Of a stretch of DNA of 64,000 nucleotides, positions 1 through 64,000 are shown piece by piece. The stretch's first letter is position 1, and every line of letters starts with the position of its first letter. Location of the stretch: positions 2,857,246 through 2,921,245 of the forward strand of contig NC_087081.1 of the NCBI RefSeq assembly GCF_026151205.1, given 5' to 3'. Made by a program: the position numbers and the translations under genes. This DNA is from Bolinopsis microptera. Taxonomy: Eukaryota > Ctenophora > Tentaculata > Lobata > Bolinopsidae. Below the pieces are notes generated by a model that was given only the letters and a program-made list of their open reading frames with translations, ran no database searches and was not told where the DNA came from.

Positions 1-894
1 CCTAATGAGAGCTATTTATAGCTTGGACAGCATAAACATAAATACGTTCGACATGTCTAGTTTTGTTTTGGTGGGATACATAACCAACGTCTGATCATAT
101 TCTGCTTTCCGGGCAAAATTTGGCTCCAAAGAAAGTGTAATAACCCTCGGGAAATATCGAAACTTTCGATAATTTGGCCTCGTTGGCGAAAGTTTTGATA
201 TCGCATGAGAAGGCATGTGATAAATGTATACTTTATATCTGACGCGGACCTTATTTGAAAATGTCAAAATATCTATAGCTATGATTATGAAATTTCTTTT
301 AAAACAACTAATACGAAATATTACCAGATTTGATGATCATATCACAGGTCATCTTCCTCAAATGGGTTATCGTGCATTAAATATTCCATGCTTAAAAAAG
401 CATCATATCAGTAATACCTGCTTTTTGAAAACAATTTTTCTTTTGACCACCGGTGGTCCTACATTTCAGTGTAAACTTTTACAAGATGTGGAGGTTTAAC
501 GGACTTTAACTTGGACGGACCTTAAACGGACGGACTTTAATTGAACGGACATTAAGATGAACGCTAGGACCTCCAGCGTTCAATTAATGTCCGTTCAAAT
601 AAGGTCCGTTAAGGTATTACCAAATAAGAACCAGAGTAAAACACTAAATACACACACCCTGTTCCTAAAACTCCCCCCAACCTTCCCCAGCCGTTAATAA
701 AACCAGTTGCTGTTGACCGGTTATTTACTAATTCCACTCACAACACAGTCTGATAGATTCTGGTCGGATATCTGTCTTCAATAAATCCGGTTTAGAAGGT
801 TCTTGGCCGGATATCGATCAGGAATTTTTTTAATTTCAGGAAAAAAATTGATTTCGGTTTATCGAGTTAAACATGTCGCGTCGGGATGAGGGAT
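1..894. other. Probable CARS1 intron, repeat-bearing
   Basis: This AT-rich stretch lies upstream of the CARS1 exons. The only short reading frames look random. It contains a small palindromic repeat at 496-612 (listed separately). No exon matching upstream CysRS sequence was seen. Confidence 0.5.
496..612. repeat. Small palindromic MITE-like repeat with TTAACGGAC ends
   Basis: The ends are TTAACGGAC and GTCCGTTAA, and the inverted arms are imperfect. The hexamer ACGGAC recurs several times in the left arm and its complement GTCCGT in the right. GGT flanks both sides (493-495 and 613-615) and could be a 3-bp target duplication. I cannot assign a superfamily. Confidence 0.55.
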
Positions 895-898
895 TTAA

Positions 899-1302
899 GG
901 GGACATATACAAAAAGCTTTTATGTCCTGACCATGCTGTTAACTTCATATTAAGAAAGTATACATCAAAACAATAAGATTTGATACATTAAAAATTATTT
1001 TTGAGGACACTCACTTTCGAAAAAATAAATTTTTTCTTTTTCGAAAATTTTGAAAATTTTGAGAAGTCTGTCACTGTTATACCGATATTTCAGTCGTTTT
1101 TAACGTTTTTTGGCTGATTTTTTTTCCTGAACATTACTTACAATCCGTACAATTTTTGACTACTTCTTAAGTTATACATTTCACCAATCACCCGGGTCAG
1201 CAGATATCGCTTCAAAAATCTTTGTGACTGTAGCTGATGATCATATCAAACTTTTTGGTTAACAGCATGGTCAGGATATAAAAGCTTTTTGTATATGTCC
1301 CC
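899..1302. mobile_element. piggyBac-like foldback MITE, TTAA-flanked
   Basis: A 404-bp element is flanked by TTAA at 895-898 and 1303-1306. It starts GGGGACATATACAAAAAGC and ends with the reverse complement; the arms match for about 45 bp. TTAA target duplication with G-rich ends is typical of piggyBac elements. Internal sequence (GAGAAGTCTGTCACTG, CAGATATCGCTTCAAAAAT) is shared with the larger element at 27651-28773. It has no coding capacity. Confidence 0.8.
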
Positions 1303-1944
1303 TTAAGGATGGAGTGATCATGTGACACTGATAACAGATATGTAATTAAGTCTGAACTGTGAAGCTGAAGCGGCAATAAATTGGTACCTGAAACATACAA
1401 AACTGGTCTAACGATCGGTCAGTTTTCACCTGTACCTGTACCTTCCACTTCAGGTGTGAGAATATATTAGAGGTAAAGATTTGGTAAAACTAGTTCCACT
1501 TGTTACAAGCTTTTACCAGCTGTAATGAGAAACTAGATGCGAACTGTGCGAAGAGTGCATTATGGTGTGTAAAGATAAGAGGTAGATGAATGTGAGATGA
1601 GTAGATTAGTGGACCTACTGCAAATCGGTGGAGTTATATTAGGTGTAAAGTATTGGTTAATTAAAGTATACTATACCAGACTATACCAGACTGAACGATA
1701 TAATTATATAACAAAGTTAACCTATAAGTATTAAGTATAGCAGATGAATAAGAACATAAATATTGAATCACCTGGGAGGTGGATAAAAATTGCAACAAAA
1801 TTTACTTCCTAAAAAGCAGAGGCGGGTATATGAATTGTAAATGATATCATAATTGTTTGCTCTGAGAATTTAAACCCAATCTAAATGTTTGGTTCCAGTT
1901 TAAACAATGACAAATACTGCCAGTTTACCTGATGCTCTTTACAG
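1303..1944. other. CARS1 intron, no other feature seen
   Basis: AT-rich sequence leads to the acceptor of the penultimate CARS1 coding exon. Nothing beyond scattered simple sequence was recognised. Confidence 0.5.
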
Positions 1945-2377
1945 GCGGAGAGAGCAGCAGCACGAGATAAGGCTGCTAAAGAGAAGCTAGAGAAAGGGAA
2001 GGTGCCACCTCTGGAGATGTTCCGGACAGCGCAGTACTCAGCTTGGGACGACCAGGGCTTTCCTACGCACGATGCAAAGGGAGTCGAGGTGGGGGTTTGT
2101 TTAATTGTCCCAGCTGATTTTTCAGTGGTGTTGCTTTTATTGTCGGACACGAATTAATGACTGATAGTTCGTTTATTTATGGGGTCGTCTTCGTACAAAT
2201 TTGCAATCTATATTTTTTTTCTCAATTTATTGTTGCCTCATCTGCAGCCCCATAAGTTCAAAACCATCTGCAACCCAGGTACCCAAATCACAACAGAAGA
2301 AACTTAAGAAACTACAAGCAGCTCAGGAAAAGCTGCACAAAACTTACCTCCAGCATATCTCTGACTTGGAGATCTAG
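1945..2377 (+). CDS. CARS1: Cysteinyl-tRNA synthetase, cytosolic, C-terminal end (last two coding exons)
   Basis: The exons are 1945-2088 (after acceptor ttacag, donor GAG|GTGGGG) and 2279-2377 (after acceptor acccag), joined in phase 0 and ending at TAG 2375-2377. Together they encode 80 residues. The first exon is Ala/Lys/Glu-rich, followed by a block with MFRT and GFPTHDAKG. The second is lysine-rich (KKLKKLQAAQEKLHK). This matches the C-terminal extension of animal cytosolic CysRS, where an MF...GxPTHD..GKE block precedes a lysine-rich AQEKL helix; that tail is absent from bacterial CysRS. The enzyme charges tRNA-Cys in the cytosol; the catalytic domain lies upstream of this window. The bases before 1945 are therefore intron. 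No polyadenylation signal could be chosen with confidence. Confidence 0.88.
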
Positions 2378-3352
2378 ATAACACTTTCTTTCACACACTG
2401 TAGATACCACTGGGAGAACTGTTAGGAGTAGGAGCAATGAGAAATCTGAACAATTTCATTTAATTGGCATCCTTAGACCACACTAATTTGTTTGACTGTT
2501 TGATTCAAAAGTTTGGGAATGTTTTAATGTGAATCTTAACAATTTCATTAGGTGTCCTTATAATACCACACTAATATTTTTGACTGTTTGATTAAAAATG
2601 TTGGGAATGTTTTCGAGTAAATACCATAAAAACATATAAATTATTGATTGAATCTGCTTGTGTGACTGTTGAAATGAATATCATTCTAGGTTGATTTTCT
2701 AGATCAGGGGGAAATCATTTACAGCTGTTTTGATGTTTTACTTTTAGCTATGTTAGTTTCTGGGTGCCCCACAAACAAACAAATAAGTTTCTGATTTTCT
2801 TGATGATTGTTTTCGACTTAGTTATTTATTGATCCTTTGAGCGGCAAAGTATTGTTTCTTATTTTTCATCTTCACGTCAAAATTGATCTATTGAACTTGC
2901 ATCTCGGTCGACAGTCTAGCCAATTCCTAGGATTCCTTTTTTTAATTCCCGTAATTCGTATTACGAATTACGGTAAGGAAATTCAAAAAAAGAAATTTTA
3001 GGTATTGGCTTTTAAAAAGCCATAAATTTGTCTACTATACGTCCTGATCACAAATTAAAAATCGAAATTCGAATTTAATCCAATGAGAATTGTTTACAAA
3101 TATTCATTATTAACAGCTAAAAGTAAAGTAACTAATTACGATCAATCGTAACCATATCTCCTGGATACGTCTGCGAAAAAACCCCTGAGTACATTGTACA
3201 AGTGCATACATTTCGAGTTGAACAGAAACATGCCCAAGTTATGCTACTAACGGGGGGTACCCCCCCCCCCCCCCCCCCCCCTACTAACCATTGACCAATA
3301 AATCTGTACAATAGATCATAAAGATGATATTTTTAAACAATTGAAAATACAA
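2378..3352. other. CARS1 3' UTR and intergenic
   Basis: The sequence after the CARS1 stop codon is AT-rich. It contains a weak local duplication near 2440-2600 (AATTTCATT.AGGTGTCCTTA-like), a perfect short palindrome at 2949-2973 and a poly-C run at about 3259-3281. No gene was seen. Confidence 0.5.
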
Positions 3353-3360
3353 TGCACAAT

Positions 3361-4448
3361 CAGGGGTGTAGGAAGCGGGGGGGCAGGGGGGGCCATCGCC
3401 CCCCCCCCCCCCCCCCCCCCCCATGAAATCTGGGCAAGGGGCCAAAAAGGGCCAACTTTTTAATTTAGGTTTCTAAAAATTTTTGGGAAAAAATTTTTCA
3501 AGTCAAAAATTTTGTAAGTCGAAAATTTTATAAGTCAAAAATTTTCAAAGTTTTCTTGGAAACTACTTTTGTTCATGTTTCATGCTACCCTGATCATTAT
3601 GAGCCAAAAATATTTTTTCGGTTTTCGAAGTTCGATATACGATTTTGGACTCGAAGGTTCTCCTTTGTAATGCGATCTCGGAAGGCAGGCCTCCCCTTCG
3701 CAAAATGAGCTCGGAAGCGGGAGCTCTGCTTTCAGAGGTACGTATCGAGAATGACTCGGACCGAAAATTTTTTAAGTCAAAATTTTTCAAAGTTTTCTGG
3801 AAACTACGTTTGTTCATGTTTCATGCTACCCTGATCATTATGAGCCGAAAATATTTTTTTCGGTTTTCGAAGTCCTACTTACCCCTTCGATATACGATTT
3901 TTTTCGGTTTTCGAAGTTCGATATATGATTTTGGACTCGAGGGTTCCCATTTGTAATGCGATCTCGGAAGGCAGGCCTCCCCTTCGCAAAATGAGCTCGG
4001 AAGCGGGAGCTCTGCTTTCAGAGGTACGTATCGAGAACAACTCGGACCGAAAATTTTCGAAAAGTCGAAATTTTTCAAAGTTTTTCTGGAAGTTACTTTA
4101 GTTCATGTTTCATGCTACCCTGATCGTTTTGGGCCGAAAATATATTTTTTGGTTTTTTTTGAAGTCCGTACCTACATTCGGAAGGTTGTGGATGTGATAC
4201 TGATCGGTTTCATGTACTAATTATAGAAAACGTAATATTTGGCCCACAGATTTGAAGGAAAATACGCAAATTTGGTCCTCAGATTTAAAGGAAAATGCGC
4301 AATTTGACGCGAAGAACTGAAAAAATCGCGATTTGTCGTGAGGCCAGGATCTTTTATCCTTACCCTCGAAATTCAGGCTTTGGCGCGAAGCGCCAAAAAA
4401 AATTTAGAATTTGGCCCCCCCATGAAGAAAATCATTCCTACACCCCTG
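3361..4448. mobile_element. Non-autonomous hAT element with 8-bp target duplication
   Basis: The element begins CAGGGGTGTAGGAA and ends TTCCTACACCCCTG, and is flanked by the perfect 8-bp duplication TGCACAAT (3353-3360 and 4449-4456). CAGGGGTGT-type ends with 8-bp duplications are diagnostic of hAT transposons. The interior has no transposase. It carries about 2.3 direct copies of a 240-290 bp unit (starting near 3551, 3793 and 4081) that includes TTCATGTTTCATGCTACCC. The open frames at 3563-4078 are by-products of this duplication. Long C and G tracts sit just inside the left end. Confidence 0.88.
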
Positions 4449-4545
4449 TGCACAATGATTAATTTTGTAAGCTTTTTCATTGCATATTGTTTTCCATCTT
4501 CATTACTATGTACAAGGACAAGCTAAGATCTACTCTTTGTGTCCA

Positions 4546-5230
4546 TAGTCTATGTAATAAGCGCCATGAGTTGGCACAGAATTTTTTGTCTCTGATTTTG
4601 ATAAATTTGGAACCAAAAGTTGCCTCTAAGTATGAATTGAATAATGCAAATTCACCGTGTAGCAAAATAACGTCGAGCTATATGTGGGCCTCCTGTGCAT
4701 TACAAGAATGTACAAAGGACGAAAAATGGGTAATTTATGCTTAAAATGCATATAACTCCTAAAATATTGAATATTTTGAAATAATTATTACAGTATCGTA
4801 ATGAGCTTAGTCAGACGCAACTTTTGGTACACAAATTATAATATTTGAAGCACCAAATTTTTCAAAAATTTGTTCAAAATTTCACACAAGGGGGGATCCT
4901 TTTGTTCAGATTGAAAAATTTTGAAAATAATTTTCCTTTAAATCTTAAAATATTAGTACTAAAAGTTTCGTCTCGATGAGCTGATTACGATGCCATAATA
5001 ATTACCTATGTGATAATAACTGAAAATGTGAAAGTTATAGGCCAAAAACTAAAAATTTGCGCAAAAAAAGCACGCGCGGCGAACAAGCGCCGTGTAGCAT
5101 TTTTAGCGAAAATTGCTACACGGTGGATTTATTTTATTCACATTTTTAGACAAATTTTGGTACCAAATTTATCGAAATCGGAGAAAAAAAGTTCTGTGCT
5201 CGCGCTTGGCGCTTATTACACTGACTACCA
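4546..5230. repeat. Foldback repeat with long imperfect inverted arms
   Basis: The left arm (about 4551-4625, including TGTAATAAGCGCC and GATAAATTTGG) is inverted at about 5150-5225. An inner pair (4785-4832 and 4948-5000, around GAGCTGATTACGAT) is also inverted. The inner motif recurs at 28130-28235 inside the piggyBac-like foldback, so the two repeats appear related. No target duplication was identified. The reading frames here are artefacts of the palindrome. Confidence 0.6.
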
Positions 5231-5545
5231 TCCCAAACCGTGTGAGACAGAGAATCTATTTATAGAAAGCGACATAAACAGAAACTGATACTGCTCTAAT
5301 ATAGGCCTTGAAAACAGAAACTGATCTACTAAACTCTATGATGCTTGCCAGAAGGCGCCAGCCGTCTCTTCGATCAAAACCGTTGTGTAATGGTTTTAGT
5401 AAACTGGATCTGATATTTGCACTATGGTTGGCGAGGATTCCCCGGCCCTCGCATAGGTGACAATCAAATAATAAAGGTGGTGGATGGCGGTGCTCTCGTC
5501 TGAACGGTGCTAAAGCTGATGACGGTTGCCGGTTGGTTGATAAGA

Positions 5546-6051
5546 TCACTGTGCGAGGGCTGATTTATCACCAAGACCACTCAGTTGGCGCTTCCTTCTT
5601 CCTGCTCCTGGGTCCACTGGTGTGACATTCTGGTCAGCACTGAAATAATATCCTCGTTAATCAAAATCATTTGGTAATATTAAAGTGGGAAACAGAGATT
5701 GACAACATTTATTTCCTTGAAGACATCGAGTAAGATTTAATAATTGTGAGTCGGGAATTTAAATTGATAAACTTACGCTAAACTTGATAAACTTGTGTCC
5801 TCACTTAAACTTGAGTCGTTTCGTCGTCGAGCACTTGAGGGGTTGAGTGGCTTGGTTCCTGGAATAAAAACGATTAGAAGCTAATGGGATATTTTGGACT
5901 AATTATAAGCTAGCAAACTTGAAATACAAATGCAATGTAGGCAGTACAGACGGAGGGTTATCATGGTGAAATATTCCAATTTCTCGACCAGATTCATCAT
6001 ACAACTTTTTCATCATTTATCATCATGAAAATTTATAACCCTCCGGCACAG

Positions 6052-6093
<42 letters not shown>

Positions 6094-9000
6094 TTTCTAA
6101 GGTCACGTTTGAGTCTGGCCAGATCGTCCAGTTCAGGACTGGGTGATCTGTCCCCCAGCTCGACCACTTTGTCCACCACATGTTCCACTCTGTTCTCTAG
6201 ACGATCTAGTTTCTTTGCCAGCACGTGAATATCATCCTCCATTGCTGTCATATCTCTGATAATATAAAGTGATCACAATGGTTTGGGAGATTTAGTGATG
6301 TCACGATGAATAATAATGATTGTTTACTCGTCCATTTTCAGACAAAACAGTGGTTAATTCTATACATCCATATTATATGGTTGTTGACAATGACATGCTT
6401 TTGCGCTAGCATTCACTGGTTAAAAGTCAATAAATTTACCCTGTTTTATCTAAAGTTCGTTCCAGGGACGACATTCTGCGATGCTGCTCTTCAAAGTTCC
6501 TCTTCACAACCTTAAACTCTGAAATTTGCTCGTACAGATTCATGATATGGACTTTTTAATAATTTTGAACAGATCAACAGATTGATACAACATGAATGAA
6601 ATCTAAATAAAGATAATGATCTAACTCCAATACAATCAGTTAATAAACTGTAATTACCGGCGAAAGTTCGTCTGAGTTCCTCACTAGTATCATCAACATG
6701 TCTCTGTAGCTCGTCAAAGTAAGATTTATTCATATGAGTAAGCTCTGAGTCTCTGGTTTCAACTGACTTCACCTACAGATGGAATTAGAAACGAGACAGT
6801 AAACCATCGCATTGGCTATGAAGTCCTTCAACAAGACATCTTAAATACAATATGTTCTGGAAACTAACTTTAGCCTAGGAATCCGGAACACTATAGAGTC
6901 ATACTGAGATAAACCACAAAGTGATAAATTGTGTCCAATATCAAGTAAGAAATGCCGAAACACCCCCCACTTACCAGTCCAGTAACGAGCACCCTCAGCC
7001 CCTCCAACTTTCCCTCTATCTCCCCAATCCTCAATGCCTGCTTCTGAGCTAGCTCCTTCTTGCTCTGCTCTATGTGGAACAGTGTGGTTCGCTCAACTGA
7101 CTTAGTGATGAACTGGTTCCTATCATCTGTAAATGTAATGTATTGTATTCTATCAGCTTAATCAAATATGGGGTAAATAAGCCATGGTATTTTACTTACG
7201 TAAATAATGATGGTCATAAATAGTTGTTTAGCAATATGATTGGACAATATTATGATCGTTTAGGAACGATATCACACTTACCGAAAACCACTCAAGACCT
7301 TTCATTTACTAAAACCCTAAATAAATTTTCAAACTGATTTACCCTCCAGTGACTTGACAAGATTGTCCACGTAACCCCGGGTAGCCAGAGTGTCCACCTT
7401 CCTCTCAACTGAGCCCAGCTTCGTCTTTATCAAGGATTGTTCTCGGTCGTTTTCAGCTAGACGTGTTATAAACGCAGCTGAAATTGGGATGCTTAGTTAT
7501 CAGCTGATTCTTTAATTTAATCTATTTTCTGAATAGTGAAAACAAGTTGGTGTACCTTATTTGTCGAACATCAACTTCTGATTATTTATCTTCAATTTAA
7601 AAGTGGGCAGTTTGAGTTATAAAATATGACGGTTCTATAAAAGGAAAAAGTCAAGAGACGTTCCTATTTTTATCGGATATTTCTACTTACAGTCAACTTG
7701 TTTTTGTCCGTCCTCTCCATTCTCAAATTTAGCGAGCAGTAGCTCGTTGGTAGACTCCAGATGGGAAATTCTATTCAATGTGGCGTCCTCTTGTTCTTTA
7801 AGCAACACTGAATTCCTGGGGTAGTGGAGTTACTAAAGTTGTCAAATAAACTGAGTCCGTTACAATAATACATATATTCCTATATCATTCATTATATTAT
7901 TCCTAACCAATGATTGCTTATTACATTCTAGAAAACCAAACGTAATTCATTTACATGCAAATAATCTCTTATTCCATCTCGTATTTGAGACATATGATTT
8001 TAAAATACGTTTTGAACCACTTAACAGCTTCAAAACACAGGCTGTACATTGTACAACGGACTGAGGAATCTAGATTACTTACTGTTTGACTTCCTCTAAT
8101 AGTAGAGCTTTCTCCTCTTCACCGATACCCGCTCGATTCTCACAAGTTAGAATTCTCGCATCCAACTTCTGAAACAAAATAAGGTGACGGTTTTAATTTT
8201 TTCTGAATAGAGTAAGAGCAGTATCCTGAGTCTATTCGGAAAACATGTTTCTGCTAACATAGGGGTCGTTCACATATTACGTAATCAGCTGAGGGGGTTC
8301 CGAATGATAACGCTAGTGTAATTTTGACACAATAGCTATGTGCAAAACTGATTACGGAGGGGGGGGGTAATGATTACGTAATATATGAACGACCCCATAC
8401 TAAAACACAGCATGAAGTCAGCAATTATTATATAGTGTGGTGTAAAGAAATTGCAGAGAACTAGACTATAAACACAGAACCTAAACAATCATAAATGGAA
8501 TAGACTTTAAGAAGATTTCGATAGATATGCTGGAGAAGAAGTGAAATGAAAATTGAGGCTTGTGTTTTAATAATTTATTGCAAAAAATAAATAAAATTGT
8601 AAAAGGTATTCATTAAACAAAAAATGTGCTTTGGATGTTGACTTGTAGTTCACTAGAAATGCTTTAAATGTGTCAGGCTTTTCACTCCAGGTCAACAATG
8701 AAGGGTTGTTCCGTATTCGTCTGGAAGCAGAACACCAGCGGATCAAAAGCCAAACCAGAGCAAATATACATGTTTCTGAAACCAGAAGTATTCGATATTT
8801 CTTCCATAAGAGAATTCACACGCAAGGCCAAAATATTTCCTTGTGTTCAAAACCCACAAATTTCACCTCGACACTCTCAGCTTGGCTGGAAATTGCTCTG
8901 GTTAATTCAACGACATCTTCTTCAAAGCAAATTACTCGGCTCTTTACTGATAATATCTGCTCTACCATTTGGGCGCTGTTGTTGGAGTGGCCTAATACGA

Positions 9001-10284
9001 TTAATTTTTATATGTATATTGCGTTGAAATCAGTTAACCGATTGTAACTTACAAATGCAAAAGGCGACAAAAGATATTTTTACAGATTAAGTTTTGGTTT
9101 AACGATTTAAATCCCTTCCTGGCGAATAAGTTTTATAATAAGTTTTCATTCTATGAACAAAAGAATATTAATCCTATACCCCATCTGAAAACAACTAAGT
9201 CCGGAGTAGTAACATTAAGTTAATTAATTAGTTAATTAGTTAATTAATTAGTTAATAAGGTAATTAATTAATTAGTTAATTAGTTAATAAGTTGATAACA
9301 TTAAGTCTATTTTACCTGTAAGAACGTCCTCTATCTCCTTCAGCCTGTCCTCCTCCAGGTATCCCAACAGGGCGTCCCTCAACTCACCTCTGTTGTATTC
9401 CTCTCTGTCTGCTAGCTCCTAGGTTCGCATAAAATGCTTACTATGGGCTTTGTGCTTTTTCTGTGCTTACATTAGGAATTATTACAGCACGCCTAATTAA
9501 AGTATAACCTTTTTTCTTGCTAACTGGAATTTGTGTTTGCAAGGCTTTAACAGCTGAGAACAGCTAAATCATACCCCCCGCCCCCCCCCCCCCCTCACCA
9601 TCCTTTGTTTTCAGCTGCAATGAACGTTGCTGCCAACCAAATTAAACATCTAAAGATAATGAAGAGGCATATTAATTGCTGCAGCCCACTTGACCCTGGT
9701 CTAGATAACCAATCAGCACAGTACCTGCAGTTCAGTATAGAGTTGACTCTTGTTGTTACTGATCAGATCGTCGAGCTCGTGGACCTGTTCCACCAGTCTC
9801 TCCTGGAGTATCCTCTGCATCTCACTGCTGCTCTGCACTGTTTGCAACTGCTCGTTTAGTCGGTCGTACATCGAGTGTAAATCTTGAATTCTCTGGGTCA
9901 TTTCTTCTGCTGTCTCTGGGCCTATCTCCTGCGAATAAGTTGGTAAAACTACGATAGTAGCGTATTCCAGAACATCGTCAAATTCTTCTCGAATGACAAA
10001 TTTGTAGATTAAGAGCAAAGAAGAATTCCGCTCTTTAAGTCGGCAAATTTGAGAAAATCATACTTTGCAGATAACCCTCACGACTTCATCAAAAATATAG
10101 ATGATATTCCAATACAGTTTGTAAATTTAACCTGATAGCCCTCTTTAGAACAGCATGCAGAGCACGGGGGTCTGCAGCAGAAGATGGGTGATAGGAAGTC
10201 CTTCCATATTGAGAACTCTTTCTTGGGGGGCTGGGTGGCGGTACTCCGAGGTCGGGGAGATATGGCTTCTTGAGGCGGTCTTAC
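5546..10284 (-). CDS. Coiled-coil protein with Cys-rich N-terminal segment (13 exons, 5' end missing)
   Basis: Exons in transcript order are 10284-10132, 9928-9725, 9418-9316, 8991-8867, 8168-8083, 7815-7691, 7477-7343, 7126-6975, 6772-6658, 6518-6440, 6255-6092, 5858-5777 and 5639-5546. Every junction is GT-AG and the phases agree throughout, giving 538 residues before TGA at 5546-5548. The first exon has basic/proline-rich sequence and a Cys cluster (FCCRPPCSACC). Then follow about 400 residues of Glu/Leu/Lys/Gln-rich heptad-like sequence, and a low-complexity tail (SSARRR, SSLSEDTSLSSL). The Cys cluster could be palmitoylated or bind metal; that is inference. No start codon was found upstream, so the N-terminus is missing. 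I do not recognise the family. Exon 8991-8867 rests on phase and composition only. Confidence 0.72.
6048..6091. repeat. (CA)n microsatellite forming a splice donor
   Basis: An uninterrupted CA/GT run of about 40 bp abuts the coiled-coil gene exon 6092-6255. On the minus strand the exon ends AAAAG and the intron opens directly into GTGTGTGTG, so the donor is the first GT of the microsatellite. Confidence 0.8.
8262..8396. mobile_element. Palindromic MITE, GGGGTCGTTCAC family, copy 1
   Basis: The 135-bp element opens GGGGTCGTTCACATATTACG and closes with the near-perfect reverse complement. It is flanked by ATA on both sides (8259-8261 and 8397-8399). Internal landmarks shared by the family are AATTACACTAGCGT and TACACATAGCTATTG. 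It lies in an intron of the coiled-coil gene. A 3-bp AT-rich duplication would suit PIF/Harbinger-type elements, but no transposase is present to prove it. Confidence 0.82.
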
Positions 10285-10667
10285 CTGTGGTGGTAGTCAT
10301 TATTTTACATTCAATTACCAAACGCTAAATAACTTTTAAAATATTTACCGTAATCATTTTACTTTTAATTAACTTGATAATTTTAGGAGGAGTTACCGTA
10401 AAATTAAATTGACTTCAAGAGTTAGGGTAAATCAGATAAGTTAAGTTAAATTTTACAGAATTCAACATATATAATTAATTGTATAAAGTTGAACGTTAAC
10501 GAACCGATTCATTGGACTCCTGGGTTACGGGATTTGACATTATCTACCTAGCATGAGCTAGTCTATCTTTGCTAAATCTGTCTTCTCTAAAATAAATTAG
10601 TCTTGTTAGTTGAGTCACTAAATGTCCAGTAATTGATGTATTTTAATTCGACAAAAGGGCTAGAAAT
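10285..10667. other. 5' region or intron of the coiled-coil gene, no exon seen
   Basis: AT-rich sequence lies upstream of the first recognised coiled-coil exon. I looked on the minus strand for a starting exon that would join in phase 0 and found none convincing. Confidence 0.4.
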
Positions 10668-10830
10668 GGGGTCGCTCACATATCACGTTATCACTGAGGG
10701 GAGGGGGTTTCTAAATAATTACGCTAGTGTATTTTTAGCACAATAGCTATGTGTAAAACTGATTACGGAGGGGAGGGAGGTTATGTATTGACTGAAAGGT
10801 GATTACGCAATATCAATATGTGAACAATCC
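10668..10830. mobile_element. Palindromic MITE, GGGGTCGTTCAC family, copy 2
   Basis: The left end GGGGTCGCTCACATAT and degenerate right end (ATATGTGAACAATCC) match the family, with the shared internal ACGCTAGTGTA and ATAGCTATGTG. No clean target duplication remains, so this is an older copy. Confidence 0.75.
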
Positions 10831-12347
10831 AGGCTAATAACAAAACACTGAACAGTGTAACCAACTCAACTGAAAAGAGTAACACAATGTGAAATATGGT
10901 TATAAAAGATGTCAGTGTAACTGTAAAATGTAAGTTTTAGTACTCTAAAAGCAGGTATAGTGAGGGACTATGCCTCAACGACTCAACATTCTAAACTTGG
11001 TAACGCAAGTTTAAAGTTCAGGCAGTTACAAACGAGGAGTAATGTTCTCTAAAAATGGTAATCTAACCAATTAACAATAACTCCTTTCTCCAACGGACAC
11101 TCCAGAAATGAACAGTAGCCGATACATGAGAATTGAGAAAACGGAGGTTGTATATTAGAAAACTCTAGTCGGATGCGAGCCCAGCCAAACTTACTCTAAA
11201 GTAAGTTTAAAAGCCAAACAGTCTCTCATCCGCCTAATTTTATTTGTTCCATACAACGTAAAGAAAGCATTTCGATTTTGCGCTATCATGGCAAATCAAA
11301 CGGGGAAAAAACAAAATCCTACTTGATGAAATTCATGCCTCATACATCACATGTACGGATCACTGCTCACAAATTAACATCAAGCAGCTAAGAAAGGAAC
11401 TGGAAATACGTGGTCACGTGCGGTGTGCAATGCACACTGAGCACACATTAGCCAATATACCAACAGTACAGAGAATGTAGGGAGAGGTGTACCTGACTTA
11501 ATATATCACAGCAAGAATACAATCCCCCACACAATGGGTGGCGTTGCACAATGACTAAGATTGCTGGCTTTGTCCTGTTGTATTTGGTGAGCTGTGTAAT
11601 ACGTAGATTCGGACGAGATCATATCTATCATGAAATTAGTGTGCTATTGTGAAAAACCAAATTATGCCTCTGTTGAAATAAACTAGACTGTAGAAAAGAC
11701 GTGAATAGAATTAAAGTTTATAATAATTTGTTTTGTGGATCGTTACATTTATTTTTTTTTCAACAAGTTTTTGTTGATTTTAAACCCCCTCTATTCACGT
11801 CAATCAGAATCAGTCAGCACATAATAAAATATCCAAAGTAGGAAACTGACTGAAATAAGTTTTAAAAAGTGTTGATTAAACACAAATTAAGTGTCTAGGT
11901 CACCTACAGAAAGAAAAACTACAGACTCGGTAACCTCCCTACTACCTCAACCTAACAAGAGAATTGCGGTATCAGAGCTCACATAGATTACGGTTTCTAA
12001 AAAACAAACACACACAGTCTTACACTCTAACGTGATGTGCGGAACTGCAGAGTGTAAACAAAACTCCCACTTAATCACGTGACATCACAACTATATATAG
12101 TGCGCTGGCTTTTCTCTTCGCCGAATCTTCGATCGTTGTGTAACAACGAAGCCTGAATGTAACCCATTCAACGCACTCCGTCCTCACTCCGTTGCATTCC
12201 CTTTTTGCGGCAGCCTCGAGCCTGATAATAGGAACACGCAACAGACAGGGTGGCCAAAAACAATCACAAATACTCGGTGGTCAAACTGATCATGCACAAA
12301 TGACTCCAGTCACATGACAGTTATTATACTGTAAATATACACACTAA
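10831..12347. other. Intergenic or 5' intron, no gene supported
   Basis: No conserved reading frame was recognised. Near the right end, on the plus strand, there is a TATA-like ACTATATATAGTG (about 12090-12102) followed by the pyrimidine-rich CTTTTCTCTTCGCC. It could be a core promoter, but no transcript could be assigned. Confidence 0.35.
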
Positions 12348-12525
12348 GGGGTCTTTCACATATTACGTTCACATATTACGTCAATTTTTGACAGTTTTTA
12401 ACCCTCCTCCCCCCTCCGTTATCTGCAGTTTTACACATAGCTATTGTGTTAAAATTACACTAGCGTATCCATTTGGAAACCCTCCAACTCCCCCTCGGCT
12501 GATTACATAATATGCGAACGGTCCC
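12348..12525. mobile_element. Palindromic MITE, GGGGTCGTTCAC family, copy 3
   Basis: The ends are GGGGTCTTTCACATATTACG and the reverse complement ATGCGAACGGTCCC. The left end has a small internal duplication of TTCACATATTACG. The flanks are TAA and TAC. Only 8 bp separate it from copy 4. Confidence 0.78.
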
Positions 12526-12533
12526 TACAGTTA

Positions 12534-12692
12534 GGGGTCGTTCACATATTACGTCATCAGCTGTGGGGGGGGGGGTATCCAAATGATTACGCTAGTGTAA
12601 TTTTGACACAATAGCTTGTGTAAAACTGATTACGGAGGGGGGGGGGGGTAAAAATGTTCCGAAAATGGATTACGTAATATGTGAACGACCCC
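12534..12692. mobile_element. Palindromic MITE, GGGGTCGTTCAC family, copy 4
   Basis: This well-preserved copy has TTA on both sides (12531-12533 and 12693-12695). The ends GGGGTCGTTCACATATTACG and CGTAATATGTGAACGACCCC are exact reverse complements. Confidence 0.85.
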
Positions 12693-14364
12693 TTACAGCT
12701 AAAATTTGAAATATTGGTGAAACTGAACAGGTGTTACTTAGCAAAAACACTTTTGCCACAGAAAGTACTGGTTGTATTGGCTATTTTTAATTTTGAAAAG
12801 ATCACTTGGGCAGGAAAAGAGCGATTCTCATCGTATACTACACTTCGAACATCCAGAAATTTCACTAAAAGTAAAACCAAAGCTTGAAATTTAGTGGATA
12901 GCTTTTCATGCTGATCGTAGTTTAGCCTTTCATTTTTGCAAAAAGGCTTGAATTGCTAGATGTGACATCACGCTCAGTGACACTTGACAGAGGTATTCTG
13001 GTTCAGCTTCGCCACATCTGACAAAGATATCATGTTTGGTGACTTCAAATTTCGAACGATTTGAGGGAAATGCTTTAAGGTTAATGTGAAGAGATTCATG
13101 TGTCCAGTTTATCAGAATTAGGAACTCTTAATTCTAATCAGAAAGCCAAATGGGTTTGGTTGAGTCATACGGTAAAATCATTAATAAGTCAGACAAATAG
13201 CTGGGATATGAAACGCACTCTGCATACTAGTATTATACTGAAGCAACAAGTAGGAAGCAAATCAGGAAATGAACCACTGAATGCAAAGTGCTTGAAATTT
13301 CTTGCAGCAGCTAGCTCAGCTAGCTTATATAGCTTAGATCTGATTTCGAGTGCGCGCGTGAGTGCGCGTTTTGCGCCAGGTTCACAGAAAAAAGGTATCG
13401 CGCGTTACAAATATCAAACTAAAAAAATGTGCACCCAGGTGACAGAAGGACATACAACAGTCGACTAAATTCAGTAAATTGTTCCATTTTGGGACACCTA
13501 ATATCGTTTAGTGAATTCTGGAGAAAACAGAATTCGCTGCAAAAGTTGTTCCACGGAACAAATTAAACAGAAATCCAAACTCTGATGTGGTGATCAAGCT
13601 ACCTTAGTTCCCAAGAATTTGTGCGACAAAACATTTGGGTTTCTCACCCAATTTTTTGTCGACTAAAACTTTTGAATTTGAATATTTCTCTTTTAAATCT
13701 GTGTCATATCGAATTTAAGTGATTTGTTTCAAATTTGTATGCATTTACGTCGATTTAACAAGTTACAATACTTTTATTAGAAATAACTTACTTTAAAATT
13801 AAAACCTTTTTCGGCTGGTCAGTGGTCGAACAAATAATATGACTAAAAATATCAAATAACCTTTACACGACAATGGCAAATGACCACACACTTCCGACCG
13901 CAAACTGACGACTTGAAGACAAAGGAATGTTTCTGGCTGCCGCTATATTGCAGTAGAATTTTCGAATGTAGGCAAGACAAAGACAGACATTTTCCCGGCA
14001 TTACACCATATTTAAAGAGGCGGTAGAAGATACACAGAACCGGAATTGAACAACTCTCAAGCAGACTTTCTAAAGGCATAAAACACGGAAATCAACTCTG
14101 CAGTTATTTTCCATTAAATTTTCAGTCGACTCATATCTCCGTGCATGTTTAGATTATCATGAAAATAATTTTAAATTTTTTTGCTGGAATGTGCTAATTG
14201 TAAACACGAAATTAAAAATGTCAAATAAACACCAATTTGTACACATCTTTCATTTCATTATTTAAGTAGTGGACCAAACAACCAAACCAACATGAGGGTT
14301 TGCAAAAGTAATAAACCAGCTTTGTAAGGACATACACCCCAATAATAATCCAAGATATTACAAT
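12693..14364. other. Intergenic, no gene supported
   Basis: Short open frames (for example plus 13100-13468 and minus 13852-14079) have no recognisable domain, and their composition is like the surrounding AT-rich DNA. This is treated as the 3' flank of CCDC25. Confidence 0.45.
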
Positions 14365-16459
14365 TTACATAAAGTCATCAACAAGCTCGCGCTCGGCATC
14401 CGATTCGTTATCGAATTGATTGGACGTACATAGGTCCGGATTAGCATCCATTAGTTTGTAAGATTTCATTTCTCGTTCTTTTCGATCTTTTTCGATTTGT
14501 ACCTTCTCCATTTCTCTCTGCACCTTCTTCCTTTTCTTCAGTTCTTCTTGGTCCTGTTATTATAATGTTATTAATGAGGTTATAAATACAAATATTATCA
14601 ATTTAATTATAATGTAATTATAATGTAATTATAATGTAATTCAATATCACAGATAACAAAACAGATGCAGAGAAATATCTCACCTATAACAAAATATATG
14701 AGATTTATTTCTTGATTCGTTAATATTGCTTACCTCTCTATCTCTTCCTTCTCGCTCTAATTTTAGATCCACATCCCGTTCTTCTCTCGTCTTCTCTAGT
14801 TTCTTCCACACCTTTAAAAGTACATTTCAGTAAAGAAAGTTTCAACAGTTTCCAACTTATTTCGAATATTTTGGAACATCAGATCATTCCTTGAAACAGC
14901 AGAATGATAATCTCGACGCCCACCTTCCTTAATCTCAAAATATTAATCCTCAAATAAATATATCCAGTTCCAATTTCACGGTAAGTTTGACCCTTATCTT
15001 TACAGTTTACATTCACTTTCACTTTCACAAACCTCGTTGTTCTTCTCCACGTTCACTTTGACAACCCTCTTGTTTTTATGGAAGCCAACCTGTCCGGCTA
15101 CCATATCACCAGTTTTCTTAAGATTTGGATAGGGAGTGTAGACAACATCAACAGCTGCCATCTTGCATCTGAGAGATAACATTCCACTAATCCAAAGCAC
15201 ACATTCTACAGCAAAATAAGTATAACGGGTACATTCTATGATTTGTTATTATTATGGGAACTAGGATTGATAACATGCTCAAAATCTTCAAAGCTTACCC
15301 TTGGATGCTGTTGGCTTTTACAAGTTGACAACATTGATCTACTAATTCTTTAGGAATGGCATCTACACCCTCGCCCTGTAATGTGTCAGTTAGCTATCTA
15401 ACAAACTTTAAGTAATACTCAGAGTAATAAGGGGTCCTTCACAATTCACTTATTAGGTAATCACTTTTTGGAAAATTTGTAACCCCCTCCCCCCTCCGTA
15501 ATCAGTTTTACACATAGCTATTATGTCAAAATTACACTAGCATAATCGTTTGGAAACCCCCCCCCCTCCCCCTCGGCTGATTACGTAATATGTGAACGAC
15601 CCCTAATAAAACAATTCACGGTTAAATAAGATAAAGTTAGCCTCGGGATCAAATTAAAGTTAATTTGTTTTGCCATTTATATGATTTTGCCATTTATATA
15701 ATTGTATGATTAATGATTATGCGCAAGAGATTATGTCATACGAAGACATATTTGGGAAGAAGATTATAGATCACCATTTTTCAACTCCAAATTTTTTCCG
15801 TGGAATTACCGAAAACTAATTTTTACCTTGTTGAGTCTTAGGTAAACGTGAGCAGAGGAGAGTTTATCAACATGGAACCATACATCTTCCGGCCAACCCC
15901 ACCTGTAGTAACATAAAGTAATAACCTAGGGTACCTCTGTCGTTTAATTGATATTCTAAGATTCAAATGTGTGCTTAAATAGTTACCATTAAAACAGTTA
16001 CCAGTTACCAGTAATACTGTTACCAGTAAAACAGTTACCAGTAAAACAGTTACCAGTAAAACAGTTACCAGTAAAACAGTTACCAGTAAAACAGTTACCC
16101 GTAAAACAGTTATCAGTACTCAGTCACAATGCTCAATGCTCAATGCTCAATGCTCAATGCTCAATGCTCAATGCTGAAATGCTCAATGCTCAATGCTCAA
16201 TGCTCAATGCTTAATGCTCAATGCTCAATGCTGAAATGCTCAATGCTCAATGCTCAATGCTCAATGCTTAATGCTCAATGCTCAATGCTCAATGCTGAAA
16301 TGCTCAATGCTCAATGCTCAATGCTCAATGCTCAATGCTCAATGCTCAATGCTCAATGCTCCATGCTCACCTAAGTAGATCCTCGTTTTCCATTTTATCT
16401 CGCCCCATATAAACCACATACTCCCTCCCGTCCACAACTGTGCTAAAGTAGAATACCAT
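14365..16459 (-). CDS. CCDC25: Coiled-coil domain-containing protein 25 (complete, six exons)
   Basis: Exons in transcript order are 16459-16371, 15902-15827, 15375-15299, 15168-15033, 14811-14734 and 14553-14365 (TAA at 14365-14367). All junctions are GT-AG with matching phases, giving 214 residues, close to the human length of about 208. Recognisable family blocks are an N-terminal MVFYF, then [47 protein letters not shown] and GQVGFH; a charged coiled coil and a short DDFM-type end complete it. The family carries an NFACT-R (DUF814) fold. In mammals CCDC25 is reported as a membrane protein sensing extracellular DNA; in other animals its role is unsettled. The start ATG follows the CCDC25 N-terminus exactly. 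Intron 1 contains tandem repeats that begin at its donor. Confidence 0.95.
15431..15603. mobile_element. Palindromic MITE, GGGGTCGTTCAC family, copy 5
   Basis: This copy is in a CCDC25 intron and is flanked by TAA on both sides (15428-15430 and 15604-15606). The ends are GGGGTCCTTCAC and TATGTGAACGACCCC, with the family-specific internal TACACATAGCTATTATG. Confidence 0.83.
15980..16115. repeat. 15-bp tandem repeat (ACAGTTACCAGTAAA)n
   Basis: About six tandem copies of a 15-bp unit with small variations at the left end lie in CCDC25 intron 1, immediately next to a second tandem array. Confidence 0.9.
16126..16366. repeat. 7-bp tandem repeat (CAATGCT)n beside a splice donor
   Basis: About 33 copies of CAATGCT are broken at intervals by GAAATGCT and TTAATGCT variants. 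On the transcribed (minus) strand the intron begins GTGAGCATGG and the repeat is a reiteration of GAGCATT, so it appears to have grown out of the donor-proximal sequence. Confidence 0.92.
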
Positions 16460-16659
16460 TCCCCTAAATAGGTGGACTTGTTAATTGAATACTAATTAAA
16501 TGTTAATTAATTGTTAATTAAATATGGCCATGGGCTATACATTACACTTATTTAAACATGTAAATTGTAAACTCACAACTTTAAAGATATTATAATAGCC
16601 GATACCCTATAATTGTAGATCCAAAGCAAGTTAAAAACGTTAGTCCAATAAATTACATA

Positions 16660-17460
16660 CCTTACTCGGGATTATTACGACGGGTTTATTAACGACCGGT
16701 TAAAATATGGTTCGGGAAAAATATGGCGAAATTGCTCAAAACCCACCACATTTTCCCGGTCGCCATTTTACCGGTGTCCAACCTTTCAATTTTAGATTCA
16801 AAAATTTTGTCTCAGATGTAAATTTCCTTATTAGAGATAAGCAAGTTTAGACATTTTCGCATTGCTAAAACTTGTGAAACAAGTCGAATTATCAATAATT
16901 GTTGAAAGTAGACAGAAATAATGACTCGAGGTTAATCAAACTAGATGGAAAATAATTTTCAACATTTGAAGTGTAACAACCAGATCGATATTAAGATAAA
17001 GGGAGAGCTGTTTAGTCTTCCAATAAGTTGTAATCATCTTCGTTATCTTCATCTGGATCATCCCTTTCATCAGTTTTAATTAATTCAAGTTTTAAATTAA
17101 CTGTTACTTTTACTTTGAGTCCTATTTCATTATGTAGAGATAGTCAATACCTAAGAAATTAAAAATTGGCCTATTTAAATCGAATTTGACAATAAGGATA
17201 TATGACAAGAATTGGGCAAAAAGGTGAATTTTTTGCAATTTTAGCCAAATGAAGTCGAAAAACCTACAACAAGTGTCCCAATAGTCTTCTTTAGTGAATA
17301 TAAGACAACGATTAAAATATGAGCACCCATACCCCTTGGGAACCCTAAAAGCTGAGTAGGCGGGTTTATTAACGACCGGTGAAAATGTGGTTCGGGAAAA
17401 ATATGGCGAAATTACCCTAAACCCACCACTTTATCCCGGTCATAATAATCCCGAGTAAGG
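16660..17460. mobile_element. TA-flanked TIR element (801 bp)
   Basis: The terminal inverted repeats of about 26 bp begin CCTTACTCGGGATTATTA and are flanked by TA (16658-16659 and 17461-17462). Just inside each end is a direct, same-orientation block of about 90 bp that includes GGGTTTATTAACGACCGGT and TTCGGGAAAAATATGGCGAA. No transposase frame was seen. TA duplication could mean Tc1/mariner-like mobilisation, but this is inference. Confidence 0.72.
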
Positions 17461-17462
17461 TA

Positions 17463-17918
17463 CTTAAAACTATACTCGATAACAATTTTGGACATACAAT
17501 ATACATATGTATATATCACATTCACATGTAACAACAGTTCATCTCATACGACATAAAAACATGATTCAAAAAATGACAAAGTTACAAAAATCTTAAATAT
17601 GGTTACAAACAATATAAAAAGTAAGACATTTAATACTCAAAAAAACCTAAATTTGTCCGGAATAACATGCTTTATTATAAGTTACCGGACTTTAATCTTA
17701 TCTCACTTTAAGTTTTCTCTGGTATTATATCAGTGATTAAAAAACACTCAGTAACGAAGTAATCTAAACCTATTGTAATACTCAAATACCTTTAACCGAA
17801 GAAATGAAAATAATGGGTCCAACTTTATCGCAAATACCATCCATAAAAGGTCCCGAATACTAAATCTTCAAACAATTCCCATTTCGTTGTCAACTTATTT
17901 TCACCACCCTCCACTACG
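17463..17918. other. Likely 3' UTR and flank of the tetraspan gene
   Basis: AT-rich sequence lies downstream (on the minus strand) of the tetraspan stop codon. No other feature was recognised. Confidence 0.45.
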
Positions 17919-20900
17919 TTACAGACCAGATCCAAACGCAAATCCCAACTTCTGTTGAGCAGTTTTCTTCCTGAATATCCTCCTTCCCCGGACAATATTG
18001 TAGATGCCAACTGCTAGAGTCATTAAACCAACTCCTACTCCAATAGATACTGACACGCCCATCTCTGTCTTCATCACTGTAATAATTAGTTAATTAGGAT
18101 AATTATACCAGTTATGGAGCAATTAGTTGTGTCATAGACTAGTGACAGTGAATATGTGTTGGAGAAAATTGGCTGCGCTCTAAAGAACTTCACTGCACTT
18201 TACTCATATGTGAGGTGGAACACTTTTATTATTTTTAATAATTTTAAACGTTTTATTAATATTTAAATTATGTTATTATAACCTATAGCGGAAGTATCAG
18301 CATCGGTTGGTATCTTGGTGTAAACCATATCTGTTGTCAGCACAAAGAGAGGCAGTGAGATTAGCATCAGACAACCTGTAAAAGAGAGTTACATTTCTGC
18401 TGTTTTCTGACAAATTTGCTTAAAGACCATTTTTGAGATTCTGAATTTTTAAACCTAAATTTATTTTATGGGTAAAGAACTATCCCTGAAAACTATCAGA
18501 AACCATTAAAACCAACCGCTGGTTCTCAGAAACCCCTTTTTGAAACCGCTTAAAATGCTACAATTTGTCATTTTATATGTGCCAAAAGTGCTTGAAACCT
18601 CTTATCTGACTTTATGAGTGATCTTAAAGCACTTTTGTCAGAAAAAGTTCAATAAATTGATTTTAAGTAAATTACCCAGAAATTTTATTAATTTACTCTT
18701 TAGTATCAGTCCCAAAACAAATTAGGTCGACATGAACGGACAACCGATGATAATTATTTTCGCTAATAATAGCATTTTCATTTCGAACCCTGCAGAAGGC
18801 ACAACAAAATGCACTCTAATACATTTAATGGCTTACGGCCTGAAGAATGTTCAAGAGTTATTTGGCAATATAATACCTGTAATTCGACACAATGACAGAT
18901 AAAAAACAAAACATCTTGTTTTAGAAAGTAACATGCGAAGTTCTAACATTATTACAGTCGGCAGATTATCTCTCAGTTGGAGGGCTGCTAGAAAATATGT
19001 TCTTTGTATTATATTATTATTATTATAAAACAGGATCTTACCGACAAAAATGATTCTTAAAAATACCTTAAACTGTACCCTTGAAAAAGATTTTCCCAAC
19101 ATCTGTTGCATGCAGCTATATCTCTAATTTCGTTCAATTCATGCAAGTTGTCCATTTGCAAATTTCTACTACTTAAATCACTTCTTAAAACCGATAACAA
19201 GTTCATTCTAGGTCTCCCCAATCTACCAATGAATAAATTATCTGATTCAATTGCAAAAGAGAGAGCCGTTTGGGCTGGGGTGTTCTCCATACTCCTGAGA
19301 ATGTGTCCAAACATCTTCCACCGCTGGTGTTCAATTATACGATTGGATAACTTTTCAACTTTGCACCGTTCATACAATGCTTTGTTGCTTATCATACCTT
19401 TAGGCCATTTGATGTTTAAAATGGACCTGAGGTGTCTACGATATATAACATAACTAAATAACATAACTAAGCCGTCATTAATAACTAATAAGGTTATAAC
19501 ATTTTTCACGTACCTCCGACTGAAGTGAAAATTCCGGTGATCAGTTTAAAGATAACAAGATCTTTGTTTATATCAATCAGATAACAGATACCAGATAACA
19601 GCAATAAACCTGAGAGGGAGTGAACTGATTACAAAACCTTTCTTGGTTACTTGACAGAGATGATACTGAGTATAATTGTAGTGTTTTAAACACCATTTAT
19701 TATTATTATTATATGTTTATGCCGATATAATGGACCGAGTCTAATGATCAGTCCCTCTTTTTCTAAGATTTTCTCAAATAAGTTTATCTGTTTTATAAGG
19801 TACAGAAGATGTAACAATGAGCTTGCAGCAACTCACCAATGTTAATTCCTACAAATATTTCTGTACAATGGATGATGTGTCCGTCCTTGGGCTCAGCTGT
19901 CTCGATATCATGAATATTAACTGAAAATCAGAAATGGTGAATTCACTGATTTAACTGATATCCCGCCAAATTGTAAACAAAATTTTAACTTTTTAACTTT
20001 TTAACTTTTTAACTTTTCGCAGTTCATTATATGTTATAGCTGCATTTCAGTGATCAATAATTACGTAAAATGTGGGAAAGCTGAAATAAAATAAACAAAG
20101 TCTACTTTACTTACTTTTGATACAGCCACTGTCGAAAAGATCAATAGACTTCTTGGTATCTGCTATGGCAAATTTCGCGATACAAGTTGCCGTAAAACAC
20201 TGCTCATACGGACCGTAGAACAAGCAGTGCTGTCTGCCAGTGTCATCTGTGTAGGACCCTTCACACCAGTGCGGGGATATCTGCAGGAAAGTTTTATAGA
20301 TGTGGTTGTAGTGGTAACAATGGTTGTAGTGGTAACAGTGGTTGTAGTGGTAATAGTGCATGAGTGGTTGTAGTGGTAACAGTGGTTGTAGTGGTAACAG
20401 TGGTTGTAGTGTTAATAGTGGTTGTAGTGGTAACAGTGGTTGTAGTGGTAACAGTGGTTGTAGTGGTAACAGTGTTTGTAGTGGTAACAATGGTTGTAGT
20501 GGTAACAGTGGTTATAGTGGTAACAGTGTTTATAGTGGTAACAGTGGTTGTAGTGGTAACAGTGTTTGTAGTGGTAACAATGGTTGTAGTGGTAACAATG
20601 GTTGTAGTGGTAACAGTGTTTGTAGTGGTAACAATGGTTGTAGTGGTAACAGTGGTTATAGTGGTAACAGTGGTTGTAGTGGTAACAGTGGTTGTAGTGG
20701 TAACAGTGGTTGTAGTGGTAACAGTGTTTGTAGTGGTAACAATGGTTGTAGTGGTAACAGTGGTTATAGTGGTAACAGTGGTTGTAGTGGTAACAGTGTT
20801 TGTAGTGGTAACAGTGGTTGTAGTGGTAACAGTGTTTGTAGTGGTAACAGTGTTTGTAGTGGTAACCGTGGTTGTAGTGGCAACAGTGGGAGTGGTGGTA

Positions 20901-21608
20901 ACAGTGGGAGTGGTGGTAACAGTGGCTGTAGTGGTAACTCTGGTTGTAAAATTAGTGGTAATATTAGTGGCAAGTACTTATCTGCAGTAGTCGTGTAGAT
21001 ATAGTGGCATTGAGGAAATATATGTTATATAAGGACGATGGTGAAGCAAAGCATACTGATTGGGCTGATTTTATAAATCTAACAACAAATAGTCTCTAAT
21101 TTAACACTTACCAAGACAATAATAGAGCCAAGAATTAGGAGGAAGTTTATGACCAGTAAAATAGTAGTCCCACATTGATGTGCTCGCTGAAAGGATTGGT
21201 TTATTACTTTAAAAGTGAGATAGAGAACAAGTTAGAACCCTAAATTACTGTACCCAAATTTAGTGTACCTCTTCCCATTCCCCAAAACTGTATCCACATT
21301 TATAGTTTGTTTGTTGATGAATTAACTTAAACTATGAACTACCATTTCCTAAATGACTGCTGCCATATATATGACATAATATGTTGGTACACTTTTCACA
21401 TGAAAACACCGAGAAAATGATCATAATTTGTAAATTTAAAACATTAAATAAAATATAGAACAAAGCATCTACTCACTGTAAATTATTGATTGTAGGGCAC
21501 AAGAATCGAAATAAATTGATGGGAATACAAACAATTATTCATGAAACACTGAAGTTTTACCACATTCGTTTTCACAGGTTCCTCATAACTCATAGCAAAC
21601 AAATCCAT
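17919..21608 (-). CDS. Four-transmembrane protein, claudin/PMP22-like (complete, seven exons)
   Basis: Exons are 21608-21561, 21186-21112, 20280-20115, 19920-19837, 19609-19514, 18375-18283 and 18076-17919 (TAA 17919-17921), with all phases consistent. The product has 239 residues. A short cytoplasmic N-terminus (MDLFAMSYEEPV) precedes TM1 (TTILLVINFLLILGSIIVL). A large extracellular loop follows with a Trp just after TM1 and several Cys (HWCEG, CLFYG, QCFTATC). TM2, TM3 and TM4 (GVSVSIGVGVGLMTLAVGIY) follow, then a basic cytoplasmic tail (RGRRIFRKK). Topology and the Trp-Cys loop resemble the claudin/PMP22/clarin superfamily; the exact subfamily is uncertain. The first ATG fits because the 16-codon exon joins TM1 in phase 0. 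The introns hold a LINE relic and a minisatellite. Confidence 0.82.
19090..19460 (-). pseudogene. Non-LTR retrotransposon relic (C-terminal part of reverse-transcriptase ORF)
   Basis: The open frame at 19057-19509 (minus) contains RRHLRSILNIKWP, then ISNKALYERC, then a region with GHILR and GRPR. This order (RR-LR-IL-I-WP, IS-N--L, R----GH-LR, GRP) is the conserved region after the RT domain in many LINE ORF2 proteins. There is no RT catalytic motif, so it is a 5'-truncated fragment sitting in a tetraspan intron in the same orientation. Confidence 0.7.
20298..20955. repeat. 18-bp minisatellite (GGTTGTAGTGGTAACAGT)n
   Basis: About 36 copies with recurrent single-base variants (GTTTGTAG, AACAATGG, GGTTATAG) lie in an intron of the tetraspan gene. 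The long open frames across it in several frames (poly SGCSGN, poly VVVVT and their antisense) exist because 18 is divisible by 3, and are not genes. Confidence 0.95.
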
Positions 21609-23646
21609 GTTATTTTTACCTGAGGAAAGTTAAGTCATGTTAGAAAATGCATACCCAAGTAAAAGCTCTTGTGCCACCTCTGGTAAAAGTACATGGAAGA
21701 CACACAGTCACTCAAAAATCAGTGGCTTTTAAATAGATACAGTCAGAATACAGATATGAATTACCTATGTATGGACAGAGCCTGATAACTTACTTTATAA
21801 TATCTATTTCAGGTATTGATTGACTGTATTGCTAATATGTAGATTTGTTTGACTTATATAAGGACAAGAAAAAAGAAAAGGAGAAATATTAGAAGAAGGT
21901 AGCAGGAACAAATAGAAGTGAATCAACCAGATTAATATAAATTCATTTTTAAATTGACCATTTATTAGACTTTCATTGTGATCACAAAGGACAAAATACC
22001 AAAGCTGTCATGACTTAATAGCAATAAAATGAGTTCACTGCAATTTAACTGTATACGAAAGTTACCAAAATATTGACAACGTAATTTTCCAATCTGTAAC
22101 AAATGAATCGTTGTATTGAAAATTGAGAGAAAGAAGAGAATTTCGGGTCAAATCTCAACCCTAAAGCCAGCAGTTTTTATATCATAGATTATAGATCATG
22201 ATCGGTGTCGCTAAAGATGACTAAAGATATCGTGAAAAGCTCAATTCGGCAAGTTTGTAGCACTTAAGTCACAAACAAATAGTTTCAAATTTCAAACGTC
22301 ACCTCCTGTGAAACTTAAATAGAGTCTTGGTGAAAATATGGAAAATTGTAATATAGCGCTCGATTTTGAGAACTGGTGAAAATATGCCATGTGCGCGGCT
22401 CATCTAAAATTTTAGATGTATTCGACAACTGCTTTTTGACTTTTGGATTAACGCATGTGTTTAATCATTATTAATTGTTATACATTTGATTATGATAAAT
22501 TACTTACACACGTTTTTTAGCACGGCAATGGTTTTGAAAAACGTTTAGTTTCGTAAATCAACAATTTAAACTTAAAGTTAAATTGGAATCTCGGGAAAAC
22601 AATATAAATGTAAAAATACGTCAGTAGCGTTCTTGAGCTTGTCATTCTCTAATTCAAAAGTATTCCAAGTGATTTGTAAAATGTATAAGTGCATATATTA
22701 ACTCTGAATACATTCCAAAATAATTTATCTCGATTTATGAAGTTTGAAAGAAGTTACTAATTTGGGGAATGTGCTTTTAATTTGGCGGAGATATAAACTG
22801 CGCATATAATATAATAGTATAATTAAATCTCTCACGGGAATTTTTTGCTTGCGATACGTTAGGGACTTTAAATTAAAAATGGTTTTTAAAATGATAAAAC
22901 CGAGTTTCTTTAGGTAAAATCGATTTTTGGGCCCAAAAACTTAAAACCATGTCCTTTAATTTTTATATTATATTATTAAGCAAGTTAATTTTGTTGTCAT
23001 TATATCGGCAAATTTTTCATGGAGATAATTTAATAACACAGCCACACATGATAGCATTAAAATTTAGCTATTCTTCCAGAATTTCCCGAGCCGTAAAAAT
23101 CCAGAAAATGGTAAAATGTAAAAATTTAAATTTTTTGCGCGCACTTCATTTTGGTATATAATTATATATTCAGATATTGAATTAGGTTCTAACCCGGACA
23201 CCGGTCACCGGAGCACTTGCCTCGGGTTATAATATTTCAAGAAGAAATCAGAGGCCGGAGCGCGCTTATACTTCGAAGAAATTTAAATTTAGACGAGTAT
23301 CTTCCCTCAAGGCCAATGGCCACGCCAAGCTTTGTGAGGTGTTACTGTTAGGGCTGGGATTAGGGTTTATTTAAAACCGTTTTGTACGCGGCTGCAAAAC
23401 CTTAAAAACCAAAGTCACGTGAAATTTTTGGCGAGCGAATTAGTAGAACTAGAATGTAGAAGCAGTGAGCTTGTCGTTCGGCATTATCGTCGGAACTGAG
23501 AACTATCATACCGGCCAATATTTCCTTAACCACTGCATTGCTCTTAAAGTAAAGTTTAACTAAGTAGTTAGTAGAGTCTATATAACCAAAGCCCTTGCAC
23601 TTGCAGAACACAGTAGCGTCCGTGAAACAAGCGCGTCACGTAGAAC
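21609..23646. other. Intergenic, no gene supported
   Basis: This very AT-rich stretch lies upstream of the tetraspan start codon and probably includes its promoter. No specific element could be assigned. Confidence 0.45.
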
Positions 23647-23729
23647 TTACCTGAGGACCCCAGGCTATTATGTTCATTAACATATAGATAAAGATTTGGC
23701 GGAATGACAGGCTGAGCGCGGCCCAGTAA
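23647..23729. repeat. TTACTGGG/CCCAGGTAA short repeat family, copy a
   Basis: This 83-bp copy starts TTACCTGAGGACCCCAGGC and ends GAATGACAGGCTGAGC, then GCGGCCCAGTAA. Its ends are imperfect inverted repeats (TTACCTG/CCCAGTAA). The same unit occurs at 45712, 46236, 46350 and 58443. Confidence 0.78.
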
Positions 23730-24223
23730 CGTAGAACGTGAAGACTAGACTCATGGTTATGTGAAACCACTGCACATTGGAGCATATCTCGAAGGGTTGG
23801 CATCGTCCAGACGTCAATCAACGACAACACTGCACACTGATATGAATAACAGCCGTTATTTCTACAAATGAGTCACCCTAAACTTAGAACTCTAAATCGA
23901 AACAGGCTCTTGAAAGTATGAAGTACTTGAGTTAAAGTATTCGTATTTTTTAAGAGACATTAAATTTGTCTCTATACTTTGTCATTTGTACTTATAAATA
24001 TTAAGGATCATAACATCATATTTCCAATTTCTCACTTCAATTTATAAATACAATGATTGTCAAAACTGTTATACTTCTACAGAAACAATACAAACGAATT
24101 TTTTGATCAAACAAATTTATTGAACAGAACACAAGATAGCAGTAGATATTATCAACAGTATCTTCCCAAAGATTAATCCCCTTTATCATTACACGACGAT
24201 AAAAGAGATCAACACTATAAATG
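23730..24223. other. Intergenic, nothing seen
   Basis: AT-rich sequence without a recognised gene or repeat. Confidence 0.4.
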
Positions 24224-24322
24224 TTGAACTTTAGTGCAGATTCGGTTTGGTCGCGCGGCTCCAGGTTTTACCTGTTAATTGTTTGGAGCCGCGCAACCAG
24301 ACTGCAAACCTGCTCCAGTTCA
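24224..24322. repeat. GC-rich inverted repeat (hairpin)
   Basis: The 15-bp core arms TGGTCGCGCGGCTCC (about 24248-24262) and GGAGCCGCGCAACCA (24285-24299) are separated by about 22 bp. Weaker complementarity extends out to TGAACT and AGTTCA, about 38 bp per arm. It stands out as a GC-rich island in AT-rich DNA. Confidence 0.65.
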
Positions 24323-25096
24323 GCACCGTAAATCTTCGTTTGACTTAACATGTTAGATGCTTTGATGTTTAGCACCAAATAAAAACCTTGTCATGATTCA
24401 TCAGTGTTGACAAAGAAACTGGTGGAAAATATTGCCGTGAAAAAAATAATGGAAAATATTATGAAAAACAATCAACTTCAACAATTAGTCATGCGAATTG
24501 GCTTCAGAATCAGATAGTACAAAACAAATAATTTTAAATACATGTAAAATCACTTCAATTACCTCGTTCACAAAAATTTGACACATTACAACATGCGAAA
24601 AAAATTGTACTTTCACTTTACAAAATCAAATAAATTTAGAAATGATTGTCTTATGCTTATGAGCGATGAATGATTTTAGAAATGAATGAAATAAGTTTCT
24701 TTTAGCCAGGAAACGTTACAAGAAAAGAAAATTCTTAAATTAACCAAACAACGGCACAGAGAAATAATTTATGTGAAAAAATTGGTACGGATAATCAAGT
24801 TCAAAAAATGAACAGCAAATAGATGATCATTGCAACAGATAATTTTGTTGAACTCCGTCCACAATCCCCAAATAAAGCAACCAAATAAATCAAAATATCA
24901 TCAACAAGCTATTATTCACCGCAATAAATCAAAAAGTAATTCATTGTTGTTGAAATTTCCTCTGCAATTTTCCCTGTTCACATCTGCTCACAACGCCACC
25001 ATTTGGTGGTTGTATACATATACCTATTCTGTTTATGTGGCGTTTATGAGCTGACCATCGCTTTAACTTCTATCATAAGTTCGTAAGTTAAAAACT
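24323..25096. other. 3' flank of the small membrane-protein gene
   Basis: AT-rich sequence; no gene or repeat recognised. It may include the 3' UTR of the gene ending at 25097. Confidence 0.4.
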
Positions 25097-28000
25097 TCAG
25101 CTGCCGATGTTGATTGCTTCAATAACTTGGTCCAGAGTGAGATACGCTCCCAAAGCAATAAATAGGCAAAGAAAACCAATACTCATTTCAACCTGAAAAT
25201 TAGCGGTTTTAGAAAAGTTTAAATAACTTTAAGAAAACAAAAAGTAATTTAATCCGAAAAAGTACGAAACAGAAAACGTAAAATAGGCTAATCAAATTGG
25301 AAAGGAAAAGTTAAATCTGCCTACCCTGCTCATGCAGAGTATGTCTAGAGGCTGCTCCAAGATAATATCTGGTAACCATTCAGAGGTGCTGAAATATCAA
25401 AATATTAGACGAAAATCAACTTAAAGTAAGTAACAATTATGTGACGGATATGATGATAATGGTAGAAAAATCAGGGTCACAAAGTCATGTGAATGAATAT
25501 TGTGGGCACTGGACCCATTATATAATTATCGATTAAGGACACGTTTTTTTTAAGTGTGGTGAGTTGCTGATTTCACCTTTTTCAAAGTAGAGTGCACAAA
25601 ATGAGGAAAAAGTCGCAATGCTTTTTAAAGTGCAAACATACATTTGTACATAGGATGAAGTGAAAATATTCAGCAGTTGTGATTTGAAAAAACGAAGTGC
25701 CAGGCTCAAGCAGAATATGACTTATGAGCAATTAAACTGAGTGCCAAAAATCAGCAAACCATTTTAACCCCTAATTGACTAATTCCATCGATTTTGCCAT
25801 ATTTTGCTCAAATATTGTTCACATAACACTAGTAGATTGGAGCGAGTAACTGTTTTCAGCATTTTAGTCATTATTAGCAATTCCAGTAAGTGACAGAATC
25901 CAGCAAAAAGTCATTTTTATATCTGAATACGACTACTCTATTGATGGTTCTTGTCAAAATATTAAAAAGATCAAGGCGTGACTGTGCTATTTTCTGGATA
26001 AGATAATGTTTGGTTGTGTCTTTAAACTTATTCTTACATGTCTATGTGCGAGCCATCAGCAAAAAGTCACACATGTATCAGCTTGAAATTTATCTTTTTT
26101 TAATTGATGAAATAAGTATCGAAATTTCAGTTCTCTTTTTCAGTCACCTTATTGACTTTTAGATTGAAGGTGCCATTAATCAGTTAAAAGACGGCTTGAA
26201 CTCTGTACTGCTTACACTCAATTATGTCCCGAGTGCCCAAATTCAGCATATCAGTCATATAGATAAATGATGTAAAAAGACAAAAATTGTCCATTTCTTG
26301 ATCCATGGGTGTACAAGTGTTAGTTTAAGCATCTATTTCGAAAAGTAATGTGTTCATAAAGGGGTCAAAAACAGTTAATAATATTAGAGTACCACTAATC
26401 AGCTGTAGTGACTGCTGCAGCCAGCGTGGGAATTACCAACTATTGGAAGTCAATATCAGCATTATCAATCATCTCAAACCACCAAATTGTTTATGTTGCA
26501 GATACGAATCTTAGTTTAGTTATATCCTGAAAATTTAAACAACAAATGTGTCCTGAAAATCAGTAAAAAGTGACTTATTTGACAGAAATAGTCATTCTTA
26601 CTGCTAAATGGCACTCCTTTTAGTTCAGAATATTGTTTGAGGGAGCGTTGTGCCTTTTTTGTTTAATGTGGCACAATTTTGTTGCACTGTGTGCCATTAT
26701 TCAGCTTAAAATGACTTATTTTTCTAGGCATATACCAATGGTAAATCACATAAAATTTGTGCTTTGTAAGCAGTGTTGTGATAACCTGCTATAACTAACT
26801 TAAAACTGGCACAATGAACTTCAAACATCAATAGTATGTCCCAAATTTCCATGATGAACATGATATTGTTGTCAGAAATCTACTTTATCGTGCCAATAAT
26901 CAGCAAAAAGTCATTTCTATGAAGATTTTAAGCTAAAAATATTATTTATAAAATGACTTTTTGCTGAATTAGAACACACAATATCGTTAGATTTTGTAAA
27001 GAATCATCTTAATGAACCTGCTTATGCTGTCAGACATCAATTGTATAGTGCCAATATTCAGCAAAGAGTCATTTCTTTCTAATTTTTAATCGTGATGAAT
27101 TTGACCTAAAAATGACTTTTTACTGAAAACTGACACACTCTTAAGTTGATTTTCGGACAGAATGCTGTTGAGCAGACTTAATCTCGACAGTATGATTGAA
27201 AAACGTTCTAATTTTTTGCTTTCTAGCTACTGCAATGTAAAAAAACTCAATTGTAATTTTGTGAGTGAATTTTTACTGAATACAGGCACACAATAGGTTT
27301 TTCCTAGGTTATATTATTACAGACCAACGTTTCTTGAAAGTTGTTACAGTTCATTCACAAGCTGATCGAAAGTATGGGCCTTGTACAACCCCTTCAACCA
27401 AACTAGAAATTTGACCAAACAAATGACTTTTTGCTTATTTTGAGCACAGTTCAAGTATTCCTACCCCAATCCAAATATTCTTTGAATAATTCTGAGACAT
27501 AATCTGAATTTTGAACAGAAAAGTCGCAAAATTCAGTTTTTTACGGGCGTTTTAAACATTATAGTCCAAAATGCTGAAAACTGGCACTACCTTGGTACTA
27601 TATTATGACATATTAACTAACTAATGGATTTTCCTTACAGGGGCAGTTAAGGGGAGATACACCAAAACCGTTTTTGCTCTGAACATCGATTTTATTTTAT
27701 ATTATTTTTAAATAGACAAAAAGAATAAGATCGTACACCTTCAAAAATTTAAAAAAATATTCCCTCATCGAGAAAAAAAATATTTTTCTTTTTCGAAAAT
27801 TTTTAAAATTTGGAGAAGTCTGTCACTGTAATACCGATAGTTCGGCCATTTAAAAAGTTTTTTTGACTGATTTTTTTACTGAACATTACTAACACTCCGT
27901 ACTAGAAGCCATTGAAAGGATTATATAATTGAACAATAAATGACCAAGTTACAGACCGAACAAGGTGAAAAAATAAAAATTGGGATTTTTGCCTACCACC

Positions 28001-29000
28001 AAAGTTGTACATTTCACCACCCGCCCAGGTCATCAGATATCGCTTCAAAAATTCTTGTGAGTGTAGTAGTGAGTGTAGGGACCCTTGTGTTCGAGCTAGA
28101 AAATTATTTAAGACAATTTGTCTTCTAAAAGCACCTATTTGGTACTAAAAGATTCGTCTTACCAAGCTGATTACGATCCTGTAAAAATTATTTCAAAAAA
28201 ACTGATACTTTTTGAGTTATAGGCATTTTAAGCCTTAAATCTGCCTTTTTTGCCCTTTTTTACGATGAATTTTACTAAGTCGTTTGAGGCCACATTGCAT
28301 AGCTTAAAACTCAAAATTGAGAGAAATCCGGTTCCAAAAAGCTTGCCATGATCATCAACTACACTCACAAGAATTTTTGAAGCGATATCTGATGACCTGG
28401 GCGGGTGGTGAAATGTACAACTTTGGTGATAGGCAAAAATCCCAATTTTTATTTTTTCACCTTGTTCGGTCTGTAACTTGGTCATTTATTGTTCAATTAT
28501 GTAATCCTTTCAATGGCTTCTAGTACGGAGTGTTAGTAATGTTCAGTAAAAAAATCAGCCAAAAAACTTTTTAAATGGCCGAACTATCGGTATTACAGTG
28601 ACAGACTTCTCCAAATTTTAAAAATTTTCGAAAAAGAAAAATATTTTTTTTCTCGATGAGGGAATATTTTTTTAAATTTTTGAAGGTGTACAATCTTATT
28701 CTTTTTGTCTATTTAAAAATAATATAAAATAAAATCGATGTTCGGAGCAAAAACGGTTTTGGTGTATCTCCCCTTAAGATTGAAGGCATTTCTGTGCAAC
28801 ACTTTCTAGTTACTAGTCATTTTACTTTCATTGTCAAAAGTGTCATGGCACTCAAAGTCATTTTCACCACACTTAAAAAAAACGTGTCCATAATTATCCA
28901 ATTAGTTAATCACTGACCTGTCCGCGCGTTTGTGAGTCCTGTGGACGGTGGTTTCCTCATCACTACTATAAACATGGGGGATTCTTCTTACTTCTGGCAT
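25097..29000 (-). CDS. Small membrane protein with C-terminal TM segment (three exons, 80 residues)
   Basis: Exons are 29000-28918, 25388-25325 and 25192-25097 (TGA 25097-25099), with phases 2 and 0 matching. The N-terminal half is hydrophilic (start MPEVRRIPHVY, an SSDEE acidic patch, a basic HRTHKR). A short amphipathic stretch (WLPDIILEQPLDILCM) follows, then one hydrophobic helix (SIGFLCLFIALGAYLTL) close to the C-terminus. This is the layout of a tail-anchored or single-pass small integral membrane protein. I do not recognise the family. Support is splice consensus, phase agreement and the clean TM helix. Intron 1 is almost wholly an inserted repetitive element. Confidence 0.68.
25537..28889. 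mobile_element. 3.35-kb TIR element with a dispersed CAGCAAAAAGTCAT-like motif array
   Basis: The terminal inverted repeats are identical over 26 bp: GGACACG, eight T, AAGTGTGGTGA. ATAATTATC occurs directly outside the right end (28890-28898) and 6 bp outside the left (25522-25530), a possible imperfect target duplication. The interior carries degenerate copies of GTGCCAATAATCAGC followed by AAAAAGTCATTTCT in both orientations, with roughly ten or more recognisable copies (for example 25901, 26053, 26556, 26894, 26953, 27050, 27113, 27423). There is no coding capacity. A piggyBac-like foldback is nested at 27651-28773. It begins 28 bp inside the host intron's donor. Confidence 0.68.
27651..28773. 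mobile_element. piggyBac-like foldback element, TTAA-flanked (1.1 kb)
   Basis: TTAA flanks both sides (27647-27650 and 28774-28777). The inverted arms are about 418 bp (27651-28068 and 28356-28773), opening GGGGAGATACACCAAAACCG, around a spacer of about 290 bp. Two small frames starting MTKLQTEQGEKI on opposite strands are the same arm sequence read twice, not genes. It shares internal sequence with the element at 899-1302. Confidence 0.88.
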
Positions 29001-29762
29001 GACTAGAGATCTAGAGGGGTGTAATAAATTAGTAATCAATCAATTGGGAGGTTGTTTGGTTGTATAATTCAAATGTAATAAATTATATGTATTTAGAACG
29101 ATAAAATTGTTATCTACAAATATCTTTAGTATCAGTATTAGTGTAAGCGTGCAAACGAAGATAACAAACGATAATGGCGGGAACACTCCCCAACACCCAA
29201 TCCCCCTTGACCCTTCCCCTGATAAGAATAACTATCAACTCAGCCAAACACGACAAACTGATTACTATCAATATTATATGGAAACATTTGAAACGGGTAA
29301 AACAAGTCCAAACACTGGCTCCATAACATAAAGACCTCGTTTTAATTGGTATAGAAAAGCTCTAATATGGTTACATAACACGATGTTACGACTCAGAGTG
29401 AGACACGGTGCTGTTAAAATGTTACCTACAACTCAATTTTAAAATAGGAATGGCTGATATGACCAATAATACTGATATAACCTTTCACCACGTACCGATA
29501 ACACGACGTGATCTAATAGGAACTGGAAATACCTGCTTTAACAGGCGATAAGTGCTCTTTTGGAGTGGGTGGCCGGTTTTTACGTGATAATCACGATGAA
29601 AGTTAAACTTTCAATTCTGGTCAGAGCTTCACGTTGCTTCCCTAACAATTCAATTCCCAGCGTACCTTCGACGGGCGGCAATGTTTAAATCGTCTGATAG
29701 AACAAGCAAGATAAGACCAATTTATTGACCAGAAAAAGGTCTGATAGTGCATTGGTTGTATC
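29001..29762. other. Upstream region of the small membrane-protein gene
   Basis: This probably includes its 5' UTR and promoter, but no core element could be picked. No other gene was seen. Confidence 0.4.
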
Positions 29763-29945
29763 GGGGTCGTTCACATTAAACGCAATTACTTTTTGGCCAA
29801 TTTTTAACCTAAACCCCCTCTCCCTTCCGTAATCAGTTTAACACTATTGTGTAAGAATTGTGTACGAATTACACTAGCGTTACCATTTAGAAACTCCTCC
29901 CTCCCCAGTCCCCCTCAGTGATTGTGTAATACCTTACGATCACAT
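29763..29945. mobile_element. Palindromic MITE, GGGGTCGTTCAC family, copy 6 (degenerate)
   Basis: The left end GGGGTCGTTCACATTA and internal CGTAATCAGTTTAACACTATTG and ACACTAGCGT match the family (key bases only). The right end is eroded, so the boundary is approximate. Confidence 0.65.
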
Positions 29946-32900
29946 ACAACAAACAATCACCGAATCAGTCTCCACTCTCCACACTACTCTACAATCTACA
30001 TCTTCACTACGAAACTTCTGCAGATATTTGCTCGCAATCAAATTACTTTGATCGGACTTTATGGGCCCTCATCAACGTGCTGCCCAAGCTTCTTCAGACC
30101 AACCAGCCAATTTCTAGTATTAAGTTGTACACGTGGTATAAGTTGTTTATAAATTACTAGTGTGGTATAACCTGATAGCTGAGGGGTTCCTAAAGTCAAA
30201 ACGAAACGAGAGCGACGGGGTTCGGGAAGTGAAAACAGAGAGAGGGACAAAACGATATTCTTTTTATCTAAAAGTAGCCGTTCTATTAGCAGAACAAAAG
30301 TATTGTTGGCTACCTTTGCATGGTGCAATAATCGCATGTTTTACCAAAAAAGTCTGCTCATAGTGTTCTGAATTATGGTCATTGGTCCAAATACCTAAAA
30401 CCAAGAATTACAAGAGTTATGCGAGGTATTCGGTGCCCAACAAGTTAAGAATTAACATAACAAGACAAGTCTCAAAACTGATAATGTCACCGCCAAGCCT
30501 TTTAAAAACGTAAAGCGTACTTGTAGGTGTCCTTGAAACAAATAATAGATACGATATGCGCCTATCCCGCGGAATTTGGCAACCCAAACTGGTAGAATTA
30601 TTGCCTACCGAGTCACCGACCGCGGTCCGGATCCATTGTAAAACAGCTCCAAATACCTAAACAGCGTCCAAATACCTAAACAATAACGTTAAAAATACGT
30701 GACCGACCCGGTTACCCGGTACTGTTGGAACAGTGTGCCCACTGTGTGTTGGTGCGGCACTGCTTACATGGCAAATCAAATTTACCAAATTAGCCAAGTT
30801 GCATCTTTGGTTCACATTGTAATATATATTTTGAGGTGTTACTGTTATCTGGTTATATATAAACCCTGGTGTCCTGTTTTACTCACTGCTCACAATATTT
30901 GTATATCAGGTGCGGATTGAAACGACAAAAAGCCAAAATAGAATCACCATTGGACGGAATTATAATGACATTCGAAAAGCTTGGTATTGAAAACAAAGGT
31001 AAAATCGAACAAGGTCAGAAACAAAGAGTTACAACTTACAAAACAACACCGAACTGTAGTTCAACAAGGGCAAGGCAAGGATAAAAACTGAACCAACGAT
31101 ATCCCCAAAATTAGCACCTGTCAAACAGGACACTATCGAACATGTACGTTTACATGGCAACGAGTTCAGTTCCCGAACCAACTCATTTCCGAGGAAGTGT
31201 AGGTTCACAATAAGTACCACTCTGTTCTGCAGCGCGCTTTCAACAGCTACCATGACAACATAGGTAGTATACTAGTATCATTAACTAAGATTCTCAATGG
31301 CAACGCCCGGGTAGCAGTAATAACTGATAGTAAATAACTCTGGTTGAATAGCTGATGTAGCGCCAAATAAAGACAAGTCAAAATAAAGTAAAAATCTGCT
31401 GGGCTAGCACATTCATAACAGTTCAAAAATTGGGTGTAATTTGTTCTGTTACACAGCTTTGTTTAAAATTATGACTACTCATGCACAGTACATAATATTC
31501 GTATAATTATATACATTAGTAGTAGTAGTTGTAGTAGTAGCATACATTAAGTCGCAATAATGTCAAAGAAAACAGCTAAAGACGAAAAGTAACACAAGTT
31601 ATCATCAAAAGAAATCAAAAGTTTCACATTACTAATGACTTATAATATTAAAAACTTACTACTAATAACTTACTACTACTAATGACACAATAGTAACGAC
31701 ACAATAGTAATGACTTATCACTAATGAGGTGTGGACTGTGGAGGAAAGAGCTGTGTAATACTACTGTCAGGTGATGTAACAGTTAAATGCAGCTGAGCAC
31801 CACACTTCTGAAACTTAAAAGAGTTGGGGGGTATAATAACTATAAGTACAGGATACAGGAGTCCAAACCACTATTCCAATTACAGTGAACCCGATGCGAT
31901 GGTCGATTAACGTATCAAGCGATGTTGGGAGTTTATAAGTGAACAGTGAAGGGGACAATATCATACTAATAGTTTATAAATAAACTAACGGTAATACAGC
32001 TAATAATACAGCTGAAAGTGAACGTCAGACAATGATATATATGACACGCTGTATATGACACGAGCGTCAGAAACCGGAAAAAAGTAACAACACCATACAG
32101 GGGCAGTACACGGTGACCTCAACTTTAGGATTAAATTAGATTAACCAGACAAATGCAAAATCGAAAACAAGTTAAACCTTAAAAGTAAGGGCTTCAACGT
32201 GACAAAGTGAAGGTATTATAAGAGAACTTCAAACTTAACGAAGACTTGGTGATGCAACATCGTAACCTAACACCACAGAAATGCCTAAACGATCAGGCTC
32301 GGGATATTATGTCAATTAAAAGGATAATCAAAACCACTAAATTCTAGACGATTCTAGAATCTCGCTAAATTCTAGACGATTCTAGAATCTCTAAAAGGAC
32401 ATCATCAGATCGATCGGCTATATATATATAGATTCGAAATATATTTCTGATTTGAGAAGTGTAAACAACAATAACTCTCCTAAGATCAGAACAAAGGAGA
32501 AATTTAAAATTAGAATAAAAATCCGCATTGAACCGAGACACCACTAAACGTAACACTATGTCTGATACATAACATAATATGTACACGGATTACAATATGG
32601 CAAGGGAAGTTTCTAGGGTAGTGGCACTATCTCTTCTATAAGCGAAGTGGTAGTTCTACTTCCCGCCCACTAGTTGCCTAGCAACTCACATATCAGGTTG
32701 TCTCTCGTGAAGTTTAACAGCTGCACTGTTCTGTGAGGAATTTTAATTTCATGTTGAATTTCTCTCAGATGGTGCAAAATCGTGGGATTTTCAGGAAGTG
32801 AAAAGTGGTGTATCTAAATTTGTCGAGGAAAGTTTGCCGTGAGTCGAGAAATAGATGATTCGTATGAATATACCAAGCTCAAGAATATATATCTGCTAAG

Positions 32901-33926
32901 ATGTATACTACTAAACTAAAGACTGCAGTGACCAGCTGCTTTCATTGTTGTACTGTACGAAACTGTAACCTTAAACTTCTCATGGGAAAAATAAAACCTA
33001 CAGTCAGTTCTAGAAAGTAAGGGGTAAGTAAATCAAGATAAACATAAAGAAGCAAAACATAAATAATATGAAACTTAATTGAGGGTTAAATGAGGAGGGG
33101 TACCTGTTGAAAGTTCAGGAAACTTCCTAGGATACCCCTTTAGTGCATACTGTAAACATGGTACTAACTACTATTACTATTACTATTATTATAAAGAAAC
33201 TAGCAAAACATAAAGAAGCTAGTAAACACACAAGAAGAAAGCAGACACCATAAAATATATGTCAGCAATCTGGCAGTGAAAACAAATTTATAAAGTACCC
33301 AACGAACTGGGCTATAATATAATTATCTAGCAACACCATCTCGAATTACACGTGGGAAAGTGAACGAAGCCTGAAAGTAACGAACACCTTGATTAATAAC
33401 ATGGACTACTGTATAACACTCCTTATCATGGCCTGAGCCTGGGAATATGATAACAGGGCAACTTTTAGGAATTATTAACTGGATTTTAAAAGCCAGAGAG
33501 AGCTGAAGTTCTTTACTTCACCACCTCTAGCAGTCTGAATCAGTCGACAGAAAAGGAGTGGAAATGCTACGCCACTGAATCGACGCCTCAAGTTTAACTT
33601 CACTTTGATTTATTTTCACATTATGATGCAAAAACAATTAAGGCTTAGTATGACAGTATTGGTTTTAAGGTTATACAACTAAAGTCATCACTTAAAAATA
33701 CACAATACACTTAACCTTAAATTGGAGACAATTTACTAGCTGAACGAGCTCTGACTTCTGAGAAGCTGTGATTATTATCTACATTACAATAAATAAAGAT
33801 AGATACAAAATACAATTTAACGGTTGAACAATAATATTGAATTAATTTCGCAACAATGTAGTGACAGTGTGTAGAATTTCGACATTTTCATAATCTAGAC
33901 ATAATAACGCTTTGAGCAAGCTAAAG
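29946..33926. other. 4 kb without a supportable gene
   Basis: Short frames (for example plus 29922-30152, plus 30699-30920, minus 30059-30337) show no domain and no exon-like splice context. The region includes a GTAGTAGTAGTTGTAG-type simple repeat near 31522 and a 29-bp direct duplication at 32338-32393 containing TTCTAGAA. Confidence 0.45.
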
Positions 33927-34345
33927 CATGGGCTACATCACCGGGGGGGGCAGCTGCCCCCCCCTGGGATTTGGGGGACAAGTTTACAAAAACATGAAAA
34001 TGTATGTATAGTAAAGTGTAGTACTAATGTGTAGTTAAAAGAGATTGTGAAGTATGTACTGTCAATAAATTCGGACTACTTACATTAATTTGCTTTTTCT
34101 TTTAGTTGCTGCTAACGTAAATTCGTGTCCCTCAAGTACTGGAAAATGCGTCAAAATTGTCTAATTTCCTTAAAAATTTTCCGGGGGGCTTCGCCCCCCT
34201 ATCCCCCCCGACAAGGGGCTCCGCCCCTTGACCCCACTGGGGGCTGCGCCCCCAGACCCCTGCTATTGGGGGGGCTCCGCCTCTGGACCCCGCAGGGGGC
34301 TTCGCCCCCTTGCCCCCCTGGGTTGAAGACGTGATGTAGCCCCTG
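33927..34345. mobile_element. hAT-like MITE carrying serial GC hairpins
   Basis: The ends are inverted: GGGCTACATCAC on the left, GTGATGTAGCCCCTG on the right. CAGGGGC-like ends recall hAT elements, but no clean 8-bp duplication is visible. The right part (34180-34320) is a string of perfect small hairpins such as GGGGGCTTCGCCCCC, GGGGCTCCGCCCC and GGGGGCTGCGCCCCC. The overlapping frames on both strands (34125-34334 and 34132-34353) follow from this repetition. Confidence 0.65.
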
Positions 34346-36317
34346 TAAAGCACCTGACACCTACGATCCAGGTCTTTATCACAGACTCAAAAAGAAACGA
34401 AAAACAATGAAATAATCACGATCAGTAATAATGCTACTTAGAAAGTGCTCAGCTAAAAAAGTTAACATTAACATTAATTTGTAAAGCTTCTTTATTTCTT
34501 ATCAATCGGTTCAATAGGTAGGTTGTCGTTACTTCCGTAGAGAAGCCAGAAGGTAACCTCGATAACAATAAGCACAGAGAAGCAAAGTATATACAACACA
34601 GTCGAGAATCAGCACCGAAGATCAATACAATTTACAGCAATAATTATTGTACCAGAATTATTACACCCGCCAACGAGGATAACATCCCATCTTCTAACGA
34701 GTAAATGCGGCGCGTTCACGCGCGCAATTTTGAATGGTGTAAACTTTTGCTTTATTCACTAAAATGTCATATTTCAACTAGTTTTTAGGGATACTTTCGG
34801 AGGTAAGACTCGAAGGACCAGGTGCAAGACTTTAAGGTTTCTATGAGAGACTCGAGAGCATTAAAGTTTAATCCCAAATAATACTGGGATTCCCAATATT
34901 ATGTGTATTAAGAACACGAAAGAGAAAAAGGGGTTCGGGACTCTAAGGAGTGAAATTTTAGGGCGCCGCCCTGAAAACAGAACTCTTATTTTTTGTTGCC
35001 GCCATGTTTTTTTTCACGTTTCCATGCCCTGTCCTATAATATTGCTTTTCAGGGCACCACCCTAGAGTATCACACCCTCGAGTCCGGACCCATTAACTTT
35101 CAATGATAGATATATCCGTTTGTCATCGAACAATGTCAAATTTCGGAGTTTGAACTGAAGTTGGAGGTTTGGTTAATAAGTAAGTAGTAGTAGTAAGTAG
35201 TAAATCTTTCAAAGTACGAAATATCTCTTTAAAAGAGCATCCTAGGCACCTTATAGATATCAAAACGCATAAAAAAGAAAACAATTAATATTGGTTAATA
35301 TTTACATTAAAAGAGTTTGTTCAAATATAATGTTATCACTGAGGGGGTTTCAGAATGATAACGGAGGCAGGTGGGGGTTTAAATTAGCCAAAAAGTGATT
35401 ACGTAATATTTGAACGAGCCCTAAAGACACCATTTGTCACAAATTCAACGACCATCATGCAAGCTCTCAGGGTCAACGAGATGAGCTAAACCAAGAGGGA
35501 GCATTTCTCTAGACTCTGACTAATGCTAGACATATAGCCTAATGGCATCCCTCAATGATCCCTGCAAACCAAGGAGTAAGAACATTATACCCAATGCTAA
35601 AATAACTGGAATCCCCGATCTTCAAGTCTGTCTCTCCGCTAAGCAGAGAGCAGAAGAAATTCATGATCCTTCTTTTAAGGTCTAACGTATAACCTAGTTA
35701 TTTTAGAACATTTTTTGTAAGAACATATTATATACTTATCGCTCTTTACTTGTGAACAGCCAGGAAACCGAATACAACGGGCAGCACCTGGCGCTAAGCA
35801 GTTCTATTAACCGATTTTAACAATCGTAAAAACCCCAAATTTAATCCCTCATTAGTGAACTGCACACATGATGCTAACTATCAACTAAATGGTAAGTCTC
35901 TCACGCAAGAGTTAAGCTAAATCTGAAAATGAAACAATGAGTTTTCGTGGAACCCAGACCCTTAAAACATCTACTTTTGAAGAACAGGACACACGCAAAT
36001 GAAGTGCCGAGAAGAATTGAAAAAGTAGAGAATGTTAATTGTACAGGGGGGGGATAATTCTTTCTGGTATGACTTACTACCACTACTGGTTCGGGGAATT
36101 TGTCAAATCGACAAAATATTCGTGTTAATTTTTTTCAAATGAAGGTTCATTTTCGCATTTATTTGATAGTTTGGATAGTTGGATCGAGCCAAATTTTATT
36201 GAATTGTGTTTGGCCAATTAAATTACGTTTGTCCTGAAAAAATGAGAGTTCTAGCTTCTCAGATGACCGAGATATGAAGCATGACGAGTTTGTTCATTAC
36301 GTGTGATCAGGTGATTG
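34346..36317. other. Intergenic, no gene supported
   Basis: The only recognised item is the MITE copy at 35311-35421. The frames are short and lack domains. Confidence 0.45.
35311..35421. mobile_element. Palindromic MITE, GGGGTCGTTCAC family, copy 7 (deleted)
   Basis: The right end GATTACGTAATATTTGAACGAG and the left TTGTTCAAATATAATG with TATCACTGAGGGGG match the family (short stretches). The central part, including the CACTAGCGT block, is deleted. Confidence 0.62.
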
Positions 36318-36647
36318 GGTTGAGGCGGGAGGCCGACGGCCAGGCCCCCTCATTACTAGGGGGCCAGGGAGATCAGATCATATCACTAATTAGTGACGTA
36401 TAATTAGTGATGTGATCCATCAGTAGGATTTAACTGACCTAGAAATGGGCTAGATACAGGGTAGAGTTCACATGTACATCATAGCAGTTCATTAAGAAGT
36501 AAACATGATCTTTAAGATTTGACCGCTCGACTCGTATATCACATAAGGGACGGGAGCTCTTGCTAAAGGGGGGTTCTCGTATCTAGGGATGTGAGACGTA
36601 CGTGCCAAAGGCATGCAACGAGAGTGAGCCGATCAAGTGTTCTTAGG

Positions 36648-36655
36648 TATATATA
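36648..36655 (+). promoter_or_regulatory. TATA box of the MULE transposase remnant
   Basis: TATATATA lies 39 bp upstream of the transposase ATG at 36694, at a distance usual for a TATA promoter with a short leader. It is inferred from sequence only. Confidence 0.45.
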
Positions 36656-36693
36656 CGGGAAGATGATAGACAATAGTATTCCATTCTATCAAC

Positions 36694-37303
36694 ATGCCTA
36701 CCTTCTCCAAATTCATCTCTGGTCGGACAGGATGTCAACAGCTACTCGACTCTGATGGATACATCTACTCCCGGAAGAAGGACAAGGACTTACATTAAGT
36801 CAGAAAACGCACACCCACGAAGCAGACCTCGCAGCTTCTGAGCGAAGAGAAGTCCTAGTGTCCCTAAAACGGAAAGCTGCAGACCAACCTTTTTCGGCGA
36901 CGCAGAACCTCATTTCCGAAGCCCTGGTAGAGACCTCTCCTGCAGTGAACCAGACTCTTCCCAACATCATGTCCTTGGCCAGAGTGATACAACGTTCCAG
37001 AGCTGTAGCATCAGGATCCTCCCAACACCAAGAGGCTACTACCTCAGAGGACTTTACCCTTCCTCCTACTTGTACCTCCACCAGAAGAGATGAACCCTTT
37101 GTCCTCTTTAATGGTTCTACAGATCGGGGAGTCAGAGTCATCGTATTCGCTACGAGCAGGAACATGGAGACTCTATCGGAGCACTCAAACTCGATTCTGG
37201 AACCATTTCGCCAGAATCATTCGGGATCCAGAGTTCCCTCGAACCTCGAACATGGTTGAGGGCTTTCACAGAGGATTTAAATCCCGAGTGCATCGCCCAA
37301 ATA
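36694..37303 (+). pseudogene. FLYWCH-type Mutator-like transposase, N-terminal fragments, catalytic core deleted
   Basis: From ATG 36694 a broken FLYWCH zinc finger can be read (GRTGCQQLLDSDGYIYSRKK), stopped by TAA at about 36796. A +1 frame continues with THTHEADLAASERREV, a SLKRKAADQPFSATQ block, then NIMSLARVIQRSRA and VIVFATSRNMETLSEHSN, which match the pre-catalytic region of FLYWCH-MULE proteins. The DDE core that should follow is missing. The next readable part (PRTSNMVEGFHRGFKSRVHRP, about 37236-37300) is the post-catalytic segment, in another frame. Stops, frameshifts and the deletion make it non-functional. Confidence 0.75.
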
Positions 37304-37367
37304 GTAAGGGGAAAAGTGGTCGATTTAAGGGTTCCGTTGGATTTAAATGTTCATAAGGATTTGTCGG

Positions 37368-37490
37368 GGGGGGGGTCAATTGTCGCATACTAAGCCCTAG
37401 ATTTTGCGACAATTGACGCCAGTGTAATTACATAGGGGGTCAATTGTCGGGGGGTCAATTGTTAGGGGGTCAATTGTCGCGGTACAAAAC
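37368..37490. repeat. Repeats of GGGGTCAATTGTCG in both orientations
   Basis: Four direct copies of GGGGTCAATTGT (about 37373, 37436, 37453, 37468) and one inverted copy (GCGACAATTGACGCC, about 37408) occur within 120 bp. The core CAATTG is self-complementary. It lies just inside the left end of the nested TIR element. Confidence 0.75.
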
Positions 37491-37494
37491 TCAG

Positions 37495-37700
37495 GACGGT
37501 GATCTTGATAGGTCGGATAGCTGTACCTGATTGGTTCCAGCCCACCGTGTCGCTTGGAATTAAGTTCTCACCCCACCTCTTCCAAAAATGCGGTTACCAG
37601 AGCAGGAAACTCTTCTTCCTCCTCTTCTTTCAACCCAAACACAATCAGGTTCCTGCTCCTCTCCTCCTCTGCAGCCACAATCTCATCTCCTTCTTCGGCG
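37495..37700 (-). pseudogene. LINE ORF1 relic
   Basis: Read on the minus strand, about 37690-37570 gives EEERSRNLIVFGLKEEEEEE then a segment with PALVTAFLEEVG, and after a stop and frameshift RPIKITVLS (near 37500). The R-R-NLI-FG-xE motif followed by RPIK-T is typical of the RRM-type ORF1 protein of non-LTR retrotransposons. It runs opposite to the RT ORF downstream, so it comes from a different insertion. Confidence 0.55.
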
Positions 37701-38341
37701 TTTTACTGTTGCAGACTGTATCACTTGCACTGTTCTTTTGCAGTACTCCTGCACTGTTACACTGTAGCTCTGTGTCCCTGACTCCACCGTGGTTTGCACT
37801 GCCCCTAAACTGCAATCTTAAGTAACTTTAGTTCCGGCACTCTTTGGCCATTAAAATAACCATCTCCAATGAAACCCCGCGTAGCTACGTTCTGCTACCT
37901 CCATGCTAGCACCACCCAGCTACCACCAGTTTATTCTAAGTCTAGCTATTTCTAGCAACCTCTCAATGCTATCTCCAGCTCTATCCCGACCCTGGCAATG
38001 ACATATGGGGGTTATTCGAGGTATCTTGCATAGCAAACGAAGCGGCATGCGCATTCACAACACAAAAAAGCTACAGTGGATGATGAAAGGTATATTTACA
38101 CTTCCTATACCCCCCTATAATACCGGGCCTCTTGCGAGAGTGACAAAATGTGCACAGTTAAAAGAAGCCCCTGTGAGAAATCGCATTTCTTGCACAACTG
38201 CGTCTAATTATTATAGAGGCAAAGAAGAGGTCCGGTACATTCAGATACCCGGTATAGATTGGCAAGATTGACGGTACAGAGAGGTTTTGATCATTGAAAT
38301 CAATAAAATGATAGTATACAGCAGGTAAAATCGGTTCGATC

Positions 38342-40735
38342 TTAAACGGTCCTTTTGTGCTGTTTCTTTATGTGGAATTTGATAAAGATGTATTGTAATT
38401 ATTTGCGGCAAACTCCCGTTTCCAGAAGCCAATCAGTAAGCTTTGGACCTACGAAGACCCCAAAAGGTCAAAGCATCAAATTGACTTCATTCTCTGGCGG
38501 AAGAAATGGACCAATAGTGTGAAGAACTGTCAGGCCTTCAACACCATGCAGACGGTCGGTTCCGATCACCGTATAGTCACCTGCTTTGTCCAAGCCAGTT
38601 ACAGAGCAAACAGGACCCCGGCCAAAGACCCCCTTCGGAGTGTCGACTGGACCCCTCTTGTCCACGATCCCTGCTTAAAACATCAGTATGCAGTGGAAGT
38701 GAAGAACAGGTACAGCGCTCTCCTGCAAGAAGCAGAGCTCCAGTCTGACTATGACCTGATGGTTGATAGTGTCAAGACCACAGCTCTTCGAATACTTCCG
38801 AAGAAAAAGAAGAAGAAAAAGGGAAACCCATATAACGACCCTAATATTGCACACCATCGCAATATTCTCAAGACTGCATCTCTGGGTCATAGGACTTCTC
38901 CCTCCTTCTCATCTAAAGAAAAGCTCGAAGACGCCAAGAAGCAGCTGGACGAAGCATACAACACCGCTACTGCACAGTCTGTCCAACAACAGACTGCATG
39001 TCTGGAGCAGACTAACCCTGAGCACAGGCATCGGAGCTCTTGGCGCATCATCAGAGAGCTAACGTCTCCTAACACCGTGCCCTATAGTAAAATGCCTGGG
39101 GGCACCACCGAACAGCGGCTCAACGTTTGGTTTGAGCACTTCAAGTCGCTCCTCGGGACAGAGCAGCCACCCCCTGACCTCTCCTTGCCCTTCTACAACC
39201 AGAGAGTCTCGGACACCCTTCCCATTAGCTGTCTTCCTTTCTCCATGTCCGAACTCGATTCAGTCCTCAAGTCCATCAAGTCCTCCAAGTCACCAGGTCT
39301 AGATAGCATCCCTCCCTCAGTTTGGAAGCTTCCCCAACTTCGTGACGACCTCCTCAGTTTCTGCAACAGGGCCTTAATTGATGGAGTAATCCCTGAAGCC
39401 TGGACAACGGCATCTATTATACCCATCCCCAAGAAAGGCGACCTGACCAACCCCGGGAACTATCGAGGTATCTCATTGGCTCCGGTTGCAGCGAAAGTTT
39501 TCAACAAACTCATCCTCAACCGGATTTACCCATACCTGGATCCCCTACTGCGGCCAAACCAAAATGGCTTCCGCAGAGGAAGATCTACCCTCCCTCAGAT
39601 ACTTGCCCTACGACGCATCCTAGAAGAGTGTAAAATCGGAAATCGATCAGCAGCTATCGTGTTCGTCGACTTTTCGAAAGCATTCGACAGTATCAACAGG
39701 GATGCCTTGTTTCACATCCTCTCCCTCTACGGCGTCCCTGCTCCCATAACTGATGCTATCAGGCTCCTGTATGACTCATCGCACTCCAGAGTCAAAACCA
39801 TTGACGGCCTTACAGACTTCTTTAGAACACTCATCGGGGTCCTTCAGGGTGATACACTCGCTCCTTTCCTCTTCATCATCGTCCTCGATTATGTCCTTAG
39901 GAACTGCATGACTCTTGACCATGGCCTAACCATCATCCCCAGGCAAAGTCGGAGAGTACCTGCGGTCAGAGTCACAGATCTTGACTTCGCTGACGACCTG
40001 GCCTTGACTGCCGATACCATAGAGCAAGTCCAGCAACTGCTCTCGGATTTAGAGACTGCAGCAGCACATGTCGGACTTGCGATGAATGCTTCCAAGACCG
40101 AATACATGACCATCAACATTCCTGATGCTGCCCCCGTGAACTCAATATCCGGTTACCAGATCAAGCAGGTTGATGACTTCAAATACTTGGGCTCATATAT
40201 TGCAGAGAGCAGGAAGGACTTCAACACCAGGAAAGGCATGGCTTGGTCAGCCTGTATCAAACTGCAGAAGGTATGGACCTCTGGCATTTCTGACCAGCTG
40301 AAAGTCAAGTTCTTCAGAGCATGCATCGAACCTGTTCTGCTGTATGGCTCAGAAACCTGGACCTTGAACAAGCAGTTTGAGAAGCGTCTCGACGGGTGCT
40401 ACACCAGGCTCCTAATGAAAGCCAGGAATCTTTCATGGAAGAAGCATCCAACCCTAAAGCAAATCTATGGTGACCTCCCTTCCATCTCCACCATCGTTGC
40501 ACAGAGACGTGCCAGATTTGCTGGGCATTGCATGAGAGCTTCAGACCAGGTCATCTCTACCATCCTTCCTTGGCGGCTGCCACAGTTCAGGCGTGGGAGG
40601 AGACCACTCTCTTTTCTTGACACCGTAGCCAGGGACACAGGGTTGCGGGTAGAAGATCTCCGAACAGTTATGTGCGACAGAACCATCTGGAGACGTAGAG
40701 TGGAGGAGATTTCGATCGAGCATCGCCCAAAGTAA
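38342..40735 (+). CDS. Non-LTR retrotransposon ORF2: partial endonuclease plus intact reverse transcriptase
   Basis: The frame is open from 38399 to the stop at 40733-40735. Upstream it is closed by a TAA at 38396, beyond which similarity fades. In order: the end of the APE-type endonuclease (KLWTYEDP, HQIDFIL, GSDHRIV); a linker; the RT domain with IPIPKKGD, NYRGISL, RPNQNGFRRGRST, FVDFSKAFDS, GVLQGDTLAPFLF and the catalytic FADD (about 39985); and a C-terminal region with YGSETW, HPTLKQIYGD and RRARFAGHCMR. The RT ORF is uninterrupted, but the endonuclease is truncated 5', so this copy should not be autonomous. A 10-12 A run follows the stop. The clade is probably RTE- or Proto2-like, undecided by eye. 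Confidence 0.88.
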
Positions 40736-41438
40736 AAAAAAAAAAGTAAGTATTGTAATTAGTTATGAAACTCTAATATTGTGTGGTTAACGTTTTTCAG
40801 GTTCAGCCCTTTCCGCTAAGCTATTCCTAATTACAAAAATATGCCGAGATTTACTGAACTCCAACTTCAAATATTGATGATTTTAGTATTCCCCAATCTA
40901 AAAAGGTTCGAAGTTTTTCTGCAAAGCATTTTTATCCACGTTTCATGCAATTCGATCACTTTTGGCGGAAAATTTTTTTTTCAAATTTTCGAAATTTTTC
41001 GAAGTCTCGAAAAAAATTTGTAAGTGAAAAAGTTTTGAAGTTTTTCTAAAAACTACATTTCTCCGTGTTTCAAACGATTTTAATCATTTTGAGCCAATAA
41101 ACATTTTTCACTTTTTTTGGTAATTAACTAATTGGTAATTATCCAATTAGCTGATTGTCCAATGTAAAAATTTTTCTTATAAAAGTTTTACTCCTTGATA
41201 AGATAAACATTCTAGGTTAATTTCCAGCCTTCTACGACGTTCACAACTAAAGATATTTGGCAAACCAGAAAGGTGGTACTAAGGTGGTAAAAAGTGGTAA
41301 AAAGTGGTGTTTCTGTCGAGATACAAAATTGGTGACAAGTCTAATTATGTTCGTAGGGGTTCTAACTACCATATTCCGTTGCTAAATCCTTGTGAACATT
41401 TAAATCCAACGGAATGCCACTTTTCCCCTTACTAAAAG

Positions 41439-41594
41439 CCATCTGTTCAAGAGTATGTGCGGGCTATCAAAGAGCAGCAAGTCATAACTGACTTTCACAT
41501 CGACATCCACGATATCTGTTCTTTCTACTCAACATACTCTAGCAAGATCGAGTATTTGTTTACTGTAGCCTCAATGTTTGGGCACGATATTTAG
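41439..41594 (+). pseudogene. MULE transposase C-terminal fragment
   Basis: The frame PSVQEYVRAIKEQQVITDF continues to TAG at 41592-41594. It is the expected continuation of the VEGFHRGFKSRVHRP segment at 37250-37300 in FLYWCH-MULE proteins. The two are split by the 4.1-kb TIR insertion, and a one-base frame offset remains across the junction. Confidence 0.65.
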
Positions 41595-41610
41595 AAAACT
41601 ATAATTGATG

Positions 41611-41708
41611 TATTCAGTATTCAGTATTCAGTATTCAGTATTCAGTATTCAGTATTCAGTATTCAGTATTCAGTATTCAGTATTCAGTATTCAGTATTCA
41701 GTATTCAA
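41611..41708. repeat. 7-bp tandem repeat (TATTCAG)n
   Basis: Fourteen near-perfect copies of a 7-bp unit begin 16 bp after the MULE transposase stop. Confidence 0.95.
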
Positions 41709-41938
41709 TAAATTTGATTAATTATCCTACGAAAAATGTGTATTGACTTGCTAATTTAAATCAAAAGTAAGGGGTAAAACTGGGCTAGATGTAGGGTAGA
41801 GTTCACATGTTCTGTAAATCGTAGTTGGTGGATCACATCACTAATTATACGTCACATCACTAATTATACGTCATATGATCTGACCCCTAATAATAGAGGG
41901 GGCCTGGAAGTCGTGCAGCCGCGCCGCTAGCCTCAACC

Positions 41939-42730
41939 GTTATGGAATCGTGCAGAGAACCCAATTACGGTGTCGTAATTGGGTAATCATTGAGTACCCA
42001 ATCAATTTAGCTAACGAGATAAACAGTCTGCTTGATAACTTCGTCATTTTAAATCCGTTTCGCACCATCTTTTCAGATTATATTCCGGATTAAATGACCT
42101 ATTACAATATGTTAGAACGGAGTCTATAACATGTTCACATACACGAGTATAAGCAATTCAACGTTGATTGGATGTGGCCCCACCCCCCCCCCCCCCCCCC
42201 CCCAAATCGAATTTTCATACTGTACCTCGAACAAGTAGGTACAGTATGCCATCTGCAAAGCAACAACTCTCAATAAAACATGGCAGTGGTATGAGACCCA
42301 ACGTATGGGTACTGACGTTTGCCCCCCCCCCCCCCTCCTGTAGATGTATGCGATGAGTGTATGTATAATGTATATCGACGGGAGGCTATAAAGCCCCGTA
42401 ATTACTTCTACACATAATGAGAGGCCGTAAATACAGAGAAGTAGACATTTTGTGAGAGCAAATACACGGAGAGGAATACGTCGGCCGCTGGACAAAGACC
42501 AGAGTCCTGAGTCGCTAAAGATGAACTCTTGCACTGACTTCCAATGGTTGGATCTCAGAATTCATCCTGACCGGCTCGTATCCGAACTACAACATGGACA
42601 ATGCCGAAAACAACGAGTCGTCAACTATGTAATGCTTTGAATTTGAAAATAAAAGAACTCCGTAAAATGCTATGCTCAGTCCATAAGGAGGATAATCAAG
42701 AGATGGACGATATACCATATATTTTTATTG
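41939..42730. other. Intergenic, no gene supported
   Basis: It contains poly-C tracts at about 42184-42203 and 42322-42335, and a short hairpin TACTGTACCT/AGGTACAGTA near 42218-42248. A small plus frame (42452-42640) has no domain. Confidence 0.4.
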
Positions 42731-43112
42731 GGCGACTCCTGTCTCCTGTCCGACTCCGAAGTTAGGTTTTTCAATTTTCGTACAATAGTTTATGGTGGAT
42801 CCTACCATACGATTTTCTTGAAACGTTCCATTAAGTATGATGGTTGTAGGACGGATAATCTGTGTAAGTTTGGGCAAATGTCTATATGCCAACGTTGAGA
42901 TATCACCTTAAACACAAAACAATATCTCCAAATCGGTGGTTTCCAGTGGTACCAAGGCATGTATCTGGAGATCAAACTATACCATTTTCTTGAAACTTTC
43001 CAGATAATAAGATAGCTTTAAGACAAAAAATCTGTGCAAGTTTGGGTTAATTTCAAATTTAAGACATCGCTTCAAACACAAAAAAAATAGTGCTGTCGGA
43101 TAGGAGTCGTGT
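42731..43112. repeat. Repeat pair with inverted ends
   Basis: The ends CGACTCCTGTC...TCCGAC and the inverted GGATAGGAGTCG bracket two diverged direct copies of about 165 bp. Each has CCAT..GATTTTCTTGAAAC, AATCTGTG.AAGTTTGGG and AAACACAAAA. No coding was found. It is probably a non-autonomous element. Confidence 0.55.
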
Positions 43113-43828
43113 TACCCCCCAGATTCCTCAAGACCTAATTTCAAATATCAGTAAAATATATATAATGCTACGATTAAGCCGTAGACTATGATATTCACCA
43201 TGCCTACATGCGTACAATACAACGGCGAGAAGAAATGATTTATGGGCGTTGAGCGGAAGAACAAAAGAGTCAGCATGCAGGTTGCAGCATTTGCATAAAG
43301 GAATAATATGCAGGGATTAGGAAAACGTATATATCTACTCACGGAAAACAAGCGGACCGAAACATTGGCGTAACAGACATTGTAGCTATGCTGGGAAATC
43401 AATGATCATTATCGTATTAAAAATGGTGCAGCATAAACAATGCAGATATAGTCTGTTAGATTTTAAACAATGAACATTACGGAGACTTTTCTTTATAGGC
43501 TACTGGCTAATATGGCATAATAAATAAAAGCATTCGAATCACACCAAAGCACAAAATGCTAGCTAGTTTCGAATTGTTCTTTAGAATCATTACAGATATG
43601 AAATTTAGCAAGCAAATTGATGTGTAAAATTGTGAATTCGAACTTAACGGGCGGGCTCAGTTTGCATGGAGTAAAAGTTTCTTCATTTTTAAAACAATGA
43701 GACAGTGTTTAAGATTGTAAAATAAATATTAAAAAACAATCTGATAAAACGCAGCAGCGAAATAAATTCTGGAGTCCATCAGTTGGTCATGACAGTGTAA
43801 AATATATATTTCTCAAGAGTCCATCTGT
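43113..43828. other. 3' flank of SNRPB
   Basis: AT-rich sequence downstream of the SmB stop codon. AAATAAATATTAAAAAAC near 43720 and AATAAA-like strings could serve polyadenylation, but none was singled out. Confidence 0.4.
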
Positions 43829-44865
43829 TTAGAACCTAGGTCTCATACCAGGGGGTCCCATGCCCATGGGTGGCATTCTGGGTGGACCACCGTATCCAGG
43901 AGGACCGAATCTGTTAGGAGCCATCATAGCGGGACTGGGACCACCAACTCCCTGCATGGGACCTTGCAGACCAGGTGCGCCAGGTTGAGGGGGCATGCCC
44001 CGACCTGCTGCTTTAGCAGCTCCCATGTTAGCTTGTGCTCCTCGGGGAGCGGCTCTTTGGCGGGTGTTTTGTGGGGGTGGACCTGAAATTAGAGTTAGAA
44101 TCAAACCAAATATAGTAAAAACCCAATATAATAAAAAAAGAAAATCCTATACATCATCAATTATTTAAACAATCGTCCTGTCAGTACGATGAGCATTGGT
44201 GGGGGGGGGGGGGGAGTCAACCCCATCGAGACCCATTTGACCAAAAGTTGAGGAATACATGGGCAAAATAGCATAATTTTCATCATTTTACGGTCACCAT
44301 ACTCTATTTAGGTAAAATGTAGCTGTACTCGCTAATTAGAGGATGACAAACACAGTGGTGACGTTTTAAGGCCCCCCCCCCCCCCCAGTATTCTTGAGTC
44401 TCTAGACACGGCAAGATAATGGCCACCTTCAAAAAATGTGTGCTCTGTAAATGAAATTGAACATCTGTTACACTAAAATTGCAATAGATAACTGGATATG
44501 ATCAAGCCGGGAGTAAAACACAATAGAGCGATTGCAAGATTCAGACGATATATCGTGAAAAGAGATCAAAGAATGATGAAGTTTACTATCTAAACTTGAA
44601 GTTTAAGAAATTTTACCTTCAACAGTCATTGACACGAGATTTTCTCCTCTTAAAAGAACGAGCCAAGGGCTCTCTTCTCTTCCTTATCTCCAGTTTTGGC
44701 TGTCTTCTGTCTAATTTTCCTGAACTCTTCGCAATCTCCGAGAACAAGGTTCATGTGTTTATCGAAAGCAAGAAACGAGCCAACAAACTGTCTACCATCT
44801 TGCAATGACACTCTCGTGCGGTAGTTGAGGTGCTGTTGGATTTTGGATGATCTGCCGGCAGGCAT
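43829..44865 (-). CDS. SNRPB: Small nuclear ribonucleoprotein SmB/B' (two exons, one-base frameshift)
   Basis: Exon 1 is 44865-44617 and exon 2 is 44082-43829 (TAA 43829-43831), joined in phase 1 (EG|PPP). Exon 1 encodes the Sm fold: [38 protein letters not shown], then RKIRQK and KEEKRALG. After RALG the frame shifts: the conserved Sm2 segment ([16 protein letters not shown]) is present but one base out of register at 44662/44663. Exon 2 is the Gly/Pro/Met-rich tail with PPGMRP-type repeats. The protein belongs to the heptameric Sm ring of spliceosomal snRNPs. About 167 residues is short for the family (about 230-240 in mammals). An intact intron and otherwise perfect conservation argue against a retropseudogene; a sequence error is likely. 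Confidence 0.9.
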
Positions 44866-45261
44866 GGCGGCAACAAAAAGTATAAGTCAAACGACAAAGG
44901 AGCGATGATAAATAACATTTCCGGCGCGAAGTCAAATTAGTGAACATTTTCCAACGCGAAAATATTTTGAAGCATTGTAAAAGCTGTCGTAAAAATCTAT
45001 TGCGCGGCGCCCATTCTGCGTTGAATACATCATACATACTGCATACATATCGTAATTTTGTTAAACATTAAAGATTAGGAATGCAATTTGTTTCATAAAG
45101 AAGTAAGAAACGTAAGTTTACTAAATAGTTCGAGCGACGGTCTTGGAAAATATCTGGAACTAATATTTTACGTGATTATTATCCGTTAAATGCTTTTCCG
45201 AATACTACATATTAGTAGTTAAGTAGTAAAACAGCTAATAACTTGTTATATATATGATATA
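44866..45261. other. SNRPB upstream region
   Basis: This is the likely 5' UTR and promoter of SNRPB on the minus strand. No TATA box was convincingly placed. Confidence 0.4.
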
Positions 45262-45475
45262 TACGTTGTATGACATGACCCGCGGCGCGGCGCACGAGTG
45301 CGCGGCTCCCCCTGTATCGTAGAAATTAAACTATACCATATACAGGGTGAAACGACTGTGGGGGTCACTTGCATCACGTGGTGACCCCCACTGTCGCTTC
45401 ACTATACTGTATCGTCTTCGACGATACAGGGGGAGCCGCGCACTTCGTGCGCGGCGGGTCATACAACGTATGACA
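45262..45475. repeat. GC-rich palindromic repeat, about 215 bp
   Basis: GTTGTATGACATGACCCGC at the left end is inverted as GCGGGTCATACAAC at the right. Further in, GCGCGGCTCCCCCTGTATCG pairs with CGATACAGGGGGAGCCGCGC. The centre pairs ACTGTGGGGGTCAC with GTGACCCCCACTGT around CATCACGTG. The whole unit folds into one long hairpin. A half copy is at 46515-46630. Confidence 0.75.
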
Positions 45476-45711
45476 AGGGGTCACAACGTGATACAACTAA
45501 TAACCACACTAAAAATGTTTTTCAGACTCTCATCTTGGAGGGCTTCGACGCGCCGCGCAAACTAGCATTCTTGCTTCGCAGAGCAACGATCTCGTTGTAG
45601 GTTCACAACCTACCAGGACGCGCGCCGAGTTGGAACAGATATTCAACGAGTATCACCCGTTAAGCTTTTTGCGAGCTTGGTAAAATACTGTTACACTCTT
45701 ACCACTTACTA

Positions 45712-45806
45712 TACCTGGGGACCCCAGGCTATTGTGTTAATAAACATAATATTAATAGAGATTCGGCGGAATGACAGACTGAGCGGCGAGCGCCGCCGCC
45801 CAGTAA
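45712..45806. repeat. TTACTGGG/CCCAGGTAA short repeat family, copy b
   Basis: It starts TACCTGGGGACCCCAGGC and ends GCCGCCGCCCAGTAA, with internal GGCGGAATGACAGACTGAGC. It has the same orientation as copy a. Confidence 0.75.
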
Positions 45807-46235
45807 TTGGTAATTTAAATTACACTCATGATTCGAACTTCGAAATTTTTCTAAAAGGGCCCCAGACGGTTGAATCGAGCGTGCTAAATTACTTTATATC
45901 TACAGTCGATCTTCGAGATTGTTCTAAAAGGGCCTCCAATGGTTGTAACCAACTTCAATCGATGTATTTTCGGACGCTGATTCCGAATCACCCCCCATGA
46001 CATAAAGTTAAAATGCTCTCCTAACGAGATATTGGCGAAAAACTGTATCGATCACGTAATATAACCGTATAAGGAAGTTAGTCTAATTTCTCGTTAGGGT
46101 TAGGGTTTCAGCATATGTTTTTGTTAAGGATTGGGTAAGGGTTAGGGTTGGGATCAGATAAGAGGGTTAGGGTTTCGAAAAGTCGTTCAGAACCATCTAG
46201 AGAACGGATTAAAAAAGTCACGTGACAGTCGAGTG

Positions 46236-46321
46236 TTACTGGGCCGCGCTCAGCCTGTCATTCCGCCTAATCTCTATTCTCTATATGTTTATGAACATAA
46301 TAGCCTGAGGTCCCCAGGTAA
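46236..46321. repeat. TTACTGGG/CCCAGGTAA short repeat family, copy c
   Basis: It starts TTACTGGGCCGCGCTCAGCC and ends AGCCTGAGGTCCCCAGGTA, opposite in orientation to copies a and b. Confidence 0.78.
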
Positions 46322-46349
46322 GTCGAGTGTAGAGTGATTAATCATCATC

Positions 46350-46430
46350 TTACTGGGCCGCGCTCAGCTTGTCATTCCGCCTAATCTCTATTCGTTGTTT
46401 ACCAACATTAAAGCCTGGGTCCTCAGGTAA
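46350..46430. repeat. TTACTGGG/CCCAGGTAA short repeat family, copy d
   Basis: It starts TTACTGGGCCGCGCTCAGCT and ends GCCTGGGTCCTCAGGTAA, only 28 bp from copy c in the same orientation. Confidence 0.78.
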
Positions 46431-46514
46431 TCATCATCCCGGTTGAATGTTGAAATCAATTTGAATCAATGTATTTTCGAACGCTGATTCCGGATCACCC
46501 AACATAACAATAAC

Positions 46515-46630
46515 AATAACATGTGTATCACGTGGTGACCCTCACTGTCGCTTCACTATATCATATATCGTCTTCGACGATGCAGGGGGAGCCGCGCACT
46601 TCGTGCGCGGCGGGTCATACAACGTATGAC
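46515..46630. repeat. Half copy of the 215-bp palindromic repeat
   Basis: Nearly identical to 45370-45475: ATCACGTGGTGACCCTCACT at the start and AGCCGCGCACTTCGTGCGCG then GCGGGTCATACAACGTATGAC near the end. The left arm is missing. Confidence 0.75.
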
Positions 46631-48153
46631 AAAATAACATAGGGTTTAAATGCTCCCCTGGCAAAAAACTGTTTCAATTACGTAATAGATATGACCAAAT
46701 AAGGAAGTTGGTATATTTTCTCCCACGGGCCGTTATAGAGTTTTACTATTCTTTTAGCATATGCCTTTAGCCCTGGCCTAGTTTAAGTTAGGGATTTGGT
46801 TTACCAATACATATGGCACGCGCCATACGTCGCGTGAGAAAAGCAAGATTATACTTATAGCAGTAGCAAGCTAGGTACAGATGGGCTCAGAATTGGGTAA
46901 ACTTTGTAGGTAAACTTAAAGGGTTTTGAATAGTCAACGTAGAAAATGTTTGCCTCACGTTGTGTGGGCCCGCCGCGCGACCATATTGCATATCGTGGAT
47001 CACGACGTGAGACAAGAGAACGTGATAAAGTAGGTCACGTGAGTCAGAGTCAAGAGTAGACTTAGAATAGAGTGATTAATCATCATCATCATCTGTATCT
47101 ACAATCTAAGCCTAAAGAAAAAGTCTTGATCTAAGTATTTTTACCACCACTAGTACTTTTTCTCCGCCGGGATTATTCATGCAAACGTCACAGTTCACAG
47201 CAACAAATTTCCAGATTATCTTACTTTAATTCTATTATAGTATTACGCCAATTTTCCTATTATATTACGCCGTACAAAATGAAAACGATAACTTTATCAG
47301 TTTTTTAACAAAACGTTTATTGTATAATAAATCAAGAAGCTTGAAATAAATACGATTGCAAAGTCAACACAACAGAAGGCAACCAACGTTTCGATCCGTG
47401 AACATTCTTACTCTTAGTCCAATACCATCTAACAATTTATTTTATTGATATTAGAAAATAGTAAAATTGAACAGTGCAGATATTGAAGATAAATTTGAAG
47501 TACCGACCCATTTTTTCGACACACTATAATAAATTCTTAAATGGTGAAGCTTAAATATGAATTACCTACATTGTTGATGATGTAAATTGTAGATTATGAA
47601 CCCTATCTCCGAGTATTTCACCTTCAAAACTAGATACATCACATATATTTATTTTATGAGCAACCTAAATTCAAATTAAATTTAATATATATCAACAAAT
47701 TCCAGTTCTTGTTAACTGTATAACACTGTTGCGCTAAAAAACATTTAAAATATTATTGAGTGGAGTCTCTTAAAAAATTAAAAGCTTGGTCACTAAAGAG
47801 CCTTGAAAAAGTGACCCAGGAAACGTCACAACTCACAATGAACAGTAAATAGGCAGAGAACAGAATTTAAATAAACCAGATAACGATAGCTATATTAAAA
47901 GTTCCAGTATTAACCGTTTTCTATGTTCAACCCATGTATAGAACGTAAACAAAATTGCGCGTGTAAGTGTGCTACAAAATTTCCTAAGATCTGAAAATAT
48001 TTTTACAAATATAACTTTAAAAACATCGTCATCATCATCAATCGTCACGCGGCTAGCTCTCGTTCCTAAGGGCGCGCGCACGTCGCTTGCACGAACAGGC
48101 TAACTTCAGAAACCTGCACGTGCTCACGACGCACCGTTGCATGGTTTGATCTG
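46631..48153. other. Intergenic, repeat debris then AT-rich
   Basis: 46800-47040 has further GC-rich, ACGTGAG-containing fragments resembling the palindromic repeats. 47100-48153 is AT-rich 3' flank of the Ig receptor gene. No gene was seen. Confidence 0.4.
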
Positions 48154-51100
48154 TCATATATCGCTTTCCAAGTTGTCCAACTTGGGGTTATCTAGGTCTT
48201 TAAGCAGACCCTGTAATTGTCTGTCCACGTCGTCAAACTGTGACTGAAAATTGTTTGGTGGATGCTTGTCTGCCCAGTTTAGTGTCCTTAAATTATACAT
48301 AGGCAGAGAATTTGAAGTGTCTATGGGAACTTGAAACATTACAGGTTTCGGTGTTACAGTCTCAAACTGATAGTTTGCTTCTTCCGCTGAAGATTTGAGT
48401 GTGTTTTGAGTTGGTTTGTAGCTGCGCCTTTCTCGAGACTTGTCTCGGATCATCTTGACGGAGACGAAGACGACTATACAGACGACAAACACGCAGATGA
48501 CGATCACGACGATTAGCCACGTTTCTATGGGGTTGTCTATCACTGTGAGAGGTGTACCTGGAAATAAATTCAGGGGTTAAAAGTGGAAATATTTTAAATG
48601 TTATGACATTATCTGTCACTGACTGTCAGAGCGACCGTTACATCGAGATTCGAGCCTTTTCTGACCACAAAATCATGATAAATCTAGGATTTGAAGATAA
48701 CAAATATTTAAAGTATGCCAGGGAAGACCGCATTACCTTTACTGGTAACTTTGACAGTAGTAGAACTGGAAACGACATCGAAGTCGAAGTCGTTAGCGAC
48801 CTTGTTGTTGTCAGCTGTACACGTGTACTCTCCCTCGTCGTCGTTTTGTATGTTCATTAATATTAGTGAACTGTTCTCGTCAATAGTGGCCCTAAGACAA
48901 GGCGAATGTTAATTTAAAATTAAATCGAACAATGAAAATTACAGTGACGTATTTTACCAGTGTACCTCAGTACCTAACAACTGGATTTTGGAATCTAGTT
49001 GTCTGTGTCATTTGTTAAAAAGGAAAATGAGATATGATTCAACAAAACTACTGACGAAAAATTGTCACCTATTTAAACTTTGTATCTAAATAAAACTAAA
49101 GTTTTATCTTACCTTCCGTTGGGAGGCAACGTCCCCTTGGGGCCGGTCCATTTTATCTGAGGTAGCGGCTCACCACGTGCCTTACACGTGATGGTCAGGG
49201 TAGCTCCTATTGGTACCTCGTACGTGGGCAGGGGAGGAGACTCTATCACAGCTTGATATCGTACTTTTACTTGGTGAGCAGTGGAGGTTTTACCAGCAGG
49301 GTTTCTGAGAAAAAAAGGGTTTAGTTAATAATTAAATCATTAGTTAATAATTAAATTATTAGTAAATAATTAAATTATTAGTTAATAATTTAATAATTTA
49401 AATAATTTGTATTCTTATACTCGTTAGAATATTATGAATAACTTTGTTGTGTAAATGAAGATTCAATCTAAAATCAAGTTGAGGTATAACTTACTCGGCA
49501 TGACAGAAATACGTCTTAGAATCAGATCCCTGTACTTTCTTAAAAGTAAGCGTGAGTTCCCTATACGGCACCGAACTATCCGAGTCCATGGATCTCACAT
49601 AATATCTCTCATTAGTTGACTGAGCTATCACAGTCTCATTTCCCTCCTTAAACCTCCAGGTAAGAACAGGGAGAGGCTTCCCTCTAGCTTCACACACAAT
49701 GGAGCACTCCATGTCAGCTGTCACACTGTCACACCCCGAAACGCGTGTTACACTCGGCAGATCGTAGACCCGGACTTGAGTTACCGAGCTGTCTGAACCG
49801 AAGTCATTGCTCGCTTTGCACGTGTAGAGTCCGTCGTGCTGCGTGCTTTCAGGGTCTTGAATTATGAGGTTACTTCCGACTTTTGAAAACCCGTTTTGGT
49901 TATAAGTGTTCGTTTGAAGTCTGACTCCGTTTTTCCACCACTCGACGGTGGGGAAGGGATACCCGGAAACTTCACAAATAAGTGTGGAACGCTCTCCGGT
50001 GATTGGATATTGGAGAGAGGGGATGTTTTCTATTCGGGCCTTGCTACGAACTGTGATTATCACGTCTTTACTTCTGGAGCCCTGTAAAGGATACTAAACT
50101 TATCGTAATGGAGAGATAACGTTATCAGGTGATACAATTGAAACAATTCATGTAAAATCTAGCTAAATTGTAGATAAAGATTAAAGATGTAGAGATAAGA
50201 AAATGTAAATACCTGTCTATTAGTAACAGTACACTGATAAGCTCCGCTGTCAAATCTCGTAGCAGATGTGATTTTGAGAGTTCCGTTAGGGAAAATAACG
50301 TGATCTCTTCTAAGTGGCGCGTTGTTGTGCTTCCACTGTAGAGTGGGAGTAGGCTCACCCTGAGGAAAAGGGAGGGGTTAAGGGAGGGGTTAAAAGAGGG
50401 GTTAATGTTGAAACTACTTTATCTTAGGATATCGTGTGGTCTTTATAAATAATCTTAAAATGACCTTTTAATAAAAATTGTGCGATCATAAAGACTTAAG
50501 TAAACATCAAAATGAAACAATTCTCTCACCTCATAAAGACAGTCCAGCCAAAAACTCTCGTATTCCCTGACTTCATCATTAGGTGATATGTACGTGATAA
50601 TGGGCATGACATCCACATAAAGGTACCCAGATACACTGGATTTAGCGGCAGGGTTGGACACGTTACAAGAGTACTCTCCCTGGTCTTCTGGGAGGACTGT
50701 TTTAAAGAACAGTCCGTTACCTGGGGGAGGAGAGGGGTTTTAGGCGTGGTTAATTATTGTGGTTAAATATTGTGGTGTGGTTAATTATTGAGGTTATAGG
50801 TGTGATTAATTAGGTGTGGTTAATTATTGTGGTGTTGTTTGCAAACATGTCATCACTTATTATACTTCGTAAACATTACTATGAGTCAGTTACCTATGAT
50901 GCATTAGCATTTAGCAGACATGTTTTTAATTTTTATTGAAAAAGCGAGCTTACCTTTACGAGTCTCTATTCTAGGTGTACTAAAGCGAGCTTACCTTTAC
51001 GAGTCTCTATTCTAGGTGTACTAAAGCGAGCTTACCTTTACGAGTCTCTATTCTAGGTGTATTAAAGTGAGCTTACCTTTACGAGTCTCTATTCTAGGTG

Positions 51101-53136
51101 TATTGCCCCCCTCGTAGTAGACTTTTAGCAGGGGGATACCTCTCCTATACCACTGATACGTTGCAAAATCTTTAGTGATAGCTGCGGAGAAACATGATCA
51201 ATAAAACCAATTACCTATTGAAACAGATTAAATCAATTGATTTTGTGGAAGAATAACAATAGCTACACACTGTGCTTTAATTAAAAGATAAAAGAGTTGT
51301 TCTCAGTTTAGCTAATTCAAATGGTTGCCAGGAAACATAATGAAGAAAGCGTAGAAACAATTGTGAGGAGGGCGATATCGGCCACATTTTGCAGCATATA
51401 ATTATAAAAACGTAACATCCAACCAAGTTCTACTGAGCGAGATAATGTAAAACAAAACAGGAGAAATTTCACACTAAGTCAAGATGTTAAAATGGAGTGC
51501 AGTCTGCAAGAAGAACTAACACTCGGAGAAAACTGGAAACAAGTCACGTGATTGGAACAGGGTATCAGCTGTTAAAGATCCCCTCAGGAAAGAGAATGTA
51601 AGAGTCCAAACTTCAATTACCATCCTCTCCAATGATCTCTGTACTTCCAGGGTGATCCTCACTAACAACATCCTCTTCAATGATCTCTACTTTTCTCAGG
51701 TCTGCAAAACCACCACCTTCTGTAACACTCGCTGTAGGGCTGGAAGTAGTATGACTAACTACCTCTTCTTGTACGGTGTCTGTAGTTCTAACATTTGCAC
51801 GGCCAACCCTTGGGGCAGCATCAGTAGTGGGGGCGGTGGTGAGAGGTTCAGTGATATCAGTAGTGGGAGGAGTTTCAGTTTCAGTATCAGTATAGACATC
51901 CGTGCTTGTGGGCTCAGGAGGTTTAGTTTCCCTTTCACTTTCACTTTCGGTTACGATGGTGAGGGTATCGGTGTTAGAGTTGCCATCACCAGCGCTGTCA
52001 TCAGTGGTCGTTATGATACTCGTTACAAGATCGTCCGTTGGAAAGATTTTTATAGTAGTAATGGTGCCGTTGTCTAGGGATATTTGTTGTAGGAGCTGAC
52101 CCAAGTGGAAATGATCCTACCGAACCAGAACAATGATATTGATAATTAAATTAAACTAAATAAAATCTTAAAATAACTTAAATAGCACAAATAGATTAAA
52201 TGTTACATGAATATCGTAAATAACTTATATCAATTCAATTAATTAAATCCAACTCACCACAGTGCAACAGCAGATTCTTTTGTCCAGCTGTGACGTTAGT
52301 TTTTGTGGGGAGGGCGTGAGTTATTGTGGGGACATTGTAAACTGTCACTTGGACCGGCTTCGAGCTGACCATGTTCTCAGAGTTTGACGCCTGAACATGA
52401 TCAAGTGATTAGTGATAAGATATCTTGCAATTATGAATCAATGATAACAAGTGAAATAGAAAGTGAAAGTGAAAGAGAAAGTGAAACAATCCCCACCTGA
52501 CACATGAAGCTTCCACCGTCAACAGCTTGAGCGTCCTTAATCTTAAGTCCCTGTTCTGTAAACTCATACTTATCCACGTCAGCTGAGGTGAGAGCTCGCT
52601 CGTTTCTGTACCACGTGATCACGGGTACAGGCTCGGCTGTCGCTTCACACGGCACTAGAATGTCAGAACCAGTGATGCCGACGGTGTCTTTAGGTTTGAC
52701 GTTTATATAAGGAGGACCGTAAACAGAGATCTTGATGAAAATACTATCATCTCCATTCTCGTTTATTGCCTTGCACTCGTAGACGCCTGAAAAGTGAACG
52801 AGATTATGATAAATTCACGAACTTGCATACATATGAATAGAGAAATTACTTGGATTTAAATGAGCTCTAACTTTTCTAAGAATGAAAAGAAAATAGAAAA
52901 TACGTTAATATCATCACTTGACTCACCATTATCGGTGATCCTGACATCTGAAATATAAATAGTGGACTCGTAGAGGTTCTCATGATGCCGTATCCTGGAA
53001 TCAGAAGGCAGGGCTCTACTGTCCTTTAACCACACGATGCTAGGTGTGGGGGAACCTTGAGCTTCACACGTGAGCGTTACTTCAGTTCCTCTGCCTACAC
53101 TCTTATCAACTGCTTCTGATACTATCTTAGCAGGGC
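48154..53136 (-). CDS. Immunoglobulin-superfamily transmembrane receptor, seven Ig domains
   Basis: Exons in transcript order after the proposed signal exon (55340-55244) are 53136-52927, 52786-52497, 52390-52258, cassette 52073-51621, 51181-51077, 50720-50530, 50359-50213, 50081-49495, 49304-49113, 48891-48737 and 48557-48154 (stop 48154-48156). All phases agree. There are seven C2/I-type Ig domains with Cys, Trp and Y-x-C (for example TLTCEAQG...VWLKD...VYECKA; LICEVSG...WWKNG...GLYTCKAS; TITCKARG...IKWTG...GEYTCTAD), no FN3 domain, one TM helix (WLIVVIVICVFVVCIVVFV) and a cytoplasmic tail of about 95 residues. The mature size is about 820 residues without the cassette. The layout resembles neural or epithelial cell-adhesion receptors. 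I cannot name an ortholog, and the tail has no ITIM or kinase domain. Confidence 0.88.
50941..51104. repeat. 41-bp tandem repeat copying a splice donor
   Basis: Four copies (starting 50941, 50982, 51023, 51064) each contain AGCTTACCTTTACGAG. On the minus strand each is the end of exon 51077-51181 (ATAGAGACTCGTAAAG) followed by GTAAGCT. Only the copy at 51064 is continuous with the exon; reading through its donor meets a stop within about 12 codons. Confidence 0.9.
51621..52073 (-). CDS. Mucin-like cassette exon of the Ig receptor
   Basis: A 453-nt exon (151 codons) in phase 1 at both ends. The acceptor is TATCCCTAG and the donor GAGGATG|GTAATTG. It encodes Thr/Ser/Glu/Pro-rich sequence with TTDDS, SESERETKPPEPTST, TETETPPTTD and TTAPTTD, likely O-glycosylated, then an acidic end (VEIIEEDVVSED). 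Skipping it joins 52258-52390 to 51077-51181 in frame and restores an Ig domain with normal Cys-x10-Trp spacing. Including it inserts the segment right after the domain's first Cys. Other acceptors (52096, 52117) would break the frame. Confidence 0.7.
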
Positions 53137-55243
53137 CTGGAAAGATTGGAGGGTTAGATGAGTTACAAAGATCGGATAAAGTTAACTTATTTATAATTTG
53201 TGTACGTGTATTTAATTATCAGGGTTTCGGGTAATGGGGAAAAGGCAGAGATTTTACGTTGAGGGAAGTAATGATGTGTGCGGGGGAATGATGATGTGTG
53301 CGCTATTTTTTAGACTTCAGGATGAAATTTAAAAGATCTTATGTAGTAAGTGAATTATTGGAGTAGGAAGTCTGGGGAAATTTGGTTGAAAGAAAAATGA
53401 CAGGTATTTTTGACCGGAGAGTATACTTGAGTTAGACCTCTAGATAGACATGGGGCAATTTAAAATGCCAAAGTTAAAACATTCCCCCCAATTCTGATGA
53501 CATAAGGTGTCACTTTAAGGCGGAGCTAACAAATCTAGTCACTGACATGTGCCCAGATAATAAAATTATCAGTTACAACTACTCATTTGTTATCAGATAT
53601 TGATCCCAGACGCAAATGTATCGGACTGTGATCAGTGATGCAATGTTTCAGGTTGTGTTCTGAGGTCGGCGTCCTGTCGCACCACGTTTACAATACCCTA
53701 CACGGCACGCGTTGTTATTACAGTGGTGCAATGTCGTTACATTCCTTATACTGAGTAACTCATATTCAGATCATTCCCTTAGATAAGAAAGCATTAAATA
53801 ATACTTCAAAAATTGAGATTTTGGAGCACCAGATGTGATGATATTACCCAGAACCGGGATAATTTTCTGGTACATTCTTTTAAGATGATCGATAGTAGCC
53901 TGAGGTGGCATCATAAAAATTACGATTCTCGGATAATCTTATACACTGCGCTATATGATCGAGGAGTGGCAGAATATATCCAAATAATTGATTCGACGCA
54001 TATTTGAGTCAAAAAACAATCTGGGAGTGACAGGGAGTGATTGGTGTATGGTTTAGCAGAGAATAAAGTAAGGGCTCTTTCCGATCATTCTGTAACTTTT
54101 TAATCGCAGATATTGTGGTGATGTATATATTGGATTGTAAGAGTCGTGCTGACTGCTGGTGCTTTTGGTTAGAGAAAATGACGAAGTTAGGTACGGCTGA
54201 TAAATCTAGTAAAATGGCGGCTATTGTTGTAGCATTACGAAGTTACGAGAAGCTGAAATTTCCTCCTGAATCTTCTAGAACTCTTACCAGGAACTGTTCT
54301 TACGAATTACTAAAGTATGCAGAGTATGCGATTCAAAGTTGATTGGTGGTATTCGTTGAACGTGGAAATTTCAATTAGTTTCCATTAAAGTTTGGGGAGT
54401 GGACGAGTTAGCTTAGTCTAGATTAACACCTGGTCACGTGGTTAATGTCCAATTCAGAGACATCTAATCTAATGAATTTGAGGTAGCACTTTATTTACGT
54501 CACAACTAATGGTTCTCTAGCATTCAATTGCTTAATATTTCCAAAATTGTCATTTAATTCAATATTCGATGCCATTTTGAAATTGAACCATAAAATATAT
54601 GACATCGTTTCAGATTCATCTAAGTTGAAAAATGTTTAATATTTTCAGTCCGACTGAATTTCAGACGGATCAAGAAAGTTACAAAGTTAACCAAGGGGCC
54701 CTAATTCAGGTGCAAGTTGTGCCAACATCAACAGTATCCTTCCTCCCTTAGAAATTACCATGAAATCCAGGCCCAAAAATTATAATTCTCAAGGTCATTA
54801 AAGCCCAGCAATTTACAGGAAATATAATTACAGGACAAGCAATATTTAGACACGTGTCCAGAAGTTCAAAAGATTAAGGTAACGGATCTTTTAATTAGCT
54901 GCCGGCCAGCACGGCTCCCTATTCCCCGTGTGGTAATAACGCGGTTACATTGATTGGCATTATTTTACTTTGAACAAGATCTGAGTCGGCACATAAAAAT
55001 AGTGGGATATATTTCAGTTTTGAAATTGAATTAAAAGTGTTTTTTCTTCGATTAAATGTTTTGCAAAAGTAATTTGCAAGATAATGAATGCACCCCATCC
55101 GAATTTTTAAAATTTACTGGACAGACAGAGACGAAGTTGCGCACAAATTCACGATAACACAAGAACACGATCAAAGAAACAAACTGACGGACGGACAGAC
55201 AGACAGACTGACGGACCGGACGGACGTACTGACGATAACTTAC
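53137..55243. other. Large 5' intron of the Ig receptor
   Basis: No further exon recognised between the first Ig exon and the proposed signal-peptide exon. Small frames here lack domains. Confidence 0.45.
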
Positions 55244-55340
55244 TCTGAGGACCGTAGTCCCAGGCTCGCCTCCCAGGGGTTGCAGCTAGAGATGGGGACA
55301 GCAGGTTGTATAGACACAGATATGGGACTAGCTTTATCAT
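55244..55340 (-). CDS. Candidate signal-peptide exon of the Ig receptor
   Basis: From ATG 55340 (another in-frame ATG is at 55361) the exon reads MIKLVPYLCLYNLLSPSLA then ATPGRRAWDYGPQ, and ends CAGA|GTAAGT, a strong donor in phase 1. The first Ig exon (53136) starts in phase 1, and phase 1 after a signal peptide is the rule in Ig receptors. A short basic start, hydrophobic core and small residues before the likely cleavage site support secretion. Just past the donor is an ACGG/ACAG simple repeat. Confidence 0.55.
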
Positions 55341-55361
55341 AAGACGGTGAACATATCGCAT

Positions 55362-58300
55362 TTGTGGGTTGGAGTTTAAACTGTCTTTTTGGGAATTTGA
55401 TGAGAAACTTTGGGGTGGTGTAGGTCGTCTGATTTTATAAAGTGGCTTTGGTTTTCTGTGATTTGAAGGTCTTTCGGATTGAGTCTTTGGAGATAAGTTG
55501 TTTTGGTCTTTAGACTTGAGAGATATTCAGATATGTAGGACTTAGGACTTGGAGCTTAGAAAAGGCAGGGTTAGTCAATAAATAAGCAAAATAAATGAGT
55601 TTCATCAAAACACCAATGAAAAAGAAGAATTTCTTCGCAACACAACAAGAAGCCATAGATAAAACAAGCAAAAGCAATGACGATACTAAATTAACCAAAA
55701 CAGCAACTTCTTACCGGTAAATGATACCATACTGCAGTGCAAACGGCACAAACTTATCAATCCCATAAAACTCGCTCAATTTAAAATGTTACCGTTGTCC
55801 TGACGACACCATAATTTAACATGAAATGAAGGTGACCTAACCAATGGATTGGAATGATAGCAATCAGGTCAAATATGCACGAAATGACACACCATGATGA
55901 GTTATAGGTAGGTTCATTATTGATGAGCTATAAGACTAAGTTTGCATTAATTAATCAACAGTTTGTCGCTTTATTGATGCGCATAGTTTAACGGTTTACG
56001 AATTATTGCAGTTTCGCAGGTGACACTGCCGGACAGGAGGCGATGTTGACGCATTTGTGGTCGTACACGTACAGTAGCATCCGTTGTAATGTCTAATAAT
56101 ATTAAATAGTCACAAAACTGTCGTACGAGTTGAAAAAAACAAATAATTGAAAGAGTTTAAAGTTATTTAGCGGGCCTGACAAATCATACGACTCGAAAAA
56201 ACACAAAAAATGATATTGATACTGGGAATTATTTAGGAGGTACTACAAACATACTATAAATTATAAAGTCGAGTTCTTGAAGTCGGGCAAATGATCAAAT
56301 ACTATGAGTAAATGAAATAGGGGCGAGAAGCGTAAACAAATTTGATTAAACCGAGATTTGAGCCCAACATTCGGCCTTAAAACGACGAAAACCTCGATAA
56401 TATCATTGACTGCGGAACGAATATTGGATTAACTTGTTTATTGTACAGGGGGTAAATTAATTAATTACATTAGATTTAAATAGCAGAGAAACGAGATCAG
56501 AAGTGAGGGATGTGAGTGCATACAACAGATGTCTTCAAAGCTCCCACCAAATACCATCGGCTCTGACAAATCCTTAGCGTCTCAGGCATTAACCATGAAC
56601 ACGTGCCAAAATCTCAGTCACGTGACACAACATCGGACCTATGATAAACCATTATCGTCATCACGTGACCTGCAGTGAAGCTCGACGAAGTTAAGCGAGG
56701 ACTTTAGTGAATATAACAACCTGAGGAAGGACTCTATACTCTATAGTTTATCATTTCCTGTCGTTTGAGAGCTGGTGACACTGTAACGATCGGAGACCAG
56801 ACGCGTGTCCTTGCTATTTAGTGTGAGAGATCTAGACACGACTCAAGTCACGTGATAACAAGATCAATTGTCATCTGATATCAAGATGAATTGTTGGGTG
56901 ATGATACAATATATATGTCATGGAACCCTTACAATTCCTAGGGACAAACTTCAATATCCACAGCACATAATGAGGTATTAAAAAGCAGTAAGCACGATTG
57001 AACACTAACAGGAAGCATGTTTTGGATAAACTCTAACTAATGGCACTATATTTCACTATATTTCACTGTATTTCACTATATTTCACTATATAACATAATA
57101 TTGGGCCTGTCTAACCCCTGTTAGCTATGTGAATACCAGGTATTGTAGCTCGTGTCAGCGACCTTTAACTGCAGGATGTTAATAGGACTCGGCTTTTTAT
57201 AGTGGCTAACATTTCCTGTTTGGGGGTGTAAAACGGGACATAACGGCCCTTAATGAGACATTTAATGGGACATTGAGTGTCGGTGCATTTATAGCATGCC
57301 ATAAATAACCAATATGTAATATGTAATATGTGTTAAGATGGGGAAGGGACCGGGGTTTGATGACAAAATACCTAGTCGTAGTGCAGTACAAAAAATAAGA
57401 ATTACTATTGTCATTAAGTTGACTTATATATAAAGCGATAATTTGGAGCTATTAGCTTTTCAGTGATTGTGGTGAGCCACGCTAAATCAAAGTAGAGAAA
57501 TTAGAATATGACAAAAAATAAAATAAAAACTCACATACTAAAGTCAATGAAAAAGATATCAAAATAATGTTAAGACAAAGTTGACGACCTAATGGCATAT
57601 TCATTTAATGACTTATGGCCACAAATATTGTCTAAATATTTGTCGCTATAATTGGAACGCAAATCACTGACTTATATTAACGTGTTGGACCGGGAAAGTG
57701 ATAATTGCAAGCCATTAAAGTACCAATATTTGAATTGTAGCGATTAGCTGAAAATCCTGGTGCCTGGTGACTAGCAACCCAAACTCATTGTAAGTCAATT
57801 AGAATTGGGCTTAAGATACAAAATCATAAACCCACAAACAAAATTTATCAAAATAACGCGGTCAACCCGAAAAAAGCATTAAATCGTGGCAATATATCCC
57901 TGTTTTCTGTTTTCTGTTTTCTGTTTTCTGAATATTCATCATATTATTCGAACAAACCAAAAATTATTATTATTTATATATGTTAGACTAAACTTAACGC
58001 GACGAACGGACAAAGCTATAGCAGTGAGCTCCATTAATATTTCGGTAACATTGTGGCGAATCGCTGTACCAGCTTCCTCCAGACACAACAACCGCAAACT
58101 CATTGAAAGTCCATCAGCATTGGGCAAGAACATACATATTATTGAATAGTTACAATCTTTGATTAAGATGATGGACCAATAAAGTGATGACTGATGATTA
58201 CGATCCATTAACTTTATTTTCGATAACTTAATTATGCCGATTAAACTGTACCCGTTTAAGTCAGGTAATGTAACTAAACCTCATTGAAAGTTTATCAGAA

Positions 58301-58442
58301 GAGGGCCAAGGCAAAATAAAACAATATAATAAGCCCGTAATGTGAAAAGAAAGGCAGTCAAACCGAAAAAATGAATACAAGATAGAAATAAACTTTTAAA
58401 ACTAGATCAAGACATTACAATAATCCAATCACTATGCAGATA
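55362..58442. other. Upstream region, no gene supported
   Basis: This may hold the promoter of the Ig receptor. It includes a 10-bp tandem repeat TATTTCACTA at about 57049-57089 and four copies of TGTTTTC near 57900-57930. Frames are short and unconvincing. Confidence 0.4.
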
Positions 58443-58530
58443 TTACTGTGCGGCGCTCAGCCTGTCGTTCCACCAAATCTCCATTCCATGATTATGAACA
58501 TAAATATAATAGCCTGGGGTCCCCAGGTAA
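58443..58530. repeat. TTACTGGG/CCCAGGTAA short repeat family, copy e
   Basis: It starts TTACTGTGCGGCGCTCAGCC and ends AGCCTGGGGTCCCCAGGTAA. It lies 12 kb from the other right-hand copies, so the family is dispersed. Confidence 0.77.
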
Positions 58531-61500
58531 CTGCAGATATTACCGTACAGTTATACCACAGGATAATATCTACAGTGAACAAACGGGGGGTTTTCAGTTC
58601 AATTAAAAACTAATTAGTAAACGCCCAATACTAAACTCCGGCAACCTCCCCTCGTATTAACAACTAACTAATCTCTGGACGGGACTGATATAAATATAAC
58701 TAAAATCCTCAGTAACCATGGAGTCACGTGACTGTAATGAGTGGCGCTGATTGGTTAACTGGGTAATTCTGTCGGGACTGTTCAGTTGACGGGCTCGAGT
58801 GTTAATTAAAGCTTGTCTAAGTCCCGGGAAACTCGATGGCCAACGAAATTATAGGAATTATATCGCTAGCCAATAGGAAAGCAGGATTGAGATCACGTGA
58901 CAAGAATTGACCAATAGGAAACTCAGGATAGTGACGACAAAGAAGGAAATATAGTATGGAGGCATGAGGGGGCAGGTTTAGATCGTTTGTAGAACTATGT
59001 GTCAAATATTGGGAGAAGCTCCCAGAATATAGCTCCTAGCTCATGAACGCAACATGTGTCATTTGCTATGGTCCTCCATTTAAATACCCGCTACAAAGGA
59101 ATCCCGCTAACAATATGTCCTTATAAAGAACATTAAATCCGGGTATTCGATACTTCAAACTGGTAGGAATGGATAAACTGCAGCTTTTAATGAAACTGCT
59201 GTCAAAGTATGCCACTGCTGTCACCGTATACCACAAAGACTGCCACTAAGACCCACAAAAAGAGCAATATTTACAGAGAGGCGAATACTGGATTATATAG
59301 GGGCCAGTGCAGCACCACACGATATATAGAGTATCAGGTGGCATCAAGCCATCACTCCCAACCGGACTACCTCACCAGCTACCCACCAATCAGGACACAG
59401 GACTACAAGTCACGTGACGAGACACAGGCCAATGAGCGGGCTGTATGTAGCACACGTGTTTAGTCCGGCAGGTTGAGTTCAGGTGGCTAGCTGTGGCTAC
59501 CCTGTGACACTAACCAATCAGGGAGCTTTATTTGAGTCAGTTGACGGGTGTTAACCAATGAAAAGGGAGGGATAAACCCACCCTGGTCATACTCGGAGGA
59601 CCGTGAAAGTAGGGGTGTCGGGGGAGTGGAACTGTGATCTGAGTTTCGGGGGTGGCGAGTCTGTTCTCATAGTTCCTTATTCCGTAGTTCACCCTGACTT
59701 CCTGGTTTGTGCAGACAGCATCATTACCTCATTTGACCAGAGGTTTAGTTCTAGAAGGTGGTGGGAGACAGTGACTACTACAGTGTCCGGTCTGGAGTAG
59801 CTACAAAGGGACGGCACACTAATGATTGATAGTTTTAACTTTTATAAGATCTTGGGGGTCTCAATCTGAATGGAGCCATGACAAATTGCAATTACTGTCA
59901 GGAGAATTACAGGGATCACAACAAATTCAGGTATAGGACATTGTACACTGACCAATGGGAAGACAGGACATGGTACACTGACCAATGGGAAGACAAGGAG
60001 ACATAACGTGACGTTGTACTAACCAATAACGTGACGAGTACAGAGGGGACAGAGGTAAAACCAGTGAGCTGCTGTGACCAACAAGTTCTCACAATAACAT
60101 ACGCATCATAACAGTGGGGGTTTATTATGTGAGAAAAGAACAGAGGTTTAGTCTAGAGAGACCCACAAAAGAAGAGAGAGAGAAATGACCAGACATAATC
60201 GAGCGAGAGAGAGAGTGTCCTTGGATTTGTTCACAATGACAAAACGGAAAAGCAGCAGCAAAACTAATGAAAACCAAGCGACTGATCGGTACTAAATAAG
60301 ATTATGTTTAAATCTGAATTGAATAATGCGATCATCACAACAGTTAGGTAATATATGAGGTGTGAACAGGAAGATTTGAACATGAGGTAAACAAGTCAGA
60401 GATATGGTTCCCGCCTCCCCACTTGTGGTACTGATACCAGCTTAGTACTGATAAAACAAGGTGTCTAAATCCACATTGTCTTTACTAAACCCGATACTTA
60501 GCTCCAGTTAACCTCATGTCAATACACTTCCTGGGCTGGATCAGGGGCTGGGACTGGAGGGACTGGAGAGTGGCTAACAAGGTGAAAAGTAATGATTGAG
60601 AAGCCCTCTAATCGCAGTGTGAGGGGGAGCACGAAACACTTACCATCAGGATACACTGTACAACTGTTGTTACTGTAACACGTGTGTTACCTACCTATGT
60701 CACCCTATGTTAGGGTTAAACTGGGCCACCACATTGTGTGATCACCCCACTTTGTGTGACCACCGTGACGTAACAAGTCAACCTGTCTTCAAAGATGGAT
60801 GCTAGATCAGTGGATCAGTGGTACTTACCACACAGCTCTGTGTTTCTGAATATATCGCTCTGTGGTACCACCGTTTTGCAAAGCCTTGCTATATTGATCA
60901 GCCTAAACTACAAAACTATAACTGCAGATTAGCCTAAACTACAACTGCAAAACTTTAATTACTGCACAGACTTAAATCATAATCTCCCTAATACCAAGAC
61001 CCCGCCGCGCCAGTTCGAGGTAATTTATTTAACCTTAACTACAAAACTACAACATTCGAGCCACAAATCTTACAATCTTATATCCACCAAGCTCCTGATC
61101 TCCCCGACAGTTACCAACCCGCACCACTCCCGGAAAAGCCTGTCAGCGGGGGGATCAGGAACAATAACACGGCACCTGACAGCCTGGATACAATTCCCAC
61201 ATTTCATGGTCTTGTCAAATACTCCGAGTAGAGAGGAGGGACACATCATAACGAGGAGGCTAACATCAGGGGACAATATTAACGACCGGTCCTGCAGTCC
61301 TGGCGCGCGACCAGTAGCTTTTATATCGACCACAACATCTGTATTCCGTCAAAATCAGCCCCCCCCATTACATCACTCTTACCTGGTGATGAGAGTGACT
61401 CAGATCACCCTGAATATAACTTTAGAGGGAGCAGGGTTACTGTTTTAACGGCTCACTTTCTATCCGGGAAGTGTGAACAGCATTAATTAGGAATATCAGT

Positions 61501-64000
61501 GCTCAAAAAGGGGCCCACCCTGGCACTGAGAGGGTGACAAATTCAGCAGATTAGGAGTTGAGGTTGCTAATGTTAGGTCATCTGTAAGATTGATCCCTGG
61601 AGAGCATTACTTCATGCTGCTTCTACGATATTTCATCAGGGGATCGCAAGCAGAGTGCAATCATAAAATTGAGGCATAATTCGAAAAAATGAGCGTCAGA
61701 GCTTTGAATATAACAGGGGAAGTTTGCTTGATTGTGATTAAACGGCAGAGGAGAAAATGCTTGCATTGGCCATGGCCGGCCAGGGTTGAGTCATGCTATC
61801 TTACTCGCTTCAAAAGAGCCGAACTAATAATATAAGAGTAAATTGTACGAAATGTTGTAATGATTAAAGAGTCGGATAAAGCAACAAATGGTAAACAATC
61901 AGGCATAATGCAAACGACAGAGCAATCATATGCAACATGATACTTTATACTGCTCTCCAAGCAAACGTAATAGAGGATTTTGGAACTTTTACATGGTTGG
62001 TAATAAGGCAAACGTTCTGTTTTCGAAAGATTTCACCCCCGCTAATATCGTAAGTAAATCAACTTAATGATAAGTAAATCGAATAAATTTAATAAAGTAA
62101 ATTCGGTCAAAGGTTATGTAGATTAAATTCCCGATAAAAACCCACAAAAAGCAATATCGCAGACGACCAATTAGACAGCCTCCGATCATATACACCAACT
62201 AAAAGATATTCAGAGAGTTCAGTAATGATAACACTTAACAAAAGGAACAAAAAGAGCAGAGTCAGACAGCACTTAGAAAACAAAGCTAACGACCAGTGAG
62301 GAGGGTACAGCGATGTAACGTATGGAGGAAGCGTCGGGTTAGTCTATATCTGATATTTAAAGATGTATCATTGTGTTTAGTATCTGATTTGTAGTGAGTT
62401 TAAGAGCTTATTTTGAAGCTTGTTTCGTCCCAAGAGTGATATTGAAGACGGCAAATACTGAATGATTATATCAGAGAAGGGTGAAATACGTGTGAAAATA
62501 CGTGAGCTATGGATAGCACATTGCAATTATCAAGGGTAAAAGTATAATTTGATGAGCAGACGGAGAATAGACATGGTATGATACAGAGTGCGTCTGTAAG
62601 TCTATAACAAGCGGCAATATGGTGAAGCCAAAGAGACGAATAAAACGTTCAATATACAAATCACAAAATGTTAACCGATCTAAAGTTAAATGAACAAGAC
62701 ATTTTACCTGCATGTTAAAAGAGAGGTTATGCCCAGTCGCGAAATTATGTAATTTACGGACCCAAAAGACGCAGCTCTAAAGATTCAAGGCTTGAAACCT
62801 GTTTTTAAATACTTTTTAATAGTTTCAAAATTTCTGTATGGCAGGTAATATTTTAACGTCTCAATATGATGTGTTAAATACGATTATTTTGTTATCCTAA
62901 AATATGCTGTAGAGTCGTAAAAGTAAGATAATTACAAAGCAAGGGCCCAGGAGAACTAGCTGTCAACATTAACAGACGGCACTGCTGCAGTAACAGCAAA
63001 AATCAATTGTATTCAATTTCTGAAGAACCGCTCGTAACACTATCCTCAGAAACTTTAACACAAAAATTTAAAAATTTCGTCAAAAAAATGTACAGTTAAA
63101 AAGTGACCCACTCAAATAAAACAGCGACACGATGTGGTCACACAGATGCGGCAGCGACAAGGAATATATCAATACAACAACTGTCTCTCGTCTCATACTA
63201 ACATGCAAGCTTGTAGATTGTCACTAGTACTACGTTCTAAGGCTCAACTGAAGTAGTGTTGAAGTAGAAGCACGATCAGGGGAATTGCATGTGTGGGCGA
63301 GGACTTGTGATGAGGTTATTTGAGAATTAGCATTTTTATATTTTTATAGAGCTCAGCGGTTAAAACTGAATACTGTAGCAGGCTTGGCAATAAGATGTTA
63401 CATATACTATTGTTAAGTCGTATAGGTCGTAGTTCAAGTTAGTTTTGTCAAAGTGTGAGTCCTCCCGTAATGTTCTAGGGTCCCCCATAAAGTTTGAAGC
63501 AAAATATCAATATTCAACTAAGGTATAGGACGATATAATAATAATGATAATAATAACGGTTGCGAGACTGACAGCAACAGCTTGACTGATAATACCAATA
63601 ACCAATAATAATTATTATCATTATGACCACTATTCTAATCAGTTCCCAACGGTCGGCAGCAGCACTGATCTCATCTTAATGTTGAGATGAATTAAAATGA
63701 AGCACCAGGTACAGCTTGATGACAGACGATCACGTGATTATTTTGTATATTCTAGAAAGTGGTTCCTGACTTTTTGATAACGTTGGGTTTGGAAACATTA
63801 CCATCTAAAGTTGCAATCAGAGGCTTGATCTCAACTCATTACTGTAGCTACATCTCGATGTAATTGTAACTGTAAGGTGAGAGCAGCATGATCAATGACA
63901 AATCTACGGCATAGGCCTGTTATAAGTTACAAATTTAAATTCTGCGGAGATCAAGTTGTAATTAGTTAGGAAGGAGCGTGTAACATAGGAATTAAACAGG
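58531..64000. other. 5.5 kb without a supportable gene
   Basis: No conserved domain, exon chain, tRNA or large repeat was recognised. Several CACGTG motifs and a direct repeat of CTGACCAATGGGAAGACA (about 59948-59995) are visible. Frames such as 59209-59463 and 61070-61333 have no support. Confidence 0.4.

Follow-up and report, generated by a model that had tools for sequence, protein, structure and literature searches.

We propose that the segment at 52073-51621 is a cassette exon in a minus-strand gene for a single-pass receptor or adhesion protein with seven Ig domains. Skipping of this exon would keep the third Ig domain (Ig3) normal, whereas its inclusion would insert 151 residues; we hold this reading with about as much confidence as doubt. 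The frame and position of the segment, its coding signal and the open reading of both forms were computed from the 64,000-nt window, i.e. the whole stretch of Bolinopsis microptera DNA that was analysed, and all positions given are those of the window.

A seven-Ig receptor gene with an optional reading

Between 53136 and 48154 on the minus strand, 11 exons can be joined in one frame, with the cassette either in or out. The exons were picked by eye and the joins were checked by script; all introns of the seven-Ig gene have GT-AG borders. The exons, together with two shorter elements discussed below, are as follows.

52927-53136, minus strand: E1, first Ig domain seen, with a phase-1 acceptor
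52497-52786, minus strand: E2, end of Ig1 and most of Ig2
52258-52390, minus strand: E3, end of Ig2 and start of Ig3 up to its first Cys (ending TGT G)
51621-52073, minus strand: candidate cassette exon, 453 nt, phase 1 at both ends, rich in T/S/E/D, no Met, no Cys
51613-51620, minus strand: donor GTAATT, with an in-frame stop TGA (51615-51613) 3 nt past the GT
51276-51281, minus strand: ATTAAA, possible poly(A) signal if the cassette were a terminal exon
51077-51181, minus strand: E4, Ig3 past the Cys, including the core Trp; Ig match
50530-50720, minus strand: E5, end of Ig3 and start of Ig4
50213-50359, minus strand: E6, remainder of Ig4
49495-50081, minus strand: E7, Ig5 and most of Ig6
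49113-49304, minus strand: E8, end of Ig6 and start of Ig7
48737-48891, minus strand: E9, end of Ig7
48154-48557, minus strand: E10, transmembrane helix, cytoplasmic tail and stop codon

The receptor is at least 804 residues long with the cassette skipped and at least 955 with it included (the spliced translations run to 805 and 956 letters, counting the stop sign and a partial first codon). Pfam identifies seven Ig stretches, each matched above the cut-offs by both Ig_3 (E 1.4e-97) and I-set (E 1.1e-95). The single transmembrane helix in E10 was read from the sequence by eye, with no predictor, and is followed by a cytoplasmic tail of approximately 100 residues. When the Ig array was searched by sequence against solved structures, the top match was Dscam chain 3dmk (E 3.2e-46), with the ectodomains of Robo-2 and contactin-2 also among the best. 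These matches place the gene among the I-set adhesion and guidance receptors, without giving it an ortholog name.

The phase-1 acceptor of E1 implies at least one exon further upstream. As the upstream exons are missing, the "third" Ig domain is counted within the window and the true number of Ig domains may be higher. When the 64-kb window was searched with a profile built from the seven domains, no additional Ig exon came above the inclusion threshold, and under the criteria used no signal-peptide first exon was found in 53250-64000. A 195-residue query from E7 yielded no confirmed relative in viral_contigs (3 pattern matches) or genome_contigs (31), both collections without animal genomes. 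This is probably an ordinary kind of receptor gene that contains an unusually placed, real coding exon.

Elsewhere in the window, an LSM domain is encoded at 44653-44856 on the minus strand (E 3.9e-14), in a gene that presumably specifies an Sm-B type protein. Exons at 14365-15245, also on the minus strand, belong to what we take to be a CCDC25-like gene; the one tested piece that matches Pfam does so with NFACT-R_1, below the cut-off (20.7 vs 29.8 bits).

The cassette lies between the first Cys and the Trp of Ig3

A first-pass annotation of the sequence had described a frame-preserving exon inserted inside the third Ig domain, and its coordinates are right: TAG precedes 52073, GTAATT follows 51621, and the 453 nt in between are a multiple of three. 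The frame check of the joined exons gave phase 1 at both ends, as claimed, and the interrupted domain, split between its first Cys and its Trp, is indeed the third of the 7 called by Pfam. At the skip junction, E3 (52258, ending TGT G) meets E4 (51181, beginning CT), which yields a C-x10-W spacing; inclusion adds 151 residues directly after the Ig3 Cys.

The description of the skipped Ig3 as canonical holds insofar as the domain passes the Pfam Ig_3 model, but its C-x10-W is one residue short of the C-x11-W found in the other six domains. The translations also reveal that the proline-containing loop of those six is absent from Ig3, so it is precisely in this loop that Ig3 diverges. The Ig_3 score of Ig3 is 36.8 bits with the cassette skipped and 25.8 with it included, relative to a cut-off of 30, although a long insert may lower the Pfam score of any Ig domain in any case. 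With the cassette included, only profile positions 30-78 of Ig_3 are matched, and the Ig_2 and I-set models respond to inclusion as Ig_3 does. What stands of the original interpretation is a probably coding, frame-preserving exon between Cys and Trp that leaves Ig3 intact on skipping; use of both forms by the one gene would be a further step.

The segment carries a coding signal

The segment 52073-51621 looks protein-coding. Its period-3 signal is 18.0, compared with a mean of 1.02 for Markov sequences (0 of 2000 as high), 0.57-5.54 for the other ten exons of the gene and 0.29-2.61 for its introns, bearing in mind that low-complexity T/D/E codons by themselves push period-3 power up. With the two short simple-repeat arrays of the cassette masked, the value is 15.6. 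Each of three parts of the cassette (52073-51990, 51989-51717 and 51716-51621) exceeds its nulls, with 0, 0 and 1 of 2000 as high, respectively. Past the cassette, the 180 nt that start at 51610 have a signal of 0.60, and the 96 nt following the stop are devoid of it (1652 of 2000 nulls as high). The GC content of the cassette (0.47) is like that of the other exons (0.43-0.54), the remainder of intron 3 having a value of 0.325. Across the 64 kb, 4 of 421 stepped 453-nt windows reach 18.0, all of them over microsatellite DNA between 20.2 and 21.1 kb; a tandem repeat with an 18-nt unit and 35.5 copies occupies 20302-20948 and is open in several frames.

Introns were simulated using the same splice-score thresholds as for the candidate exon. 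A frame-compatible open cassette of at least 453 nt occurred in 0 of 3000 sequences of intron 3 composition and in 0 of 3000 of flank composition. Real sequence outside the gene was examined in 422 windows: one holds such a cassette, and two hold one of at least 300 nt, both overlapping the reverse-transcriptase ORF of a LINE. That ORF is a 778-codon open frame of a LINE-like element at 38399-40735 on the plus strand and matches RVT_1, the reverse transcriptase model, with E 1.1e-34. At the same thresholds, 7 of the other 8 introns contain no in-frame open cassette, and the E4-E5 intron contains two of 12 nt. Under three compositions, with 2000 simulated introns for each, an ORF of 166 codons was reached in 3, 2 and 0 cases, which makes ORF length alone less striking.

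Codon choice was dropped as coding evidence. The cassette scores -0.022 per codon, a value reached by 1 of 2000 intron nulls; all but one of the 10 other exons score above it. When stops are disregarded, three further frames of this ORF outscore the coding frame (0.260, 0.183 and, antisense, 0.178), so codon choice gives the frame no support. An exon with an internal start was ruled out, as the ORF contains no Met. On the plus strand, an antisense open frame of 185 codons (51520-52077) is longer than the 167-codon sense frame of the cassette ORF.

Splice sites and alternative readings of the segment

Splice sites were scored with generic matrices, and the scores are crude as a result. On this scale the cassette has the lowest donor of 10 in the gene (4.80, next 5.05) and the lowest acceptor of 11 (-3.20, next -1.38). 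The intron removed on skipping is the longest, at 1076 nt, the others ranging from 106 to 356 nt. Weakest sites combined with the longest skip intron fit an optional exon, but fit a little-used or unused one equally well. Phase 1 is found in 7 of 9 donors scoring >2 inside the ORF, so that finding a donor in phase 1 says little by itself.

Were the exon constitutive, the insert would be present in every transcript and Ig3 would be permanently split in this species. The strong coding signal throughout the cassette is compatible with this, and between 52250 and 51780 no other AG opens a phase-1 frame to the donor. That the cassette has the weakest splice sites of the gene, and that skipping yields an exact in-frame Ig3 that passes Pfam, argue in the opposite direction, and we consider constitutive inclusion unlikely, albeit the best placed of the alternatives.

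The exact ends of the cassette are inferred. Frame-compatible donors at 51990 (5.76) and 51717 (5.23) both score above 51621, and frame-compatible acceptors at 51731 (4.62) and 51719 (-1.38) both score above 52073; with such better-scoring internal in-frame sites, the ends may differ and need not be unique. In addition, splicing to the acceptor at 52116 (score 0.80) would enter the ORF at codon position 1; the ORF might therefore follow E2 in place of E3, a phase-0 exchange whose lengths agree in frame (496 and 133 nt each leave a remainder of 1). Shorter in-frame exons (52073-51990, 52073-51717 or 51731-51621), occurring by themselves or in addition to the full-length exon, or a replacement of E3 from 52116, are taken together slightly less probable still. 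The crude scores prefer several of these sites to the full-length pair; however, coding signal is present in all three tested parts of 52073-51621, and replacement of E3 would delete strands of both Ig2 and Ig3.

Marginally below this we place an alternative terminal exon, whereby donor 51621 is unused, the reading frame closes with the stop at 51615-51613 and the mRNA ends past the ATTAAA at 51281, giving a secreted Ig1-Ig2 protein with a T/E-rich tail. The in-frame stop immediately past the donor would suit such an arrangement, as would the weakness of that donor and the location of ATTAAA 332 nt downstream. We estimate, however, that approximately 430 nt of AT-rich DNA would be expected to hold one ATTAAA or AATAAA by chance; the terminal form also leaves half an Ig domain over, and a frame-compatible donor is present. 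A low-complexity intronic stretch open by accident is very improbable: weak splice sites, the antisense ORF, the two short 6-nt simple arrays and a codon choice without frame specificity speak for it, but the period-3 signal persists with the arrays masked and no such cassette arose in either set of 3000 simulations.

A 27-nt inverted repeat (89% complementary) of GAAAGT-like units pairs 51922-51948 in the cassette with 52459-52485 in intron 2. The duplex energy between intron 2 and the cassette is -56.6, while 300 shuffled pairs have a mean of -47.7 (SD 6.7, lowest -67.3). At approximately 1.3 SD from the shuffled mean this is not exceptional, and the pairing was ruled out as evidence of regulation; stronger pairing is seen for 6 of the 9 other introns, each of them exceeding intron 2 in length.

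No exon-sized duplicate was found among the repeats of 50900-53200. At 50941-51102, a minisatellite of four 41-nt copies (98% matches) repeats the final bases of E4 together with its donor, creating four identical donors at 51077, 51036, 50995 and 50954. The latter three each bring a stop, and only 51077 keeps the frame open.

Composition and predicted fold of the insert

Counting the junction codons, the insert comprises 152 residues, of which 34 are T, 12 S, 33 D/E, 8 K/R and 11 P, with no Cys. There is a single N-glycosylation sequon, two residues past the Ig3 Cys. The number of S/T per 20 residues is 5-9 up to about residue 120 and 1-3 thereafter, the last ~30 residues being acidic and S/T-poor. 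With S+T making up 46 of 152 residues, the term "mucin-like" used in the annotation is apt in this respect, but sits less well with the modest proline content, the S/T-poor end and the outcome of a tandem-repeat search of the cassette, which returned only two arrays of ~3.5 units of 6 nt each. The cassette end also contains a 20-nt direct repeat (95% identical, 51621-51640 and 51669-51688); the copies are 48 nt apart and thus share a reading frame (EIIGED and EIIEED).

By charge-hydropathy analysis the insert falls among disordered sequences, whereas each of the seven Ig domains falls among folded ones. Pfam offers no convincing match for the insert (best YopX, E 0.17). AlphaFold2, run without an alignment, placed three strands in the first 42 residues, which would not suit a disordered stalk, with block pLDDT values of 73-90 over the first ~40 and a mean of 59.4 for the whole insert. 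As the same procedure did not succeed with a genuine pair of Ig domains used as positive control (Ig5 with most of Ig6; mean pLDDT only 45.3), the model proves neither disorder nor fold and is given little weight. A Foldseek search with it gave no match at 0.001 (best E 0.79).

Comparison with known splice inserts

Optional exons that enlarge an extracellular part are familiar from CD45 (exons 4-6), and those of CD44 and CD45 lengthen the stalk between domain and membrane. In NCAM, the Ig4 insert is named VASE, and the muscle-specific inserts bear O-glycans. The C5 domain of MyBP-C is an Ig domain.

The mini-exon meA of PTP-delta, a LAR-type receptor phosphatase, encodes 3, 6 or 9 residues that form a loop between two strands of Ig2 and alter ligand affinity (PMC4423211). 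The present cassette resembles it as a frame-preserving exon inside one Ig domain, but adds 151 residues behind the B-strand Cys in place of 3-9; no S/T-rich stalk is known to be associated with meA, and Pfam shows no phosphatase domain in the present gene. Alternative exons of NCAM give small insertions, including in Ig4 and between FN3 domains, and a juxtamembrane S/T-rich stretch is predicted to be O-glycosylated (PMC2267215). Both an alternative exon inserted in an Ig domain and an S/T-rich stretch in an Ig receptor are thus shared with NCAM, but there the insertions are small and the S/T-rich stretch is juxtamembrane rather than within an Ig domain.

The variant exons of CD44 are likewise optional and enlarge its extracellular part (PMC7601683); in contrast to the stalk exons of CD44 and CD45, the exon considered here would split a folded domain. 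In arthropod Dscam, splicing of exons 4 and 6 swaps the N-terminal halves of Ig2 and Ig3 (PMC3364881), so in both cases splicing would act on an Ig domain of a multi-Ig receptor. However, Dscam selects mutually exclusive half-domains from exon arrays, whereas a single insert is seen here, with no duplicated exon in 50900-53200. Cardiac MyBP-C has a 28-residue charged insertion in C5 (PMC5803174), again a charged insertion within one domain; it is shorter, fixed in the cardiac isoform and part of a cytoplasmic protein.

Small splice inserts in Ig domains and optional stalk exons are therefore both already known; judged against these systems, a 151-residue insert at the putative BC loop would combine the two, acting as a splice insert but composed as a stalk exon is, and both this pairing and the size are unusual. 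Among titles and the starts of abstracts, with sparse coverage of subscription papers, we found no Ig domain that carries an insert of mucin-like or S/T-rich character.

A possible splice-controlled gate at the Ig2-Ig3 junction

In the Ig topology, the BC loop behind the B-strand Cys is found at the domain end turned towards the domain before it. The position of the insert, behind the B-strand Cys of Ig3, would correspond to this loop, which points to an action on the Ig2-Ig3 junction. Under the cassette reading, skipping would join 52258 to 51181 and produce a normal Ig3. Inclusion would place 151 T/S/E/D-rich, negatively charged and probably disordered residues right behind the B-strand Cys, at the end of Ig3 facing Ig2, where passage through the secretory pathway would probably lead to their O-glycosylation. 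If the Ig3 fold survives, such a bulky charged branch may alter the spacing or bending of the two domains, shield them or change ligand access, leaving the rest of the receptor unchanged.

That splicing acts as a switch gating a single Ig domain is plausible for this gene. More tentatively, and with doubt prevailing, we suggest that the single cassette switches between an intact Ig3 and an Ig3 bearing a 151-residue, acidic, O-glycosylated branch in its BC loop, and so would act as a splice-controlled steric gate located in a folded domain and not in a stalk. If both forms are made, a stalk-sized mucin-like segment would be placed by splicing into a core Ig loop, and the gene would test the tolerance of the Ig fold to insertion behind the B-strand Cys. 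Adhesion receptors could then be gated sterically with their binding domains unchanged.
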